Positions 1-64,000 of a DNA stretch of 64,000 bases are shown here, piece by piece. The notes beneath the pieces were generated by a model. That model saw only the letters and a program-made list of their open reading frames with translations, ran no database searches and was not told the DNA's origin. Position 1 is the first letter of the stretch. Each line of letters starts with the position of its first letter. Origin of the DNA: Edaphobacter sp. (lineage in GTDB: Bacteria > Acidobacteriota > Terriglobia > Terriglobales > Acidobacteriaceae); NCBI RefSeq assembly GCF_028283685.1, contig NZ_JAPWKF010000009.1, positions 124,001 to 188,000 of the forward strand, given 5' to 3'. The translations under genes were made by a program, and so were the position numbers.

Positions 1-2
1 CG

Positions 3-518
3 ATGCGGGATTCTGCGGGCGCTCCGAATGAGACGCCGGAGGAGATGAAGGACAAGATGTTTCTGCGCAAGGCGGCGGAGGGGGGACTGGCGCAGGTGGA
101 GATGGGGCAGCTGGCTTCGAGCAACGGGGGATCGCAGGAGGTGAAGGATCTTGGCCAGAAGCTGGCGGAGGATCACGCCAAGCTGAACACGTCGATGGCT
201 TCGGTGGCGGATTCGATTGGGGTGAGGCTGCCGAAGAAGATGAACAAGGCCGACCAGGCGACGTACGACCGGCTGAAGGGACTCTCCGGGCCGGCCTTCG
301 ACAAGGAGTATCTGACCTGCATGGTGCGGGACCATCACGAAGACCTGCGGGAGTTTCGGATCGAGTCACAGTCGACGACGGATACGGAGCTGAAAGAGAC
401 GGTGGACCAGGGCGCGAAGATTCTGCACGATCATCTGCGCGAGGTGAGCAGGCTGGCGGAGCAGAACGGGGTTCCTCTGCCGAAGCACGAGAGCAAGCAG
501 CAACCTCCTCCGCAGTAG
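3..518 (+). CDS. DUF4142 family protein, 5' end cut by the window
   Basis: The 171 readable residues form a helical, ferritin-like DUF4142 domain (roughly residues 15-155), seen from the FLRKAAEGG-like start, the LAEDHAKLN stretch and the second half with DHHEDLREF and ILHDHLREV. Members are usually exported and about 180-220 residues long with a signal peptide; none is present here and the first ATG lies at base 3, so the true N-terminus almost certainly lies before the window and this ATG is internal. The C-terminus is a short Lys/Gln/Pro tail. Role unknown; the family is often linked to envelope stress. The next gene follows 46 bp later on the same strand. Confidence 0.8.
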   Translation: MRDSAGAPNETPEEMKDKMFLRKAAEGGLAQVEMGQLASSNGGSQEVKDLGQKLAEDHAKLNTSMASVADSIGVRLPKKMNKADQATYDRLKGLSGPAFDKEYLTCMVRDHHEDLREFRIESQSTTDTELKETVDQGAKILHDHLREVSRLAEQNGVPLPKHESKQQPPPQ

Positions 519-564
519 GCAGGCTCGGCGGCAGCTGGAGTAGCGGGCGTAGAATGGCTGGAAG

Positions 565-1356
565 ATGAATCGTCTAACGCGTTGGCTGAGCATCGTTGTG
601 CTTCTGCTCGCTCCGGCTGCCTGGTGTGGCGCCGAAACTGTTAAGTCCCTTCCTGCGCCTACGGGCTATATCAACGACTTTGCCGGGGTGCTCTCGGGGA
701 CGACCAAGGACAACCTGGAGTCGCTGTGCACGCAGGTGGATCGCCAGGCGCATGCGCAGATCGCGGTGGTGACGATCAACACGCTGGATGATGGGCAGTC
801 GATCGAAGAGTTTGCCACGGAGCTTGAGGATAAGTGGGGCGTCGGGAATAAGGACGACCGCGGCGTGCTGATGGTCTTCGTGATGAAGCCGCGGAAGGGG
901 CGCATCGAGGTGGGGTATGGCCTCGAAGGAATTCTGAATGACGCCAAGGTGGGCGACATCGGGCGGTCGATGGTGCCGGCGGCCAACCAGGGTGACTACA
1001 ACGCGGCGATCCCGACGGGCGTGCGTCAGATTGCGACGGTGATCGCGGACGATGCCGGGGTGGCCATCGGCATGAACGGCGGCCACGTCTACCGGCGGCA
1101 GAGGGTGGCGGAGCAGCAGCCGGTTCAGCTGTCGTTGACGCAGGTGCTGATCGGCGGGGGAGTGATTCTTCTTCTGCTGGTCTTCCTGGCCCGGACGGGT
1201 AACCTGGGGATCCTGTTCTTCCTGCTGGGGAACCTGATGGGCGGCGGTGGAGGCAGGGGCGGCTACTACGGCGGCAGCGGTCGTGGCGGCGGAGATGATG
1301 GCGGCTTCGGAGGATTTGGCGGCGGCCGTTCCGGTGGCGGCGGCGCGGATTTTTAG
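565..1356 (+). CDS. TPM domain membrane protein (YgcG type)
   Basis: A 263-residue protein with a signal peptide (residues 1-23, ending near AAWCGAE), a TPM domain (about 30-165, including YINDFAGVLS, VTINTLDDGQSIEEFA and IEVGYGLEGILND), a transmembrane segment (about 190-220) and a Gly-rich tail ending GGGGADF. This is the usual order for YgcG-like proteins. TPM domains have been reported with phosphatase activity or as membrane-protein assembly factors, so the role here is open. LemA follows 146 bp downstream; TPM and LemA genes are very commonly neighbours, which supports both calls. Confidence 0.88.
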   Translation: MNRLTRWLSIVVLLLAPAAWCGAETVKSLPAPTGYINDFAGVLSGTTKDNLESLCTQVDRQAHAQIAVVTINTLDDGQSIEEFATELEDKWGVGNKDDRGVLMVFVMKPRKGRIEVGYGLEGILNDAKVGDIGRSMVPAANQGDYNAAIPTGVRQIATVIADDAGVAIGMNGGHVYRRQRVAEQQPVQLSLTQVLIGGGVILLLLVFLARTGNLGILFFLLGNLMGGGGGRGGYYGGSGRGGGDDGGFGGFGGGRSGGGGADF

Positions 1357-1502
1357 CGAATGCAGGGTATTGGTTCAGGGCCAGGTAAAGCAGGTCGGAT
1401 GGAGAAGGGGAAGGAATCGTGACGCTGGAGTGGTACAGTACAGCGGATAAGACCATCCCGTGCATAACGAGTAACTCTAGAAGAAGGGGCGTTTGAAAGA
1501 CG

Positions 1503-2087
1503 ATGAAACCTTTATGGATTGTGCTGGGCGCTGTCGGCCTGATTATTATTCTGCTGCTCTTTGTAGGCGGCAGTTATGTGAGCACGAAGAACACGCTGGT
1601 GGAGAAGAATGAGGCGATCAACCAGTCCTTCTCGCAGGTCAACGTGGTGCAGCAGCGCCGGTTGGATCTGATACCGAATCTTGTGGCTTCGGTGAAGGGA
1701 TATGTGGCGGAAGAATCAACGGTGTTGACCAATATCGCCAATGCGCGCGCCGGAGTTCTGGCGGCGGGCGGCGATCATGGCGCGAACATCGAGGCCAACC
1801 GCAAGCTGGATGTTGCGCTGGGTCCGTTCTTCCGGCTGCAGGAGCAGTATCCCAACCTGAAGAGCAACGAGCAGTTCATGCGTTTGAACGATGAGCTGGC
1901 GGGGACGGAGAATCGTATCGCGGTCGAGCGCCAGCGGTATAACAAGGTGCTCGAGGACTACAATGTTTACGTTCGGCAGTTCCCCAACAGCATCTGGGCC
2001 GGTATGGCTGGATTTCACTATCGGGATGAGTACTTCAAGGGGAACCCCGAGAACAATGTCGCGCCCAAGGTCGACTTCTCGAAATAA
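1503..2087 (+). CDS. lemA: LemA family protein
   Basis: A 194-residue protein with one N-terminal membrane helix (residues 4-24), then the typical LemA helical bundle: YVSTKNTLVEKNEAINQSFSQV, the conserved RRLDLIPNLVASVKGY (about 52-67), LQEQYPNLKSNEQFM and ENRIAVERQRYN, ending with the NVYVRQFPNSIWAG region. Length fits the family. LemA proteins are membrane-anchored with an extracytoplasmic domain; their biochemical role is not settled. The upstream TPM gene and the strong terminator downstream suggest a TPM-lemA unit that ends here. Confidence 0.92.
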   Translation: MKPLWIVLGAVGLIIILLLFVGGSYVSTKNTLVEKNEAINQSFSQVNVVQQRRLDLIPNLVASVKGYVAEESTVLTNIANARAGVLAAGGDHGANIEANRKLDVALGPFFRLQEQYPNLKSNEQFMRLNDELAGTENRIAVERQRYNKVLEDYNVYVRQFPNSIWAGMAGFHYRDEYFKGNPENNVAPKVDFSK

Positions 2088-2119
2088 GGCAGAAGCCGAA
2101 TGCACCTTGGCACGAAGAA

Positions 2120-2152
2120 GGCCGTCGCGATCAGCGACGGCCCTTCTTTTTT
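2120..2152 (+). terminator. Rho-independent terminator after lemA
   Basis: Perfect 9-bp stem GGCCGTCGC (2120-2128) with GCGACGGCC (2134-2142), 5-nt loop, followed by CTTC and a run of six T (2147-2152). It sits 32 bp after the lemA stop and before the convergent STAS gene. Confidence 0.9.
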
Positions 2153-2188
2153 CTGGTGCCGGTTGTAGGACCGGCCTGAGCTGCGGTG

Positions 2189-2536
2189 TTACTTGGAGAA
2201 GGAGGAGATGGCCGAGGCTTCGTCGTCCTTCACGTCGAAGACGGTGTAGAGCTTGGTGATCTGGAGGAGGTCCTGAACCTTCTTGGTGAGGTTCAGCAGC
2301 TTGAGTTCGCCACCGGCGTTCTTGACGGTGGTGAAGGCACTGACGAGCTCGCCGATGCCTGAGCTGTCGATGTAGGAGATCTCTGCCAGGTTGAGCAGGA
2401 TCTTGCTCTGACCCTTGGCCAGCAGATCTCGTACGGCGTCGCGGATGGTGACGCTGCCTTCGCCGAGTGTGATTCGGCCGCTGAGGTCGAGGATGGTGAC
2501 GCCGTCCACTTGGCGAGTAGAAACTTTCATGCTCAT
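2189..2536 (-). CDS. STAS-domain anti-sigma factor antagonist (SpoIIAA/RsbV type)
   Basis: A 115-residue single STAS domain. It has the N-terminal strands VDGVTILDLSGRITLGEGS, the phosphorylation loop YIDSSGIGEL (Ser in DSSG, about residues 57-60) and the C-terminal helix KKVQDLLQITKL. In this family the antagonist, when unphosphorylated, binds the anti-sigma kinase and frees a sigma factor or other partner. It lies 15 bp downstream of the kinase-type gene on the same strand. The start ATG at 2536 has AAGGAG upstream at rather long spacing; an ATG two codons further in is the alternative. Confidence 0.92.
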   Translation of the reverse strand: MSMKVSTRQVDGVTILDLSGRITLGEGSVTIRDAVRDLLAKGQSKILLNLAEISYIDSSGIGELVSAFTTVKNAGGELKLLNLTKKVQDLLQITKLYTVFDVKDDEASAISSFSK

Positions 2537-2551
2537 GATTGCCTATTCTCC

Positions 2552-3079
2552 TTAGGTCCCCGACTGCGCGGGTGTGCGGTGCTTGATAAGTGTCAGCTCG
2601 GTGCCTGGATGAAGCTGCCGAAAGTTTACCTCATCCATAAATGCGCGGATGAGGAAGATCCCCCGTCCCGATCCTCGCAGGATATTTTCTGGCGCGAGCG
2701 GGTCGGGAAGTGTGTCTGGGTTGAGCCCTGGCCCCTGGTCGGCGATACGGATGACCAGCGAGTCGGCTGTCATCTCGAACGCTGCATTGATGTGTTTGTT
2801 CACATCGTAGGCGTTGCCGTGCAGAACAGCGTTGACGGCTGCTTCGCGCACCGCCATGGCGATATGTGGAATGGTGTCCTCATCGAAGCCGGCGCGCTGG
2901 GCATATTGCTCAGCGGTCTGCTCAATTTTGTTGACACTGTCCAGGGTCGAGTCGAGCGTGAAGCTGACGCGGCTTGTCGTTGAGTCGGCCAAGGGGGTCC
3001 TTGCAATCGTTGAGTGCCCGTCGTCCACGTCAGACAACAGCAATGAAGGCAGTGTGCTTGTGCTCGGTCGGAATGTCAA
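2552..3079 (-). CDS. Anti-sigma serine kinase, HATPase (RsbW/SpoIIAB type)
   Basis: A 175-residue GHKL ATPase domain: N box EAAVNAVLHGN (about 87-97), G1 motif DQGPGLNP and G2 region GSGRGIFLIRAFMDEV. It would phosphorylate the partner STAS protein encoded just downstream and bind a sigma factor or effector; no sigma gene adjoins. The first 40 residues are Ser/Thr-rich and outside the domain. There is no ATG before the domain; the TTG at 3079 is preceded by a very strong Shine-Dalgarno sequence and is the likely start. Confidence 0.9.
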   Translation of the reverse strand: MTFRPSTSTLPSLLLSDVDDGHSTIARTPLADSTTSRVSFTLDSTLDSVNKIEQTAEQYAQRAGFDEDTIPHIAMAVREAAVNAVLHGNAYDVNKHINAAFEMTADSLVIRIADQGPGLNPDTLPDPLAPENILRGSGRGIFLIRAFMDEVNFRQLHPGTELTLIKHRTPAQSGT

Positions 3080-3090
3080 GGTTCCCCTCC
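3077..3090 (-). promoter_or_regulatory. Strong ribosome binding site fixing a TTG start
   Basis: Read on the minus strand the sequence is GGAGGGGAACC followed by TTG. The GGAGG core (3086-3090) lies 6 nt from the start codon, which decides the TTG start of the anti-sigma kinase gene. Confidence 0.7.
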
Positions 3091-3205
3091 GTTACGACGG
3101 CCAAACCCTCTTGGATGCGGGCGATCTGCGAAGGGGTGGCAGCCGGGCTGTATCCGATTTTCGGCTTTCTGGTGATTTAGGATCTCATGACGAGGGAAAT
3201 TCCTG

Positions 3206-5248
3206 ATGAAGCTTACCCTGGCGTGCGTCAGCGCCTTTGTCTTTTTTGCCGCGGGAGCCTTTGCACAGCAGGCGGCACAGCCGCTGGCGGCGATGCCGTA
3301 TTCGCCTTCGCTGGACCAGAGCTCTCTGGACCGGACGGTCGATCCCTGCAGCGATTTTTACAAGTTTGCGTGCGGCGGATGGATGAAGAACAATCCGATT
3401 CCGGCCGATCAGCCGCGCTGGGACGTGTATTCGAAGCTGGCGAACGACAACCTGCAGTTTTTGTGGGGCATTCTGGCGGAGGACGCGAAGGCGGCCCATC
3501 GCAACGCCACGCAGCAGAAGGTGGGCGACTACTTTGCGGCCTGCATGGATACGGCGGCGATCGACCGGCGAGGCTCCGAGCCGATTCTGCCGACGCTGAA
3601 AGCCATCGACGGCCTGAAGGACAGAATGTCGCTGATAGCCTACCTGGCGACGTTGCAGCGATCGACGCGCGGCAGCTTCTTCTTCGATTCGGGATCGACG
3701 CAGGACCCGGGCGATTCGAATGCGGTGATCGCCGAGATTGCGGCGGGCGGTCTTGGGCTGCCGGATCGTGACTACTACCTGAAGACCGACGCCAAGAGCG
3801 AGGAGACGCGCAAGGCGTACCTGGCATACGTGGAGAAGATGCTTGCGCTGACGGGTGAGCCGGCGGCGAAGGCGCAGAGTGAGGCCGCCGCCATCATGCG
3901 GATCGAGACGGAGCTGGCGAAGGCATCGCTGACGCGGGTGGAGCGGCGCGATCCGTACAAGCAGTACCACAAGATGACGGTGGCCCAGCTGACGGCGGAC
4001 AGCGCGGTGATCAACTGGCCGGAGTACCTCCGGGTACAGGGTGTACCCAACGTGACGACGCTGAACGTGGCGCAGCCGGCGTTTCAGAAGGCGGTCGATC
4101 ACGCCCTGACGACGGAGCCGCTGGAGGATCTGAAGGCTTACCTGCGCTTCCATGCGATCTCGGCGGCGGCGACCTCGCTGGCGAAGCCGTATGACGATGC
4201 GTTCTTCGAGTTCTACAGCCATAACCTGCGCGGGACGCAGCAGAAGCCGCCGCGGTGGAAGACGTGCGTGCGGCAGGTGGATCGCTCGCTGGGCGAGGCC
4301 CTGGGGCAGGAGTTTGTGGCGCGGACGTTCTCGCCGGAGACCAAGCAGAAGACGGTGAAGATGACGGACGAGATCGAAGACGAGATGCGGTCGGAGATCG
4401 AGCATCTGGACTGGATGAGCCCGGCGACGAAGCAGGAGGCGGTGCGCAAGCTGCATACGGTGAGGAACAAGATCGGCTATCCGGACAAGTGGCGGGACTA
4501 CTCGAAGCTGGAGGTCAAGGCGGGAGATTACTTTGGCAACTCGGTGCGCGCGGCGGACTTTGAGGCGGCGCGGGACTGGGCCAAGGTGGGCAAGCCGGTG
4601 GATCGGGATGAGTGGGACATGACGCCGCCGACGGTGAATGCGTACTACAACCCGCAGATGAACGATGTGAACTTTCCGGCGGGCGTGCTGCAGCCGCCGC
4701 TCTACGACCCGAAGATGGACGCTGCGCCGAACTACGGCGATACGGGATCGACGATCGGACATGAGCTGACGCATGGCTTCGACGACGAGGGGCGCCAGTT
4801 CGACGCGCAGGGCAACCTGAAGGACTGGTGGACCAAGGAAGATGCCGCGGGCTTTGAGGAGCGGATCAACTGCCTGCGCGACCAGTTTGCGAGCTACGTG
4901 GTGGTGGATGACATTCACATCAACTCGAAGCTGACGAGCGGCGAGGATGTCGCCGACCTGGGCGGCACGCTGCTGGCTTACCTGGCGTGGAAGAAGACGA
5001 CGGAGAACCAGAGGCTGATGCCGGTGGATGGATTGACGCCGGACCAGAGGTTCTTCATCGGCTTTGCGCAGTGGTCGTGCGAGAACACGCGGGAGGCGAG
5101 CAGCAGGCTGCAGGCGGCGACGGATCCGCATTCGCCGGCGTTCGCGCGCATCAATGGCATTGTGACGAACCTGCCGCAGTTTGCGGCGGCGTTCAGCTGC
5201 AAGGCAGGGCAGCCGATGGTGAAGGCGAAGGTCTGCAAAGTCTGGTAA
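3206..5248 (+). CDS. M13 family zinc endopeptidase (neprilysin/PepO)
   Basis: A 680-residue secreted metallopeptidase: signal peptide (1-20, cleaved after GAFAQ), then LDRTVDPCSDFYKFACGGW, the standard N-terminal M13 signature, a long helical domain, and the catalytic M13 domain. Zinc motif HELTH lies in GSTIGHELTHGFDDEGRQFD (about 514-533); the third ligand motif is EDVADLGG (about 576-583); NAYYNP provides substrate binding. Length matches the family. It acts outside the cytoplasm on peptides; the substrate is unknown. ATG 3206 has AGGGA upstream. The MgtE-N gene follows after 15 bp. Confidence 0.96.
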   Translation: MKLTLACVSAFVFFAAGAFAQQAAQPLAAMPYSPSLDQSSLDRTVDPCSDFYKFACGGWMKNNPIPADQPRWDVYSKLANDNLQFLWGILAEDAKAAHRNATQQKVGDYFAACMDTAAIDRRGSEPILPTLKAIDGLKDRMSLIAYLATLQRSTRGSFFFDSGSTQDPGDSNAVIAEIAAGGLGLPDRDYYLKTDAKSEETRKAYLAYVEKMLALTGEPAAKAQSEAAAIMRIETELAKASLTRVERRDPYKQYHKMTVAQLTADSAVINWPEYLRVQGVPNVTTLNVAQPAFQKAVDHALTTEPLEDLKAYLRFHAISAAATSLAKPYDDAFFEFYSHNLRGTQQKPPRWKTCVRQVDRSLGEALGQEFVARTFSPETKQKTVKMTDEIEDEMRSEIEHLDWMSPATKQEAVRKLHTVRNKIGYPDKWRDYSKLEVKAGDYFGNSVRAADFEAARDWAKVGKPVDRDEWDMTPPTVNAYYNPQMNDVNFPAGVLQPPLYDPKMDAAPNYGDTGSTIGHELTHGFDDEGRQFDAQGNLKDWWTKEDAAGFEERINCLRDQFASYVVVDDIHINSKLTSGEDVADLGGTLLAYLAWKKTTENQRLMPVDGLTPDQRFFIGFAQWSCENTREASSRLQAATDPHSPAFARINGIVTNLPQFAAAFSCKAGQPMVKAKVCKVW

Positions 5249-5263
5249 GGTCGGGCGAGTGGG

Positions 5264-6529
5264 ATGACAAAGCATGGTCACAAGACGACTGTCTCCGCGC
5301 TGGTTGGGGCGCCGGTACGCGATGCCTCGGGTACGCTGATCGGGCGCGTGCGCGAGTTTGCGGTGCAGACGGGACATGATTCGGCGTTGGTCTCGGGGCT
5401 GATTCTCAAGCTGGCCGGTGAAGCGCGTAAGGGAACGGAGAGCATGGTTCCGGTGGATGCGCTCGAGCTGGCGGAGAGCGGCCTGAGGATGGTTGCCGGA
5501 GCCTCGATGGTGGCTGCGCCGGATGACCAGTCGCATGTGCTGCTGGAGCGCGATCTGCTGGATCAGCAGATCATCGACGTCCACGGGCGCAAGGTGGTTC
5601 GGGTGAACGATGTGAACCTGACCTGGGAGCCAGACCCTGATGCGGAGAGCCGCCTCAGCCTGCGTATCGCCGAGGTGGAGGTGGGCATGCGCGGGGCCGT
5701 GCGGAGGCTGCTGAAGGGGCTTCCGGCGTCGACGGTGGACAGCATCGCGTCGCGGACGAAGGCGAGCGTGATTCCATGGGAGTTTGTCGACCTGATCGAC
5801 CGTTCGCGGCGGGTGCGGTTGAAGGTGGGGCAGGACAGGCTGTCGCAGATGCATCCTTCGGATATCGCCGACATTCTGGAAGAGCTGGCACCGGCAGAGC
5901 GGCAGGCTTTGTTCGAGAGCCTGGACGAGGAGACGGCGGCGGAGACGCTGGAGGAGGTCGAGCCGAAGCTGCAGAAGTCGCTGGTGCAGGCGCTGGATTC
6001 CGAGCATGTCGCGGGCATCGTGGATGAGATGGACCCGGGAGCCGCGGCGGATCTTCTGGCGGAGCTGCCGGATGAAAAGTCCGAGGCGATTCTGGAGGAG
6101 ATGGACCCGGAGGGGCGGCAGGAGGTCGAGGAGCTGCTGGAGTTTTCGCAGGACTCTGCGGCGGGCCGCATGACGACGGAGTACATTGCGTTGCCGGTGA
6201 CGTCGACGGTGGCGGATGTTCATGCCGCGCTGCTGGAGTTCGAGGGGGATATCGAGCTGATTACGGATATCTACCTGACGAGCGAAGAGGATGTTGTGAG
6301 CGGACTGGTTCCGATTGTGCGGATCCTGCTGGCCGATGCGGGGACGCCGCTGGCGGAGCTGCCGCATGGCCACCTGGTGACGTGCAAGGCGGATGCGGCG
6401 GGACGCAAGGTGGCGGAGCTGTTCGACAAGTACAACCTGCGCTCTCTGCCGGTGCTGGACAAGGATGGAATGATGGCGGGCGTGGTGCATGCGGAGCAGG
6501 TGATCGCCCTGCTTCGGGCCAATCTTTAG
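5264..6529 (+). CDS. Soluble MgtE N-terminal/CBS protein with PRC-barrel-like N-terminus
   Basis: A 421-residue cytosolic protein with no membrane helices. Residues 1-150 look like one or two PRC-barrel-like beta domains (LVGAPVRDASGTLIGRV; QIIDVHGRKVVRVNDV). Residues 195-300 are the MgtE_N superhelix (MHPSDIADILEELAP, DEMDPGAAADLLAELPDEKSEAIL), followed by a CBS pair (about 300-418) ending VLDKDGMMAGVVHAEQVIALL. In MgtE channels these two domains sense Mg2+ and gate the pore; here the pore is missing. The next gene encodes an NRAMP-related transporter, so this is probably its Mg2+-sensing regulator or accessory subunit (inference from context). Confidence 0.85.
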   Translation: MTKHGHKTTVSALVGAPVRDASGTLIGRVREFAVQTGHDSALVSGLILKLAGEARKGTESMVPVDALELAESGLRMVAGASMVAAPDDQSHVLLERDLLDQQIIDVHGRKVVRVNDVNLTWEPDPDAESRLSLRIAEVEVGMRGAVRRLLKGLPASTVDSIASRTKASVIPWEFVDLIDRSRRVRLKVGQDRLSQMHPSDIADILEELAPAERQALFESLDEETAAETLEEVEPKLQKSLVQALDSEHVAGIVDEMDPGAAADLLAELPDEKSEAILEEMDPEGRQEVEELLEFSQDSAAGRMTTEYIALPVTSTVADVHAALLEFEGDIELITDIYLTSEEDVVSGLVPIVRILLADAGTPLAELPHGHLVTCKADAAGRKVAELFDKYNLRSLPVLDKDGMMAGVVHAEQVIALLRANL

Positions 6530-6789
6530 CAGGACGCGCTTCGGGTGCAGGCGGCTTCAAGGGACAATTGAGAGGAATGACGGCTGTGTATGCTGCGGCC
6601 CTCGCAGCTCGCTCGATTGCCCTTGGCTCCGGTTGAGCAAAGAGATACGCGGTTGCGAAACGGATCGTTGATTCGCGGTATTCTGGAGTCACGGCAGGGT
6701 TGACGACTCCGGTCCCTCGCACAAGCCAGGGCTGGGCTTTTGATGAGCCAGTCATAATACTCACCTCTATTTCTACGGCGAGGGAATGC

Positions 6790-8043
6790 ATGACAGTGTG
6801 GCGAAGATGGCGGACGCGGTTGCTGCTGTTCTTCGCCGTGCTTGGCCCCGGGTTTATCACGGCGAACGTGGATAACGACTCGGGCGGCATCCTGACGTAT
6901 TCGCAGGCGGGCGCGCAGTACGGCTACAAGCTGCTGTGGACGATGATTCCGATCACGCTGGCGCTGATCGTGGTGCAGGAGATGTGCGCACGCATGGGGG
7001 CGGTGACCGGCAAGGGACTCTCGGACCTGATCCGCGAAGAGTTCGGGCTGCGCATGACGGTCGTGGTGATGGTCCTGCTGGTGATCGTGAACTTCGGCAA
7101 TGTGATGGCCGAGTTTTCCGGTATCGCCGGGTCGATGCAGCTGTTTCACCTGAGTAAGTACATCAGCGTGCCGGTGTGCGCGTTTATCGTGTGGCTGCTG
7201 ATCGTGAAAGGGGACTACAAGAGTGTCGAAAAGGTCTTCCTGTTTGCCAGCGTGGTGTACATCGCCTATATCTTTACCGGCGTTCTGAGCGGGCCGGACT
7301 GGCATGCGGCGCTGGTGGAGACGATCAAGGTGCCGGGGCGCGGGGTGTGGAGCGACCGCAACTACGTCTACATGACGATTGGCGTGATCGGCACGACGAT
7401 TACGCCGTGGATGCAGTTCTACCTGCAGTCGTCGATTGTGGAGAAGGGGATTACGCCGAAGGAGTACAAGCACTCGCGGCTGGATGTGATCGTCGGCTCG
7501 GTGTTCACGGATATCGTTGCGTGGTTCATCATCGTGGCGTGCGCGGCGACGCTGTACACGCATGGCGTGCGCAACATTACCGAGGCCTCGGATGCGGCGG
7601 AGGCGATGAAGCCGCTGGCTGGGCAGTATGCGTTCATCCTGTTTGCCGGTGGCCTGTTCAACGCGTCGCTGTTTGCGGCGTGCATTCTGCCGCTTTCGAC
7701 GGCTTACACGGTGTGCGAGGGGCTGGGGCTGGAGAGCGGGCTGGACAAGAGCTTCGGCGAGGCCAAGTTCTTCTACTGGTTCTACACGCTGCTGATCGCT
7801 GTGGGGGCGGCGGTGGTGCTGATTCCGAACTTCCCGCTGATCAAGGTCATCATCGGGTCGCAGGTGCTGAACGGCGTCCTGCTGCCGGTGGTACTGATCT
7901 TCATGCTGCGGCTGATCAATCGCCACGAGCTGATGGGGGAGTATACGAACTCACGCTGGTTCAACGTGGTGGCATGGCTGACGGCGGTTATTGTGATCGT
8001 GCTGTCGCTGGTGCTGATGTGGAACAGCCTGCACGGCAACTAA
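6790..8043 (+). CDS. NRAMP-related divalent metal transporter, probably Mg2+-type
   Basis: A 417-residue protein with about 11 membrane helices and the NRAMP fold opening GPGFITANVDNDSGG. Classical MntH proteins have DPGN in helix 1 and MPH in helix 6. Here helix 1 reads D28-N-D30-SGG and helix 6 reads TTITPWM (about 202-208), so the metal-binding Met is replaced by Thr. Loss of that Met is the hallmark of NRAMP-related Mg2+ transporters. Start ATG 6790 is preceded by GAGGGA; an in-frame TTG at 6700 would add 30 unlikely residues. The MgtE-N sensor gene ends 260 bp upstream on the same strand. Confidence 0.88.
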   Translation: MTVWRRWRTRLLLFFAVLGPGFITANVDNDSGGILTYSQAGAQYGYKLLWTMIPITLALIVVQEMCARMGAVTGKGLSDLIREEFGLRMTVVVMVLLVIVNFGNVMAEFSGIAGSMQLFHLSKYISVPVCAFIVWLLIVKGDYKSVEKVFLFASVVYIAYIFTGVLSGPDWHAALVETIKVPGRGVWSDRNYVYMTIGVIGTTITPWMQFYLQSSIVEKGITPKEYKHSRLDVIVGSVFTDIVAWFIIVACAATLYTHGVRNITEASDAAEAMKPLAGQYAFILFAGGLFNASLFAACILPLSTAYTVCEGLGLESGLDKSFGEAKFFYWFYTLLIAVGAAVVLIPNFPLIKVIIGSQVLNGVLLPVVLIFMLRLINRHELMGEYTNSRWFNVVAWLTAVIVIVLSLVLMWNSLHGN

Positions 8044-8061
8044 GACAGAGGATGTAAGAGA

Positions 8062-8523
8062 CTAGAGGATCTTGCCTTCCGACAGGTCCTGGATCAGGCC
8101 ATGATCGGCGGCGAGAAAGTCGTATGTCGGCAGCGCGGAGAGCGGCGCCCAGCGAACATCGTTGAAGATGCGGTTCTCGATCTCGCCGGAGAAGGCGACG
8201 ACGGTGAAAAACTCGAGGTCGATGACGCCGCCGTTGCGATAGCGGTGGCGAACGCGAGCGACACTCTTACCGAGGGTGGCGGAGATGCCGAGTTCTTCGT
8301 TGAGTTCGCGCATGAGGGCGGCCTCGGAGGTCTCACCCTCTTCGATCTTTCCTCCGGGAAACTCCCACTTGAGGCTCATGGGCTGGTCGGGGCGGCGCTG
8401 GCAGATGAGGACCTCGGTCGTGTCCGCGGCCTGACGCAGGATCAGCGCGGCTACCACGAACCGTACCGGGCGCGGCAGAACGGCGCCAGGAGGAAGCTTC
8501 AGTTTGCGAATCGACTCAGTCAC
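8062..8523 (-). CDS. Nudix hydrolase (MutT-like)
   Basis: A 153-residue Nudix domain. The Nudix box is complete: GGKIEEGETSEAALMREL followed by NEELGI (G-x5-E-x7-RE-x2-EE-x-G). Flanking strands (VVAALILRQ, VLICQRRPDQPMSLKWEFPGG) resemble MutT, which hydrolyses oxidised dGTP to the monophosphate; other nucleoside diphosphate substrates are possible. The start is GTG 8523. The gene converges on the NRAMP gene with an 18-bp gap and is 52 bp downstream of the HAD phosphatase gene. Confidence 0.9.
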   Translation of the reverse strand: MTESIRKLKLPPGAVLPRPVRFVVAALILRQAADTTEVLICQRRPDQPMSLKWEFPGGKIEEGETSEAALMRELNEELGISATLGKSVARVRHRYRNGGVIDLEFFTVVAFSGEIENRIFNDVRWAPLSALPTYDFLAADHGLIQDLSEGKIL

Positions 8524-8575
8524 TCGAGTTCCAGTCTACTTGCCAGCGTACCGCTAGAGACAGCGTCTGCGACGA

Positions 8576-9298
8576 TCAGGCGGGTGTGACGGAGGCAGGA
8601 TAGTAAACAGCCCAGCCTTCCCTGACGGCATGATCGATCAGGCCCGCGGTGGGATTGACGGGATAGGCGCGTCTGGCGATGGCGAGCATCGCGGCATCGT
8701 GGACGGAGTTGCCGAAGACGGCATCGGGGTGGGAGATGCCGGAGCGAGCCAGCGAGGCGACCTTGCCCTCGTCGGTCGGCACGTCGAGCAGGTTGTCGGT
8801 GACGATGCCGCCGCGTGATTCGACGCGTGCAGAGAGGACGCGATCGGCGGGGATGCCGAAGCGCTTGACGCCCTCTTCGATGACCCAGTCGTTGGTGGAG
8901 CTGACGGCCCAGATGTCGACGCCTTTGGAGCGGAGCTCGTCGACCAGCTGCAGCATCTCGGGAAAGATGTTGCGCTCGATGCGATCGGCGAAGAAGGCGC
9001 GTGCGGCGCGGCGGAGCTCGTCTTCGCGGAGGCCCTGGTAGATCTGGACCATCTCGCCGCAGATGGCGATCTCGGAGACCTCGCCGCGGTTGTAGGCGCG
9101 GTAGCGGGCGTCGATCCAGTCGGCGGCCTCACGGGAGACCAGGCCGGTGTCGACGGTCCACTTCATAAACGAAGACCCCGCATCGCCGGACCAGAGTGTA
9201 CCGTCGCAGTCGAAGACAGCGGTTGCGGGAGATAGCTCGCGGACCGAGGCGTGAAACTCGTCGGTCGTTAGCGGCTTGAGACTAAGAACATTGTTCAC
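8576..9298 (-). CDS. HAD family phosphatase (HAD-IB, SerB-like)
   Basis: A 240-residue haloacid dehalogenase-type phosphatase. Motif I is VFDCDGTLW (about 29-37; nucleophile Asp and DxD), motif II lies in WAVSSTNDW, and motif III/IV in VFGNSVHDAAMLAIA. The helical cap between motifs I and II (about 60-125) points to the subfamily I cap seen in SerB-like enzymes. The substrate is unknown; a small phosphomonoester is likely. Start codon GTG 9298; the ribosome binding site is weak. The gene probably forms a short unit with the Nudix gene. Confidence 0.85.
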   Translation of the reverse strand: MNNVLSLKPLTTDEFHASVRELSPATAVFDCDGTLWSGDAGSSFMKWTVDTGLVSREAADWIDARYRAYNRGEVSEIAICGEMVQIYQGLREDELRRAARAFFADRIERNIFPEMLQLVDELRSKGVDIWAVSSTNDWVIEEGVKRFGIPADRVLSARVESRGGIVTDNLLDVPTDEGKVASLARSGISHPDAVFGNSVHDAAMLAIARRAYPVNPTAGLIDHAVREGWAVYYPASVTPA

Positions 9299-9433
9299 GG
9301 CTGACTCAACTTTTCTGCGGGCTCACCCGCCTCGCGGTCGATTTGTCCAGAGTTCAGCTTATATTTTACCAACAGACGTTCTGTGGATGATCGGAAGCGC
9401 GCACATCCTATGGAATCAACGGCGATACGGGGG

Positions 9434-9475
9434 CAGAGCGGCCGTTGACGCAGAGCGGCCGTTGACGCAGAGCGG
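9434..9475. repeat. 17-bp direct tandem repeat, two and a half copies
   Basis: The unit CAGAGCGGCCGTTGACG occurs at 9434-9450 and 9451-9467, followed by a partial copy CAGAGCGG (9468-9475). It lies in the 201-bp gap between the HAD gene and the lolA-like gene. Nothing else was recognised in this gap. Confidence 0.9.
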
Positions 9476-9499
9476 AGTCGGGTTCCTTGAAGTGCGGGG

Positions 9500-10141
9500 T
9501 TAGATCGGTGGCAGACCGTCGACGACGGCAACCCCGGCGGGAGGGGTGAAGGTGAAGTCGCTCTCGCGGACGGGAACGTTTTCTTCCATTCCGGTGAAGA
9601 CGAACTCCGTGATGGAGCCGTCGATCTCCTCGATCTTCATGTGCTCGATGGCGCCGGCGGACGTGACGTCGAGGGTGAGGAGCTTCATGCGCTGCTCCAT
9701 GCCGACGGGGACGCCTGCGATGTGGATGCCGTGGGAGTCGTTGGTGACGGTGACGCCGCCGAGCTCCTTCTTGAGCTGGGTGTGACCGAGGAGGAAGCGC
9801 AGGGGGCTGCGGAGGTCGTCGAGCTGCCTGGCGGGAACGCGCTGGGCCTGGGCGTCGCCGGGGGTGTAGAACCAGGCGAACTTGCCGTCGAGGAGGAAGA
9901 CCTTGCCCTCGGGCTGATCGTAGTTCCAGCGCATGCGGCCGGGCTTCTTCAGCAGAAGAGTGCCTGACTCGGTGCGGTCCATGCCCATGCCGGCGTAGTG
10001 CTCGGTGTAACGGGTGCGCAGGGAGGAGAGGTGATTGTAGTGGTCGTCGACCTTACGCAGCAGGGAGTCGGCGTCCTGCGCCACGAGGGACACAGGAGCC
10101 AGCAGCAGGACGAATGCGGCGAGTGTGAGGCGACGGATCAC
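9500..10141 (-). CDS. LolA-like outer membrane lipoprotein carrier protein
   Basis: A 213-residue protein with a signal peptide (MIRRLTLAAFVLLLAPVSLV, cleaved near AQD) and a LolA/DUF1571-like beta fold: LRKVDDHYNHLSSLRTRYTE, the GTLLLKKPGRMRWNYDQPEGK core (about 60-80), and FVLDGK/FAWFYTP strands. LolA carries lipoproteins across the periplasm to the outer membrane. Start is GTG 10141, three bases after the stop of the prepilin gene, so translation is probably coupled. It forms the last gene of an M16 peptidase-prepilin-LolA unit. Confidence 0.82.
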   Translation of the reverse strand: MIRRLTLAAFVLLLAPVSLVAQDADSLLRKVDDHYNHLSSLRTRYTEHYAGMGMDRTESGTLLLKKPGRMRWNYDQPEGKVFLLDGKFAWFYTPGDAQAQRVPARQLDDLRSPLRFLLGHTQLKKELGGVTVTNDSHGIHIAGVPVGMEQRMKLLTLDVTSAGAIEHMKIEEIDGSITEFVFTGMEENVPVRESDFTFTPPAGVAVVDGLPPI

Positions 10142-10144
10142 GAC

Positions 10145-10675
10145 TTACTGGATGGGCTGGGTGCAGTTGGTTCCGCCAGCCGGGTCGTAGGTGATGCGAT
10201 TGTTTTCGTCGGAGCAGAAGCCGCGGTCACCGGACTTGCCGACGGAGAGCGGGATCGCCGTTACCTCGTAGGAGGTGTACATGTCCTGGTTGTTGACCGT
10301 GACCTTGTTGCAGTTGGTGACGGCGAAGGCGTAGCCGCCCTTGGTGCCGCCGGCGAGATCAGGAGCGAGGAGCTGCGCGGCCTGGGCCGAGGGCGCTCCG
10401 GACTTGGGATCGCCGCCGAGCTGCGCGAGCGCGCAGGAGAAGCCGTTCTGCGGGTACATGGAGTTGTACTGCAGCTCTGCCTGCACGATGGTGCGGACCG
10501 ACTGGATGGCCGAGGTCTCGTGGGCCTGCTTGGTGAGCTTGAGCATCTGCGGAACCGCAAGCGTCATAAGAATGAGCATGACCGACATTACGATCAGCAG
10601 CTCGATGAGGGTGAAGCCCTCTTCGCGCTGTGTCATCTCCTGCTTCAGACCCTGCATCATCGTTTGCTGATCCAT
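10145..10675 (-). CDS. Type IV pilin-like prepilin (GspG/PilA-like pseudopilin)
   Basis: A 176-residue prepilin. After a short leader the type III signal EEGFTLIELLIVMSVMLIL gives cleavage after Gly and N-methylation of Phe, followed by the hydrophobic helix that packs in the pilus or pseudopilus. The rest is a globular domain with Cys pairs. The ORF can start at TTG 10714 or ATG 10681, but ATG 10675 (MDQQTMMQG) has GAGG at proper spacing and is preferred. No pilus assembly genes lie nearby, so this is an orphan (pseudo)pilin in an operon with M16 peptidase and LolA-like genes. Confidence 0.88.
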   Translation of the reverse strand: MDQQTMMQGLKQEMTQREEGFTLIELLIVMSVMLILMTLAVPQMLKLTKQAHETSAIQSVRTIVQAELQYNSMYPQNGFSCALAQLGGDPKSGAPSAQAAQLLAPDLAGGTKGGYAFAVTNCNKVTVNNQDMYTSYEVTAIPLSVGKSGDRGFCSDENNRITYDPAGGTNCTQPIQ

Positions 10676-10723
10676 CCTCATCCTCGCGTGACTTAAATCT
10701 CTGCTGCCCAACAACTGACTTTA

Positions 10724-12043
10724 TCAGCAGGCGAGGTCTTTGCGCTCGACGTTCATCTCGCCGAGGTTGCCGAGGAGCGTGAGCGCCATGGCTTCGGGGC
10801 GGAAGAGTTCGTTGGCAAGGCGCTTGATGTCGTCCGGGGTGACGGCCTCGATCTCGCGGGTGATCTCGTCCACGCCGAAGAAGCGTCCGAAGTACATCTG
10901 CTGGCGAGCGAGGTTGGCCATGCGGCTCGAGGAACTTTCGAGTCCGAGGACGATGTTGCTCTTCAGCTGATCTTTGGCACGTTTCAGCTCGGCGTCGCCG
11001 ACTGTCTCCTGCTTGAGACGGCTGAGCTCGGCCATGGTGAGCGCGAGGGTCTCGAGGGTCTTGCTGGCGGCGACGCCGGCGTAGACGCAGATGGAGCCGG
11101 TGTCGCGGAAGGGGCTCAGCTCGGAGAAGATCGAATAGGCCAGGCCGCGCTCTTCGCGGATGGTCTGGAAGAGGCGGGAGCTCATGCCTCCGCCGAGCAT
11201 GGCGTTGAGCAGGTAGATGGCGTAGCGGTCGGGGTGGCTGACGGACGAGGAGGGAACGCCGAGGCAGAGCTGCACCTGCTCGAGCGACTTCTTGCGCTTG
11301 AGGGTGATGTGCGGGGTAGCCTGCGGGGCCTCGCGGTGAGGGAAGGGAGTGCTGGAGCCGGGGGCGAGGGAGCCGAACTTGCTCTCGACCTCGGCGACGA
11401 AGCTCTCGTGCTCGAGATTGCCGGCGGCGGAGAAGACGATGTTCTGCGGGGTGAACTGCTCGCGGTAGAAGCGGAAGACGGTCTCCTGGTCGAAGGAGGA
11501 GACGGTTTTCTGGGTGCCGAGGATGGGGCGGCCGAGGGCGTCGCCCTTCCAGAAGTTCTGGGTGAAGATCTCGTTGACGAGGTAGTCGGGGTTGTCCTCG
11601 TCCATCTTGATCTCCTCGAGGATGACGCCCTTCTCGCGGGCGAGCTCGGTGGGATCGAAGGTGGGGTGGAGGACGAGGTCGGAGAGGACGTCGAGAGCCT
11701 CGGTGGTGTGCTCATCGAGGGACTTGATGTTGAAGCAGACGGTCTCTTTGCTGGTGAAGGCGTCGAGATTGCCACCGATGGTGTCGACCTCGCGGGCGAT
11801 CTGGCGAGCAGAGCGCGAGGTGGTGCCCTTGAAGACCATGTGCTCGACGAAGTGCGAGATGCCGTTGACGGCGGCCTCTTCGTCGCGGGAACCGGAGCCG
11901 ATCCAGGCACCCATGGAGACGCTGCGCACATGGGGGATGCTCTCGGTGAGAACGATCAGGCCATTGTCCAGAACAGATTTGCAGATGTTGCGGGAGACAC
12001 GGGGGGTAATGCGAATATCTTCGATCAGAGTGCTTGCTGCCAT
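10724..12043 (-). CDS. M16 family zinc peptidase (processing-peptidase type)
   Basis: A 439-residue single-chain M16B peptidase. The inverted zinc motif HxxEH is present as HFVEH in GISHFVEHMVFKGTTSR (about 65-81), and the distal Glu follows in the KETVCFNIKSLDEH region about 75 residues later. The C-terminal half has the family pattern SSRLFQTIREERGLAYSI, so the whole clamshell is there. Homologues (YmxG, PqqL, MPP beta) cleave short peptides or presequences; the substrate is not known. It starts at ATG 12043 and is divergent from rlmN with a 76-bp shared upstream region. Confidence 0.93.
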   Translation of the reverse strand: MAASTLIEDIRITPRVSRNICKSVLDNGLIVLTESIPHVRSVSMGAWIGSGSRDEEAAVNGISHFVEHMVFKGTTSRSARQIAREVDTIGGNLDAFTSKETVCFNIKSLDEHTTEALDVLSDLVLHPTFDPTELAREKGVILEEIKMDEDNPDYLVNEIFTQNFWKGDALGRPILGTQKTVSSFDQETVFRFYREQFTPQNIVFSAAGNLEHESFVAEVESKFGSLAPGSSTPFPHREAPQATPHITLKRKKSLEQVQLCLGVPSSSVSHPDRYAIYLLNAMLGGGMSSRLFQTIREERGLAYSIFSELSPFRDTGSICVYAGVAASKTLETLALTMAELSRLKQETVGDAELKRAKDQLKSNIVLGLESSSSRMANLARQQMYFGRFFGVDEITREIEAVTPDDIKRLANELFRPEAMALTLLGNLGEMNVERKDLAC

Positions 12044-12119
12044 GTGTCTATTGTTTCACAGGGCCACCTACGGGGGTAAACTATAGAAAGCCAAGGACAA
12101 AGGTGAAGTTTAGCAACGT

Positions 12120-13445
12120 ATGTCGCACAAAATAAAAGATGAATCGCTTGCTCCGGCGAGGGCGGAGGCACCCCGGGCGAAGGCCCTCTTCGGCATGCTG
12201 CCGGAGGAGCTGAAGGCCCTGATGGAGAGCCACGGCCAGAAGGGATATCGCGCCAAGCAGATCGAAGAGGCCCTGTATCGTCAGCGGGTTAGCTCGCTGG
12301 ACGAGGTGACGGTGCTGCCTTCTACGCTGCGCGAGACGCTGGCGGGCGATGGGTATTCGCTTGGGCTGCCGGAGCTGGTGCAGACGGCGAAGTCGGTGGA
12401 CGGCACGGAGCGGTACCTGGTGCGGCTGGCTGACGGCGAGACGGTTGAGACGGTCTGGATGCCGGATGGCGACGGTGGCGAGCGTGGGGACGGCAGCGAG
12501 GCTTCGGCGGAGGAAGAGGCCGAAGAGGGGCTGGAAGGGAATGCCTCGGAGTTTGGGCCCGCGGCGCCGTTTGAGGCCGCCGCCTCGCTTGAGGCCGCGC
12601 CAAAGCGCGATCTACGGAACGTGGGTGCACTGGAGCAGAACGGTTACAGACGGGCGACGATCTGCATCTCCAGCCAGGTGGGCTGCGCGGTGAACTGCCA
12701 GTTCTGCCTGACGGCCAAGCTAGGCATCAGGCGCAATCTGACGGGGGGAGAGATCGCAGGGCAGGTGGCGGCGGTGCTGAACCGTCATGGGGTCAAGATC
12801 GGCAAGGACCGCATCAACCTGGTGTTTATGGGGATGGGCGAGCCGTTTCTGAACTACGACGAGTTCATCCGGTCGGTGCAGATTCTGACGAAGCATATCG
12901 GGATTCCGGAGTCGCGGATGACGGTGTCGACGTCGGGTATTGAGCCGGCGATCCGGCGGTTCGCGCAGGAGCCGGTGCGGCCGAAGCTGGCGCTGAGCCT
13001 GAACGCCTCCAACGACGTGATTCGCGAGCAGGTGATGCCGATTACACGCAAGTGGAAGATCGCTCAACTGCTGGATGCGGTGAAGACGCTGCCGCTGGGC
13101 AAGCGCGAGTGGGTGACGTTCGAGTACGTGATGCTGGGCGGCATCAACGATCAGCCGGAGCATGCGCGCGAGGTGCTGGAGCTGCTGAAGGATATCCGGT
13201 CGAAGGTGAACCTGATTGTCTGGAATCCGGGGCCGGGGATCGACTATACGCAGCCGAAGCCGGAGGATGTGGCGGCATTTCAGAAGATGCTGATTGAGGC
13301 CGGGATGCCGGCGTACATTCGCAGGCCGCGCGGGCGGGATATCTACGCCGCGTGCGGACAGCTCAAGCGGACGGTGGATTCGCCGGGAGCGACGCCAGCC
13401 GCTGCTCTAGTCGAGATCGCACCTGCGGCCAGTCTTCCTTCGTAA
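12120..13445 (+). CDS. rlmN: RlmN, 23S rRNA (A2503-C2)/tRNA (A37-C2) methyltransferase
   Basis: A 441-residue radical SAM enzyme. The 4Fe-4S motif C-x3-C-x2-C is in CAVNCQFCLTAKLG (about 188-201); GMGEPFLNYD and STSGIEPAIRRF follow; the methyl-carrier Cys is in IYAACGQLK near residue 415. It methylates C2 of A2503 in 23S rRNA and A37 of some tRNAs. The N-terminal accessory domain (KGYRAKQIEEALY) is present. An acidic Ala/Glu-rich insert of about 50 residues (roughly 118-168) lies before the radical SAM core, absent from E. coli RlmN. Its last 83 bp overlap the convergent GNAT gene. Confidence 0.95.
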   Translation: MSHKIKDESLAPARAEAPRAKALFGMLPEELKALMESHGQKGYRAKQIEEALYRQRVSSLDEVTVLPSTLRETLAGDGYSLGLPELVQTAKSVDGTERYLVRLADGETVETVWMPDGDGGERGDGSEASAEEEAEEGLEGNASEFGPAAPFEAAASLEAAPKRDLRNVGALEQNGYRRATICISSQVGCAVNCQFCLTAKLGIRRNLTGGEIAGQVAAVLNRHGVKIGKDRINLVFMGMGEPFLNYDEFIRSVQILTKHIGIPESRMTVSTSGIEPAIRRFAQEPVRPKLALSLNASNDVIREQVMPITRKWKIAQLLDAVKTLPLGKREWVTFEYVMLGGINDQPEHAREVLELLKDIRSKVNLIVWNPGPGIDYTQPKPEDVAAFQKMLIEAGMPAYIRRPRGRDIYAACGQLKRTVDSPGATPAAALVEIAPAASLPS

Positions 13446-13965
13446 TCGAGAACCAGACGCTGTGGCGAAGTGAGCCGTCGGGCATGACGTAGTGGTTGCG
13501 GAAGGTGCCTTCGTAGACGGCTCCGAGCTTTTTGATGGCTGCCTGGGACTGCAGGTTCTCGTGGTGGGTCTTGAAGGCGACGCGGTTGAGGCCGAGGGTG
13601 TCGAAGGCGTACTGGAGCTGCAGCAGCTTGGCTTCGGGGTTGATGCCTGCCTGATGCAGCTCGGGTGTGATCCAGGTGTGGCCGATCTCGACGGTCTTGT
13701 TGTGGAGATCGAGATCGATGAAGCGGGTCGAGCCGATGACGCGGCCATCGCTGGTGCGCACCGTGACCCAGGGAAGCTGGGTTCCAGCCTCGGCCGATTT
13801 CAGAGCTGAAGCGAGCCAGCGCTCGAGGTCTTCGCTGTTCGTGACGCGGGTGAGCATGTAGCGCCAGATGCGGTCGTCGAAGGCGATCTTTTCGAGGGCG
13901 GGAAGATGTTCGGCTAAGAGCGGCTGCAGGCGGACGTGTGTCCCCTGGAGCGTCGGATGGGTCAT
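13363..13965 (-). CDS. GNAT family N-acetyltransferase (RimJ/RimL-like)
   Basis: A 200-residue acetyltransferase: N-terminal LQGTHVRLQPLLAEHLPAL, middle strands IGSTRFIDLDLHNKTVEIGHTWI, and the acetyl-CoA region EAKLLQLQYAFDTLGLNRVAFKTHHENLQSQAAIKKLGA, the RimJ/RimL pattern. The substrate is unknown (protein N-terminus or small amine). ATG 13965 overlaps the stop of yvcK as TGATG, so translation is coupled. The 3' end runs 83 bp into the end of rlmN on the other strand. Confidence 0.9.
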   Translation of the reverse strand: MTHPTLQGTHVRLQPLLAEHLPALEKIAFDDRIWRYMLTRVTNSEDLERWLASALKSAEAGTQLPWVTVRTSDGRVIGSTRFIDLDLHNKTVEIGHTWITPELHQAGINPEAKLLQLQYAFDTLGLNRVAFKTHHENLQSQAAIKKLGAVYEGTFRNHYVMPDGSLRHSVWFSITKEDWPQVRSRLEQRLASLPANPPSA

Positions 13966-15032
13966 CAGTGCACCGAGGCGGTCTGCGTGAGGCAGAGGGA
14001 GATAAGGGTCTGGGCGACGCGGTCGTAGTCGTGGCGCAGCACATCGCCCTCGTGGAGGAAGTTGCCGAGGATGGGCTCCACGCCGAGCTGACGCACGCGC
14101 TCGAGGTCGTTCTCCAGCGGCTCCTGCCCCTCGCGGGCGTACTGGTCGAGGATCTCGGGGGAGATGGGCGCGGCGTTGATGAGCGCGTAGTCGAAGATGC
14201 GATGACCGTTGGCGTGGCGCAGCGCCTTTTCGATGTGCTGTGAGGCTGTGAGGCCGAGGGACTCGTTGGCCTGGGTCATGAGGTTGCAGATGAAGACGCG
14301 CGTGGCCCTGGAGGCAGCGAGCGCCTCGGGGATTCCGCGCACCAGCAGATTGGTGATCAGCGAGGTGTAGAGCGAGCCGGGGCCGAGGGTGATGAGGTCG
14401 GCGTTGGCGATGGCCTGGAGCGTCTCGGGAAGCGGGTCGGCGCCGGAGGGCTCGAGGGTCAGCTCGACGATGGTGCGTTTGCTGTGGGTGATGCTGGTTT
14501 CGCCTTTGACCAGGGAGCCGTCGTCCATGCGGGCGGCGAGGGTGACGTCGGCCGTGGTGGCGGGATAGATGCGGCCGCGGGCGGCGAGGATCTGCGAGGA
14601 CATCTGGACGGCCTGCGCGAAGTCGCCGGTGATGCCGGACATGGCGGCGAGAAAGAGGTTGCCGAAGCTGTGCCCCTGAAGCTCTCCCTGATCGAAGCGG
14701 TACTTGAAGAGGCGTGAGAGGAGATGCTCGTCTTCGGAGAGGGCGACCATGCAGTTGCGGATGTCGCCGGGGGGAAGGATGTTGAGATCTTCGCGCAGGC
14801 GGCCTGAGGAGCCACCATCGTCGGTGACGGTGACGACGGCAGCGAGATCGCTGATGATCGTGCGCGGTGCCTGGCGGGGCTGCGAGGTATTGTCGCGTTG
14901 GGAACGGCGGCGCTCATGCACAGGAACAAATTGCTTCAGTCCGCGGAGCAGCGTCGAGAGGCCGGTGCCGCCGCCGATGGCGACGACGCGCAGCGGTCTG
15001 TCCGCAGACGAATCTGAACTCCTGAAGGGCAA
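13965..15032 (-). CDS. YvcK/CofD-like gluconeogenesis factor
   Basis: A 355-residue protein starting with the nucleotide-sugar binding motif VVAIGGGTGLSTLLRGLK (about 16-33), with a TDDGGSSGRLR loop (about 71-81) and PGDIRNCMVALS. YvcK binds UDP-GlcNAc and links carbon metabolism with cell wall synthesis and shape in Bacillus and mycobacteria; CofD is a related transferase in F420 synthesis. The adjacency typical of F420 genes is absent, so YvcK is preferred. The start is TTG 15032 with GGTGAGG upstream; no in-frame ATG precedes the glycine-rich motif. Confidence 0.88.
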   Translation of the reverse strand: MPFRSSDSSADRPLRVVAIGGGTGLSTLLRGLKQFVPVHERRRSQRDNTSQPRQAPRTIISDLAAVVTVTDDGGSSGRLREDLNILPPGDIRNCMVALSEDEHLLSRLFKYRFDQGELQGHSFGNLFLAAMSGITGDFAQAVQMSSQILAARGRIYPATTADVTLAARMDDGSLVKGETSITHSKRTIVELTLEPSGADPLPETLQAIANADLITLGPGSLYTSLITNLLVRGIPEALAASRATRVFICNLMTQANESLGLTASQHIEKALRHANGHRIFDYALINAAPISPEILDQYAREGQEPLENDLERVRQLGVEPILGNFLHEGDVLRHDYDRVAQTLISLCLTQTASVH

Positions 15033-15104
15033 AGAGACCTCACCAAAACAATTGCGCTCGACCCATGGTAACTGGATCGAGCGCAGATTGCGTGAGGTGG
15101 AGTC

Positions 15105-15677
15105 CTAGGCTTCGGGGTAGAGCAGCTCGGTGAAGCGCGGATCGTCGGTCATGTCCTGGAAGTCGGAGTCGGAGCGGGCCTGGATGCGATTGCGCATGTT
15201 GAGGCGGATCGCTTCGGTCAGGTGCTGGAGGCAGCTATCGGAGTCGCCCGTGATCGACGAGAGGACAGCGAGACCATAGAAGGCATAGTCCGTACCGCCG
15301 TTCTGCTTGAGGATGCTCTCAAACTGCTCGCGAGCATCTTCGTAGTGGCCGTCGTTGAGCAGGGAGACGGCGTAGTCGTACTGCTCCTCTGCGCTGGCGA
15401 ATGAGGTTTTGTCCTTGGACGTCTGTGCGGCGCAGGCGCTGATGTACATGCGGATGCGGTCGGCCAGATCGCCGGGGTCGGCGGCGAGCAGTTTCTCGAA
15501 GGCGGGAAGCGCCTTGTCGAACTTGCCCTCCTGCATGAGCCGGATTGCAGCCTCGTAAGAGGAGAGTACGTTGGCCCGTGACGGATCGTCTGCCGGAGAG
15601 ACCGCACCGGCCAAGGTGCGGGGGGAGCGTCTAGGAGCAGTTGCAGTCTTTGCTGTCTGTGCCATGGTCAAATTCAT
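15105..15677 (-). CDS. Tetratricopeptide repeat protein
   Basis: A 190-residue protein with TPR helices at about 40-75 (SYEAAIRLMQEGKFDKALPAFEKLLAADP), 92-120 (YDYAVSLLNDGHYEDAREQFESILKQN) and 125-155. There is no signal peptide, so it is probably cytoplasmic and mediates protein interactions. ATG 15677 (MNLTMAQ) has GAGG 4 nt upstream; an upstream TTG-type start would add 10 residues. yvcK begins 72 bp downstream on the same strand. Partner unknown. Confidence 0.8.
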   Translation of the reverse strand: MNLTMAQTAKTATAPRRSPRTLAGAVSPADDPSRANVLSSYEAAIRLMQEGKFDKALPAFEKLLAADPGDLADRIRMYISACAAQTSKDKTSFASAEEQYDYAVSLLNDGHYEDAREQFESILKQNGGTDYAFYGLAVLSSITGDSDSCLQHLTEAIRLNMRNRIQARSDSDFQDMTDDPRFTELLYPEA

Positions 15678-15842
15678 CTCGCCTCGGGGAGGCGCACTCC
15701 TGAGCAAGTTGCTTGGGTGCCAACATGCCGATTTCTAAATTGCTTCAGTCTCGGATTTATACGCAGACCTGGGCAGAAGGTCAACTCCACCCTGCAGGGG
15801 AGGATCAAAAGCATCTCCTGCAGTACAGCGTATGTCGTAGGG

Positions 15843-16451
15843 TTATAGCGCATGAGAATGGTGTTTATAGATTAACGGATTCAACTCAGGATCGTTATAC
15901 ATCTTCATCTGACGATAGAGCTTGAAGCGTCTTTTGCCAGCGCTCATGTCCTGGTGAAGAGCGTTCAGAGCGGTGGCGAGATCTTCGCGCTGCTCCAGCA
16001 AAAGAGCCAGCCGTCGACGATTCTTTTCGCGATGCTCTTCGGTCGCGGTTTCGCGCTGGGCTTCTTCCCGGGTGTGGAAGATCTTCAGGGATAGGATGGA
16101 GAGTCGATCGATCATCATGCCGGGTGTCTCAGAGTGGAGGGAGGCCGACGGCGCGGCATCGAAGATGGGCTGGAGTTGCTTTAGCAACAAAACATCGATC
16201 TGTTCCACCAGGTCATTGCGCCGCTGGTTGAGGCGGTCGATGGCGTGTTTGACCGTTGCAATGGCGGCGTCGGTCGCCTCCGGCTCACGCGCCTTGTCTT
16301 CTTCATGCCACAGTTCAAAGTTGGCACGGTGCTGCTGCTCGATGAGGGGACGAAGTTCTACTTCGGTGCCAGGAGGAAGGTTCGCTTCAATCTGATGCCA
16401 TGCCTGGTTGGTCTGATCGTGCAGCGCGGTGATCGATAGGGCGTCCAGCAT
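15843..16451 (-). CDS. DUF4254 family protein
   Basis: A 202-residue soluble, strongly helical and charged protein. The recognisable core is HRANFELWHEEDKAREP, then VKHAIDRLNQRRNDLVEQID and GMMIDRLSILSLKIFH, which I recognise as DUF4254. The family is often encoded near glycosyltransferases or lipopolysaccharide genes, but no such gene is here and the function is unknown. ATG 16451 has only a weak purine tract upstream. The gene stands alone between the TPR gene and the SpoIIE gene. Confidence 0.75.
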   Translation of the reverse strand: MLDALSITALHDQTNQAWHQIEANLPPGTEVELRPLIEQQHRANFELWHEEDKAREPEATDAAIATVKHAIDRLNQRRNDLVEQIDVLLLKQLQPIFDAAPSASLHSETPGMMIDRLSILSLKIFHTREEAQRETATEEHREKNRRRLALLLEQREDLATALNALHQDMSAGKRRFKLYRQMKMYNDPELNPLIYKHHSHAL

Positions 16452-16556
16452 AACTTTTCGTTTGGTTCTCTTCGAAGACTTTATCAGTTATGCGCTATGA
16501 GATGCCGGTTTACACGCGAACGAGCAGGCTGGGGCAGAGGGGCTCTTGCAGATCGT

Positions 16557-18647
16557 CTATCCGGCGGCGAGCTGAGGCTCCACCTGGACTTGTAGTATTT
16601 GGCTCAAATCCCGCCTGACTTCGAGGATCAGGATATCGTCCTCCTGCCCAAAGGTCTGCGCTTTGTCGGCGATTTCTTTAGGCGTTGCCTGCTGAAGCAG
16701 CAGCTCGTCGATTCGTTGGAAGCCGAAGAGGACTCCTTTAGCGTCCTGGGCTTCGACGACACCGTCCGACATGACGATCAAGGAGTCGTTCTGCTTGAGT
16801 TCAAACGAGGCAGTTGCCACGTCCGAACCCGGAACAATTCCGATTGGAAGAGATCCCTCAATGCGAATTTCTGCGCCATTGAGATAGGGCGGAAGATGTC
16901 CAGCGTTCGCAAGGGACGCTTTTCCATTGGAGTCGATCCGCATGATCAGACACGTGGCGCTCGCTTCCTGGTGGTCGCAGAGTTGCTTGTTCACCTCGTT
17001 GAGAATCTCTGCCGGCTCGGAGTTGCGCTGTGCTACGGACTGGATCGCTCCAACAATGAGCGAAACCAGCATCCCGGCCTGCAGGCCCTTTCCTGTGACA
17101 TCGCCAACGACGATGAGTACGCTGTCGGGCATGCTCGCGGGTAACACCTGAAAGAAGTCGCCGCCCACCTCGCGCATCGGGCGGTACTCGCTCTGGATTT
17201 GCAGACCACGGATTTTGGGTAGCTTGCGGGGAATGAGCAGCTCCTGGATGTGGCGTGCCTGTTGAATCTCGATCTTCCATTGTTCCTTCAGCCGCTGTGC
17301 GAGAACAAACCTTCTCAGCAACAGCACGGTGATGATGAGAAGCGAGAGAATCGTCGAGATGGTGCCTAGCGAGAGGCTAAAGCCCATGACGGGGAAGATC
17401 GTTCTGATATGAATGAGTCGGAGTTCGTGCTGGTAGTTTGAGATGACGACAAGTAGCACGGCAAGAGCTGCCATCCATCCTTCTGTTCTCTGACGCATGA
17501 TCCCGCGATAGGCCACTCCGCATAGCAACAGGCCAAGCCCCAGCTTTACTATCAGCAGCAACGGAAGAATCCAACTGGCGTAGTGAACGGGAACCAGCTG
17601 CCCATAAACAGGGGGCCGCAGCATCGCTGTTCCTAACATCAAGATTGCGACCAGCGACCACACGAACTGATGGAGGCGCGGCATTCTCCATATACGAAAC
17701 CAATAGCCCCAGAACAATACCCAAAGACCAATTCGGATGGGAGCCAGGAGCACGTCCGCCAGGATGACTCCTGGCGTCTGAGGGATGAGCGGGACGAAAT
17801 TGGCAGCGAGCACGATGGAATTGCCGAGTAAGGTCGCGAGGCAAACCAATGCCAGCCAGAAATAGGCCTTCTCCTGCCGATCGAGCCAATACAGAGCAAG
17901 CGCCATGACCAACGCCATGATGAGGATCAGCGTCTCGAGAAATCCACCGCCGAGGTCATGCGCTATGTCGTCGTAGTCGAGCCGAACCAGGGCTCCAATG
18001 ACGGAGGCATAGCCCAGGACGGGGGGGCCGTGAAGGCCGCCTGCGTCGGGGCTGTTGAACGGGGTGGCACTATCCATCCACATGCGGATGGCGATCGTGA
18101 CCATGCCGTCACGAATCTCTTTTTGCAGGCGAAACGATTGTGGCAGGCTGCTGAAGGCTGCTACCCGATGGCCGGTAAATTCTCCGAATTCTCCGATTTG
18201 TTGCCCATTGACGAAGACCTGATAGGCATCGTCGGCGCTTGCCGGCATCTTCAGCGCGAGCCTGCGGTCCGCTCCGTTGACTTCTACTTTCAGCCTGTAC
18301 CAGGCGAACCCTGTGTGATTCGGGTAGCCGCGAACTGTCCAGCCGGGGATGTATCCGCTGATCCCCAGGCTCGTATCCGCGGAGCCGGGCGGTGGAGATA
18401 GATCCATCAAGCCCCATGAGGAATCGTCGTAATTGGTCTCCGACCAGGCGGGATTATCGCCGATCTGAAATTTCCATGGCCCTGCGAGCTCGGCTGACGA
18501 TTCGCCGAGGTTTATCTGAACGGCCTGCGGCGTGGCGGCCTGCGGCATGTCCGGGGCGGTCGTTCTGGCTGCGTCTTGAGCAAAGAGGGAACAGGAGAGT
18601 GCGAGAAGCAGGAAAGGCTGCAGCAGGATTCGAATGGGACGTGCCAT
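16557..18647 (-). CDS. Membrane-bound PP2C/SpoIIE-type phosphatase with extracellular sensor domain
   Basis: Signal peptide (MARPIRILLQPFLLLALSCS), then a galactose-binding-like beta domain outside the membrane (about 45-190; WSETNYDDSSW, VFVNGQQIGEFG), about seven membrane helices (220-430), a short coiled coil and a SpoIIE phosphatase domain. All PP2C-type motifs are present: EVGGDFF, VGDVTGKGLQAGM, NAGHLPPYL, MSDGVVEAQD and QEDDILIL. It resembles the 7TMR-DISM sensors coupled to RsbU-type outputs, which dephosphorylate STAS proteins. An ATG at 18698 would add 17 residues before the signal peptide; 18647 is preferred. Confidence 0.88.
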   Translation of the reverse strand: MARPIRILLQPFLLLALSCSLFAQDAARTTAPDMPQAATPQAVQINLGESSAELAGPWKFQIGDNPAWSETNYDDSSWGLMDLSPPPGSADTSLGISGYIPGWTVRGYPNHTGFAWYRLKVEVNGADRRLALKMPASADDAYQVFVNGQQIGEFGEFTGHRVAAFSSLPQSFRLQKEIRDGMVTIAIRMWMDSATPFNSPDAGGLHGPPVLGYASVIGALVRLDYDDIAHDLGGGFLETLILIMALVMALALYWLDRQEKAYFWLALVCLATLLGNSIVLAANFVPLIPQTPGVILADVLLAPIRIGLWVLFWGYWFRIWRMPRLHQFVWSLVAILMLGTAMLRPPVYGQLVPVHYASWILPLLLIVKLGLGLLLCGVAYRGIMRQRTEGWMAALAVLLVVISNYQHELRLIHIRTIFPVMGFSLSLGTISTILSLLIITVLLLRRFVLAQRLKEQWKIEIQQARHIQELLIPRKLPKIRGLQIQSEYRPMREVGGDFFQVLPASMPDSVLIVVGDVTGKGLQAGMLVSLIVGAIQSVAQRNSEPAEILNEVNKQLCDHQEASATCLIMRIDSNGKASLANAGHLPPYLNGAEIRIEGSLPIGIVPGSDVATASFELKQNDSLIVMSDGVVEAQDAKGVLFGFQRIDELLLQQATPKEIADKAQTFGQEDDILILEVRRDLSQILQVQVEPQLAAG

Positions 18648-18849
18648 AGAACCGCTTTCGATGATGCCACGATGCGATTGCTGAACACTGTACGCCATAT
18701 CTGTTCCGCCCGCATGTTTAAGCTCAGGAACCGCACCGACCCGGATTGTCAGTGCGGCCAGAAGCCTTATTTTTTTGAGACGAAGAGCAAGCGGTTGACC
18801 GCCGGGATCCGCCGCTTCTCCCCAAACGTGAAAGCCGTCGTATGCGGGA

Positions 18850-19434
18850 CTAAGAGACGCGACGCTTCTTCAGGAGCGAGCCGGCATATAGAAGTCCCGT
18901 GGACAGGAGCCAAAGCGATTCCGGCTCCGGTGTGGCGGCGGAGGTCGTAAAGGACGCGGTCACTTCGGGAAAGTCTGATGGATCCACGCCCTGCTCAGCA
19001 ATGACGAAGTTTTCGTTGTTCTTGAGAAGACCGCCGCTGAAGATCAAGACATATTGCTCGTCATCCTGAAGATCGCAGTTGCCAGGGCCAGGAGCTGCGA
19101 AGATGTCCTGACCTCCGCCGTCCAGGCTGCAAACCGCCGGGGCCGCATCGGAGAGAGCGCTGTTATTGGCGAAATTCAGCATCAGGCTTGTCCAGTCCTC
19201 GCCCGTTCGGTTGACGCCGGAGAAACACCCGTCATATGTCCCTGCTGTGCCGGTCGGCAGCTGTCCGACGGCGCAAGGCGCAAAGGTGAAGGTAAATGGT
19301 GAGTCGAAGATCGGATAGGTGGGGAAACTGGAAGGCGGCGGATCCAGGACGACCATGCGAAAGTCATCCGCCTTCGCAAACCGGAAGGCTCCGCAAAGTA
19401 GAGAGATGGCAAGCAGATAACGCGTGATACGCAT
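18850..19434 (-). CDS. PEP-CTERM sorting domain protein, exported
   Basis: A 194-residue exported protein: signal peptide (MRITRYLLAISLLCGAFRFAKA), a beta-rich middle with two or three Cys pairs, and a C-terminal tag PEPESLWLLSTGLLYAG followed by KKRR, the PEP motif, hydrophobic helix and basic end that define PEP-CTERM proteins. These are processed by exosortase and usually belong to the cell surface or exopolysaccharide matrix. No exosortase gene is in the window. Start ATG 19434 is set by AAGGAG upstream; the longer upstream frame is not plausible. Function of the body is unknown. Confidence 0.8.
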   Translation of the reverse strand: MRITRYLLAISLLCGAFRFAKADDFRMVVLDPPPSSFPTYPIFDSPFTFTFAPCAVGQLPTGTAGTYDGCFSGVNRTGEDWTSLMLNFANNSALSDAAPAVCSLDGGGQDIFAAPGPGNCDLQDDEQYVLIFSGGLLKNNENFVIAEQGVDPSDFPEVTASFTTSAATPEPESLWLLSTGLLYAGSLLKKRRVS

Positions 19435-19881
19435 TCGAATCTCCTTGGAGTGCAGGCTTAAATAGAACCAGTTTTGTGAACCGATACTGTGCACAAGCGA
19501 GGGGGCCGATTTGGAAGGGGTAGCAGATGGCATGCATGCACGTACCATGCCGAAATTAATCTACTACTTTCTCTTATTTTTGTAGATTTCGAAGAATGGT
19601 CATGCAAAAAATTGCATTCGTACTGGAGATCATTATTCGTAGTCAGACTGTGCAGACGCTCGCCATGCTAGTAAACGGATCACTTACCCGGTCTTATTTG
19701 TAGCTTCAAACTGATCGCGAGAGATGCACGTTCTTCAGAGAGTTAGACAGAGAAGTAAGTCATCGGCGCGATACATATTAGAACTGGCGTCGTATGTTAG
19801 CCGGTCGCGCGAGATATATCGTCACGGAGGTCAGAGTTTTTCGGACTATACTCGTGCACACCTTCCAGTTAAGGAAGAGGC
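19435..19881. other. Intergenic region between divergent genes
   Basis: About 450 bp between the PEP-CTERM gene (minus) and the rsbU-like gene (plus), with lower GC than its surroundings. It must hold both promoters and contains the two ribosome binding sites at its ends (AAGGAG near 19445, AAGGAAGAGG near 19871). No RNA gene or convincing ORF was seen. Confidence 0.5.
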
Positions 19882-21051
19882 ATGATGGAGATCAGTGAAA
19901 CTCTCTTAGCGCAACAACAAGTCATTCGCCTGCAGGCTTTGCTGGAAGCCAGTCGACAACTCCACTCGACTATTAAGCTGGAAGAAGTTCTTCACATCGC
20001 GCTTGAGATCGTCGTTCGCGAGCTTGAACTTACTGGCGCATTCTTTTCCACCTGGCCCCTAAGTTATGGCACGGTGCCGCCTGCTTTTCAGAATTTAGTC
20101 GCGTCCAATGCGACGATGTGGGAGGTCGACTTCTCTTGTGGCCCGTTGATGCGCCTTCCGCTCCGGGATAAAACGGGAACTCAGTTCACGGAACTGGTTC
20201 TACTGATTCCTCCCCGTCGTACTCTCGATTTCGACGAATTGGATTTTCTGGAATCGCTGATCGTTCAAGCTGCGGTGGCTATCGAAAATGCGCAGTTCCA
20301 CAAACGCGCCCTGCAGTGGCAGCGCGTCGAGAGCGATCTTGAGGCGGCTCGCAGAGTCCAGTTGAGTCTCATTCCGCAACGTATGCCGTCCATCCCCGGC
20401 TACCATCTAGCTGCCCAATCCGTAACCTGCTACGAAGTGGGTGGGGATTATCTCGACATCGTATCGTTGTCTTCCGGGAAGATCGTCATCGTGGTGGCGG
20501 ACGTTGCGGGAAAGGGGCTGGCCTCGGCGCTTGTTGGAACTTCATTTCGTTCTGCACTCAGGGCGATGGTGCACTCTGGGCTGAATCTCTGCGAGATCGC
20601 CACCCGCATGAACCTGCTTCATTTTGGTGAGGGCGTTGAGGCGCAGCGCCGGTATGTGACCGCCCTATTGATGGAACTCGATCCGGCAGCGCACACACTT
20701 GAAGTTGTGAATGCGGGACATAATCCCGCATTCCTCATTGCAGGCGACGGAACCGTGCGCAGGCTCTCAGCATCGGGCATACCTATCGGTATGCTGCCGT
20801 CTTCGAGCTATGTCACGGAAGAAATATCGTTGGACTTCGGGGCAAGACTTTTGGTCTACACTGACGGCATGACAGAGGTCTTCTGTGGAAGCGAAGAGTT
20901 CGGAGAAGACCGCTTGCTGGAAGCATTTCTCCATTGCGATGAGCTGACCGCCGACCTGGCTCTACAGTCTCTTTGGCGAACCCTGGAAACATTCTCAGAT
21001 GGATTAGAGCAATCCGATGATATGACTGCGCTCACGTTGTTCAGAGGCTGA
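19882..21051 (+). CDS. RsbU-type phosphatase with N-terminal GAF-like domain
   Basis: A 389-residue soluble protein. Residues 15-145 look like a GAF sensor (LLEASRQLHSTIKLEEVLHIALEIVVRELE ... LIVQAAVAIENAQFHKR), followed by the SpoIIE phosphatase: EVGGDYLDI, VADVAGKGLASALVG, NAGHNPAFL, YTDGMTEVF and SDDMTALTL. It should dephosphorylate the STAS antagonist encoded two genes on, releasing it to bind the RsbW-like kinase. It is the first gene of a three-gene partner-switching operon; ATG 19882 has AAGGAAGAGG upstream. Confidence 0.92.
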   Translation: MMEISETLLAQQQVIRLQALLEASRQLHSTIKLEEVLHIALEIVVRELELTGAFFSTWPLSYGTVPPAFQNLVASNATMWEVDFSCGPLMRLPLRDKTGTQFTELVLLIPPRRTLDFDELDFLESLIVQAAVAIENAQFHKRALQWQRVESDLEAARRVQLSLIPQRMPSIPGYHLAAQSVTCYEVGGDYLDIVSLSSGKIVIVVADVAGKGLASALVGTSFRSALRAMVHSGLNLCEIATRMNLLHFGEGVEAQRRYVTALLMELDPAAHTLEVVNAGHNPAFLIAGDGTVRRLSASGIPIGMLPSSSYVTEEISLDFGARLLVYTDGMTEVFCGSEEFGEDRLLEAFLHCDELTADLALQSLWRTLETFSDGLEQSDDMTALTLFRG

Positions 21052-21069
21052 TAGTGGAGACCACACTTG

Positions 21070-21510
21070 ATGGATGAACATAGGAGCAGCATTGAACTCA
21101 GGCTTCCATCGCGCCTTGGTTTTGAAAAAGTCGCCATGAATACAGCTGCCAGCGTCGCTCATCTGATGGGCTTTGCGGACGACCGTATCGAGGATCTTAA
21201 GACCGCGATATCGGAGGCTTGCATCAATGCCATGGAGCATGGCAACAAGCTCGATGAGACGCGGTTGGTGGGGATCATACTCTCCATGAATGCAGATTCC
21301 CTGGAGGTCAAAGTTCTCGATACCGGTGAAGGTCCGAAAGGGCACACCGTTCGGCCCGACATTGATCGAAAGATGCACGAAGAGGAAGCGGCACGCGGCA
21401 TGGGAATGTTTCTGATCGAGTCCCTTGTTGATGAAGTGGAGTGGGTTAGTTCGCCACCCACGGGAAGTTATGCTCGCATGGTCATTCGTCTGCATCCTGC
21501 AAACAGTTAG
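21070..21510 (+). CDS. Anti-sigma serine kinase, HATPase (RsbW type)
   Basis: A 146-residue GHKL ATPase. N box SEACINAMEHGN (about 48-59), G1 DTGEGPKGH and G2 region RGMGMFLIESLVDEVEW are all seen. It would phosphorylate the STAS protein encoded 21 bp downstream. ATG 21070 directly follows a TTG in frame; ATG is preferred. Middle gene of the rsbU-rsbW-STAS operon. Confidence 0.9.
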   Translation: MDEHRSSIELRLPSRLGFEKVAMNTAASVAHLMGFADDRIEDLKTAISEACINAMEHGNKLDETRLVGIILSMNADSLEVKVLDTGEGPKGHTVRPDIDRKMHEEEAARGMGMFLIESLVDEVEWVSSPPTGSYARMVIRLHPANS

Positions 21511-21531
21511 ATAAGAGCTTAGGAGAAAGAT

Positions 21532-21894
21532 ATGCAGGAGAAGGTGACGCAGGTAAAGATGGAAGAAGTCCGATGCGGTGATGTCCTCATCACTGTACTG
21601 CGATTTGCGGGTGACATCACGAGCGCCTCGCAGGCTGCCGTTCTGGGAACCTATCAAGGACTTGCTGATAGTACGAAGCGTATCCTGCTGGACTTTTCAA
21701 GCGTGGACTATCTGAACTCAAGCGGTATTGCCCTGATCATCCAGATGCTGATTGCAGCCAGCAAAACAGGTCAGAACATTCAGTCGTTCGGCCTGAAGCC
21801 TCACTTTCAGAAGGTCTTCACCATGGTGGGTATAACGAAGTACACGACCATCCATCCCGACGAACAGACCGCGTGTGCCGCATTCTTGTCCTGA
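21532..21894 (+). CDS. STAS-domain anti-sigma factor antagonist
   Basis: A 120-residue STAS domain with the phosphorylation loop VDYLNSSGIALIIQ (Ser in NSSG, about 64-67), preceded by RILLDFSS. It completes the partner-switching operon as the substrate of the upstream kinase and phosphatase. ATG 21532 follows TTAGGAGAAAGAT, a strong ribosome binding site. No sigma factor gene adjoins. Confidence 0.9.
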   Translation: MQEKVTQVKMEEVRCGDVLITVLRFAGDITSASQAAVLGTYQGLADSTKRILLDFSSVDYLNSSGIALIIQMLIAASKTGQNIQSFGLKPHFQKVFTMVGITKYTTIHPDEQTACAAFLS

Positions 21895-21922
21895 TGGTTC
21901 ATTGCCGGCGGCGAAGGCCGCG

Positions 21923-21957
21923 AGCTTTCGTGGCCTCTCCTGCTTCCCACGAAAGCT
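21923..21957 (+). terminator. Probable terminator of the rsb operon
   Basis: Perfect 11-bp inverted repeat AGCTTTCGTGG (21923-21933) and CCACGAAAGCT (21947-21957), 13-nt loop, 29 bp after the STAS stop. Only TT follows the stem, so it is less certain than a classic U-tract terminator. Confidence 0.55.
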
Positions 21958-22039
21958 TTGGGGCGCTGAGTTTCGGCGCTTTGCCTTTGTTTTAGGTTTC
22001 GGGGCTGTTGGTCGCTAGACCATTGTTTCAGGATTTGAG

Positions 22040-22115
22040 TGGTGAGAGCGCTGGGGCTCGAACCCAGGACCAGCGCCTTAAAAGGGCGATGCTCTACCAA
22101 CTGAGCTACGCTCTC
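22040..22115 (-). tRNA. tRNA-Lys (anticodon TTT), CCA encoded
   Basis: Read on the minus strand: 7-bp acceptor stem GAGAGCG/CGCTCTC, D arm GCTCAGTTGGTAGAGC, anticodon stem-loop CGCC-CTTTTAA-GGCG with anticodon TTT, a short variable loop TGGTC, T arm CTGGG-TTCGAGC-CCCAG, discriminator A and an encoded CCA. All arms pair well. Confidence 0.97.
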
Positions 22116-22427
22116 TAACCTCTTTCAAGTTAGCACATCAGCCCGTGCAAATGGGTTTTGCAGGCGAAGAGAGGAGGGGAGCGTCTCCTCTCTTCGCGGC
22201 ATATTGGGAGGAAGCACGGAAAATGTCTGCAAAATACAGAAACATCAAGGATCAGGGCCCATGATCGTGACACAAAAGTGCCACGGCGGGTTCATTGACT
22301 TGCATGTAGGCGGCCATTAACCTCGTCCTATTGCACGCTGCTGCCGTAGTTGCCTTGCAGCCAGCAGCAGATCCGCCACGGGCGCGTCACGTCAGACCTG
22401 AGTGCCCAGGACAGGACGAAAGCGACG
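22116..22427. other. Upstream region of the cellulose operon
   Basis: A 312-bp non-coding stretch between tRNA-Lys and the first bcs gene. It holds one perfect hairpin (listed separately) and the palindrome GGGCCCATGATCGTG region near 22256. No GEMM-type c-di-GMP riboswitch could be recognised. Confidence 0.4.
22164..22197. promoter_or_regulatory. Perfect 13-bp hairpin upstream of the bcs operon
   Basis: GCGAAGAGAGGAG (22164-22176) pairs completely with CTCCTCTCTTCGC (22185-22197) around an 8-nt loop. No T run follows on either strand, so it is not a standard terminator; it lies 230 bp before the first bcs start and about 50 bp upstream of tRNA-Lys. Role unknown. Confidence 0.5.
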
Positions 22428-24824
22428 ATGGAAAAACCTGGCACGGATAAAGTGGAAGATCTCGGCGTTGCCGAGACCCCGGAAGATGTTGCCGTACTGT
22501 ACTCGTGGGCCAATGTTCATGGAGCGAAATATCGTGATTTTTCGGCTTCTCGGCGAGAGTATCGGGCCCAGCTGCGGCATCGCGCCGCCGAACAGGTACG
22601 CCAGCAGGCACTGAACGCGAAGGCGGAATCGGAGGCAGCTGCAGAAGCTGCTGAAACGGTTGCTCTTAAAGCCGTTGCCATGGCTCGTGCGCAGGAGGGG
22701 TCGACCTCGGAAGCTGTCGTGAAGCAGAGCTTTCGTGAGGCGGAAGATGCAGCCCGTACCGCTGCCGCTGAACGGATTGAGGCAGCACGGCGTGCCGAAG
22801 CAGCCGCAGCCGCAGAGGCCACCGCTCGTATCGAAGAGCGGGAGATCGCGGATGCCCAGGCCCTGGCAGGGCAACAGGCCGCTCAATATGCTGGGGTTGA
22901 AAGACGTCGTCGAGCATCGGACGTTGGGGGACGTTCTTCGGAGGCGTTCGAGACGTCTGTTCCGGGTGAAATCTCGGATCCGTATACGCCGGTCGCGACG
23001 TCGGCTGCACTTCCCCATGCACCGTCGTCATCTGCGAGTGGAACTCCGGCTCCTGTGCAGGTGGTTGAGAAGATTGCCGCTCAGGATGTAAGCGGCCAGC
23101 ATCGGCGCCGGCAGGGATATCACCCGGATGAGCCGTCGGGTATCCGCAAGAGCTACCGCGGGCAGGGATTCCAGGCTCCGGCGTTCGATCGCCGTTCTGC
23201 CGATATTGTTCGCCCGGCATCGCCGGTGTATCCCCGCATGGACAGCAGCATGCGTCGCCGGGATGGCGACCTTCTTCTTAAGGTGCAGGCTGCAGGGGGC
23301 GGCGACACAGGCAAAGGAGATGGATCTTCTGCTGGAGCTGGAGCAGGAGCTGGCTCGGGCACTACAGGTTCGGGCTCCTCGAGCGGAGGACGACGAGTGT
23401 TTCCTCCGCAAGCCGGTTCGCAGCGCAGAGAAGAGTCGCGTGAGGCCGCTGAGGCGGTCAGGCCGGTGTTCTCATCATCTCCGGTTGAATCTCCTTCCGA
23501 GACTCCCTTCTGGGAGAAGGTAGCCTCGCAGGATCGTGCCGATAGCCTTTTCGGGGACCATAGCAGATCGACAGAGCCTGTACCCGGTTCTGCAAACCCC
23601 GACTTCTTCTCCAATTCACAGGTACCGTCCGTCCTGGGTGACTCGGTGTTGGGGGCTCGTCCGGTCTCCCCGTTCTCGCAGCTCTCTTCCTCGCATGAGC
23701 CGGTGCGAGGGCGGCGGGCTCATGACGACAGCCAAAATCCGCGCGTGACGGGCTTTTCAGAGGCGCAGGCCGGATCGAATAGCTCGTTTTTTTCGCCGGT
23801 TCCTTCTGGAACGGGTTCACCGGAGCTGACCGAATCGGGCAGTAGCGCGGCGCATGGAAAGAGTCCTGCCGGACCGGCATGGTTTTATGCTCCGCCGACT
23901 CCGGAGATGGGAAAGACAGTAGCTCCACCTCCCCCATTAGCTTCGGTCGCAGAGACGTTGCAGCACTCGCGCGAGCGGGTGGCGGCGCGCTGGTTTGCGC
24001 TCAAAGGCGTCTTTGAACAGCCGGGCAGCGAGATGGTCGAGGCGGTTCCTGCACGTCAGAAGGAAGTTCGTACGCCAATTTTGGCGGTTCTCTCGCTTGC
24101 GGGAGGAGTGGGCAAGACGAGCCTGGTCGCCACGGTGGGCCGCTCTCTCTCCTCGCTGGGAGAGAAGGTGCTGTTGACCGACACGACCTCGCACGGTCTG
24201 CTTCCGTTTTATTTTGGAGCAAGCGAGCTGCGGCAGGGGGCGGTACGTACCTTCTCGCCTCCGAGCGGAAGTACGGATGCGCCGATCTATCTGGTCAGCT
24301 ATGAAGTCGGCCAGGAGAAGAGTGATGCCGATCGCGAGAAGCTGGTTGAAGAGATTCTGGCGAGCAGTCGGGGAACGCATCGTATTCTGCTGGATCTCTC
24401 GGTTAACTCGGCATGGATTATCCGCAATATTGCACGGATGAGCCCGAAGATTCTGGTGCCGCTGGCGCCGGACATGAACTCTGTGATCAGCCTGCAGTCG
24501 ATTGAAAAGTTCTTCCAGGGAATGGTGGATGCCGATGGGCGGCCGTTGCAGCCGTACTACGTCATCAACCAGTTCGATGTTTCGCTGCCGCTGCATCTTG
24601 ATGTGCGGGAGGTCTTACGCCGCCAGCTTGGCGACCGTCTGATGCCATTTGTTATTCATCGGGCACCTGAGGTGAGTGAAGCGCTGGCGGAGGGCATGAC
24701 GGTGGTCGATTATGCTCCGGAGTCGCCGGTTTCAGGGGATTACATGAACGTCGCCAACTGGTTGCGTGCTGTTGCGGCTCCTGCAGCTGCCGGATTTCGC
24801 AATGTTCGCTGGAGCGAGCGATGA
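22428..24824 (+). CDS. bcsQ: BcsQ-like cellulose operon ATPase with long disordered N-terminus
   Basis: A 798-residue protein. The last 250 residues are a ParA/MinD-like ATPase of the BcsQ/YhjQ type: ILAVLSLAGGVGKTSLVATV (P-loop; the MinD signature Lys is replaced by Ala), VLLTDTTSHGLLPFYFG, ILLDLSVNS and YYVINQFD. Residues 1-60 carry a conserved-looking segment DVAVLYSWANVHGAKYRDFSASRRE; then an Ala/Glu/Arg coiled-coil-like stretch (60-150) and about 380 residues of Ser/Pro/Gly-rich low-complexity sequence. BcsQ proteins help place or activate the cellulose synthase at the pole. ATG 22428 is chosen over an upstream TTG. The stop overlaps the bcsA start as ATGA. Confidence 0.82.
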   Translation: MEKPGTDKVEDLGVAETPEDVAVLYSWANVHGAKYRDFSASRREYRAQLRHRAAEQVRQQALNAKAESEAAAEAAETVALKAVAMARAQEGSTSEAVVKQSFREAEDAARTAAAERIEAARRAEAAAAAEATARIEEREIADAQALAGQQAAQYAGVERRRRASDVGGRSSEAFETSVPGEISDPYTPVATSAALPHAPSSSASGTPAPVQVVEKIAAQDVSGQHRRRQGYHPDEPSGIRKSYRGQGFQAPAFDRRSADIVRPASPVYPRMDSSMRRRDGDLLLKVQAAGGGDTGKGDGSSAGAGAGAGSGTTGSGSSSGGRRVFPPQAGSQRREESREAAEAVRPVFSSSPVESPSETPFWEKVASQDRADSLFGDHSRSTEPVPGSANPDFFSNSQVPSVLGDSVLGARPVSPFSQLSSSHEPVRGRRAHDDSQNPRVTGFSEAQAGSNSSFFSPVPSGTGSPELTESGSSAAHGKSPAGPAWFYAPPTPEMGKTVAPPPPLASVAETLQHSRERVAARWFALKGVFEQPGSEMVEAVPARQKEVRTPILAVLSLAGGVGKTSLVATVGRSLSSLGEKVLLTDTTSHGLLPFYFGASELRQGAVRTFSPPSGSTDAPIYLVSYEVGQEKSDADREKLVEEILASSRGTHRILLDLSVNSAWIIRNIARMSPKILVPLAPDMNSVISLQSIEKFFQGMVDADGRPLQPYYVINQFDVSLPLHLDVREVLRRQLGDRLMPFVIHRAPEVSEALAEGMTVVDYAPESPVSGDYMNVANWLRAVAAPAAAGFRNVRWSER

Positions 24825-25504
24825 GTGACTCGCCGCTATGGCGGGAGTTTGAATCCGGTGATCATGTTCTGGTTCGACTGCTGCGCTTTCTGATTATTGG
24901 CGTAGGGTTGGTTTTTCTGTTTTCGACAAGCGTTCTGGAGCTGACCTGGCCTCAGCAGCTGGTGCTGGGTTTGTTGACGGTGCTGGTTGCCATCTGGATG
25001 GATCGCAGCTCGAGCACGTACCTGGTTACGCTGACGTTGATGATTGCGTCGATGTACTCGACCTTTCGCTATGGGTTCTGGCGCATGTCGACGACCGTAC
25101 GCTTCTTTCTGGAACCGGGGTCGAAGTACTCGTTTCTAGAGGCGTTCTTCATCTTCATGCTGCTTCTGGCCGAGGCGTATGCGTTCATCATTCTGTTTCT
25201 CGGCTATCTGCAGACGGCATGGCCATTGCGCAGAACACCGGTGCCGCTGCCTGAAGATCCCTCGACATGGCCTTCTGTCGATCTGCTGATCCCGACCTAT
25301 AACGAGCCTTTGAGCGTGGTGAAGTACACGGCGCTGGCAGCGATGAATATCGACTGGCCGGTGGATAAGCTCAATGTCTACATCCTTGACGACGGCAAGC
25401 GCGAGGAGTTCCGCAAGTTTGCGGAAGAGGCCGGCATCGGATATATGACGCGCAACGATAACGCGCATGCCAAGGCAGGAAACATCAACCGCGCTCTCGC
25501 CTAG
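24821..25504 (+). CDS. BcsA N-terminal fragment as read
   Basis: The 227-residue product of the unshifted frame. It has four or more membrane helices and the first part of the UDP-glucose-binding domain (VDLLIPTYNEPLSVVKYTA; LDDGKREEF), and ends at GNINRALA just before the metal-binding DCD motif. It cannot be active alone. ATG 24821 overlaps the bcsQ stop by 4 bp. Confidence 0.6.
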   Translation: MSDSPLWREFESGDHVLVRLLRFLIIGVGLVFLFSTSVLELTWPQQLVLGLLTVLVAIWMDRSSSTYLVTLTLMIASMYSTFRYGFWRMSTTVRFFLEPGSKYSFLEAFFIFMLLLAEAYAFIILFLGYLQTAWPLRRTPVPLPEDPSTWPSVDLLIPTYNEPLSVVKYTALAAMNIDWPVDKLNVYILDDGKREEFRKFAEEAGIGYMTRNDNAHAKAGNINRALA

Positions 25505-28500
25505 GCTCGATTCGCCGTTTGTGGCAATCTTCGACTGCGATCACGTTCCGACGCGAAGCTTTCTGCAGATGACGATCGGATGGTTTCAGCGCGATACCAA
25601 ACTGGCAATGCTGCAGACGCCGCATCACTTCTACTCCCCTGATCCGTTTGAGCGGAATCTCAATACGTTTCGCGTCATTCCGAATGAGGGAGAGCTGTTC
25701 TATGGCATCGTTCAGGATGGCAACGACTTCTGGAATGCGACGTTCTTCTGCGGCTCCTGCGCGGTGCTGCGCCGTACGGCTCTCGATGAGATCGGCGGTA
25801 TCGCGGTGGAAACCATCACGGAAGATGCGCATACCTCCCTGCGCATGCAGATGAATGGCTGGAACACCGCGTACATCAATATTCCGCAGGCAGCTGGCCT
25901 GGCGACGGAGCGGCTGAGCGGCCACGTCAAGCAGCGTATCCGCTGGGCGCGCGGCATGATTCAGATCCTGCGCACGGATAATCCGCTCTTTGCGAAGGGA
26001 CTGCGGCCGGCACAGCGTCTCTGCTACTTCAATGCGATGACGCACTTTCTCTATGCACTGCCGCGTCTGATCTTTCTGACGGCTCCCCTGATCTATCTCA
26101 TCCTGGGGCAGGTCAATGTTCCCGGGTACTGGGCAGCGATTCTGGCGTATGCGTTGCCGCATCTGTTCCTTTCGAATATCACCAACTCGCGTATTCAAGG
26201 GCAGCACCGCCACTCCTTCTGGAACGAGATCTATGAGACGGTGCTGGCGCCGTTCATCTTTTTGCCGACGATGCTGGCCCTGGTCAATCCGAAGTTCGGA
26301 AGCTTCGATGTGACGGCGAAGGGCGGCGTCGTGAATCGGCGCTTCTTCGACTCCCGCATCGCCCGGCCATTCCTGTTCATGATGGGGTTGAATATCGTTG
26401 GCATGCTGATGGGAATTCCGCGCTTCTTCCATATTCCTCTTCCGCTGATTCGCGATCTGTATGACGCAGGCCACGGTGGCACGGTGGTGATGAACCTCAT
26501 CTGGGTGTGCTTCAACATGGTGATTCTGGGGGTGTGCTCGGCGGTGGCCTGGGAGAATGCGCAGCGGCGCCAGACGGTTCGTATCGAGATGGCGATTCCG
26601 GTCGAGGTCAAGATGCCGGATGGAGGCTCCATCAAGGGAACGACGATCGACATGTCGACCGGCGGCCTGATGGCGACGATGGATCAGGGCTTCGACCTCA
26701 AGCTGGGAGATCCTGTCAGGCTGGCGCTGCCGGTGCTTGAGGGCACAGCCTCTTTTCCGGGGACGATTATGGAGCTCCGGGGCAACGTTCTGCGAGCACA
26801 GTTCGATCCACTCACTCTTCTGGAGGAAGAGGCGCTGACGATTGTGCTCTACTCCCGCGCAGACACATGGCTGGGCTGGGGTGAGAACCGTGAGTCCGAT
26901 CGTCCGATGAAGAGCCTGGCGCTGATCTTCAAGCTCTCTCTGATTGGTCTGGCCGAGACGGGAAGAAACGTGATGAAGATGCTTCAGAAGTCCGATTCCA
27001 AGGGCAAGTCCAAGACGAAGCTGGCGGTCAACAGTGCTCCGCTGATTCTCTTTCTGTTCCTGCTGATGTCGTCGGGACTGCAGGCGCAACGCCCTTCGAG
27101 GACATCAGCGGCTGTTCCTGGGGCGGACGTGATGGCTCCTGCGCCGGAGAGGACTGCTGCCACGACCTCACCCGCGAACTTCGATACCACCTTCACCTTC
27201 AGCGATCTTGGCGTGCCGGACACGATTGTGTTGCGGGGTGTGGATGCTTATCACACGATCAGCTTTTCGTTGCCCCAGACGCAGGTCGTCAAAGCGGCTA
27301 CGCTGCACCTGCAGTATCACTTTTCTCCGGGTCTGATCCCGGCATTGAGCCATCTCAAGGTCTCGCTGAACGGCACGGTATTTGCGACGCTACCGGTGAC
27401 GGTGACTCCGACGCCTCCTGCTCCGGGAGAGGAGCAGGGCCCCCGGCACGAGAACAACGCTCTATTGGAGGCGACTCTAACGCTGCCGGCTGAGATGATG
27501 GTGCGCGAGAACCAGCTCACCTTCGAGTTCATCGGCCATTACACAATGGAGTGCGAAGATCCGGCCCATACAACGCTGTGGAGTCATGTGGATGCAACTT
27601 CGACGCTGGAGCTTTCGGGAGCGTTGATTCCGCTGAAAGATGATCTCAGGCTGCTTCCCCAGCCCTTCTACGATGCGGCGGTCAACCTGCATCCTTCGAT
27701 TCCGGTTGCTTTCCTGGGGCAGCCCTCGCCGCGGGCGATGCAGGCTGCGGGGATCGTGACCTCGTGGTTCGGTGTGATCACCAATTCGCGGCCGGTCCGT
27801 TTTCCTGTGTCGATCGGATCGATTCCATCGGGCAACGCCATTGTGATTGCGGAGAATGCGGCGGATCTGCCGGTGAGCCTGCGCCCCGGAGTGCCGGGGC
27901 CGAGCGTTGCCATGCGAGCCAATCCTTCCGATCCATATTCGAAGGTACTGGTGCTGACCGGAGACAACGCGGATGACCTGTTGACGGCTGCGCTTGGTCT
28001 TGCCTTGCAGCGCGATCTCCTCTCCGGGGATACCACGCGCATCGCGTCACTGAAGATGCCGGCGCAGCGTCAGCCCGACGATGCGCCGCGGTGGCTGTCG
28101 ACAGACCGGGATACACCGATTGGCGAGATCGCACAGACCATCGATCTGCAGGGGGACGGCTCGGTTCCGATGCGCATTTACATGCGCGTGCCGCCGGATC
28201 TTTACTACGGCCAGAAGCAATATCTCACGTTCCACCTGGGATACCGGTACAACGGTATTCCTATTTCGAATCAGAGCTCGATGCAGGTGTACATGAACGA
28301 TGCCTACATCAGCTCGACGCCGTTGCCACACTCCCAGAGCGCTTCGGCGCGCCTGGAGCAGACGATCGGCATTCCGATCGGCGATATGCGTCCCTTTTCG
28401 AATACCTTCATGACGCAGTTCATCTTCCTTCTGGCCAAGAACGGGAAGTGCCAGGACACGGCGCCTTACAACATGAAGGCAGCCATCATGAAGGACTCGT

Positions 28501-29309
28501 ACCTCGAGATCCAGGACATTCCGCATTGGACGGCTCTGCCGAACCTGGAGATCTTTGCCAATGCAGGCTATCCCTTTACGCGCCGCGCCGACCTTTCGGA
28601 TACGGCCGTGGTGCTCCCCGGAACGCCGACAGGAGATGAGATTGAGACGTACCTCACCTTCATGGGGCACTTCGGCAGCCAGACCGGCTATCCGGTCACG
28701 AATGTCACGGTGACGGATTCCGATGGGATGAAGGCTGATTCGCGCAAGGATTACCTTGTGATTGGCACGGTTGACGACTCACCGGCGCTGGCGCGCCTGA
28801 ATCCTTCACTGCCGGTGGTTGTCGACGGCAGCGGACTTCACATTCAGGATACGCAGGGGTTCTTTTCGTCGCTGCAACATGCGTGGTGGAAGGTTCGCAG
28901 CTCTGACCGCGTGCAATCGGGAGAGCTGGAGACTGCTGGAGGCCTTCCTGACGCGTTGATCGAGGGTGTGGAGTGGCCAGCGAATTCCGGCCGTTCCGTG
29001 GTGCTGGTGGCGCTGCGGGATCATGCGGTCGTGCCGAACTTTCTTTCGGTGTTTCTCAATACGTCGCAGTCTTCGGATATCTCTCAGTCTGTCAGCGTGC
29101 TGCATGGACGTCGTTTTGCCTCTTACCGGATCGGCAACGATGTCTACTACGTCGGTTCGCTTTCGTGGTGGACTCACATCAATCTGCTGTTCTCGAAGTA
29201 TCAGTGGGCGATGGTGGTTGGCCTGTTCTTGATCGCATTCCTGATGGCGACTGTGGTTCGTGCGAGCCTGCGGCGTCGTGCGAAGAAGCGGTTGCAGGGT
29301 AATGCTTAA
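25467..29309 (+). CDS. bcsB: BcsA C-terminal part (GT2, PilZ) fused to BcsB, as read
   Basis: The shifted frame reads 1280 codons; its first 12 are out of phase with the protein and ATG 25467 is not a natural start. It contains the DCD, TED and QRIRW motifs of the synthase, a c-di-GMP-binding PilZ domain, then from about 26970 a hydrophobic segment (LAVNSAPLILFLFLLMSSGL) and the periplasmic BcsB part: carbohydrate-binding and flavodoxin-like domains (DTIVLRGVDAYHTISFSLP, TFEFIGHYTMECEDPAH) and a C-terminal membrane anchor (WAMVVGLFLIAFLMATVV). BcsB guides the growing glucan through the periplasm. A BcsA-BcsB fusion is known in Komagataeibacter (AcsAB). Confidence 0.8.
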   Translation: MPRQETSTALSPRLDSPFVAIFDCDHVPTRSFLQMTIGWFQRDTKLAMLQTPHHFYSPDPFERNLNTFRVIPNEGELFYGIVQDGNDFWNATFFCGSCAVLRRTALDEIGGIAVETITEDAHTSLRMQMNGWNTAYINIPQAAGLATERLSGHVKQRIRWARGMIQILRTDNPLFAKGLRPAQRLCYFNAMTHFLYALPRLIFLTAPLIYLILGQVNVPGYWAAILAYALPHLFLSNITNSRIQGQHRHSFWNEIYETVLAPFIFLPTMLALVNPKFGSFDVTAKGGVVNRRFFDSRIARPFLFMMGLNIVGMLMGIPRFFHIPLPLIRDLYDAGHGGTVVMNLIWVCFNMVILGVCSAVAWENAQRRQTVRIEMAIPVEVKMPDGGSIKGTTIDMSTGGLMATMDQGFDLKLGDPVRLALPVLEGTASFPGTIMELRGNVLRAQFDPLTLLEEEALTIVLYSRADTWLGWGENRESDRPMKSLALIFKLSLIGLAETGRNVMKMLQKSDSKGKSKTKLAVNSAPLILFLFLLMSSGLQAQRPSRTSAAVPGADVMAPAPERTAATTSPANFDTTFTFSDLGVPDTIVLRGVDAYHTISFSLPQTQVVKAATLHLQYHFSPGLIPALSHLKVSLNGTVFATLPVTVTPTPPAPGEEQGPRHENNALLEATLTLPAEMMVRENQLTFEFIGHYTMECEDPAHTTLWSHVDATSTLELSGALIPLKDDLRLLPQPFYDAAVNLHPSIPVAFLGQPSPRAMQAAGIVTSWFGVITNSRPVRFPVSIGSIPSGNAIVIAENAADLPVSLRPGVPGPSVAMRANPSDPYSKVLVLTGDNADDLLTAALGLALQRDLLSGDTTRIASLKMPAQRQPDDAPRWLSTDRDTPIGEIAQTIDLQGDGSVPMRIYMRVPPDLYYGQKQYLTFHLGYRYNGIPISNQSSMQVYMNDAYISSTPLPHSQSASARLEQTIGIPIGDMRPFSNTFMTQFIFLLAKNGKCQDTAPYNMKAAIMKDSYLEIQDIPHWTALPNLEIFANAGYPFTRRADLSDTAVVLPGTPTGDEIETYLTFMGHFGSQTGYPVTNVTVTDSDGMKADSRKDYLVIGTVDDSPALARLNPSLPVVVDGSGLHIQDTQGFFSSLQHAWWKVRSSDRVQSGELETAGGLPDALIEGVEWPANSGRSVVLVALRDHAVVPNFLSVFLNTSQSSDISQSVSVLHGRRFASYRIGNDVYYVGSLSWWTHINLLFSKYQWAMVVGLFLIAFLMATVVRASLRRRAKKRLQGNA

Positions 29310-29312
29310 GCG

Positions 29313-30590
29313 ATGAGGTCAACGGCGCCAGCGTCGGCCGGGTTATGGCGGTGGAAGAACCGAGTCTCTTCCGGCTTACTTGCCGGGTTGATGCTGACCG
29401 GATGCTCTCCATCTCGTTTATTGGCACAGATCAGCTCCTGGCCGTTATGGGAGAGTTATAGCCGCGCCATGATCGATGATCAGGGGCGTGTGATCGACCA
29501 TAGCGCGCAGGACCATTCGACCAGTGAGGGCCAGTCGTATGGGCTGTTCTTTTCTCTCGTCGCCAATGACAGAAATCGCTTCGATCGCATTCTGCATTGG
29601 ACGGAGATCAATCTGGCGCAGGGCGATCTTTCGCAGCATCTACCGGTGTGGCTTTGGGGAAGGGGGCCGGATGGACAGTGGAAGGCGCTGGACCGGAACT
29701 CAGCCGCCGACTCCGACTTGTGGATTGCGTATTCTCTGATCGAGGCGGGGCGTCTCTGGCATGAGCCGAGGTACAGTCGACTCGGCCTGTCTTTGGCGGC
29801 ACAGGTTGCACGCCAGGAGACGGCGCAGGTTCCTGGACTGGGAACGACGCTGCTGCCCGGCATCTACGGTTTTCACCCGGATGAGCAGACATGGGTATTG
29901 AATCCGAGCTATCTACCTCCCTTTGTGCTGGCACGCCTTTCAACTGCAGCGCCCTCGGGGCCTTGGGGAGCCGTTCTCGATTCTCTGGGACCAATGCTTG
30001 CCCAGGGATCGGGTGCAGGCTATGCGATGGATTGGGTGGTTGCAGGGCAGGGAATTCACCCTTCGGCGACGCCGGCGCAGCGGGCTGCAGGAGATGCAGG
30101 TGCGATGCCCATCGGTGGCTTTGAGGCCATACGAGTCTATCTATGGCTCGGCATCGCAGATCCGGAGACGCGTGGAGTGAAGGCGGCGCTGGGGCATATT
30201 CCCGCCATGGCGGACTATATTGCGATCCACGGCGCTCCTCCGCAGCTGGTGGATGCCCAGGGCAAGGTTGTGAATCAGTATGCTCCGGCGGGCTTTTTCG
30301 CGGCAGCGGCGCCTTATCTTCGCGCGGTGGGACGCGAGGCAGAGGCCAAGGCGCAGCTGGGATCGGCTGGACACGATGCGCGATGCGGTAACGGGTCTCT
30401 ATGGAAAGAGTGGGGATTACTACGATCAGAATCTTGTCCTCTTCGCTACGGGATGGGAGGAGGGGCGTTTTCGTCTGGATCGGAACGGGATGCTGCGGGT
30501 GAGATGGAGGTAAACATTGCGGTATTCCTCGTTATTGGCGAACCAGTAAATACAAGAAAAAACAGACAAAAAACGGTAAAAAGGCGGTAA
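29313..30590 (+). CDS. bcsZ: BcsZ, GH8 endo-beta-1,4-glucanase, C-terminus frameshifted
   Basis: Signal sequence with a possible lipobox (LMLTGCSP), then the GH8 domain. The acid catalyst Glu lies in DHSTSEGQSYGLFF; NRFDRILHWTEINLAQGD, LWGRGPDGQWKALDRNSAADSDLW and FEAIRVYLW are typical BcsZ. BcsZ trims glucan chains in the periplasm and is needed for normal cellulose export. The frame read here loses homology at codon 350. Removing one G from GGG at 30359-30361 gives the expected ending RDAVTGLYGKSGDYYDQNL ... LRVRWR, stopping at 30513 (399 residues). The original frame instead runs to 30590 with an unrelated tail. Confidence 0.85.
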   Translation: MRSTAPASAGLWRWKNRVSSGLLAGLMLTGCSPSRLLAQISSWPLWESYSRAMIDDQGRVIDHSAQDHSTSEGQSYGLFFSLVANDRNRFDRILHWTEINLAQGDLSQHLPVWLWGRGPDGQWKALDRNSAADSDLWIAYSLIEAGRLWHEPRYSRLGLSLAAQVARQETAQVPGLGTTLLPGIYGFHPDEQTWVLNPSYLPPFVLARLSTAAPSGPWGAVLDSLGPMLAQGSGAGYAMDWVVAGQGIHPSATPAQRAAGDAGAMPIGGFEAIRVYLWLGIADPETRGVKAALGHIPAMADYIAIHGAPPQLVDAQGKVVNQYAPAGFFAAAAPYLRAVGREAEAKAQLGSAGHDARCGNGSLWKEWGLLRSESCPLRYGMGGGAFSSGSERDAAGEMEVNIAVFLVIGEPVNTRKNRQKTVKRR

Positions 30591-30664
30591 GCTTCAGTAA
30601 AATCCGAGAGCTGTCGGCAGCCGTCGCACGTTCGGCTTTGCGCCCGGAAGAACGACGAGAATTT

Positions 30665-33600
30665 ATGAGTCCGATCAGTCCAACACGAGCCTTTCTGGCG
30701 GCCATGCTTCTGGGTGTAGGAACCCTGCCGGTCTTGCTGCATGCGCAGGCGGGTGGCTCAGCGACCCAGGTCCTGTTGGATAAGGCGCATGCCCTCGAGA
30801 CGAGGGGACGCCTGGATATGGCCTCGCAGGCGTGGCAGCAGGTGCTGCTGTCTGAGCCCAATAACGTTGAGGCGCTGGCTGGCCTGGCGCGCTCTGCGAA
30901 GGTCAGTGGAAACTCCGCTCTTGCGGGAACGTATCTTGATCGGCTTCGTGCGATCAATCCGAAAGATTCCAATATCGCGCGCATCCAGGCGACGGACTCG
31001 CAGGCCAGCCAGACGGCGCAGCTGCAGCAGGCAGGGAAGTACGCGCAGTCGGGTCAATACAGCCAGGCGATGACGATCTACCGCAAAGAGTTTGGGGAGA
31101 ATCCTCCTGCGGGGGATTGGGCGCTTGCCTATTACGAGACCGAAGCTGCTATCCCGGAGGATCGCGCCCATGCGATCACGGGACTGCGCGGCATGGTGAA
31201 GCGGTACCCGGATGATTCGCGCTACCAGGTAGCGCTTGGGCGGATTCTGACGTACAACCCGCAGACGCGGTCGGAGGGGCGCCGGTTTCTGGAGAAGTAC
31301 CCCAACGACGTGCAGGCGGTCGAGGCGCTGCATCAGTCTCTGGTGTGGGATCAGTCGAATCCTGCTTCTGCGGCAGATCTTCGAGCGTATTTGTCGAAGC
31401 ATGATGACCCGCAACTGGCGGAGGCTCTCAAGCGTCAGCCGAAGGGCGGACCTGCTGCGCTGCCGCAGACGCCGCAGCAGATTGCCCAGACGAAGATGGC
31501 TCGTGCCCGCAACCAGGAGGAAGCTGCGGCTTACTCGGCTCTCAACGCCAGACATCTTGAAGAGGCGGGTACACGGTTCAAGGAGATCCTCGCAAAGGAG
31601 CCTCAGAATCCACGTGCGCTTGCGGGGCTGGGTTATGTCCGGATGCAGCAGGGGAACTTCGGTGGGGCCATCAGCTTTCTGGAGCAGGCGAAACAGTATG
31701 GTGCGCGCGATTCCGGGTTGGATGAGGCCCTGGAGAGCTCCCATTTCTACAGTGTGATGGGCGAAGGCCAGATGGCGCTGGCTGACAACGATCTGACGAC
31801 CGCGGAGCAAAAGTATCAGCAGGCCCTCTCGCTTCGCCCCAACAGCCCCGAGGCTCTGGAAGGACTTGGCGGGACGCTGTTGAAGGCTCAGCAGAATGAC
31901 GCGGCAGCGCAGGTGTATGAGCGATTCACCAAAGCGCAGCCGGCATCGATTGCGGCGTGGCGGGGTCTGTTTCTTGCGCAGTCGAATGGAGGGAACGCTC
32001 CGGGAGCCTTGATTACCGAGAGCAAGATTCCGTCTGCGGTCCGGTTGCAGCTGATGAAAGATATGGACTACCTGCGTTCTCTGGCATCGGATTACTCGGC
32101 TGTTGGCCGGGATGCGGATGCGCAGCGTGTGTTGCAGAGCGCGCTGCAACTGCCGTATCCGTCGGGAGGCAACGGTCTCAAGATTGAGACCCAGTTGCAG
32201 TACGGCGCCCTGTTGCAGCAGGCGAATCGTCCAGAGCAGGCGGCAGCACTTTACAACCAGGCACTGCGGAGCGACCTGAGCAATGCTCAGGCCTGGCAGG
32301 GATTGATCAGAGCGCAGCATGGTATGAAACAGGATGCGGCAGCTCTTCAGTCGCTGCAGAACATGCCTCCCGCGGTCTACCAGGAGGCGATGCGTGACCC
32401 CGGCTTCCAGACCACGGTGGCGTCGATCTATCAGGCACAGAACCGGATCGATATCGCGCAGGAGATTCTTGAGAAATCCATCGCCGCACAGATGAAGGCC
32501 GGTCAGAAACCTTCGACGGCGGTCCTGCTCCAGCTTGCGGGAATGTACATGGCCCGCAACGACGCGCAGCATGCTTTTCCCATCTATCGCAAGATTCTTA
32601 CGGCGGACCCACAGCGGACCGATGCGTGGAAGGGGCTGATCACGGTGCTTCACGGCACGGGGCGTGATCAGGATGCACTGGCACAGATTCAACAGATTCC
32701 GCAGACGACGCGCACCCAGCTGGAGAGCGATCCGGAGTATCTGCAGGCGGTGGCCGGGGTTTATAACGGGCTGGGGCAGCCGCAGCAGGCGATGATTTAC
32801 ATGCAGCGGGTGCAGCAGCACTACGCTGCGCAGCATGCCGCTCCTCCAGCCGATATCGATATCCAGGATGCGTGGCTGCTCTACAACGGTGGCAACGATG
32901 CGGGACTTTATCGCCAGCTGATGCTGCTGGGTGGACGCCCGGACCTCACCGACGAGCAGCGGCGGACGGTGCAGACGATCTGGTCGAACTGGGCGGTGCG
33001 CCGTGCCAGTCAGACCGCGGCGACTGGCAATACCAAGCGCTCTCTGGCAATTCTCAACGCCGCGGCGAAGGCCTTTCCGGACAACCCTGGGGTGGTGCGT
33101 GCGCTTGCGACGGGTTACGCCCGTGCCGGGCAGCCCAAGCAGGCGATCGCAATCTTTCATGCGCAGGATATGACGGCTGCGTCTTCGACTGACTATAAGT
33201 CGGCCGTCGGAGCGGCATTGGCTGCGGGAGACAAGAAAGACGCCGAAATCTGGCTGCGCTATGGGCTCGATCAGTACCCGCGCGACGCAGAGATGCTGAA
33301 TCTTGCGGCGCGATTTGAGCAGGCGAGGGGGAACAATGGCCGTGCTGCGGATTACTTCAAGGCCTCTCTGGCAGCCATGCCTCCGGGAGATCCGGGAGCA
33401 GAGCTTGCGAATGAGTTGAGCCAGCCCGCCCCGGTGCGCGGCCTGCCCAGCGCAGGGCATGCAGCAGATCTGTCCGATCTTCTTGGTGTTCCAGAAGACG
33501 GAGATACCGACGGATCGCCACGGGAACCGGCCAAACCTTACCTTCCGAGTTATTCGAACTACTATGGGCAGGCACCGGTCCAGGTCAACACGCCCTACTC

Positions 33601-35692
33601 GGGACATTCGAGTGTCGTACCGCAATATATGTCGAACCCGGCGGCGAGGCATCCGAGGAGCGCGGAGGGTATGCCGGGCGAGTATGTACCGTCGACCTCG
33701 GCATCGGCGCTGCCTCCGGTGTCCCCGAGCGGTGTCAGCCAGCCCCCGGCAGAAGATATCGTCGCCTACGGAGCACCAACGGCGGCCAACGATCGCGAGC
33801 GCGATCAGGCGTTGAGTTACGCTACGCCGTCGGCTTCTGGAGCTGGCCGTTCGCAGGATGTCTACGGGCCGTATGTTCCGTATGTACCGTCAGCGAATGC
33901 TGCGCAGTCGGCGCTTGCGGCACCAGCTGAGGCGCTGAACAATCCTGCCTGGGGATACACGCCGTCTCCGACTGCCGTTCGGCTGGGAGATGCGACTCCT
34001 CATGGAATGCCCCAGCAGAAAGATGTGACTGATGTTCTGCCGACGACGCGGTACGTCCCCAATGCTCATGTGGGTGCATCGCGTTCGGGGCGGCCAATGG
34101 TGGGGCAGAGCAGCCCTCCGCAGGATGACCTGGTGACGCACAACGCGCAGTATGCGCCTGGCGCACAGGCAGGGAACCAGAACGGCGATAGCTATGGACA
34201 GCAGTATCCCCAGCCGGGACTGGCGCCCCGCCGCTCGACGCCTCGCCGCAAGCTCCCCGCTCAGCCGGCGGCGCCTGCGATCCCTGCGGCTGCTCCCGCA
34301 CCAACGCAGGAGTCGCTCGGATATCCCTCGGTAGCTCGTCCGCTGACGGACTCCGGCTATCCGACGCTGACCCCGATGCCGTCGCAGGATCAACCACCGA
34401 CGGACTCCCAGCTGATGGCCAGACAGGTGCCCCCGCTGCGTGGATCTTATGGCGATTCCGGTGTCGTTCCGGGGGGGCAGATGTCGCCGCGCGAAAAGAC
34501 CGAAATGGAGCTTGCTGCCATTGAAAGCTCCTACTCCGGCTGGGTGGGGGGAGCTGCAATTGGACGTTATCGCAGCGGCAATGCGGGTTTTGATCGGCTG
34601 AACGACACGGAGGCTCCCCTGGAGGCTTCAGTCGTGATGGGAAAATCCGTGCGTGTTTCGGTCATCCCGCGTGCGATCTTTCTTAGCTCGGGAGTCATCG
34701 ATGTCGCCCAATTCCAGAGCCAGAGCGGCGGAACGATTCCCGTGCTGGGCACGCTACCCGGCAATGCTCTTATAGCTCCGGCCGAGCAGTTTTCTTCGGG
34801 TGTTGGTGGCGAGTTGCAGCTTGTGTCACAGAACATCGGGCTCTCGATCGGCTACACACCGTATGACTTTCTCGTTTCGAACGTGATCGGCCATTTCCGT
34901 CTGCGCCCCCTTGGAGGGCCGATCTCGTTCTACGGCGATCGCGACTCCGTGAAGGATACGCAGCTGTCCTATGCCGGACTTCGCGATCCCGGAACGATCT
35001 CGGCTCTCTACTCCGGCAACATCTGGGGCGGTGTGGTCTCGACTGGCGGAGGTATCCGCTTCGAGAAAGGGGATGAGCGCGCAGGCCTGTACGCGCAAGG
35101 TGGAGGAGCGGTCATCGATGGACACCACGTTCTGGAAAATCGTCGCTATGACGGTACGCTGGGAGCGTACTTCCTTGCGCATCGTTGGCCGGAGTACGGC
35201 AAGCTGAATATCGGCGTGAACCTGTTCGGCATGCACTACGACTATAACGAGCAGGGAATGAGCTACGGCAATGGCGGCTACTTCAGCCCCAATGCCTACT
35301 TCCTGGCGTCGGTTCCGTTTACCTTTGAAGGCAAGTACGGCAAGAACTTCAACTACACCGTCAACGGGAGCGCTGGCATCCAGACCTTCCAGGAGTCTTC
35401 AGCACCGTACTACCCGCTCGACCTTCCGTTGCAGACAGCATCGAATAACGCGTACTATTCGCAGTCGAGCGATACCGGCCTGAACTACGGCGTCGATGCT
35501 CAGGGAGCGTATCGTTTCGGAGATCGCTGGTATGTCGGCGGATTTCTCACCGCCAACAACACCCGCAACTACAACCTGGTGACGGGTGGATTCTATGTGC
35601 GCTTTATGTTCAAGCCACAGGTCGGTACCGAAGGCGGTCCGCGGGGCCTCTTCCCGATCAACACTGGATTCCGTCCTCTGCGCGTACCGTAA
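30665..35692 (+). CDS. bcsC: BcsC, cellulose export TPR protein and outer membrane porin
   Basis: A 1675-residue protein, longer than the about 1150 residues of E. coli BcsC. Signal peptide (MSPISPTRAFLAAMLLGVG, cleaved after LLHAQA); about 20 TPR units (residues 25-905; AGLARSAKVSGNSALAG, ALAGLGYVRMQQGNFGGAISFLEQA and so on); a Pro/Ser/Gln/Tyr-rich linker of about 340 residues; then the BCSC_C 16-strand barrel from about 1290 (GWVGGAAIGRYRSGNAGFDRL) to the end, with VGGFLTANNTRNYN near the C-terminus. It spans the periplasm and outer membrane to secrete cellulose. ATG 30665 gives a clean signal peptide. The frame is intact. Confidence 0.92.
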   Translation: MSPISPTRAFLAAMLLGVGTLPVLLHAQAGGSATQVLLDKAHALETRGRLDMASQAWQQVLLSEPNNVEALAGLARSAKVSGNSALAGTYLDRLRAINPKDSNIARIQATDSQASQTAQLQQAGKYAQSGQYSQAMTIYRKEFGENPPAGDWALAYYETEAAIPEDRAHAITGLRGMVKRYPDDSRYQVALGRILTYNPQTRSEGRRFLEKYPNDVQAVEALHQSLVWDQSNPASAADLRAYLSKHDDPQLAEALKRQPKGGPAALPQTPQQIAQTKMARARNQEEAAAYSALNARHLEEAGTRFKEILAKEPQNPRALAGLGYVRMQQGNFGGAISFLEQAKQYGARDSGLDEALESSHFYSVMGEGQMALADNDLTTAEQKYQQALSLRPNSPEALEGLGGTLLKAQQNDAAAQVYERFTKAQPASIAAWRGLFLAQSNGGNAPGALITESKIPSAVRLQLMKDMDYLRSLASDYSAVGRDADAQRVLQSALQLPYPSGGNGLKIETQLQYGALLQQANRPEQAAALYNQALRSDLSNAQAWQGLIRAQHGMKQDAAALQSLQNMPPAVYQEAMRDPGFQTTVASIYQAQNRIDIAQEILEKSIAAQMKAGQKPSTAVLLQLAGMYMARNDAQHAFPIYRKILTADPQRTDAWKGLITVLHGTGRDQDALAQIQQIPQTTRTQLESDPEYLQAVAGVYNGLGQPQQAMIYMQRVQQHYAAQHAAPPADIDIQDAWLLYNGGNDAGLYRQLMLLGGRPDLTDEQRRTVQTIWSNWAVRRASQTAATGNTKRSLAILNAAAKAFPDNPGVVRALATGYARAGQPKQAIAIFHAQDMTAASSTDYKSAVGAALAAGDKKDAEIWLRYGLDQYPRDAEMLNLAARFEQARGNNGRAADYFKASLAAMPPGDPGAELANELSQPAPVRGLPSAGHAADLSDLLGVPEDGDTDGSPREPAKPYLPSYSNYYGQAPVQVNTPYSGHSSVVPQYMSNPAARHPRSAEGMPGEYVPSTSASALPPVSPSGVSQPPAEDIVAYGAPTAANDRERDQALSYATPSASGAGRSQDVYGPYVPYVPSANAAQSALAAPAEALNNPAWGYTPSPTAVRLGDATPHGMPQQKDVTDVLPTTRYVPNAHVGASRSGRPMVGQSSPPQDDLVTHNAQYAPGAQAGNQNGDSYGQQYPQPGLAPRRSTPRRKLPAQPAAPAIPAAAPAPTQESLGYPSVARPLTDSGYPTLTPMPSQDQPPTDSQLMARQVPPLRGSYGDSGVVPGGQMSPREKTEMELAAIESSYSGWVGGAAIGRYRSGNAGFDRLNDTEAPLEASVVMGKSVRVSVIPRAIFLSSGVIDVAQFQSQSGGTIPVLGTLPGNALIAPAEQFSSGVGGELQLVSQNIGLSIGYTPYDFLVSNVIGHFRLRPLGGPISFYGDRDSVKDTQLSYAGLRDPGTISALYSGNIWGGVVSTGGGIRFEKGDERAGLYAQGGGAVIDGHHVLENRRYDGTLGAYFLAHRWPEYGKLNIGVNLFGMHYDYNEQGMSYGNGGYFSPNAYFLASVPFTFEGKYGKNFNYTVNGSAGIQTFQESSAPYYPLDLPLQTASNNAYYSQSSDTGLNYGVDAQGAYRFGDRWYVGGFLTANNTRNYNLVTGGFYVRFMFKPQVGTEGGPRGLFPINTGFRPLRVP

Positions 35693-35951
35693 AGCGGCCC
35701 GTCCTGAGCGTGTGACGCCTAAATGTGGCTGCGACGAGTTTTACATGGTCGCACTCTCCATGATTTTTTTCATTTTGTATTTTTCATCCAAGAAACTTAA
35801 CTTGCCTTGTCGGGGTGGATCAGGTAATTCCTTGTAGCTACAAGCAACTGCCGAGGCAAGGTGTGCCGTCGTATGCGTGAGGCCAAAAGCGGTGCAATAG
35901 CCTCTAAGGCACCTAGTTGCAATTATGAAGAGAGTAAGAGGAGACAAAAAG

Positions 35952-36641
35952 ATGAAGCGATTGACGATTCTGTCAGCCTGCATGATGCTAGCGCTGCCGA
36001 TGATGGCGCAGCAGAAGGAACAAGACCGGATCAAAGAATCGGGCCTGGTTCTCAAAGACATTATCGAAATGCCGGATAAGGGCATTCCCCACGACCTTCT
36101 GGATAAGTCGGCGTGCGTGATCGTATTCCCTTCGGTGAAGAAGGCAGCCTTTGTTGTTGGCGGCAGCTATGGCCGCGGCGTGATCACCTGCCGTACCGGT
36201 AAGAATTATGCCGGGCCGTGGAGCGCACCTGCGATGTTTGCCCTCGAAGGCGCAAGCTTCGGTTTCCAGATCGGTGGTCAGGCTACCGACTTCGTTCTGC
36301 TGGTGATGAACGATAAGGGAGCCCGCTCCGTCATGTCCAGCAAGGTAAAGATCGGTGCTGATGCTTCGGCTGCTGCGGGACCGGTTGGCCGTAACGCCAG
36401 TGCAGAGACCGATATCGTCCTGAAGGCTGAGCTCCTCTCCTGGTCCCGTGCCCAGGGTCTGTTCGCCGGCATCTCGCTGGCAGGTTCGACGCTGCGTTCC
36501 GATGATGGCGCGAACAAGTCGCTCTATGGTTCCGAGCTTAGCGCCCAGGACATCGTCTTTGGCGGCAAGGTTAAGGCACCGGCTGCTGCGCGTGGTCTGC
36601 TTGGTGAGTTGACCAAGATCACACCGCATCATCAGCAGTAG
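35952..36641 (+). CDS. SYLF (YSC84-like) domain exported lipid-binding protein
   Basis: A 229-residue protein with signal peptide (MKRLTILSACMMLALPMMAQ) and one SYLF domain: GIPHDLLDKSACVIVFPSVKKAAFVVGGSYGRGV, GPWSAPAMFALEGASFGFQIGGQATDFVLLVMN, and the ISLAGSTLRSDD end. SYLF proteins bind phosphoinositides in eukaryotes; bacterial members are periplasmic and of unknown role. ATG 35952 follows GAGGAGAC; an upstream ATG at 35925 would break the signal peptide. It is monocistronic, 260 bp after bcsC. Confidence 0.9.
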   Translation: MKRLTILSACMMLALPMMAQQKEQDRIKESGLVLKDIIEMPDKGIPHDLLDKSACVIVFPSVKKAAFVVGGSYGRGVITCRTGKNYAGPWSAPAMFALEGASFGFQIGGQATDFVLLVMNDKGARSVMSSKVKIGADASAAAGPVGRNASAETDIVLKAELLSWSRAQGLFAGISLAGSTLRSDDGANKSLYGSELSAQDIVFGGKVKAPAAARGLLGELTKITPHHQQ

Positions 36642-36701
36642 TTAGCTGCAGATTAAATAACGGCAAGGGCTTCGGTTTTGCGTCATTTCGACAAAAAAGC
36701 C

Positions 36702-36735
36702 GAAGCCCCTTCCTTTTGGAAGGGGCTTCAAAAGT
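36702..36735. terminator. Bidirectional terminator hairpin
   Basis: Perfect 12-bp stem GAAGCCCCTTCC (36702-36713) with GGAAGGGGCTTC (36718-36729), TTTT loop. On the minus strand it is followed by GGCTTTTTT, a good terminator for the sigma/anti-sigma operon. On the plus strand an overlapping stem (GGGCTTCGG at 36667 with CCGAAGCCC at 36700) can end the SYLF gene. Confidence 0.8.
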
Positions 36736-36755
36736 CTTGCCTGCAACTTGATGGC

Positions 36756-36995
36756 TTAGGTTTTGCTGGCCAAACACTTGGTCATGATGGCTGAATGCAG
36801 GCGTTCGCGCAGGTCATCCGAGATATCGTAGATCTCGTTGCCGCGGTAGACCTCGATGGTCTGCCGTGTGGTGTTGAGGACGACGCGACAGTGACTGCAC
36901 TCGCCAAGATGGGCGCGAACCTCTTCTAGAAGCTCAGGAGGAATCTGGCCGTCGAAGTAGTCGGTGAGCTGGCTGAGAAAGTCGGTGCAGTTCAT
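36756..36995 (-). CDS. Zinc-finger anti-sigma factor (ZAS/zf-HC2)
   Basis: A 79-residue protein with the ZAS motif HLGECSHCRVVL (H-x3-C-x2-C, about 29-37), preceded by a helix with Cys 3. It has no membrane segment, so it is a small soluble anti-sigma. It overlaps the ECF sigma gene by 4 bp (ATGA), the standard arrangement in which it binds and holds its cognate sigma factor. Confidence 0.88.
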   Translation of the reverse strand: MNCTDFLSQLTDYFDGQIPPELLEEVRAHLGECSHCRVVLNTTRQTIEVYRGNEIYDISDDLRERLHSAIMTKCLASKT

Positions 36996-37615
36996 GCGGG
37001 TTGTCCTTCCTTATGCCCAAAATACCTGCTGAGGCGCTCGCGAAGTTGAAGGCGGGCCCGCAGGAGGCGCGATTTTACAGCGGGTACGCTCAAGCCGAGT
37101 GCCTCCGCAGTCTCTTCGGTAGAGAGATTTTCGATGTCGCGGAGGGTGAAGACGGTCCGAAATCCGGGAGGAAGTCCCTGGATGGTCTTGCGCAGGATGT
37201 CTCCCAGCTCATTCTGATCGAAGATCTGTTCAGGATTCGGGCGCCACTCGGCAAAGTCACGAGGGATGGAGCCTTCTTCAGTCTGAACGTCTTCGTCCAT
37301 TGAGACTGTCTTGCTGGTCTTACGCTTGCGCAGGCGCATGAGACTCTCGTTGACGGCGATTCGGACAAGCCAGGTCGAGAACTTAGAGTTTCCCTGGAAC
37401 TGGTCCAGCTTCTCGTAAGCCTTGAGAAAAGCGTCCTGCGTGATGTCTTCAGCGTCTTCACGATTCTGAGTTATGTGCTGCGCAACACGAAAGATCTGGC
37501 GTTCGTACTGCCGGACCAGCTGCTCGAAAGCAGCTGTATCTCCACTTTTGGCGCGCTCGACCAGAGCGACGTCGGGATGGATCTCTTCCGTTCCTGGGGA
37601 TTGGATGGCGGGCAT
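36992..37615 (-). CDS. ECF sigma factor, RpoE-like
   Basis: A 207-residue sigma-70 ECF factor. Region 2: FEQLVRQYERQIFRVAQHIT, EDAEDITQDAFLKAYEKLDQF (2.2-2.4). Region 4: GLPPGFRTVFTLRDIENLSTEETAEALGLSVPAVKSRLLRARLQLRERL with its helix-turn-helix. Directs RNA polymerase to stress-type promoters, controlled by the overlapping anti-sigma. ATG 37615 lacks a clear ribosome binding site; a TTG two codons upstream is the alternative. The target genes cannot be read from the window. Confidence 0.95.
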   Translation of the reverse strand: MPAIQSPGTEEIHPDVALVERAKSGDTAAFEQLVRQYERQIFRVAQHITQNREDAEDITQDAFLKAYEKLDQFQGNSKFSTWLVRIAVNESLMRLRKRKTSKTVSMDEDVQTEEGSIPRDFAEWRPNPEQIFDQNELGDILRKTIQGLPPGFRTVFTLRDIENLSTEETAEALGLSVPAVKSRLLRARLQLRERLSRYFGHKEGQPA

Positions 37616-37849
37616 GAGCAAAAGGTGCGTTATTCCTTACTTGACCGAGAGGTTTGCTCCCCATTTGGGGGGCCGATCAAGACAGCTTTCATACTAAATG
37701 CCTGCAGGAGAACCGGCAAAGCCTATAAGGGGGGCCGTCTGCCGGGATAAGCCCGATGTATCTGTGCAGATTCCGGTTCGTAGAGTCCTTTCGGCATCCC
37801 CTCTGCCGCGTCATACATTGAAGGAGTAGCAATGTTGCTCTGAGAGGTC

Positions 37850-40222
37850 ATGTTGACGGTTCGCAGTAAGTTTCTGATATTTGCTCTGCCTGGTTGCCTG
37901 CTGGCCGGTTTGGTGTGCCCTTCGGCGCAGGGATACCAGTCTTCGGCTAAGCCGAAGTCGCAGACCAAATCATCGAGCAGCAAGAAGGCTCCTGCGAAGT
38001 CGTCGTCCAAGACCTCAAAGTCCAAAGCTGCAACCGGGTCAAAGTCCAAAGCCGGGACGCACTCTTCCTCCAAGACCTCGTCCAGAGCCTCCTCGAAAAA
38101 GAGAAGATCGAAGCCGACAGCACAGACAATTCGTCTGACGACGGCATTCCATGCGTCGGAGCAGCTTCGTCCCATGGCGCAACAGCTGGCAGCTGCTCGT
38201 TCTGCTGCTGCTTACTCTGGCGTTGAATCGTATGCCCACGGCCACCCCGGAGAAGCGGCCGCAACGGCGTGGCTGGCGATCGGACATGCGTATATGCTGG
38301 ACCGCCGGTATCCGGAGGCGATGTCCGCATTTCGCCAGGCCAGCACGAGCGGTAAAGCGTTGGATGATTATGCGGACTATCTTGGAGCACAGGCTGCGCT
38401 GGCGGCTAACCAGGGTGCAGCTGCATACAGCCTGCTCGATCGCTTTGCGGAGAGGCATCCGGACAGCATCTTCGTGGCGACGGCTCCTACCTTACTTGCG
38501 AATGCTTATCTGCAGCAGAATAATCCGCAGAAGGCGATTGCTACACTTCAACCGCTGGCGGAGACTGCCCAGGGAGCACATAGCGATTTCCGCTACGCGC
38601 TTGGTCGCGCCTACCAGCTCGCCGGTGATGTCGGCCACGCTGCGCCGATGTTTCGTAGTGTCTATGTCAAATACCCGCTAAGCGGGGAAGCACCTCAGGC
38701 GAAGGCCCAGCTTGACGCCATGGGTGTTCCGTTGACCGCAGTCGAACGCAAGATTCACGCCGACACACTGTTCAACGCAAAGCGCTACACCGACGCGAGC
38801 CAGGAATATCACGATATCGCGCGTAACGATACAAGCCTCTCGCAGTCGGATAAAGATTCGCTGGCTATCTATGCCGCAGTGTGCGAGATGAAGCTGAAGC
38901 GCATTGGACGGCGCGATGTAGAGCGTCTGCCGCAGACGGCGGATGATACCGCAGCCGCGAAGCTCTACATGCTTGCGGAGATCTCCCGCAGCGAGAAGAA
39001 GGAAGAAGAGCACACGGAAGTGCTCAACACGCTGATTAAGCAGTTTCCCAAGAGCCGATGGCTGGAAGAAGCGCTTTATTCCGGCGGGAATATGTATCTG
39101 CTGAAGCACGATTATCAGCAAGCGATCTATCACTACAAGATGCTTGTGGATCTCTTCCCGAAGAGCTCGTACGCTCCTTCGGCACATTGGCGGGTTGCGT
39201 GGATGAACTATCGTCTGCGCAACTACCCGGAAGCTGCCCGGCTGATGGATGAACAGATTGTGCGCTATGGTGCAGGCATTGAGGCGCCAACGGCGCTCTA
39301 TTGGCGTGGGCGCATCTACGAGGATGAAGAGCACAATTCCGGCCAGGCGCTGAACTACTACCGTTCTCTCTCAGAGAGCTATACAAATTACTACTACGCA
39401 GGTCTCGCACGGAAGCGCATCGCCATGCTGGCATCGAGCGCGCCAGCGGTACCTGCTGCCGAGGCGCTGGCGTCGGTCCGTCCATTGATTATCCCGACTC
39501 TTACGGGAGAGTTGCCGGAAAACGAGCCACATCTGATTAAGGCTCGTCTCCTGGCAAACGCGGCGCTTAACGAATATATCGGCCCTGAGATTCAGGCGGG
39601 AGCTGGTTCAGAAGAGTGGGGTGTCTTTGCGCAGGCCGATATCTACAACTCGTTTGGAGAGACGACCCGCGCTTTGCAGTCCATGAAGCGCAGTGGAATT
39701 TCGTTCTTCTCCCTCCCGGTCAGCAAGGTTCCGATGGCCTATTGGAAGATTCTGTTCCCCCGTCCGTACTGGGCGGAACTGAGTGCCAATGCGCAGAAGA
39801 ATAATCTTGATCCTTATCTTGTTGCTTCTCTCATCCGCCAGGAGTCAGAGTTCAATGCAGGCGCCGTCAGTCATGCAAATGCTTACGGTCTGATGCAGTT
39901 GCTGCCTTCGGTAGGGAAGTCGCTTGCGAAAAAGCAGGGGCTAAAAGGGATTGGTACAACACAGCTTCTCAACCCCTCGATCAACCTGCAACTTGGTACC
40001 TACAATATGCGCCTGGTGATCGACCGTTACAGCGGCCAGCTGGAATATGCGCTTGCTTCCTACAACGCCGGCGATGTTCCGGTTCGACAGTGGATGGGGT
40101 CGAGCGATTACAAGGATATCGCCGAGTACGTAGAGTCGATTCCATATACCGAGACGCGGGAGTACGTGCAGGCCATTCTGCGCAACCAGCAGATCTATCA
40201 CGAGGTGTATGCGGGACATTGA
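37850..40222 (+). CDS. Lytic murein transglycosylase (Slt-like) with TPR-type superhelix
   Basis: A 790-residue exported protein. Signal peptide (1-30), then a Ser/Lys-rich disordered stretch (about 35-90), a long alpha-superhelix with TPR-like units (100-600; AGALAQLAAARS, AEISRSEKKEEEHTEVLN, YSGGNMYLLKHDYQQAIYHYKML), and a C-terminal SLT lysozyme-like domain. The catalytic Glu is in SLIRQESEFNAGAVSHANAYGLMQ; ALASYNAGDVPVRQW and ETREYVQAIL complete the fold. It cuts the MurNAc-GlcNAc bond forming 1,6-anhydroMurNAc. ATG 37850 has GAGAGG upstream. Confidence 0.92.
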   Translation: MLTVRSKFLIFALPGCLLAGLVCPSAQGYQSSAKPKSQTKSSSSKKAPAKSSSKTSKSKAATGSKSKAGTHSSSKTSSRASSKKRRSKPTAQTIRLTTAFHASEQLRPMAQQLAAARSAAAYSGVESYAHGHPGEAAATAWLAIGHAYMLDRRYPEAMSAFRQASTSGKALDDYADYLGAQAALAANQGAAAYSLLDRFAERHPDSIFVATAPTLLANAYLQQNNPQKAIATLQPLAETAQGAHSDFRYALGRAYQLAGDVGHAAPMFRSVYVKYPLSGEAPQAKAQLDAMGVPLTAVERKIHADTLFNAKRYTDASQEYHDIARNDTSLSQSDKDSLAIYAAVCEMKLKRIGRRDVERLPQTADDTAAAKLYMLAEISRSEKKEEEHTEVLNTLIKQFPKSRWLEEALYSGGNMYLLKHDYQQAIYHYKMLVDLFPKSSYAPSAHWRVAWMNYRLRNYPEAARLMDEQIVRYGAGIEAPTALYWRGRIYEDEEHNSGQALNYYRSLSESYTNYYYAGLARKRIAMLASSAPAVPAAEALASVRPLIIPTLTGELPENEPHLIKARLLANAALNEYIGPEIQAGAGSEEWGVFAQADIYNSFGETTRALQSMKRSGISFFSLPVSKVPMAYWKILFPRPYWAELSANAQKNNLDPYLVASLIRQESEFNAGAVSHANAYGLMQLLPSVGKSLAKKQGLKGIGTTQLLNPSINLQLGTYNMRLVIDRYSGQLEYALASYNAGDVPVRQWMGSSDYKDIAEYVESIPYTETREYVQAILRNQQIYHEVYAGH

Positions 40223-40484
40223 TTCGCATCTGCCGTTGGATCGACCTGCGGATCGTAGATTTGATGCGCGGAATATTTAGTTCAGCATGGACTCGCTCCG
40301 GTACTCCCCAAAAGTGGCGGTTGACAGCAGCCGAAAATCGGATATGCTTTGCACCATAACTTGTGCATCTCGCGATGCTGGACACAACAAGGCCGGTAAG
40401 GTGTGCAGATCCCGCGAAACTGGTGTCCAGTACAAACGCGGCATGCGCTCGAAATAGCCTCAACGATGTTGCGGATGGGAGCCT

Positions 40485-40748
40485 ATGATCGCAGAATTGA
40501 ACCTTCTCGAAGAATGGATTCCGGAACAGATGCAGCCGGGCACATTGTTTCTCCTGGAGCAGGCGGGGGATCTTGGGCACAGCGAGAACCCCTATTGGGC
40601 TGTGCTGGCCTGCCCGTCCTGTGGCTCTCTCGGGCTGATTACCCGACAACAATGTGCGGGGCTTGAGACGATGATCTGCGGTTCGGACTCGTGCTCTGCC
40701 GAGTATTTCCTGAATGAAAAGGCTATCTGCTATCGCCGTCCTCACTGA
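40485..40748 (+). CDS. Small Cys-rich protein, probably zinc binding
   Basis: An 87-residue protein starting at ATG 40485 with GGGAG upstream. The centre has CPSCGSLGLITRQQCAG and further Cys at ICGSDSC and AICYRR, arranged like a zinc ribbon. No family was recognised. It stands alone, 262 bp after the transglycosylase gene and before tRNA-Leu. The clear ribosome binding site and cysteine pattern argue for a real gene. Confidence 0.55.
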   Translation: MIAELNLLEEWIPEQMQPGTLFLLEQAGDLGHSENPYWAVLACPSCGSLGLITRQQCAGLETMICGSDSCSAEYFLNEKAICYRRPH

Positions 40749-40925
40749 GTTGCCGTCATCCTCGATACGAACAAGGCTGGCGATGTCATGACGTCGCCAG
40801 TTGAGTGTGTCACCGTTGATTCAGAGAGCCTCTTTTCTTCCGTGCTGACATGTCTGTATGTGGCTTCTCGGCGTTTCCTTCCGATGCGTTAACATTGAGT
40901 TGTAAAGCGCTCTTGATGGAGCTTA

Positions 40926-41014
40926 GCCCGGATGGTGAAATCGGCAGACACAGCGGACTTAAAATCCGCAGACCTTAACCGGTCGTGGGGGTTCAAGTCC
41001 CCCTCCGGGCACCA
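40926..41014 (+). tRNA. tRNA-Leu (anticodon TAA), CCA encoded
   Basis: Acceptor stem GCCCGGA/TCCGGGC, anticodon stem-loop GCGGA-CTTAAAA-TCCGC with anticodon TAA, a long class II variable arm (AGACCTTAACCGGTCGT), T arm GGGGG-TTCAAGT-CCCCC and an encoded ACCA end. The long variable arm is the class II feature of Leu/Ser tRNAs. Confidence 0.97.
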
Positions 41015-41184
41015 ATCAAGTAATGACTTTTGTCTGATTTTCAGTATTGAGCGTAGTCCTGGTTGCTGGCTACGCATAGCAAGCTTAGCGATCCTTGCTC
41101 GAGGTCTTCGCGAGAGAGTTATCGTATCGCCTGTTTCGCGCTTTTTGAGACGCGAGCGGCCGTCCCGGTGAATAATTCTCTGTG

Positions 41185-42876
41185 ATGAAAATAACAACCG
41201 CTCCTCTCAACCGCCGCGATCTCATCCTGGGAGCCACGTCCGCTGCATCGCTTGCGGCGATGCCTATTCGAGCTCAATCCGTAAAAGGGACGCTGCCATT
41301 CCTTGACCTTCGCGAGGCTCCAATATCTGTAGTCGCGTATGCAGGGGAGGGCAACGCGCGCGAATTGGCCCGTTCCGGCAGTGGATGGAGCTCCGGTGAT
41401 GTAGTCGTCACCCTGGACATTGCACAGAAGGGAACTGTCGTATCGCTTGCCTCTCCGTCGATGGAGCTTACCCACCTACGGCTTCGCTGGAGCATTCAGC
41501 ACCCCGAAGATATCGCGGTGCTGGGTGATGCCTGGGAACGCTCTTATGGGGATCTTGGCTGGCGCAATGTGGTTCCCGAACGTCCGTTGCCCTGGTACGC
41601 AGCGATTCATCGAGACGAGATAACTCACTGCTATGGAGTTCAGACGGGCGGTGCCAGCCTGGCTTTCTGGCAGGTTGATGCTGGGGGAGTTACGCTTTGG
41701 CTCGACGTGCGGAATGGAGGGAGCGGCCTTCTACTCGGAGCACGGATTCTTAAGGCGGCCACACTGATCGCTCGTCGCGGCGAGCGCGGGGAGTCGATTC
41801 ACGCGGCACTGTCTTCCTTCTGTGGCAGCATGTGCCCTAAGCCTCGTCTGCCAAAGACGACCGTCTATGGATCCAACGACTGGTACTACGCCTACGGTAA
41901 AAACACCGCGGAAGGAATTCTCCGCGATGCTGAGCTGGTCGTCTCTCTTGCTCCTGCAGGCGGTCCGAAGCCTTTCGCCATCGTCGACGACGGCTGGCAA
42001 AACAAGCAGGCGTTCCCCGATATGGCAAAGCTTACAACGCAGATTCGTTCGAAAGGGGCGCAGCCAGGACTCTGGATTCGCCCACTCCGGGCGCATGAGG
42101 GAACCAATCGCAAACTACTTCTTCCCGATGCTCGCTATGGACGGCGCGAGGACCGTTTCAACGACCTCGCCTTCGACCCCACGATTCCGGAGGCGAACGA
42201 AGCCGCGGTCAATACTATGCGGGATGCCGTACGCTGGGGCAATGATCTGGTGAAGCATGACTTCTCGACCTATGAACTCTTCGGAGCGTGGGGAAGCGAG
42301 ATGGGGCCATCGATCACAACGAGCGGCTGGCACTTTAACGATCGCTCACTTACCAACGCCGAGATCGTGCTCAACCTGTATCGCGATTTGCGTGAGGCTG
42401 CGGGCGAGCAGACGGTCATTGTCGGCTGCAACACGATCGGGCACCTCGCTGCTGGTCTGTTTGAGGCCAATCGAACCGGCGATGACGTTAGCGGCAAAGC
42501 GTGGGAGCGCACCCGCCGCATGGGTGTCAATACGCTCGCTTTTCGGCTACCGCAGAACCGCGCCTTTTTTATTGCGGATGCCGATTGCGTGCCAATCACC
42601 AAGGCCATTGCATGGCGGAAGACGCGTATGTGGCTTGACGCGGTGGCACGCAGCGGGACCGCGCTGATTGTCTCGGCCGAACCCGGCGCGGTCGATGCCG
42701 AGCAGCGTGAGAGCCTGCGGGAAGCCTTCGCTACGGCATCGGCAATCCCTGCCGGCGCTGCCGACGACATGCTTTTATGCAATGCTCCACAGCACTGGAC
42801 ATGTCAGCAGGGTCGTCAGATAACGAAGGCCGCCTATCAGTGGGATGAGAACGGTGCATCGCCCTTCGCTATCTAA
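41185..42876 (+). CDS. Exported GH36-like alpha-galactosidase (clan GH-D)
   Basis: A 563-residue protein with a twin-arginine-type leader (NRRDLILGATSAASLAAMP). After an N-terminal beta domain (35-210) comes a TIM barrel: YGSNDWYYAYGK, FAIVDDGWQ, LWIRPLRAH, then the nucleophile region NDLVKHDFSTYELFG and the acid/base region EANRTGDDVSGKAW, with CVPIT near the barrel end. These match clan GH-D (GH27/36) in layout. Alpha-galactosidase is the best guess; related specificities cannot be excluded. GTG 41182 directly precedes ATG 41185. It is solitary. Confidence 0.75.
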   Translation: MKITTAPLNRRDLILGATSAASLAAMPIRAQSVKGTLPFLDLREAPISVVAYAGEGNARELARSGSGWSSGDVVVTLDIAQKGTVVSLASPSMELTHLRLRWSIQHPEDIAVLGDAWERSYGDLGWRNVVPERPLPWYAAIHRDEITHCYGVQTGGASLAFWQVDAGGVTLWLDVRNGGSGLLLGARILKAATLIARRGERGESIHAALSSFCGSMCPKPRLPKTTVYGSNDWYYAYGKNTAEGILRDAELVVSLAPAGGPKPFAIVDDGWQNKQAFPDMAKLTTQIRSKGAQPGLWIRPLRAHEGTNRKLLLPDARYGRREDRFNDLAFDPTIPEANEAAVNTMRDAVRWGNDLVKHDFSTYELFGAWGSEMGPSITTSGWHFNDRSLTNAEIVLNLYRDLREAAGEQTVIVGCNTIGHLAAGLFEANRTGDDVSGKAWERTRRMGVNTLAFRLPQNRAFFIADADCVPITKAIAWRKTRMWLDAVARSGTALIVSAEPGAVDAEQRESLREAFATASAIPAGAADDMLLCNAPQHWTCQQGRQITKAAYQWDENGASPFAI

Positions 42877-42980
42877 AACGTGAAGGCGATGAATGCGTTT
42901 GATCTGCGCTTGAGCTGGCAAGCGAGACATCTGGGCGAACGTAAGGCGAATATGGGACAATCTTTAATGAGGATTTGAAC

Positions 42981-43118
42981 ATGCGGACACGAGCTCCTAG
43001 GACAGCATGGAAATCTGTCTTTCCGAAAGCAAACGGTCGTCCGCTCGTTATCGGAAGAGAGCTCTTGCGGGACGTATTCGCAGATCACTACGGAACGTAC
43101 AAGGTTTGTCATGAGTGA
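42981..43118 (+). CDS. Possible small ORF overlapping the dinB start
   Basis: A 45-codon frame beginning MRTRAPRTAW and ending KVCHE, with GAGGAT 8 nt before ATG 42981. Its stop codon overlaps the first codons of dinB (8-bp overlap), suggesting translational coupling. The peptide is basic and has no recognised family. It may be a leader peptide or chance. Confidence 0.3.
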   Translation: MRTRAPRTAWKSVFPKANGRPLVIGRELLRDVFADHYGTYKVCHE

Positions 43119-44232
43119 CGGCCGAGTCGGCGTGCTTGGTGCCCGCAAGATCGTTCATGTGGACATGGACGCCTTCTATGCGTCGGTGGAACAGCGAGAC
43201 GATCCAGGTCTTCGTGGCCGCCCCGTGGTTGTTGCCTGGAAGGGCAAACGCTCTGTCGTGTGTGCGGCTTCTTATGAGGCGCGGCGGTTCGGTGTGCGCT
43301 CGGCGATGCCGGCTGTGAGTGCGGAGCGACTCTGCCCCGACGCGGTGTTTGTGCCTCCTGATTTTGTCCGCTACAAAGCTGTCTCGCAGGCGGTACGTGA
43401 AATTTTTCAGCGGCACACGGATGTCATCGAGCCTTTGTCTTTGGATGAGGCGTACCTCGATGTCACAACGAATAAGACGGGACTGCCTACGGCTACTCGC
43501 GTTGCAAAGACCATCCGTCAACAGATTCGCGATGAACTGAATCTGACTGCTTCGGCGGGCGTCGCGCCGAACAAATTCCTGGCAAAGATCGCCTCCGACT
43601 GGCACAAGCCGAATGGGTTGTTCGTGATTCAGCCCCATGAGGTGCAGGAGTTTCTGCTCACCCTTCCGGTTGGACGCATCCCAGGCGTTGGAAAGGTCAC
43701 AGAAGCGCGCATGGAGAAAGCAGGCATCAAGCTTGTAGGCGATATCTTCGTGATGGATCTCGCGGCACTCGAGTGTGAGTTCGGTAGCTATGCGTGGCGG
43801 CTGTATGAGCTGGCTCGCGGAATCGATCACAACCCCGTCGTCTCCAATCGCGTGCGTAAACAAATCTCAGCCGAAGATACGTTTCCGGACGATATTCCGC
43901 TGGCGGAATGCGAGGCACACATCCGTCGCCTGGCAGAAAGGGTTTGGGGCGCGTCGAAAGACAATGCGCGTGAGGCTAAGACGGTGGTGCTCAAGCTAAA
44001 GACCAAGGAATTTCAATCGCTCACGCGCAGCCTGACGTTACGCAGACCGATTCCCACTTGTGATGTTTTAGCGGCGACAGCATGGGCGTTGTGCGAGAGG
44101 GTCACGCTTCCTCGTGAACAACTCTATCGCCTGGTAGGTGTCGGGCTCAGCAATTTTCTGCTGGAGCAAGAAGGTATGCGGAGTGAGACGGCGGTCGATG
44201 CGCCTTCATTGCTGTCGGAGATGCTTCAGTAA
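43111..44232 (+). CDS. dinB: DNA polymerase IV (Y family)
   Basis: A 373-residue translesion polymerase. Catalytic motifs VHVDMDAFYASVEQ (first Asp) and EPLSLDEAYLDV (Asp-Glu) are intact; ASAGVAPNKFLAKIASD is the fingers/palm signature; helix-hairpin-helix VGRIPGVGKVTEARM follows, and the little-finger domain fills 230-345. The length matches family members. There is no C-terminal beta-clamp motif clearly visible. No LexA-type box was recognised upstream. Confidence 0.96.
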   Translation: MSDGRVGVLGARKIVHVDMDAFYASVEQRDDPGLRGRPVVVAWKGKRSVVCAASYEARRFGVRSAMPAVSAERLCPDAVFVPPDFVRYKAVSQAVREIFQRHTDVIEPLSLDEAYLDVTTNKTGLPTATRVAKTIRQQIRDELNLTASAGVAPNKFLAKIASDWHKPNGLFVIQPHEVQEFLLTLPVGRIPGVGKVTEARMEKAGIKLVGDIFVMDLAALECEFGSYAWRLYELARGIDHNPVVSNRVRKQISAEDTFPDDIPLAECEAHIRRLAERVWGASKDNAREAKTVVLKLKTKEFQSLTRSLTLRRPIPTCDVLAATAWALCERVTLPREQLYRLVGVGLSNFLLEQEGMRSETAVDAPSLLSEMLQ

Positions 44233-44324
44233 GAGGCGTCGGAGATGAAAACTGCTTTTCCTGATGCAAACGGGATGCTTTGTGACGGCGACCTCGTTTG
44301 TGAGGCGATGGGTCGTTTCTACGT

Positions 44325-46997
44325 TTACTCCGCACGAAGCGTCTCCAGCGGATTGGCATAAGCTGCGCGCATGGCGGGTAGAAGGCATGCGGCGGCAGCG
44401 CCCAGGAGCAGAAGTCCGGCAGCAGGCGCGAAGACCCACGGGGAGTGATTGCCTGCGGGCATCCAGTGGGCAAGCAGGTGTTGCGCTGCGAGGTGGATCG
44501 CAAATCCGGCGACGATGCCGCAGGCGATGGTGGCGAACATTGTGCTGGCGACGGTCCAAATGATGTGGCTGCGCTGAGCGCCGAGCGCCATGCGAATGCC
44601 AAGCTCATTGCGGCGTCGTCCCACGGCAAAGAGCACGGTGCTGGCGATGCCAAAGAGCGATAGCGAGAGCGCGAGGACGCCGAAGAAGGTGAACAGGACG
44701 GAGAACATATGCTGCTGCACCCAGACGGTCTGCCCGGTCAGGGCCTCGTCGAGGGTTCCGATCTCGTTGCCGAAGATGCGCTGTGACGCATTGACGTTGT
44801 GAAGCGCGGCGCGCAGTGGCCGTTCGAGGGTGCGTGGATCGGTCTCGGCGCGGAAGAAGATGCGTGTGGTGTACCACATGAAGGTGGAGTAGGGGACGTA
44901 GACGGCAGGAAAGACGGGGCGCTCCAGGCCATCGTTGCGCGCGTCGGCGACGACGCCTACGATCTGCCGCCATTCGCCACTGTTGGGTGAGGTGATGGTC
45001 TTGGAGCGCCCGTCGTTCCTGAGGCCGTCGGTGCGTATCTGCTGGCCGATGGGTTCACGTCCGCCGAGATAGCGCTGAACGAAGCTCTCGTTGACGATTG
45101 CCACGAAGTCGCCGCGACGATTTTCGTCGGCGGTCCAAAGGCGGCCGCGCGTGAGCGGGGTCTTCACGGTTGCAAAGAATTCGGGGCTGATGAGGTGTAC
45201 GAGCGAAGGGTACTGCTCGGGCCTGGTCTGCTGGCCGAGCAGTTCGATGATGTACGGCTTGCCCATTCCACCGAAGGGCTGCGAGGGAGGGATGAAGCTT
45301 GAGAGGATGCTGGCGGACTGAACGCCGGGAACGGCGGCGACTGCGTTGCGCAACTGCTCGATGTAGCTTGTGTAGGCAGGCTGGTTCTTGTTGGGATCCC
45401 ATTTGAGCGGCACGGAGACGAACCCGACGTTGTGCGGATCGTAACCGAGCTTCATCGAAGTCAGCCGCATGAATCCGGTGACGGCGGCTCCTGCGACGCC
45501 GAGCAGCAGCAGCGTAAGCGCAACCTGGGCGCCGATGAGCATGTTGAGTGAATGGCCGCCGCTGGAGCTGAGTGTTCGCGAGCGGGACTGGATCATCTGC
45601 GAGACGTCGGGACGCGAAAACCGCAGAGCAGGGGCAAGACCGAAGAGGATGCCGGTGATGAGCGCGAGCGCGATGGAGAAAGCGAGGATGCGCCAGTTCA
45701 TGCCGATGGCGGCTTCCTGCGGAAAGATGCCGGGCATGAGCTTGAGTGGAAGGTTTGCGAGCCAGAAAGAGAGCGCCGTGCCGAGCGCGGCACCGATGAA
45801 GGCGATGGCGAGGGACTCGATGAGCAGCTGGCGCATGAGTCTCAGGCGACTGGCGCCGATCGCGGCTCGGATGGAAAGCTCGTGCTGGCGTGCTTCGCCG
45901 CGAGCGAGCAGAAGGACGGAGCAGTTGGCGCAGCCTATGAGCAGGAGAAAGACAACGGAGGCGAAGAGGAGCTTCACGGCCTGACCGGTGCGATGCATGT
46001 AGGGTGCTGCGATGGGCTCGACGTTGACATGGAAGTCGTCAGGGAAGTGCAGTGGCGTCTGCTGCTTGAAATGTTTGACGTAGGCCTGGAACTCTTCGCC
46101 GGCTGTTGCTGGCGTGACGCCGCGACGCAGCTTGATGAGTGGGAACAACGCGGGGGCGCGTGATGCGCTCCACGGAACGTAGGCGTCGACGTTGCCGACG
46201 GTCTCGGTAAAGGCGAAGCGGGCAGGCATGACGCCGATGATGGTGAGGTCGGTATGACTGAGCTGTAACGTGTGTCCAATGACAGACGGGTCGCCTCCAA
46301 ATCGGCGCTGCCAGTATTTGTAGCCGAGGACGATGACGTTGCCGGAGCCGTCGGACGGCCGCAGTCCACGGCCGAGTAGAGCGTTGACGCCCAGGAAGTC
46401 ATTCATGTTGGGCGTGACGTAGGCGGTGCCCACGTCTTCGGGAAAAGCACCGCCGGTTTCAGGCTGAGCGCCGAGCATGAAGCCCAGTACGCTGTCGACG
46501 GACTTTGCTTTGAGGAAGCTCTCATACTGTGCAGGCTCAAGCGCGAACCATGTCGGCACCAGCGGCTGCTTCAGATCGATGAGTGACGGGTTGACGATAC
46601 GCTCGGCGTCGACATAGGGGAAGGGATGAAGCAGTGCGGAGTCGATGAGATTGAAGATCGCGGTGGTGGCACCGATCCCAAGCGCGAGCGAGATGACGGC
46701 GGCAAACGAGATCATCGGATGACGATAGAGAGAGCGAAAACCGTAGCGAATGTCGCTGCCGATCTCGTACAGCGGCCGCAGGCCGATCGCCGCGCGGTAT
46801 TTTTCCTTCTGCACATCGGCGCGGCCGAAGGCGATCTTTGCCTGGCGCATAGCTTCAGAAGGCTCGACTCCGTTTTCGATGAGGTGGTCGGCATGGGCGT
46901 TGAGGTGAAACTCAAGCTCTTGCTGAACTTCGCGGTCGATCTGCGAACGGTGTGCGAGGGCCTGCCACCAGGAGCGGATACGGGAGCGCAGGCTCAT
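44325..46997 (-). CDS. ADOP family MacB/FtsX-like permease
   Basis: An 890-residue membrane protein of the acidobacterial duplicated orphan permease (ADOP) family. It has the N-terminal signature RSQIDREVQQELEFHLNAHAD and EAMRQAKIAFGR, then a MacB periplasmic core, FtsX permease helices (SVVFLLLIGCANCSVLLLARGEARQHELSIRAAIGASR), and a second copy of the pair ending IRMALGAQRSHIIW and PLETLRAE. ADOP permeases lack a partner ATPase gene in the operon; the exported substrate is unknown. ATG 46997 overlaps the padR stop by 4 bp; the frame extends upstream to 47141 but that start is unlikely. Confidence 0.93.
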   Translation of the reverse strand: MSLRSRIRSWWQALAHRSQIDREVQQELEFHLNAHADHLIENGVEPSEAMRQAKIAFGRADVQKEKYRAAIGLRPLYEIGSDIRYGFRSLYRHPMISFAAVISLALGIGATTAIFNLIDSALLHPFPYVDAERIVNPSLIDLKQPLVPTWFALEPAQYESFLKAKSVDSVLGFMLGAQPETGGAFPEDVGTAYVTPNMNDFLGVNALLGRGLRPSDGSGNVIVLGYKYWQRRFGGDPSVIGHTLQLSHTDLTIIGVMPARFAFTETVGNVDAYVPWSASRAPALFPLIKLRRGVTPATAGEEFQAYVKHFKQQTPLHFPDDFHVNVEPIAAPYMHRTGQAVKLLFASVVFLLLIGCANCSVLLLARGEARQHELSIRAAIGASRLRLMRQLLIESLAIAFIGAALGTALSFWLANLPLKLMPGIFPQEAAIGMNWRILAFSIALALITGILFGLAPALRFSRPDVSQMIQSRSRTLSSSGGHSLNMLIGAQVALTLLLLGVAGAAVTGFMRLTSMKLGYDPHNVGFVSVPLKWDPNKNQPAYTSYIEQLRNAVAAVPGVQSASILSSFIPPSQPFGGMGKPYIIELLGQQTRPEQYPSLVHLISPEFFATVKTPLTRGRLWTADENRRGDFVAIVNESFVQRYLGGREPIGQQIRTDGLRNDGRSKTITSPNSGEWRQIVGVVADARNDGLERPVFPAVYVPYSTFMWYTTRIFFRAETDPRTLERPLRAALHNVNASQRIFGNEIGTLDEALTGQTVWVQQHMFSVLFTFFGVLALSLSLFGIASTVLFAVGRRRNELGIRMALGAQRSHIIWTVASTMFATIACGIVAGFAIHLAAQHLLAHWMPAGNHSPWVFAPAAGLLLLGAAAACLLPAMRAAYANPLETLRAE

Positions 46998-47335
46998 AGC
47001 GTCTCCGGTGTGGCGCTCAGCACAGTGCCGACAACATCGGTCATCTGGGCCCACTTCTCGGTTTCGAGCCTGAGCTGCTTCCGGCCGGCGGCGGTCAGTT
47101 GATAAAACTTGGCCCGGCGATTGTTCTCCGATGAGCCCCATTCGGATGCAATCAGGCCTTTATGCTCCATGCGATAGAGCGCGATATAGAAGGAGCCCTG
47201 CGGGATTTCGAGCTTGCCGCCTGCAATCTGCTGGATGCGCAGCAGGATGCCGTAACCGTGCAGTTTGCCAAGCGAGACGGATTTGAGGATCAGCACCTCA
47301 AGCGTGCCTTGCAATAGATCCACTTTACGGCCCAT
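46994..47335 (-). CDS. PadR family transcriptional regulator
   Basis: A 113-residue winged helix protein: DLLQGTLEVLILKSVSLGKLHGYGI, the recognition region IPQGSFYIALYRMEHKGLIAS and WGSSENNRRAKFYQLTAAGRKQL, typical of the short PadR class found with ADOP permeases. It is probably a repressor of its own operon. ATG 47335 is preceded by AGGAGAG, which is part of a perfect palindrome. Confidence 0.95.
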   Translation of the reverse strand: MGRKVDLLQGTLEVLILKSVSLGKLHGYGILLRIQQIAGGKLEIPQGSFYIALYRMEHKGLIASEWGSSENNRRAKFYQLTAAGRKQLRLETEKWAQMTDVVGTVLSATPETL

Positions 47336-47342
47336 GTCGACG

Positions 47343-47365
47343 CTCTCCTATTGAGAATAGGAGAG
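47343..47365 (-). promoter_or_regulatory. Palindromic operator at the padR ribosome binding site
   Basis: CTCTCCTATT (47343-47352), 3-nt spacer GAG, AATAGGAGAG (47356-47365): a perfect 10-bp inverted repeat just before padR. The AGGAGAG arm on the minus strand is also the Shine-Dalgarno sequence. Probably the PadR autoregulatory site. Confidence 0.65.
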
Positions 47366-47550
47366 TAAGCCTTAGTAGGTTTTCCAGTCAAGGCCCGGTT
47401 AGACTTTTGCGAGGACGCGGGAAGCAATGTCCAGTCTGATCTCAATGGCGATGCGGTCTATAAAGGGAAGAGGGGACAGCTAGATCTTTCTATGTGCGGA
47501 TCCATAGAGGATGCGGATCATAGATGATGAGATGTGGAGCAGATAGCCGA

Positions 47551-48384
47551 TTAGTAAAAAGTACTTTGTTCGCGGGGCTTGTCTTTGATGCCAAGTGGCT
47601 CGAGCAGCGCTTTGGCGCCCATCTTCATGAGGCCGAGCTCGGTGACAGACTGAAAGAACTGGAAGCCCTGCGAGTGGAAGCGCTTGACCTCTTCTGCGCT
47701 ACCGGCAGGGCGACCCAGCCACTTGCCATGACGTTTGGCAGAGGCGACGATCTTCGCGATGGCTTCATCGAGCAACGGCTCTTGCTGACGGCCGCGTAGA
47801 CCGAGTGAGAAAGAGAGGTCGCTGACACCGATGAAGAGCACATCGATACCCGGAGTGGCTGCGATCTCTTCGATCTGCTCTACGCCGCAGGCCTCTTCGA
47901 TTACACAGACAACGAGGACATTCGCGTCGGCGGAATCGTAGTAATTGCCGGGCGCGGGCCAGGTTGTCGCCGCAAGCCCTGCGCCGGAACCACGGCGGCC
48001 GAAAGGAGGATAGTGGCAGCCCTGTGCCGCAATGCGGGCGCGCTCAACGCTGGAGATGAAAGGGAAGATAACGCCCTGTACTCCTTGATCGAGCACACGT
48101 TTAGAGAGCCACAACTCTGCCCACGGAACGCGCGCGAAGGCAGGAACAGTAAGGCCACGAGTCGCAAGCACAAGGGTGCGCAGTGATTCCAGGGAGAAGG
48201 AGGAGTGCTCCATCTCGACCCAGAGAAAGTGAAAGCCGAGTGTGGCAGCGTAGGCAGCGGTTTCGACGTTGTTGGAGCTCACCGTCATGCCGATAACGTA
48301 GTCGCCCGCCTTGAGACGCTCGCGAACGACACTCCATGTATCGGTCGAGACGGGATGCAGGTCTGCACGGTAATCGTTGCCCAT
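47551..48384 (-). CDS. HpcH/HpaI family aldolase
   Basis: A 277-residue class II aldolase-type TIM barrel: VSSNNVETAAYAATLGFHFLWVEMEHSSFS, FARVPWAELWLSKRVLDQGVQGVIFPFISSVE, and VIEEACGVEQIEEIAATPGIDVLFIGVSDLS (metal-binding Glu and Asp). Relatives cleave 2-keto-3-deoxy sugar acids to pyruvate and an aldehyde. It is the last gene of the operon led by the TonB receptor, 3 bp after the hydrolase-like gene; ATG 48384 follows AAAGGAG. The substrate is probably a keto-deoxy acid made by this locus. Confidence 0.9.
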   Translation of the reverse strand: MGNDYRADLHPVSTDTWSVVRERLKAGDYVIGMTVSSNNVETAAYAATLGFHFLWVEMEHSSFSLESLRTLVLATRGLTVPAFARVPWAELWLSKRVLDQGVQGVIFPFISSVERARIAAQGCHYPPFGRRGSGAGLAATTWPAPGNYYDSADANVLVVCVIEEACGVEQIEEIAATPGIDVLFIGVSDLSFSLGLRGRQQEPLLDEAIAKIVASAKRHGKWLGRPAGSAEEVKRFHSQGFQFFQSVTELGLMKMGAKALLEPLGIKDKPREQSTFY

Positions 48385-48387
48385 GAG

Positions 48388-50877
48388 TTATGCTCCTTTC
48401 TTTACGACGGGCTTCAGCATAACCTCGGCGAGCTGGCAGCCGCGCCCGTTTCCTCCGAGACCGGACTCGCGAGTCCATGTGAGCAGTAGATCGCCATTGG
48501 CCGTGGCGGCGCGAGGCACGGCGAAGGTCTGCGGTTCGGGTGGCCATGGGCGCAGCTGCAGCGGGTGAATCTCTATGTCATCGTTTGCGACGAGACGCGT
48601 CTTGACGCCGCGGGAGTCACCGGAGATGACGACAACAAGGCTGTATTCAACGTCAGGATCGAGGCCTGTATAACGCATCTTTAATGGCGCCTCGTAGAGA
48701 CTCTCGGCCCAGTGCTTCCAGGCCATGGGCGCGTTTGCGCCGTAGTGATCGGGGTAGCTGGTGCCGACGTGCGGCGAACGGCGGAAGTCGAAGTCACTGT
48801 CGGCGTCTTCGATGACGAGATGAGGACGGTTCGTGATATTGCCCAGCTCGTCGTAGAATCCACCGGGACCGGGGTCAGTCCTGTTGAGAAGCGTGCGGAG
48901 AGCGTCGATCTTGGTCTCCTGGACTTCGATCCTGCTGATGTTGCTGAGCTGCTTCTGAAAGTATGGGCCGTCGGTGACGGGATGATCAATGGTGTCGAGA
49001 GGCGCACCGCGATCGACGGCCTCGCCCTGAAATCGTTCGACGGCCAGCTGCTGATGGATGCTCTGCAGCAAGGCGTAGCCAAGCTCGGCGATACGGGTAC
49101 GGAGCGCAGGCGCGACCTGGGTGACGGCGCATTTTCGTAGGATCTCCTGCGCCTCGTCTATGAGGTTTTGCGGATCGATTCCGTTGGCCGGCTCTTGAGC
49201 GGGCTTGTTGCCGATGCCCCAGGGGACGGTGGCGAAGCCAAAGTCTTCGATCCGACCGAGGATACCTTGCGCACGAGCAAGCTCTCCGCTCTCATGCAGA
49301 AGGCGTTGCCGAACATAGGCATCACAGCATGCACGGAACATGGCCTGCTGCCAGCGCCAGTTCTCGAGCACAAAGGGAGAGGCGGTCCTCTCGATGGAGA
49401 AGAACTTGGACATCGTGACATCCACCAGTTCATTGGCGGCCAGCGGACCGATCCAGTTCTGTTCGAGATCGAGCAGGCCCTGCGCGTAAGCAGAGCCATC
49501 GCTTGCGCCGATGATGAAGCGGCCGAAGTCGCGCAAGGCCGTGGAGATGGATGTGACCGGGTCCCAGGCCAGCAGACTCCAGAGAAATTTGTTGACGTCG
49601 TCGTTGCAGCCTTCCGAGTAGCTGACGAAGCCGACGGTGTGGCGCAGCTCGGAGCGAAGGATGGCGGCTTCCGCAAGTGGCCGCGGGTTGATGATCTCGC
49701 GGCCTTCGGTGATGGCGAATGCGATGTCCCAGTTATTGATGGAGTACTGCGACTGAATACTGTGTGTGATGTCGGGATAAAAACGAATGGGTAGTCTGGC
49801 TGGCAGCGATTTTCGCAGATCGTCGATGGAGCTGCGGTTTTGCGGTCCATAGACGATGCCATCGAGCCAGGTGAGGGTGTGCGGGTCCTTGACGATCTGG
49901 TAGAACTCTTCCATCCATGCTGCGTTGAATGATTGCGGGGACATCCACATCTGCAGCTGCGGATGTGTCTTGCGAAGGTTGGCCTTCTCTTTTTCGAGCA
50001 GAGCCATCATGTACTTTGGCTCGGTGTGGCCGGGATCGCCGCCGGGAACGAAGACAGCGTCGACGCGCGGAAGATCGTGAAGGACTGCGGCCCAGTCGGA
50101 GATCTCGGACTCCACGGTCTTGGGATCGCCATAGTCTTTGGCCATCGCGGGATACCAGACAGAGACGTCAAGGCCGTATTTATCGCAGATGCGTGACATC
50201 TCGATCATCATCTTCTGCGGAGGAATGGGAAAGTGCGGGCTGTCGGGCAGATCGTCGGAGATGGGGGGAAGCAATTCGACCGTGTTGGTGCCGAAGATAG
50301 CGAGTTCGCGGATGTACTGATCCCACATCTCGACGGTCCAGGCATCGTAGGCATTGGTCTTGGGGCGATAGCCGAGCTGATGGCCGCGGACGGCGTAATG
50401 CGGTGAGCTGGTGAGGTTGAGCGTTTTGAGATTGGCGGAGACGGAGCGCCGATCGAGCCTGCACAGGCGGAGCAGTTTGCCGGTGCCAAATATAAGTCCG
50501 CGTTCATCGCTGCCGCAGACCGCGATCCAGCCACTGCCACTGGCGATGGCATAAGACTCGGGGGGTAGCTTGCCGGCCTGCGCAGCGACAGAGGAGACCT
50601 TGTCGCCGAGTGAATGCCAGGTCGCTCGTGTGCCGAGGTAGATCTTTACCGCGCCTTCAGTGCCGATGTTCCACTCGACGCCGCATCGCTTCATGATCTC
50701 TTCGGTTAACATCTCGGCGGCTACGCGTTCGCGTCTGGAGGGCGAAGGTTGCAGGACGACAGAGACACTGTTCAGCTCTGTAAGCCCTGCGTCGAGTGCA
50801 TGCAGCAGGCGGCTGCTCCCAATGCCGGAGACGGCCGCAGCGGCTACGGTTCCCTGTAGGAAGGATCTTCTCTTCAT
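48388..50877 (-). CDS. Tat-exported glycoside-hydrolase-like protein, family uncertain
   Basis: An 829-residue protein with a twin-arginine leader (MKRRSFLQGTVAAAAVSG). Residues 35-140 resemble the GH20b/alpha-glucuronidase N-terminal fold; 145-460 look like a TIM barrel (GHQLGYRPKTNAYDAWT, YIRELAIFGTNTVELLPP, DAVFVPGGDPGHT, WLDGIVYGPQN, SYSEGCNDDVNKFLW); then a helical domain and a C-terminal beta domain. The layout recalls GH67/GH20-like enzymes, but I cannot assign a family. The gene lies 20 bp after the TonB receptor and 3 bp before the aldolase, so it probably trims an oligosaccharide taken up by this system. Confidence 0.7.
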   Translation of the reverse strand: MKRRSFLQGTVAAAAVSGIGSSRLLHALDAGLTELNSVSVVLQPSPSRRERVAAEMLTEEIMKRCGVEWNIGTEGAVKIYLGTRATWHSLGDKVSSVAAQAGKLPPESYAIASGSGWIAVCGSDERGLIFGTGKLLRLCRLDRRSVSANLKTLNLTSSPHYAVRGHQLGYRPKTNAYDAWTVEMWDQYIRELAIFGTNTVELLPPISDDLPDSPHFPIPPQKMMIEMSRICDKYGLDVSVWYPAMAKDYGDPKTVESEISDWAAVLHDLPRVDAVFVPGGDPGHTEPKYMMALLEKEKANLRKTHPQLQMWMSPQSFNAAWMEEFYQIVKDPHTLTWLDGIVYGPQNRSSIDDLRKSLPARLPIRFYPDITHSIQSQYSINNWDIAFAITEGREIINPRPLAEAAILRSELRHTVGFVSYSEGCNDDVNKFLWSLLAWDPVTSISTALRDFGRFIIGASDGSAYAQGLLDLEQNWIGPLAANELVDVTMSKFFSIERTASPFVLENWRWQQAMFRACCDAYVRQRLLHESGELARAQGILGRIEDFGFATVPWGIGNKPAQEPANGIDPQNLIDEAQEILRKCAVTQVAPALRTRIAELGYALLQSIHQQLAVERFQGEAVDRGAPLDTIDHPVTDGPYFQKQLSNISRIEVQETKIDALRTLLNRTDPGPGGFYDELGNITNRPHLVIEDADSDFDFRRSPHVGTSYPDHYGANAPMAWKHWAESLYEAPLKMRYTGLDPDVEYSLVVVISGDSRGVKTRLVANDDIEIHPLQLRPWPPEPQTFAVPRAATANGDLLLTWTRESGLGGNGRGCQLAEVMLKPVVKKGA

Positions 50878-50897
50878 CGTTCTTTCTCCTTGAAGGA

Positions 50898-53800
50898 TTA
50901 CCAGTGGAAGCGGGCGGCGAACTGCATCTGCCGTGCGGTGGCGCCGACGGCGAGCGCAGAGATTTTACCTGCAGCTGCTGAGCCGATGCTGTTGCCGGGG
51001 AAGGAGAAGTTAGCTGTGTTCATGATGTTGAAGGCCTCAGCGCGGAACTGCATGCCGAGACTTTCGTAGATGTGAAAGTCCTTGTGCAGACCAACGTCGA
51101 TGGTCTGGTACATCGGTCCGATGAGGATGTTTCTGCCGGTATTGCCGAAGGTGTATTGCGCAGGATTCACGAAGCAACTGGTGTTGTAGTACGCCGCCAG
51201 GGTCCGTTGGCCGCTGGGAAGGTTCCCATTGCAGATGCGGTTAGGACGCAGGAAGGTACCCGTGTTGAGAGAGGAGTTGGATGACATCGAAACGGAGAAT
51301 GGTGCGCCGCTCTGCCAGGTGAGAATGCTGGTGAGATCCCAGCCGCCGATGACCTGATTAAGCAGCGGATTGATGCTCGATGCATACTGGCGCCCACGAC
51401 CGAAAGGAAGCTCGTAGACGGGGCTGAAGGTGAAGACGTGGCGGTGATCGAAGTCGGAGAGTCCGTAATCGGCCGAGAGATTACGGGGGTTCTGAATATT
51501 GACGCGCGACTCAGAGGAGGAGGAGTTGCCGCCTGAGCCTTCGTCGATGCTGTGGCTCCAGGTATAAGAGGCGAGATATTGCAGACCATGCCATGCGCGC
51601 TGTTCCGCAGAGAGCTGCAGAGCGTTGTAGCTGGAGACTCCGCGGTTTTCCCATGCCTGGATGGTGGAGTATGCAGGGTAGGGCGAGCGTGCCGTCACAC
51701 TTCCCGGGCCGGGTATCGCCACGTTTTCATTGAGAGCGATGCCGAGGTGTGTTCCCTTGGAGCCAACATAGGAGCTGCGCACAACAAGCGAACTGTTGAC
51801 TTGATGCTCGAGCGTCAGGTTCCACTGATTGACATATGGTGTCGGGTTGCGCAGAGGGAAGTAGACGACGACGGGTACGTTACTGGCTGAAGGTGCAAGT
51901 GGAATGCCGCCCGCAGTGCTCAGGCAGGGAGCGGTCGAGGAGCAGGTCTGGGTAAAGGTCTGCGCAAAAGGATAGTTGAGGAAGAGTCGGGCGGAAGAGC
52001 CGGTGCCCTGCTCGTTGAAGAAGTAAGCACCGTACGCCGAGCGGAGAACCGTCTTATCGCCGAGTTTGTAGGCGAGGCTGATACGCGGTGTGAAGTTGAA
52101 CTTTTGCGTCTGGACAATACCGCGGCTGTAGCCGCCTTGCCCGGCGACGACAACGGTGCCGGTGCTGCCGGCGACCGGCGAGATGCTGCCACCGGAGGGC
52201 ACGAAATCGGCCTGGCGGTTTTTACGATCGACGAGCGCGGTGAAGAGATCGTAACGGATACCGAAGACGGCGGTGAGTCGTGGTGTGATGCGCCATGTGT
52301 CCTGCGCATAGCTTCCAATGTCGGAGTAGCTAATGTAAGGCATGCCGCTGGGGAGGAGGGACTTGCTGGCGCTCACAGGAAGACCGAGCAGAAAGTCGGC
52401 AAAGCCGGAGCCTCCAGCAGAGGTGCCGCTGTTGGTGTACGTGCCGGAGTAGCTGAGGGCGCCAGAGGGAGCGCTGAGCTGATTAAATCCAAAATTATTG
52501 TGGACGCCGCTGAAGCCGAAGCGCATAACGTGTGCGCCGTGGTTGAGGATAAGGTTGTCGGAGATCTGGATGGTGTTCTGCGGCACGATCTCGGGCTGGA
52601 AGCTGGCACTGTAGCCACTGAAGCCGGTGATGGTGAGCGAGGCAAGACCGGAGCCGTCGGTGTTGGACGCGGTATTGGCGCCGAGAAGACCAAGAGCCGT
52701 AGAGGTGTTGTAGCCGCTGTCCAGGGGGGTGACCCGGAGTATGAATCGGGTGTAGCCGAGAGCAAGCTCGTTGACGAGCGACGAGCTGAAGATATGTGTC
52801 TCCTGCAGTGTGGCCTGCAGGCTGGGCGCATGGTTGTTGCGGTTTGCCCCGGCGAAGGCGAGTGGGTTGAAGGTGTTGCCGATCTTGACCGGGGTGTCGG
52901 GAAAGCTGATGTCGGCGCGGCCGTTGGTGTACTGGAAGAACATGCTGTCCTTCGAACTCATGACGTAGTCCACGCGGGCGTCGTACTGGTGCTGCACGTT
53001 GACCTGAAGATTGTTATAGCGGAAGTTGTTCGCGTTGCCAGGAAGGTTGGGCTGTGGGATGACCTGTAGCAGATTGACGGCGACAGGATCAAAGCGCGAG
53101 GGATTGATCTGGTTGTTCGCGAACGGTGTCCGTGTACCCGTTGCGGGGTTGTAGCTATTGGGATCGTAAATATTGGCAAAGCCTTGAAAGTTGCCTGCGC
53201 GCATGGCAGCGGTCGGTACGCTGGTGATGGCGGTGGGTGCGGTGTGGGTGATGAGTCCCTGATAGTCGGCGAAGAAAAAGAGCCTGTCTTTGATGATGGG
53301 GCCGCCGATTGAGCCTCCAAACTGGTTTTGCTGGAAGATCGGCTTGGAGGAATCGAAGTAGCCGCGCGCATCGAGTGCGGAGTTGCGGAAGAACTCGAAT
53401 GCCGATCCGTGGAACTGGTTGGAGCCACTGCGCGTGACGACATTAACAACAGCGCCGCCAGCGGCGAACTGCGCATCGGAGTTGCCGATCTGGACCTTGA
53501 ACTCCTGGATGTCTTCGAGGTTGGGAAAGACCTTGGCAGTGCCGACGGACTGGTCGACGTCCTGGATGCCGTTGATCATGTAGAGATTGAAGCTGCCGCG
53601 TGCACCGTTGGCGGTGATAGAGGTTCCGGCGCGCTGTGTCTCGTTGCCTCCACCGGAGGCGCGGACGCCTCCTACAGAACCGGAGTTGACGCCGGGTACC
53701 AGAAGGGCAAGCTGCGAAAAGTTGCGTCCGTTGAGCGGCAACTGCACGACGGGTTCGTGCGAGATGACATTGCCGAGTTCGCCGGACTCTGTGTTGAGCA

Positions 53801-54242
53801 GGGGAGAGCCGGTGGAGACGTTGACGGTTTCGGTGACCTGACCCACCTTGAGCGCGAAGTCCTGGTTGAGCACCTGACCGACCTGCAGCGTGAGGCCGCT
53901 GGTGAGTGAGCTCTCAAAGCCAGTGGCACTAATTCTGACGGAGTAGGTACCAGGCTTGAGGAAGCCGGCGGAGTAGAAACCGGAGCTGTTTGTCGTCAAC
54001 TTCGACTCGACATTCGTCTGTAACTCCACGATGGAGACGACCGCGCCGCTGACCAGATTGCCCTGCGAGTCTGTGATTCGGCCCGAGATGGTGCCGGTGG
54101 AATTGACCTGCGCAGAGGCAAAGAGGGTGCTCAAGACGATGAGCACCAGGGCGCATACCGCTTTACGGTAGTGCCGCCAGCTAAAACCATGTACGTGAAA
54201 GACCTGATCAAGAGTTGTTGCACCGAGTCGTAGGCTGTTCAT
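50898..54242 (-). CDS. TonB-dependent receptor, Oar/SusC-like with carboxypeptidase regulatory domain
   Basis: A 1114-residue outer membrane protein. After a signal peptide (about 28-46, ...LFASAQ) comes the carboxypeptidase regulatory-like domain (TGTISGRITDSQGNLVSGAVVSI), a plug (LPLNGRNFSQLALLVPGV, about 170-190) and the beta-barrel, ending with a terminal aromatic FHW. Such receptors import large oligomers using TonB energy and are numerous in Acidobacteria. First gene of the operon with the hydrolase-like and aldolase genes. ATG 54242 follows AAAGGAAC. A TGTCTACA site lies about 108 bp upstream. Confidence 0.94.
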   Translation of the reverse strand: MNSLRLGATTLDQVFHVHGFSWRHYRKAVCALVLIVLSTLFASAQVNSTGTISGRITDSQGNLVSGAVVSIVELQTNVESKLTTNSSGFYSAGFLKPGTYSVRISATGFESSLTSGLTLQVGQVLNQDFALKVGQVTETVNVSTGSPLLNTESGELGNVISHEPVVQLPLNGRNFSQLALLVPGVNSGSVGGVRASGGGNETQRAGTSITANGARGSFNLYMINGIQDVDQSVGTAKVFPNLEDIQEFKVQIGNSDAQFAAGGAVVNVVTRSGSNQFHGSAFEFFRNSALDARGYFDSSKPIFQQNQFGGSIGGPIIKDRLFFFADYQGLITHTAPTAITSVPTAAMRAGNFQGFANIYDPNSYNPATGTRTPFANNQINPSRFDPVAVNLLQVIPQPNLPGNANNFRYNNLQVNVQHQYDARVDYVMSSKDSMFFQYTNGRADISFPDTPVKIGNTFNPLAFAGANRNNHAPSLQATLQETHIFSSSLVNELALGYTRFILRVTPLDSGYNTSTALGLLGANTASNTDGSGLASLTITGFSGYSASFQPEIVPQNTIQISDNLILNHGAHVMRFGFSGVHNNFGFNQLSAPSGALSYSGTYTNSGTSAGGSGFADFLLGLPVSASKSLLPSGMPYISYSDIGSYAQDTWRITPRLTAVFGIRYDLFTALVDRKNRQADFVPSGGSISPVAGSTGTVVVAGQGGYSRGIVQTQKFNFTPRISLAYKLGDKTVLRSAYGAYFFNEQGTGSSARLFLNYPFAQTFTQTCSSTAPCLSTAGGIPLAPSASNVPVVVYFPLRNPTPYVNQWNLTLEHQVNSSLVVRSSYVGSKGTHLGIALNENVAIPGPGSVTARSPYPAYSTIQAWENRGVSSYNALQLSAEQRAWHGLQYLASYTWSHSIDEGSGGNSSSSESRVNIQNPRNLSADYGLSDFDHRHVFTFSPVYELPFGRGRQYASSINPLLNQVIGGWDLTSILTWQSGAPFSVSMSSNSSLNTGTFLRPNRICNGNLPSGQRTLAAYYNTSCFVNPAQYTFGNTGRNILIGPMYQTIDVGLHKDFHIYESLGMQFRAEAFNIMNTANFSFPGNSIGSAAAGKISALAVGATARQMQFAARFHW

Positions 54243-54349
54243 CGACGTTCCTTTGGCATCGCTGCGGCTTCATGTGCGTTGAACAAATTCACCGACCGCG
54301 CGGGCACGGATTTTATTTCGCACGAAACTATACGCAGCGGCATATTTGA

Positions 54350-54368
54350 TGTCTACATGTCGGATACA
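54350..54368. promoter_or_regulatory. GntR-type operator candidate upstream of the TonB receptor operon
   Basis: TGTCTACA (54350-54357) followed directly by a second partial half-site set, TGTCGGATACA (54358-54368). It matches the core found before the other units of the locus with one change. Confidence 0.55.
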
Positions 54369-54534
54369 AAATATTTAAATACGTAGCGTATATCCATGAA
54401 GCAGGCAGTTGGGTCAGAGGTGGCTTGGGATGGAATATGGCGAAATATTTTTGATAAAATGTTCATTTATATATATTTAATCAGGAAGTTTCCAGCATGA
54501 CTCTGGAGTGATTCTTCAAGAATTTCTGTCGATT

Positions 54535-54550
54535 ATTGTGTCGACATAAT
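54535..54550. promoter_or_regulatory. GntR operator candidate upstream of gntR
   Basis: ATTGTGTCGACATAAT: the 8-bp palindrome TGTCGACA (54539-54546) with flanking ATT/AAT also symmetric. It lies about 95 bp before gntR, consistent with autoregulation. The 12-mer TGTCGACATAAT recurs exactly at 56936. Confidence 0.7.
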
Positions 54551-54641
54551 CGCGATTTTCCATCACGTTTTGAATGCAAAAGAGGCGGCGGAGTTTTCTA
54601 TGTATGCTCCTCGTGTACAGAAGTCGGTATTCTGAAACCAC

Positions 54642-55400
54642 ATGAAGACGAAGGCAAAGGCGAAAGTCAGCAAGTCGAATTTCACGATTCGCGAGAAGGC
54701 GTATCAATACATCCAGAGCCGCATTGCCTCGGGAGACCTGCCTTCGGGCGGAGCTATCTCGGAACTTTTGTTGGCGAAGGAGCTTGGGAGCAGTCGCACG
54801 CCGGTGCGCGAGGCGATCAGCCAGCTTGTCTCTGAAGGCTTGCTGGAGCAGACGCCGAACCGAGGCACGGTGGTGGTGCGCCTGACGCGTGAAGACATCG
54901 TTGATCTGTATGAGCTGCGTGAGGCGCTGGAGGTTTACGTCATCGCGAAGGTTACGCGCGAGCAGCTTCCGGCAGAGGACATTAAGCGGCTGGAACAGCT
55001 CTCGGACGGAATCCTATCGCTGGTGGATGAGCTTGCGACCACGGGTGAGCCTTATCTCAATGCGGAGCAGATGCAGCGTTTCGTGGCAGCAGATCGCGGA
55101 TTTCATGCGTTGCTGATGGCGTTTTCGTTCAATCCGCGCATTCGAAAGATTGTGGACGAGACGAGGTTGCTGATTCGCATCTTTGCGATGCGGCGCCTTG
55201 GATATGGAGCGGAGAAGCTGCGCAAGATCCACGCGCAGCATGCGGCCATTCTTGCAGCGATTGTGAGCCAGGATCCTGAGCTTGCGGTTCACCGCCTTGC
55301 GGAGCATATTCAGATCTCGCGGCAGGAGAGGCTGGATGAGTTCGATCGCAATCGTCGAGCGAGCACGATCGAACGAAGCTATTCAGACCTAAATCTCTGA
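54642..55400 (+). CDS. GntR family regulator, FadR/FCD subfamily
   Basis: A 252-residue regulator. Winged helix at 15-80 (KAYQYIQSRIASGDLPSGGAI, SRTPVREAISQLVSEGLLEQ, PNRGTVV), then the all-helical FCD ligand-binding domain (90-230; DIVDLYELREALEVYVI, FHALLMAFSFNPRI, HAAILAAIVSQDPELAV with metal-binding His). FCD regulators typically sense sugar acids or other carboxylates. The site TGTCGACA upstream of itself and all neighbouring units suggests it controls the locus. Its last 12 bp overlap the convergent MFS gene. Confidence 0.94.
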   Translation: MKTKAKAKVSKSNFTIREKAYQYIQSRIASGDLPSGGAISELLLAKELGSSRTPVREAISQLVSEGLLEQTPNRGTVVVRLTREDIVDLYELREALEVYVIAKVTREQLPAEDIKRLEQLSDGILSLVDELATTGEPYLNAEQMQRFVAADRGFHALLMAFSFNPRIRKIVDETRLLIRIFAMRRLGYGAEKLRKIHAQHAAILAAIVSQDPELAVHRLAEHIQISRQERLDEFDRNRRASTIERSYSDLNL

Positions 55401-56678
55401 GGTATTGGCTGCAGGCAGTAGGGGCGTTGCAGCTTCTGCAGCCTGGCTCTCTCTACGGACCCATTGGGAGGCGAGCAGCATGAGCAGGCCGATGACGAGG
55501 TAAATTGCACCGGTCGCGCTGATGCATGCGCTCATGCCAAACCTTGCCGATCCGATGGCGATGATGACAGGTGCGAGTCCGCCCCCTAGCCAGCCGAGTG
55601 AATTGGCGATACCGGCAGCGGTGCCGCGATTCTGGACGGAGACAACATCGTAGAGGCCAGCGATGATGTTGGCGTCGTAGAGGCCTTTGAAGTACCCGAA
55701 TCCGATCATGGCGAGCACCAGCAGCGGGATTGAGAGTGTCCATCCGGTAAGGAAGAGAAATGGAGCTCCGAAGAGCAGTCCAACGGCCTGGGTGAGTTGC
55801 CTCCCCCCACCGCGCTGGCGGGAGAAGCGGTCGGCGAGATAACCGCCACACAAGACACCGAGAAAGGATGCGGCCTGCAGATAGAGGCTGGCGTTGAGGC
55901 CCGCCATCGAGAGGCTCATGTGGAACTTCTTGTAGAGGAAGGTGGGCAGCCAGGTGAGGAAGACGACCGCCACGAAGTTCGCTCCCATGAAGATGCCGAT
56001 GAGCAGCAGAACGATGCGGTTGCCGAGGATCTCGCGCAGGGCCAGCGACGTGGATGTTTTTAGCGGTTGAAGACCGGTTGCGGCTTCGGACTGGCCGCGA
56101 GTGGGCTCACGCAAAAAGAAGATGAGAAGGATGCCGAGTGCGATTCCGCAGCCGCCAAAGAAGAGGAAGCTTGAGCGCCATCCGCTATGCTGGCCGACCA
56201 ATGCGGAGATGGACCCGCCAGCGATGCTGCCGGCGTAGACAGCGGTCTGATGCAACGACATTGCGCGTGAACGCGTGGACCCATCGTGGTAATCGCTGAT
56301 CATGGACATTGCAGCAGGGAAGTAGAATGCCTCGCCGAGGCCGCCGAGGGCACGACACCAGACCATTGCCTGGTAGGTGTGGGCGATGGCGGTTGCTCCT
56401 GTAACGGCCGACCAAAAAAGCAGGCTGCCAAGTATCAGCCATTTGCGTGAGAGGCGGTCGGTGAGCCATCCGGTGAAGGGGCCGCACAGAGCATACATCC
56501 ACATGAAGCAGGAACCGAGGATGCCGAGTTCGACATCGGAGAGGTGCATCTCGGTCTTAATGAGTGGGAAGAGGGAGAAAATAGCCTGCCGGTCGGCGTA
56601 GTTGAACAGGAAGACAAACCACAGCAGGCCGATGGTGATCCACTTCGTGCGCGTATTGGCCAACGTTGATCTTGGCAC
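55389..56678 (-). CDS. MFS transporter, anion:cation symporter type (hexuronate-like)
   Basis: A 429-residue carrier with 12 membrane helices. The N-terminal half shows LLWFVFLFNYADRQAIFSLFPLI and GWLTDRLSRKW between helices 2 and 3, the ACS-family pattern shared with ExuT/GudP. It probably imports the monomer or sugar acid used by this locus. The start is GTG 56678 with AGGAGAATAG upstream. TGTCGACA lies 91 bp before the start. Confidence 0.9.
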   Translation of the reverse strand: MPRSTLANTRTKWITIGLLWFVFLFNYADRQAIFSLFPLIKTEMHLSDVELGILGSCFMWMYALCGPFTGWLTDRLSRKWLILGSLLFWSAVTGATAIAHTYQAMVWCRALGGLGEAFYFPAAMSMISDYHDGSTRSRAMSLHQTAVYAGSIAGGSISALVGQHSGWRSSFLFFGGCGIALGILLIFFLREPTRGQSEAATGLQPLKTSTSLALREILGNRIVLLLIGIFMGANFVAVVFLTWLPTFLYKKFHMSLSMAGLNASLYLQAASFLGVLCGGYLADRFSRQRGGGRQLTQAVGLLFGAPFLFLTGWTLSIPLLVLAMIGFGYFKGLYDANIIAGLYDVVSVQNRGTAAGIANSLGWLGGGLAPVIIAIGSARFGMSACISATGAIYLVIGLLMLLASQWVRRESQAAEAATPLLPAANTSEI

Positions 56679-56768
56679 CTATTCTCCTGTGACTGAGCCG
56701 CTGCTTCCGGCATATCGGCCTGGCAGTTCGAAGCAAGCTCCATCGTTATAGAGGATCAAAGGGTTATC

Positions 56769-56776
56769 TGTCGACA
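56769..56776. promoter_or_regulatory. GntR operator candidate upstream of the MFS gene
   Basis: Exact palindrome TGTCGACA about 91 bp before the GTG start of the MFS gene. Confidence 0.65.
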
Positions 56777-56935
56777 TTTTGCGATGCTTTCATCGCGATA
56801 AGGATAGAAAAAGCATTTATTGGTTTTGAGCGCCGGATTTTTGTTTTGGCGCAAATCATTTGTAGTCTTCATGTTATTGGGATGTTTAATGGGTGATGGT
56901 TCGAGGTAGAACTTTCAAGAAATATGTATTCGTAT

Positions 56936-56947
56936 TGTCGACATAAT
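56936..56947. promoter_or_regulatory. GntR operator candidate upstream of the DapA-family gene
   Basis: TGTCGACATAAT, identical over 12 bp to the gntR site at 54539-54550. It lies about 105 bp before ATG 57053. Confidence 0.7.
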
Positions 56948-57052
56948 GATTTATTTTTATGTATAGTTGCTTTCAAATTGCAGGGCCGAAAGGCGCTGTA
57001 ACGAAATTTTCAGCTGGATGACTATCAGATTCGGCCGTCTTTGCTGCTTTGT

Positions 57053-57946
57053 ATGGTGAAACCTTTGACCTCTTTTCGTGGTGTGTACGCAGCTCTGCTC
57101 TCTCCGCGAGCCAGTGACGGTGAACTGGACGCGACCTCGTTCCAGCAACAGGTCATTGAGCTGAACAGGTTCAGCCTTCGCGGATATGCGATCAACGGTG
57201 CGACGGGCGAGTTTACGATCTCCTCCGACGAGGATATCGACGTACTTGTACGTACGGCTCGGCAGGAGGCTCCGCAGGCGGAGATACTATGCGGTATAGG
57301 TGCTGGTGATCTGCGCCTGACGGTGAGACGTGCGGGCATTGCCCAGCTTGCCGGGGCGCATGGCGTGCTGCTCCCGATGCCGAGCTTCTTTCCCTACCGT
57401 GAGGATGATCTGACTGCATATATCTCCGCGGTGGCATCGTCAGTCGAGTTGCCGATCCTGCTCTACAACCTGCCGCAGTTCACGTCGGGCTTGTCTGTGG
57501 ATACGATACTCTCTCTGTTTGCGAAGCACTCCAACATCATAGGCATCAAAGATTCATCGGGTTCGTTGGACATTGTGCGCGCGATGACGAAGGCAGGGCT
57601 GCCGCATGTACGAATGATCGGCAACGACTCTGCTCTGCCAGAGGCTTTGGTGGAAGGTGTTTGCGATGGCGTGGTGTCAGGAGTGGCATGTGCGCTGCCG
57701 GAGTTGATGGCTTCTCTGTTTGCGACGGGCGGACATGGCGATGCCTTTGCGAGAAAGACCGGTCAGCTGCAGGAGTTCATCGATCATCTGGGGCCGCTGC
57801 CGACGCCGTGGGGGCTGAAGGTGGCGTCGGCAGTGCGTCACTTTACGCGCGAGAGCTATCCGCTTCCGCTGAGTCCGGAGCGCGAGGCTGAAGTGGCTGA
57901 GCTTCGTGGATGGTTCATGGGGTGGTACAAGCGAACGCTCTCGTAG
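57053..57946 (+). CDS. Dihydrodipicolinate synthase/KDG aldolase family lyase
   Basis: A 297-residue class I aldolase TIM barrel. NGATGEFTIS (about 45-54) is the keto-acid carboxylate loop, LLYNLPQFTSG carries the catalytic Tyr, and IGIKDSSGSL the Schiff-base Lys. DapA itself is unlikely in this setting; relatives act on 2-keto-3-deoxy-gluconate, 5-dehydro-4-deoxyglucarate or N-acetylneuraminate. The locus context favours a sugar acid. ATG 57053 has no clear ribosome binding site; a TTG at 57041 is the alternative. Confidence 0.9.
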   Translation: MVKPLTSFRGVYAALLSPRASDGELDATSFQQQVIELNRFSLRGYAINGATGEFTISSDEDIDVLVRTARQEAPQAEILCGIGAGDLRLTVRRAGIAQLAGAHGVLLPMPSFFPYREDDLTAYISAVASSVELPILLYNLPQFTSGLSVDTILSLFAKHSNIIGIKDSSGSLDIVRAMTKAGLPHVRMIGNDSALPEALVEGVCDGVVSGVACALPELMASLFATGGHGDAFARKTGQLQEFIDHLGPLPTPWGLKVASAVRHFTRESYPLPLSPEREAEVAELRGWFMGWYKRTLS

Positions 57947-57964
57947 ATATTCGGCATGTTTGTC

Positions 57965-59560
57965 CTAGGTGGTCGTGACTCCGCAGAGCGAGACGTCCAT
58001 GCCCATTGCGCGGAAGCATTCTGCCTTTGCCATCATGGCCTCATCGGCTGTGGGTGCGTCGTTGGCGTAGGCCACATGGATGTGATTGGCCTTGTGCTGC
58101 GCCATCATCTGGTCGCGCGAGACGCCGTGGAGCACTGCACTCATCATCGGCCATTGGCGAGTCGTAATAGACCAGCGACGCTCGGTCTCCTCTTGCGGCA
58201 ACGCAACCACGGTGGCTCGACCGAGATCGGCTTTCAACTTGTTATCTTCGACGTAGACGCGGCTCCAGACGATCTCGCCGGGACGGCTATTTCCTTTGAT
58301 TGTGCCTCCTCCCAGCCGGAAGTACATTGGAGGCTGGCGTTCACTGGAGGCATCGGCGTATCCGTTGGCGAAATGGGCAGGAGGGACGGCTCCTGAGATC
58401 TCAAGCACCCAGACGAAGCTGCCGTCGTAGTCTTCTCCAAATCGAAGGTCGTGCAGCGTGTTTTCTGGAGGAAGGCTGAGAGCGTTCCATATTCTGTGAG
58501 TGATGAGAGCGTCGATGGCCGCGCATTCGTCAACTTCGTTGAAATGAGGCAATGCGCTACCGGCGAAGAGTTCACGTTGCCCATCGGCGGAAAAGACGGG
58601 AGGTCTCTCTGTATTGTTGAGCAGGCCTTCGGCGAGATCAGAGGCAGGAAGCATATCCCTGAGTCCCTGCTGATACTGAATGCCTATGGCCGCGCAGCCA
58701 AAGTTGTCGGCGATACGTACCGCTGCGATGTACATCTTCAGCTGGAGTAGTACCTGCGCGCTCGTTAGCTCGGTTGCTTCGTCCGTGCCCAAAGCGAATT
58801 GCATGCCACGCTGCTGGAGCCATTGCAAAGCAGCCTCACCTTCGGCGTCGGTTACCTGGGTGGTGGCGTAGGCGAGTGAGCTCTGGCTGAGGCGTTCCTT
58901 AAAAATGCCAGTTTGGTGAAGGAGATGGTCCGGCACAATGGCGTTGAACATTCCCATACAGCCTTCGTCAAAGACGCCAATGATGGCCTTCTCTTTCTTT
59001 AGGCGCGAGGCCTCGGCGACACCTATCTGCGTTGCACGTCCACTGGCTCCAGAGAAAGTATGGACGTGGGAACGATCGTGCGTAACAGTTCCGGTACTCA
59101 TCCATTCCCGGAGCCCTTTGAGAAAGAACTCGTCGGTGAAGTCGGCGCTCCACAAGGAGGAATATGGAACACCGGCTTTGGTGAGCGAACCGTTGAGGTT
59201 GAGCAGGCCGACGAGGCCCGGCCACTGGCCGTTCCAGTTGGCGACGGTAAGGACGGGACCTTTGTGAGTGGTCAGGCCGGGAAGGACATGATGGCTGTAC
59301 TGCCAGACGGCCTCTGCCACGATGAGTGGAGCGTCTTCGGGGATGGACTTGAAGACGTCCATTCCATAACGCTGCGAGTCAAGAAATCCATGCCTCTTCT
59401 CTGGCACATAGGAGTGAGCCCGCACAATTTTTCCGCCGAGACGTTCTACAGATTCAGCCAAAGCCGCTTCCATGGCTGCTTGTGCCGGCCAGCAGACTTG
59501 GTTGGCGTCGAGGCGAAGGTCTCCGCTAGCTACCAGATAGATCGTTGCAATCTCTTTCAT
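57965..59560 (-). CDS. L-fucose/L-arabinose isomerase-like protein
   Basis: A 531-residue protein resembling the L-fucose isomerase fold: N-terminal AQAAMEAALAESVERLGGKIVRAHSY, VAEAVWQYSHHVLPGL, NWNGQWPGLVGLLNLNGSL, central GCAAIGIQYQQGLRDM and a C-terminal beta domain with MYFRLGGGTIKGNSRPGEIVW. FucI family enzymes interconvert aldose and ketose using Mn2+; I cannot confirm all metal ligands, and the subgroup may have another role. ATG 59560 has no clear ribosome binding site. Two operator-like sites lie about 64-82 bp upstream. It converges with the DapA-family gene. Confidence 0.82.
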   Translation of the reverse strand: MKEIATIYLVASGDLRLDANQVCWPAQAAMEAALAESVERLGGKIVRAHSYVPEKRHGFLDSQRYGMDVFKSIPEDAPLIVAEAVWQYSHHVLPGLTTHKGPVLTVANWNGQWPGLVGLLNLNGSLTKAGVPYSSLWSADFTDEFFLKGLREWMSTGTVTHDRSHVHTFSGASGRATQIGVAEASRLKKEKAIIGVFDEGCMGMFNAIVPDHLLHQTGIFKERLSQSSLAYATTQVTDAEGEAALQWLQQRGMQFALGTDEATELTSAQVLLQLKMYIAAVRIADNFGCAAIGIQYQQGLRDMLPASDLAEGLLNNTERPPVFSADGQRELFAGSALPHFNEVDECAAIDALITHRIWNALSLPPENTLHDLRFGEDYDGSFVWVLEISGAVPPAHFANGYADASSERQPPMYFRLGGGTIKGNSRPGEIVWSRVYVEDNKLKADLGRATVVALPQEETERRWSITTRQWPMMSAVLHGVSRDQMMAQHKANHIHVAYANDAPTADEAMMAKAECFRAMGMDVSLCGVTTT

Positions 59561-59623
59561 GGAGAGTTCGATTACCTTTCCGTCACATTTGACGGAGCCA
59601 TGATACGTTTCGAGTTCTTGATG

Positions 59624-59642
59624 TGTCTACATCGTGTCGACA
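59624..59642. promoter_or_regulatory. Double GntR operator candidate upstream of the isomerase-like gene
   Basis: TGTCTACA (59624-59631) and TGTCGACA (59635-59642), centres 11 bp apart, that is about one helical turn. Confidence 0.65.
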
Positions 59643-59730
59643 TGCACGTCGAGGATAACGAATTCACGAAGGTCCACAGCTACGCGTTTATTTCCTGCTT
59701 CTTCACTGTTGGCGGTTTGAGCCAGTAAAC

Positions 59731-59751
59731 AGGCCACCCTTTTCGGGTGGC
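59731..59751 (-). terminator. Hairpin after the GH13 gene
   Basis: Perfect 8-bp stem GGCCACCC/GGGTGGCC with a 5-nt loop, 53 bp after the GH13 stop. The T tract is poor (TGTTTACT on the minus strand), so it may be a weak terminator. Confidence 0.5.
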
Positions 59752-59803
59752 CCATCATCGCGGAGAGTGTCGATCTGCGGACGATTTTCCATCAGGCCGC
59801 GAT

Positions 59804-62800
59804 TTAGAGCCTGTCAGGAAGCGGTGCCTCATCGCCTACCGAGCTAATAAATTCCGCATATTTGAAGCCGGCTCGTTGAAGCAGTCCTACGTAATCTGTG
59901 ACTTGTTTTGCCACCGTGGCGGGACTTGCAAGAGATTTCGGTGACGAAGCCAATTGCAAAAGCTGTGGCAACTGAATCCAAAACAGCAGCTCTTCGAGTC
60001 GCTCCTGATTGATGAATTCCGTTCCCCCCGCATTATTCACGCCAATCAGCCAACGAACGTCCGGTTCTGTCCAAAATTCTTCCGTGCGGAAAGCTTTTTC
60101 GGCATTGGTTGAGAACTTCAATAAAACGCGAATCTGGGCTGCGGCTTTCCAGGCAGCTTCCCCTTCGAGGCCTATAGACGAGAAGGTTTCTGCCAGCGCC
60201 CAACGAAGATTGAACTTGTCGAAGACCTCGAACGGCGTAACTTCCGGCGAAAGAGTCTGAAACACGAGCCAAGTTAAGACTGGGCCCCACGTTTTCATGG
60301 ATGAGGATGTTGCATCCAGGGAGGGGAAGACCGCGATGGCCACGGGCCGTAGCTCAGCAGGAAGAGCTGAGATCGTGGTCGGAAGTTTGAGAGAAGCCTT
60401 TATCCAATCCTCAAACTCTTTTCGTCGCGAGGCGTCGCTGTCCGTATCAGAGAGGCTGCCGGTGACAGCAGTACCGGAATCGATGACCAAGAGTTCATGC
60501 ACTTGATCTTTGAAATGGTGTGCGTATTTGACGAACTCTGCAGTGCTGGGCAGATTTATATCTTGTGTCTCTAATTTGGCAGTAGCTGCGATGGGAGAGC
60601 TGTCAGGCGCAATCTGCAATGGACTGCCTTTATCAGTACCAGGCTGACTGGACAGTGCGGCGAAGGTTTCAATGCTCTCCGTGGATACCGCCTTTCGCAG
60701 AGTTTCGAGGAGCGGACGGATCTGGAGTTTCGACAGGGCCTCTTCCAGGCTGTACACTCCAGAGCCGTGAAGAGCATTACATAAACGATCCCACGGTTGT
60801 GCTGCGGTAGGCCGAAGCTCACGCCAATTCAGTAACGCGACGTGCTGATAACCGCGAAGCGCTAGAGGCAGGCCGTTATCGCGTAGATCGCCCGCGTAGC
60901 GTAAAAACTCCAAGCCTGCGACGTTGTCTCTGTATGCGATCAGCATGGAATCGTCATTTGGCAAGTTGAGCCCGTGCGATAAACTTTTCTGCTGAATGGC
61001 ACCGCTGGCTTTATCGAGAAATCCTACCGAGAGGTGGATCGTTCCATGGGTCGATTGGTAGCTATTGTTATAAAGAATGACTGCGCGCTCATTGCCATGA
61101 CGATTGGAATAGGCAAATACGTTTTCATCGACGATTCCATGATCGTTCCAGAAGTCGTAAAGCAGGAAGTGTTCGCTCTCTGCAAACAGGTACCGAGACT
61201 TCAACAATGGCGCGATCAGGTGTTGATGTCTGGCGATGAGATCGTCGTTCGGGAATTCATCAAGGCGTGCCTGCTTGAAGTCCATTCCGTAGCGTTCTGT
61301 CAGGCCTTCGATCTGTCCATGGCCGAACATCGGTAGTCCAGGCAAAGTTGCGAGGAGCATGGAGACTCCGAAGTACTTGTCCCCTGTCCCGAATTGATCG
61401 ATGGCAGTCCGCTCGTCCGGATTGCTCATAAAGTTGACATAGCGTTTGAGGATATCCGGATCGAACTCCACGGTCTTTTTGAGATAGGAACGGTATTTAG
61501 CGTTCTCTTCATCGCGCAGCATGTTCATGAAGGCGCTGTTGTACACACGGTGCATGCCCAGCGTACGGACGAAATACCCTTCGAGGAGCCAGAACGCTTC
61601 GGCAAGCAGCAGCGTTCCCGGCACCTCGGTTGCGACCCGGTCCACGACCTCGCGCCAGAACTCATGTGGCATGAGCGCATTAAAGGCTTCGTCTGACATC
61701 GCGTTCTCTGCTCGAGACGGAATCGATCCACCTGTTCCCGGCAGAGGAAACCAAAGCCGCTGCACATGGCGCTTCGCCAGAACCATTGCGGCATCGAAGC
61801 GAATGATGGGGAACCGCTTTGCCACGTCGAGAATCACCTGGATTACGTGTTCTCTTACCTCTGATTTTAGATAATCAAGTTGCGCCGTATCATTCCACGC
61901 AAATGCCGTACCATCATTGCCATGGTAGACATACCGCGTGGTTCCGTTTGCATAGTGACGCAGGCGGAAGACAACTGCAGCATCTGAATGGTCGTAGTAG
62001 TGATCCTCGATCTTGATCTCAACGCGAGGATCTGTCGATATGTCGGGCCCATCAAACCGATACGCGGGGAATGGGCTCTCCCATCGCGACAAAAACCAAT
62101 CAGGATGCTCGATGACCCAATCGGAGTCGATTCCCATATGATTCGGAACCATGTCGCTAGCCAACCTCAGACCGACGGCGGCGGCGTGGTGTTTGAGATG
62201 CTGGTATGCGTTCTCTCCACCAAGATCCTGAGCGATGGTGTAGTTCTTGAGGGAATACGCTGAAGCGACAGCATCACTGTTGCCACGCAGCCGTTTTATT
62301 GTCATGGAGGCGTGGCTGCGCTCCCAAAGGCCAATGAGCCAAAGGCCGGTAATCCCCCTGTCGGCCAGCAATTGCAGCTCGCTATCGGGTATCTGATCTA
62401 ACCGATGGATATGACGTCCGTATTTCTTGGATAGCTGCTCCAGCCACACATAGGTGTTCTTCGCAATCAGTACGACCGTTGGCATCCAGGCCTGATCTGC
62501 GCTGAAAGCTTCGTATTCGTGGAGTGGGGCCTGGTAATCCCTCGCATATCTCCGCGGAGAGTCGTTTGCGCCCTGGGTCAGAGCGCCCTGTTGATCAAAG
62601 CCTACAAACTCGTTTCCAACAAAGCCTTCGGAGGTTCCCCCGGAATCCTTGTGCCCATGCCATACCGGACCGGGAGGGTGAAACCGCATCCATATCGCAA
62701 TCTCTTCTTCCCGCAGAACATCGATGGCCAGCAAGACACGCTTCAGATCGTTGCCAAGAACCGGTGACCAGTGCTCTCGAATGTAATCCAACTGACCGGT

Positions 62801-63445
62801 AAGCGAATCAGGAGAGGCCAGCATCGGTGCGGCCAGGGCCTCTAAAAGAGTTCCCATGCCCGCTTCAACGGTGGGGCGGGTTTTGAAATAGTCGCGCAGA
62901 ATTGTCGTTGCGGCGGAGTATGAGGTCGTGTCCTTGAGCTCTTTGTCGTCAAACAAGACGCTAAACGGAGCAAAGGCTGGATTTGAATTGGCAAACCATA
63001 GGAGGAGGAGCTCTTCCAGGGCAACCTCCTGATTGGGTGCGCCCTCAGTTTGCCCTGTAAGCCACTCCTGCGCTGTCAGATGCTTGCGGTACACATCAAC
63101 ATTGGGGAACTGCTCGGTGAAGGCTAATAAGATCCTGTCCCGCTGCTCCGATCCCACTTCCTTAGACAAAAACTGCAGTGCATCTGTGAGAGCAAGGGGA
63201 TCGGTTTTCTTGCGGTAGCTCGCAATGAGGGCATGACTGAGCTCATCGATCAATCCCATGGCAAAGAGAGCTGGACCGGTAATTGCCGTTCCAGGAGAGC
63301 CGCTTTTCTTGTCGATACCATTCAATTGTTCCGCTAACTTCCGGCTGGCGGTCACGTTCGCAAAGATTACGTTGCCAGAGAAGCTGAACAGCAGATCGTC
63401 GAGATCAATCTGTTCACGGATACGTCTTGAAATGTGAAACTCCAT
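59804..63445 (-). CDS. Long GH13 alpha-amylase-family enzyme
   Basis: A 1213-residue protein without a signal peptide. The GH13 barrel spans about 330-800: region I SDMVPNHMG (about 430), region II IRFDAAMVLAKRH with the nucleophile Asp (about 549), region III LLLAEAFW with the acid/base Glu (about 614), and region IV FMSNPDERTAIDQFG (about 673), where the usual NHD is NPD. DKYFGVSMLLATLPGLPMFGHGQ follows. The first 330 and last 350 residues match no domain I know. It probably acts on cytosolic alpha-glucans such as glycogen or maltodextrin. ATG 63445 follows GAGGAGC. Confidence 0.85.
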   Translation of the reverse strand: MEFHISRRIREQIDLDDLLFSFSGNVIFANVTASRKLAEQLNGIDKKSGSPGTAITGPALFAMGLIDELSHALIASYRKKTDPLALTDALQFLSKEVGSEQRDRILLAFTEQFPNVDVYRKHLTAQEWLTGQTEGAPNQEVALEELLLLWFANSNPAFAPFSVLFDDKELKDTTSYSAATTILRDYFKTRPTVEAGMGTLLEALAAPMLASPDSLTGQLDYIREHWSPVLGNDLKRVLLAIDVLREEEIAIWMRFHPPGPVWHGHKDSGGTSEGFVGNEFVGFDQQGALTQGANDSPRRYARDYQAPLHEYEAFSADQAWMPTVVLIAKNTYVWLEQLSKKYGRHIHRLDQIPDSELQLLADRGITGLWLIGLWERSHASMTIKRLRGNSDAVASAYSLKNYTIAQDLGGENAYQHLKHHAAAVGLRLASDMVPNHMGIDSDWVIEHPDWFLSRWESPFPAYRFDGPDISTDPRVEIKIEDHYYDHSDAAVVFRLRHYANGTTRYVYHGNDGTAFAWNDTAQLDYLKSEVREHVIQVILDVAKRFPIIRFDAAMVLAKRHVQRLWFPLPGTGGSIPSRAENAMSDEAFNALMPHEFWREVVDRVATEVPGTLLLAEAFWLLEGYFVRTLGMHRVYNSAFMNMLRDEENAKYRSYLKKTVEFDPDILKRYVNFMSNPDERTAIDQFGTGDKYFGVSMLLATLPGLPMFGHGQIEGLTERYGMDFKQARLDEFPNDDLIARHQHLIAPLLKSRYLFAESEHFLLYDFWNDHGIVDENVFAYSNRHGNERAVILYNNSYQSTHGTIHLSVGFLDKASGAIQQKSLSHGLNLPNDDSMLIAYRDNVAGLEFLRYAGDLRDNGLPLALRGYQHVALLNWRELRPTAAQPWDRLCNALHGSGVYSLEEALSKLQIRPLLETLRKAVSTESIETFAALSSQPGTDKGSPLQIAPDSSPIAATAKLETQDINLPSTAEFVKYAHHFKDQVHELLVIDSGTAVTGSLSDTDSDASRRKEFEDWIKASLKLPTTISALPAELRPVAIAVFPSLDATSSSMKTWGPVLTWLVFQTLSPEVTPFEVFDKFNLRWALAETFSSIGLEGEAAWKAAAQIRVLLKFSTNAEKAFRTEEFWTEPDVRWLIGVNNAGGTEFINQERLEELLFWIQLPQLLQLASSPKSLASPATVAKQVTDYVGLLQRAGFKYAEFISSVGDEAPLPDRL

Positions 63446-63890
63446 TGTGCTCCTCGTCTCTATGCCTGGAATAAGTCATATCAGCAATTTCGCAGTTCAT
63501 CCTATCGCTCTAGAAGAGAGCCCGGATAGCTGGAGGCTTGGGACGGCTGCAGGGTGAGGTGCGCCAACCTGCTGGTAGGAAAACTTCATCTGGTTCAGGG
63601 CCGATCTATCAAATGCCAATCGCAGAATCAGCGAGGAGGTGACGCTGATAAAGTGCAAGTTTATTGATTTCCATTCGGGCCCAAATGGAGTTGAGCACCG
63701 GTACGTGTGGTGACTCGCCCTTTGTTCCGGCCACAGTCGAAGCGAGACAGTGCCTTTTGCGTTGATTCCTAATGTCGGTTGCCTGGCTGCCAGTCCGTTT
63801 GTCTCGATGATCAAACTGCGAATGCCCCCTATTTTGCATCTGATGCTGGATTTATAGGTTGCGATTTGTGCAGTTGCAGCGGGAGCTGTT
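63446..63890. other. Intergenic region, no convincing gene
   Basis: About 445 bp upstream of the GH13 gene. A minus-strand frame is open from 63928 down to a stop at 63497 and contains protein-like stretches (LIIETNGLAARQPTLGINAKG), but has no ATG/GTG start or ribosome binding site. It could be a decayed gene; I do not call it. Confidence 0.3.
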
Positions 63891-64000
63891 GTGAGCGATA
63901 CCGGCGATACCCTTGATACAGGTCTCCATCAACATCCCATCCGTCACGGCGTCATCATCGTACAGTGCCCCTTTGGACACCCGAAGCTGGTGCAAGCCAC
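63891..64000 (+). CDS. Possible 5' end of a gene running off the window
   Basis: GTG 63891 preceded by GCGGGAGCTGTT (GGGAG with 5-nt spacing) opens a frame to the window edge, beginning MSDTGDTLDTGLHQHPIRHG and continuing with VIIVQCPFGHPKLVQA. No family recognised over 36 codons. The reading depends on sequence beyond the window. Confidence 0.3.
   Translation, partial: MSDTGDTLDTGLHQHPIRHGVIIVQCPFGHPKLVQA

Follow-up and report, generated by a model that had tools for sequence, protein, structure and literature searches.

The locus lies in a window of 64,000 nt (the whole stretch of DNA that was analysed) from Edaphobacter sp., a bacterium of soil, in which a gene for a GntR-type regulator is found among the genes listed in Table 1. 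The HpcH/HpaI-family enzyme is similar to 2-dehydro-3-deoxyglucarate aldolase at a score below that model's cut-off, and family and PDB matches did not settle the substrate of the DapA-family enzyme. A poor predicted model of the hydrolase-like protein (mean pLDDT 57) resembles GH115, GH84 and GH67 folds, and the fold matches of the isomerase-like protein come from a low-confidence model (mean pLDDT 51); the matches of both proteins are leads only.

Table 1. Genes, candidate operators and candidate promoter elements of the locus (window coordinates; L068 is the corresponding locus of Edaphobacter modestus)
Feature	Position	Strand	Remarks
HpcH/HpaI-family aldolase (final gene in the TonB-receptor unit)	47551..48384	-	PF03328 2.1e-24
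Hydrolase-like protein	48388..50877	-	no Pfam family over cut-off
TonB-dependent-receptor-like outer membrane protein, carboxypeptidase-regulatory-like N-terminal domain	50898..54242	-	PF25183 3.8e-261, PF13620 1.2e-20
Candidate -10 TATAGT, TonB-receptor promoter	54327..54332	-	conserved in L068
Candidate operator, TonB-receptor promoter, TGTAGACA read toward the gene	54350..54357	-	last six bases TAGACA = candidate -35; TAGACA-N17-TATAGT
Candidate operator before gntR, TGTCGACA	54539..54546	.	189 bp distant from 54350; lacks a -10 at N17/18
gntR, proposed repressor	54642..55400	+	PF00392 3e-15, PF07729 1.7e-18
MFS transporter, D-galactonate transporter-like but below model cut-off	55389..56678	-	
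Candidate -10 TATAAC, MFS promoter	56745..56750	-	conserved in L068
Candidate operator, MFS promoter	56769..56776	-	TCGACA-N18-TATAAC; exact in L068:12121
Candidate operator, dapA-family promoter	56936..56943	+	TCGACA-N18-TATAGT; exact in L068:12286
Candidate -10 TATAGT, dapA-family promoter	56962..56967	+	conserved in L068
DapA-family enzyme (pyruvate-dependent aldolase or dehydratase class)	57041..57946	+	PF00701 1.5e-28; ATG 57053 possible too
Isomerase-like protein, fucose/arabinose isomerase superfamily	57965..59560	-	PF07881 and PF02952 at 2.4e-5, both below cut-off
Candidate -10 TATCAT, isomerase promoter	59600..59605	-	TAGACA-N18-TATCAT
Candidate operator, isomerase promoter, TGTAGACA toward the gene	59624..59631	-	not conserved in L068
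Second candidate operator, isomerase promoter	59635..59642	-	exactly 11 bp upstream of the first; not conserved in L068

The palindrome TGTCGACA occurs exactly at 54539, 56769, 56936 and 59635, and its variant TGTCTACA at 54350 and 59624. All of these coordinates, which were given in an initial annotation of the locus, proved correct on recount, as did its statement that two sites have 12 identical bases (TGTCGACATAAT, common to 54539 and 56936). The distance from site to called start is 107 bp for the TonB receptor, 95 bp for gntR, 90 bp for the MFS gene, 97 bp (TTG) or 109 bp (ATG) for the dapA-family gene, and 63 and 74 bp for the isomerase gene; in the two divergent spacers the paired operators are 189 bp (54350/54539) and 167 bp apart. 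In the window there are five exact copies versus 0.80 expected, a number reached in none of 100 shuffles. The fifth, at 28096, is inside an open frame (25467–29309, +), in agreement with its initial assignment as coding, and a third copy of TGTCTACA, at 25375, which was absent from that annotation, falls within a called gene (L230).

In E. modestus, the nearest named relative found, four of the six window sites are retained within partly diverged spacers: 54350 (L068:9707), 56769 and 56936 are unchanged, and 54539 carries one change (TGTAGACA at L068:9898); the pair at the isomerase promoter (59624/59635) is not conserved in L068. When all 256 palindromic 8-mers were ranked across 57 upstream entries from 17 loci (18 were given, one region being entered twice), TGTCGACA came first, with 16 entries in 10 loci and the next palindrome at 4, and it was also top among all 8-mers in this set. 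In further genomes it was present in 13 of 22 dapA upstream regions (the other nine have no exact site), with the next palindromic 8-mer in two. A copy outside called genes was found in 26 of 29 dapA loci; the module at L024 has only TGTCTACA.

The 8-mer by itself is not rare, the whole genome containing 62 copies of TGTCGACA versus 37 of a reversed control word; what is unusual is its position. We retrieved the surroundings of 58 of the 62 copies, read the remaining four in the window and assigned genes with a simple codon-score caller. Fifty-six of the 58 are in called genes; the exceptions are 56936 and a copy located between convergent genes (L178). Once 28096 is counted, 57 of the 62 copies are coding and four of the other five belong to this locus. 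Among the 57 coding calls, five are uncertain, owing to low gene scores (L003, L058 and L177) or to a position at most 17 bases from a called start (L003, L158 and L172), so that up to six copies outside the locus might be non-coding. At the genome mean rate, at least four copies in 5.1 kb would have P = 7.5e-7, or about 7e-4 over all such windows; together with the shuffles and the coding positions, this leads us to reject a chance cluster of a common 8-mer. The genome-wide scan, which the initial annotation had proposed as a check, thus revealed no abundance of equally good sites in unrelated intergenic regions, and the regulon was not refuted.

As to the protein that would read these sites, GntR stands alone as a regulator among the followed proteins of the window; its gene is present in 24 of 29 dapA loci and on another contig in three more. 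Among 398 genomes of the family (its own included), the GntR protein was found in 36, the DapA protein in 34 and both in 31, versus 3.1 expected, a co-occurrence that is inflated because the genomes are related. In G034 and G148, gntR lies on another contig with no exact site upstream, and the motif is found at the dapA operon (the G148 site overlapping the end of a called upstream gene). Of 71 loci with other FCD gntR genes, one has TGTCGACA upstream of the gene. It could be argued that the palindrome is the operator of another regulator, either a second FCD GntR or a global one, and that the local gntR is merely a neighbour, given that, among 30 relatives of gntR, 14 lack an exact copy of either form in the 300 bp preceding the gene and that a GntR/AraR-like gene in L021 and a LacI-like gene in L024 were recognized by reading the sequences. 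We consider this improbable in view of the linkage described above and the 31 genomes with both DapA and GntR; moreover, a global regulator would be expected to have numerous sites between genes, and outside the locus a single clear one and at most five doubtful ones were found.

At the dapA, MFS, TonB-receptor and isomerase promoters, the palindrome, in the direction of the gene, terminates in a candidate −35 box (TCGACA or TAGACA), and a candidate −10 follows 17–18 bp on. A TATAAT-like hexamer at this distance was present at 20 of 29 sites (16 of the 23 outside the window), compared with 1 hit among 56 coding copies and a rate of 14.6% at shifted positions within the same spacers; the coding controls differ from the spacers in base composition, for which the shifted-position control is the only correction. 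The −10 score was fixed after the window promoters had been seen; in the later loci, which formed a new set of 36 sites, the hexamer was found at 19 and was missing at 17. All six sites of the 21-bp pairs before TonB receptors (G188, G201 and G296) have no −10 at that distance. With respect to the variant, TGTCTACA has 64 copies in this genome, 14 of them outside called genes, and among these 14 only the two of this locus reach a −10 score of 10, so no further regulon members emerged; the copy at L302 scores 8. The claim that the palindrome marks every unit is slightly overstated, in view of the gntR site without a −10 at the right distance, the 14 gntR relatives without an exact upstream site and the absence of the isomerase-promoter pair in E. 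modestus. The first two of these indicate that autoregulation is not general.

Half-sites 11 bp away accompany 8 (left) and 10 (right) of the 29 sites, versus 0 and 0 of 56 coding copies, and an offset of 9 is also raised (left 3 and right 6 of 29, versus 1 and 0 of 56). Helical phasing of the paired sites is weak (p 0.03 for 8 representatives, 0.28 for the long pairs alone) and was rejected as a proof of looping. That the sites are simply sigma-70 −35 boxes reading TCGACA or TAGACA, with a palindrome that is coincidental in strong promoters, would agree with the match of the last six bases to TTGACA at five of six positions and with the right distance to a −10 at 20 of 29 sites, but is very hard to reconcile with the first rank of TGTCGACA among palindromic 8-mers in two upstream sets (and among all 8-mers in the first), with its occurrence without a −10 and with the half-sites 11 bp away.

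The GntR protein has an N-terminal winged helix (residues 18–78) and a C-terminal FCD domain (residues 88–224). Its second-best PDB match (2.1e-16) is 6z74, which we take to be Atu1419, a VanR-type regulator whose effector, MEF, is reportedly a folate derivative. Residues D151, H155, H200 and H222, presumably the Asp/His metal ligands of the FCD pocket, are invariant in 11 sequences, as are E41, R52, T53 and R56. The latter four would match Glu34, Arg45, Thr46 and Arg49 of Atu1419 (offset 7 in the phmmer match), through which Atu1419 holds ATGTATACAT, according to the accessible part of PMC7797058. The trait of FCD (FadR-subfamily) regulators of having a GT-N2/3-AC palindrome near target genes also appears to be present (consensus from the accessible part of PMC4494728).

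Taking together the observed positions of the sites, their conservation in place, the promoter geometry and the co-occurrence of the regulator gene with pathway genes, we infer from sequence that TGTCGACA (variant TGTCTACA) is very probably the operator of the FCD-type GntR repressor encoded at 54642–55400, which would block the −35 box and be released by an acidic sugar. The initial proposal of a GntR regulon marked by the palindrome is strongly supported by comparison, namely by the position of the motif in the genome, its footprint in E. modestus, its recurrence elsewhere and its presence away from the contig of gntR. We suggest that a GntR dimer reads the two TGT/ACA halves. Since the palindrome's last six bases double as the −35 of the four promoters named above, bound GntR would cover that element and exclude RNA polymerase. 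GntR would then leave the DNA when its FCD pocket takes up an acidic sugar or sugar acid. Cooperative binding or DNA looping might in addition arise from the weaker half-sites one helical turn (11 bp) off and from the operator pairs in the divergent spacers.

The regulon brings two aldolase-family enzymes, an isomerase and a hydrolase-like protein together with a transporter and a TonB-type receptor, a grouping that narrows the search for the substrate. It is conceivable, if rather doubtful, that the regulon serves a route dedicated to breaking down a 2-keto-3-deoxy sugar acid such as Kdo, with that sugar acid as the inducer. The source of Kdo might be bacterial lipopolysaccharide or rhamnogalacturonan II of plants, from which a sialidase-like BNR protein would free it; the DapA-family enzyme would split it into pyruvate and arabinose, the fucose/arabinose-type isomerase would form ribulose and a ribulokinase would phosphorylate the latter. 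The BNR protein and the kinase were found in relatives' loci and not in the locus of this window. Fucose and L-arabinose are possible substrates too: some relatives of the isomerase are accompanied in their loci by alpha-fucosidase-like and rhamnulokinase-like genes (named by reading the sequences). The gntR neighbourhood in G034 encodes a D-mannonate dehydratase that scores above its cut-off, a point in favour of sugar acids in general. In the literature searched, no paper dealt with a GntR regulon from this bacterial group. The regulon, itself undescribed, belongs to a known type, and the operator, promoter map and gene set, all of which are testable, are provided for an uncharacterised acidic-sugar pathway that roughly every thirteenth sampled genome of the family contains (31 of 398 with both GntR and DapA).

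ExuR and UxuR are FCD regulators of sugar-acid genes, and the initial annotation had likened the half-site spacing to theirs. In the accessible part of PMC4494728 this is borne out for UxuR, where GT and AC are 2 nt apart as in the locus palindrome, but not for ExuR, where they are 3 nt apart. The comparison as a whole, and with it a uronate regulon, is not supported: besides the ExuR spacing and the match to 6z74, the GntR protein reaches 16 bits with the ExuR model, the cut-off of which is 396 (no UxuR model was listed), and UxaC (C9:342120) and UxuA (C1:276442 and C1:822402) are encoded on other contigs, on which all TGTCGACA copies are called coding.

The FadR-subfamily survey, in its accessible part, has no Acidobacteria in its taxonomy table, and neither the core TGTCGACA nor this gene content was encountered there (PMC4494728). 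According to the same part, GntR, HpxS, HypR, MdcY, PrpR and UxuR of this subfamily have a GT-N2-AC palindrome as found here, the sites may have an extra weaker half-site 7–12 nt from the centre, like the half-sites of this locus, and paired sites likewise occur in divergent spacers. From the accessible part of PMC7797058, Atu1419 of Agrobacterium fabrum differs in regulating hydroxycinnamate degradation and in the centre of its palindrome, which is TA there and CG here; a tetramer and loop were shown for Atu1419, whereas here a loop is a possibility. In agreement with the present locus, Atu1419 combines an FCD domain with a GntR HTH, apparently has its DNA-contact residues in the same register, recognizes a TGT-N2-ACA palindrome (ATGTATACAT) in operators that overlap promoter elements, and has two operators 190 bp apart in a spacer, compared with 189 and 167 bp here (PMC7797058).

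We consider it very likely, from sequence comparison, that the palindromic 8-mer TGTCGACA and its variant TGTCTACA mark a genuine regulon, conserved and of a familiar type, a confidence slightly lowered because five gene calls are doubtful. A scan of the window bore out all six positions that the initial annotation had claimed for the two words (Table). TGTCGACA is not rare as such, since the host genome (4.79 Mb, 10 contigs) has 62 copies, against 37 of the reversed control word. A simple gene caller that scores codons, with the window as its training set, was used to sort the copies into coding and non-coding: 56 of the 58 fetched in stretches fell inside called genes, the exceptions being 56936 and one between convergent genes; among the remaining four, 54539, 56769 and 59635 are intergenic and 28096 lies within an open frame, as had been proposed. 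In total 57 of the 62 are called coding, and this locus has four of the five non-coding copies. Doubtful coding calls number five of the 57 (called genes around the copy score merely 14 to 17 in stretches L003, L177 and L058, and the copy lies ≤17 bases from the called start in L003, L158 and L172); with all five counted as non-coding, the share of the locus is still 4/10. At the genome mean rate, the probability of at least four copies of TGTCGACA per 5.1 kb is 7.5e-7 (7e-4 genome-wide). TGTCTACA occurs 64 times in the genome, 14 times outside called genes, two of these in this locus. Alongside the locus, 59804-63445 (-) encodes a protein of 1213 aa that matches an alpha-amylase catalytic domain; from the start of this protein to the window end, no exact TGTCGACA or TGTCTACA occurs.

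Genes of the locus from left to right, with upstream sites and candidate -10 elements (distance after the TCGACA/TAGACA hexamer)
Gene	Strand	Coordinates	Upstream site	Candidate -10
1. HpcH/HpaI-family aldolase	-
2. Hydrolase-like protein, 829 aa (no Pfam family over cut-off)	-	48388-50877
3. TonB-type receptor	-		TGTCTACA 54350	TATAGT, 17 bp
4. gntR	+	54642-55400	TGTCGACA 54539
5. MFS transporter	-		TGTCGACA 56769	TATAAC, 18 bp
6. DapA-family enzyme	+		TGTCGACA 56936	TATAGT, 18 bp
7. Fucose-isomerase-like protein	-	57965-59560	TGTCTACA 59624, TGTCGACA 59635	TATCAT, 18 bp

In Edaphobacter modestus DSM 18101 (Acidobacteriaceae), the nearest named relative found (GntR protein identity 93%), the divergent spacers of the locus have partly diverged and the sites are nevertheless retained: TGTCGACA is identical at 56769 and 56936, TGTCTACA at 54350 is identical within a longer conserved stretch that takes in the -10, and the counterpart of 54539 reads TGTAGACA; at the isomerase promoter, counterparts of 59624 and 59635 were not found. 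Relatives of GntR at E 1e-40 or better are present in 11 of 150 family genomes, our own counted, and when palindromic 8-mers were ranked over 57 upstream entries (56 distinct; 17 of the 18 loci given), TGTCGACA came top with 16 entries in 10 loci, the runner-up having 4. In a larger search of 398 family genomes (counted by hand), dapA relatives occurred in 34, gntR relatives in 36 and both in 31, against 3.1 expected, an excess inflated by relatedness. Further dapA upstream regions carry TGTCGACA in 13 of 22 cases (next palindrome, 2 of 22), and in one of the nine misses, G328, which is probably the same organism as locus L071 by shared genes and site spacing, the sites precede an earlier gene instead. 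A copy lies outside called genes in 26 of 29 dapA loci; as to the others, the site in L202 lies 30 bp ahead of dapA and overlaps the end of a called gene upstream, the module in L024 has TGTCTACA only, and L346 comes from a genome without a GntR relative. L350, also from such a genome, has one TGTCGACA ahead of a non-module gene.

The module over these 29 loci includes MFS in 27, GntR in 24 and the isomerase in 17. Upstream of gntR, 16 of 30 regions carry an exact site of either form and in 14 none was found; among 71 control loci with other FCD gntR genes, TGTCGACA lies upstream in 1 and TGTATACA in 8. In genomes G034 and G148 gntR is on a different contig, with no exact site found upstream of it, and the motif sits at the dapA operon (in G034 before the TonB receptor as well). 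Separately, TGTATACA is the most frequent TGT-NN-ACA word upstream of the control genes (L076-L147) and likely the operator of uncharacterised FCD regulators; a copy of TGTCGACA at L071:9957 shares bases with the start codon called for gntR. Relatives of the isomerase-like protein occur in 32 of the 150 genomes, more than have this GntR, and in several such loci the exact motif was not found.

Gene-ward, the final six bases of the palindrome, TCGACA or TAGACA, match the sigma-70 -35 consensus at 5/6 positions. A high-scoring -10 follows at 17 or 18 bp at 20 of 29 sites (16 of 23 outside the window), against 1 of 56 coding copies read in either direction; in later loci (36 sites; L345 omitted as a repeat of L071) it follows at 19, against 14.6% of shifted positions within the same spacers, in either direction. 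The 17 later-locus sites with no -10 at these distances include all six sites of the 21-bp pairs (G188, G201, G296). Such TGTCGACA pairs, exactly 21 bp apart, stand before TonB-type receptors in three genomes (L351:12689-12717, L352:3072-3100, L353:2791-2819). Bound GntR would cover the -35 box, and this geometry points to repression through such coverage as the most likely mechanism; the site before gntR must then work otherwise, or act as a partner.

Additionally, a half-site exactly 11 bp away is present on the left (TGT) at 8 and on the right (ACA) at 10 of 29 sites, against 0 of 56 controls, and at 6 and 8 of the 36 later sites; offset 9 is raised too (left 3, right 6 of 29). At 59624/59635 this arrangement reaches its extreme, with both copies complete. 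These half-sites resemble the additional boxes of GntR-family sites, which the available text of PMC4494728 places at 7-12 nt from the site centre.

As regards the substrate, we think it unlikely that the locus serves a catabolic route for 2-keto-3-deoxy sugar acids such as Kdo. NanA and NPL belong to the DapA superfamily, and cleavage of Kdo would yield pyruvate and D-arabinose. Kdo is cleaved by E. coli NanA and human NPL (PMC13220900, available text). The predicted model of the isomerase is poor, and its 41 matches at E <1e-3 are all arabinose/fucose isomerases or a D-arabinose isomerase. Counted against the Kdo route are the D-mannonate dehydratase near gntR in G034 and the model, itself poor, of the hydrolase-like protein, which resembles GH115, GH84 and GH67 enzymes, alpha-glucuronidases among them. 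Genes for a sialidase-like BNR protein and for an FGGY-family kinase occur in six and four of the 29 dapA loci, respectively, neither being found in the window's own locus; both kinases tested score over the ribulokinase cut-off PRK04123 and under TIGR01234. For the hydrolase-like protein, four other Acidobacteria records contain relatives (44-57%); it possibly represents an unassigned glycoside hydrolase family.

Finally, in the library searched we found no publication on GntR in Edaphobacter and, judged by titles alone, none on such a GntR regulon in Acidobacteria. In the available text of PMC7797058, Atu1419, a VanR-type FCD GntR regulator of Agrobacterium fabrum, contacts DNA through Glu34, Arg45, Thr46 and Arg49 and targets ATGTATACAT. 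At the phmmer-match offset of 7, E41, R52, T53 and R56 of GntR, invariant in 11 sequences, would be the equivalent residues. A phase test on the paired operators here was weak; at 189 and 167 bp apart, the pairs are like the 190-bp pair of Atu1419, for which loops were seen (PMC7797058, available text). The TGT-N2-ACA frame is common to both systems, whereas the middle of TGTCGACA is CG.
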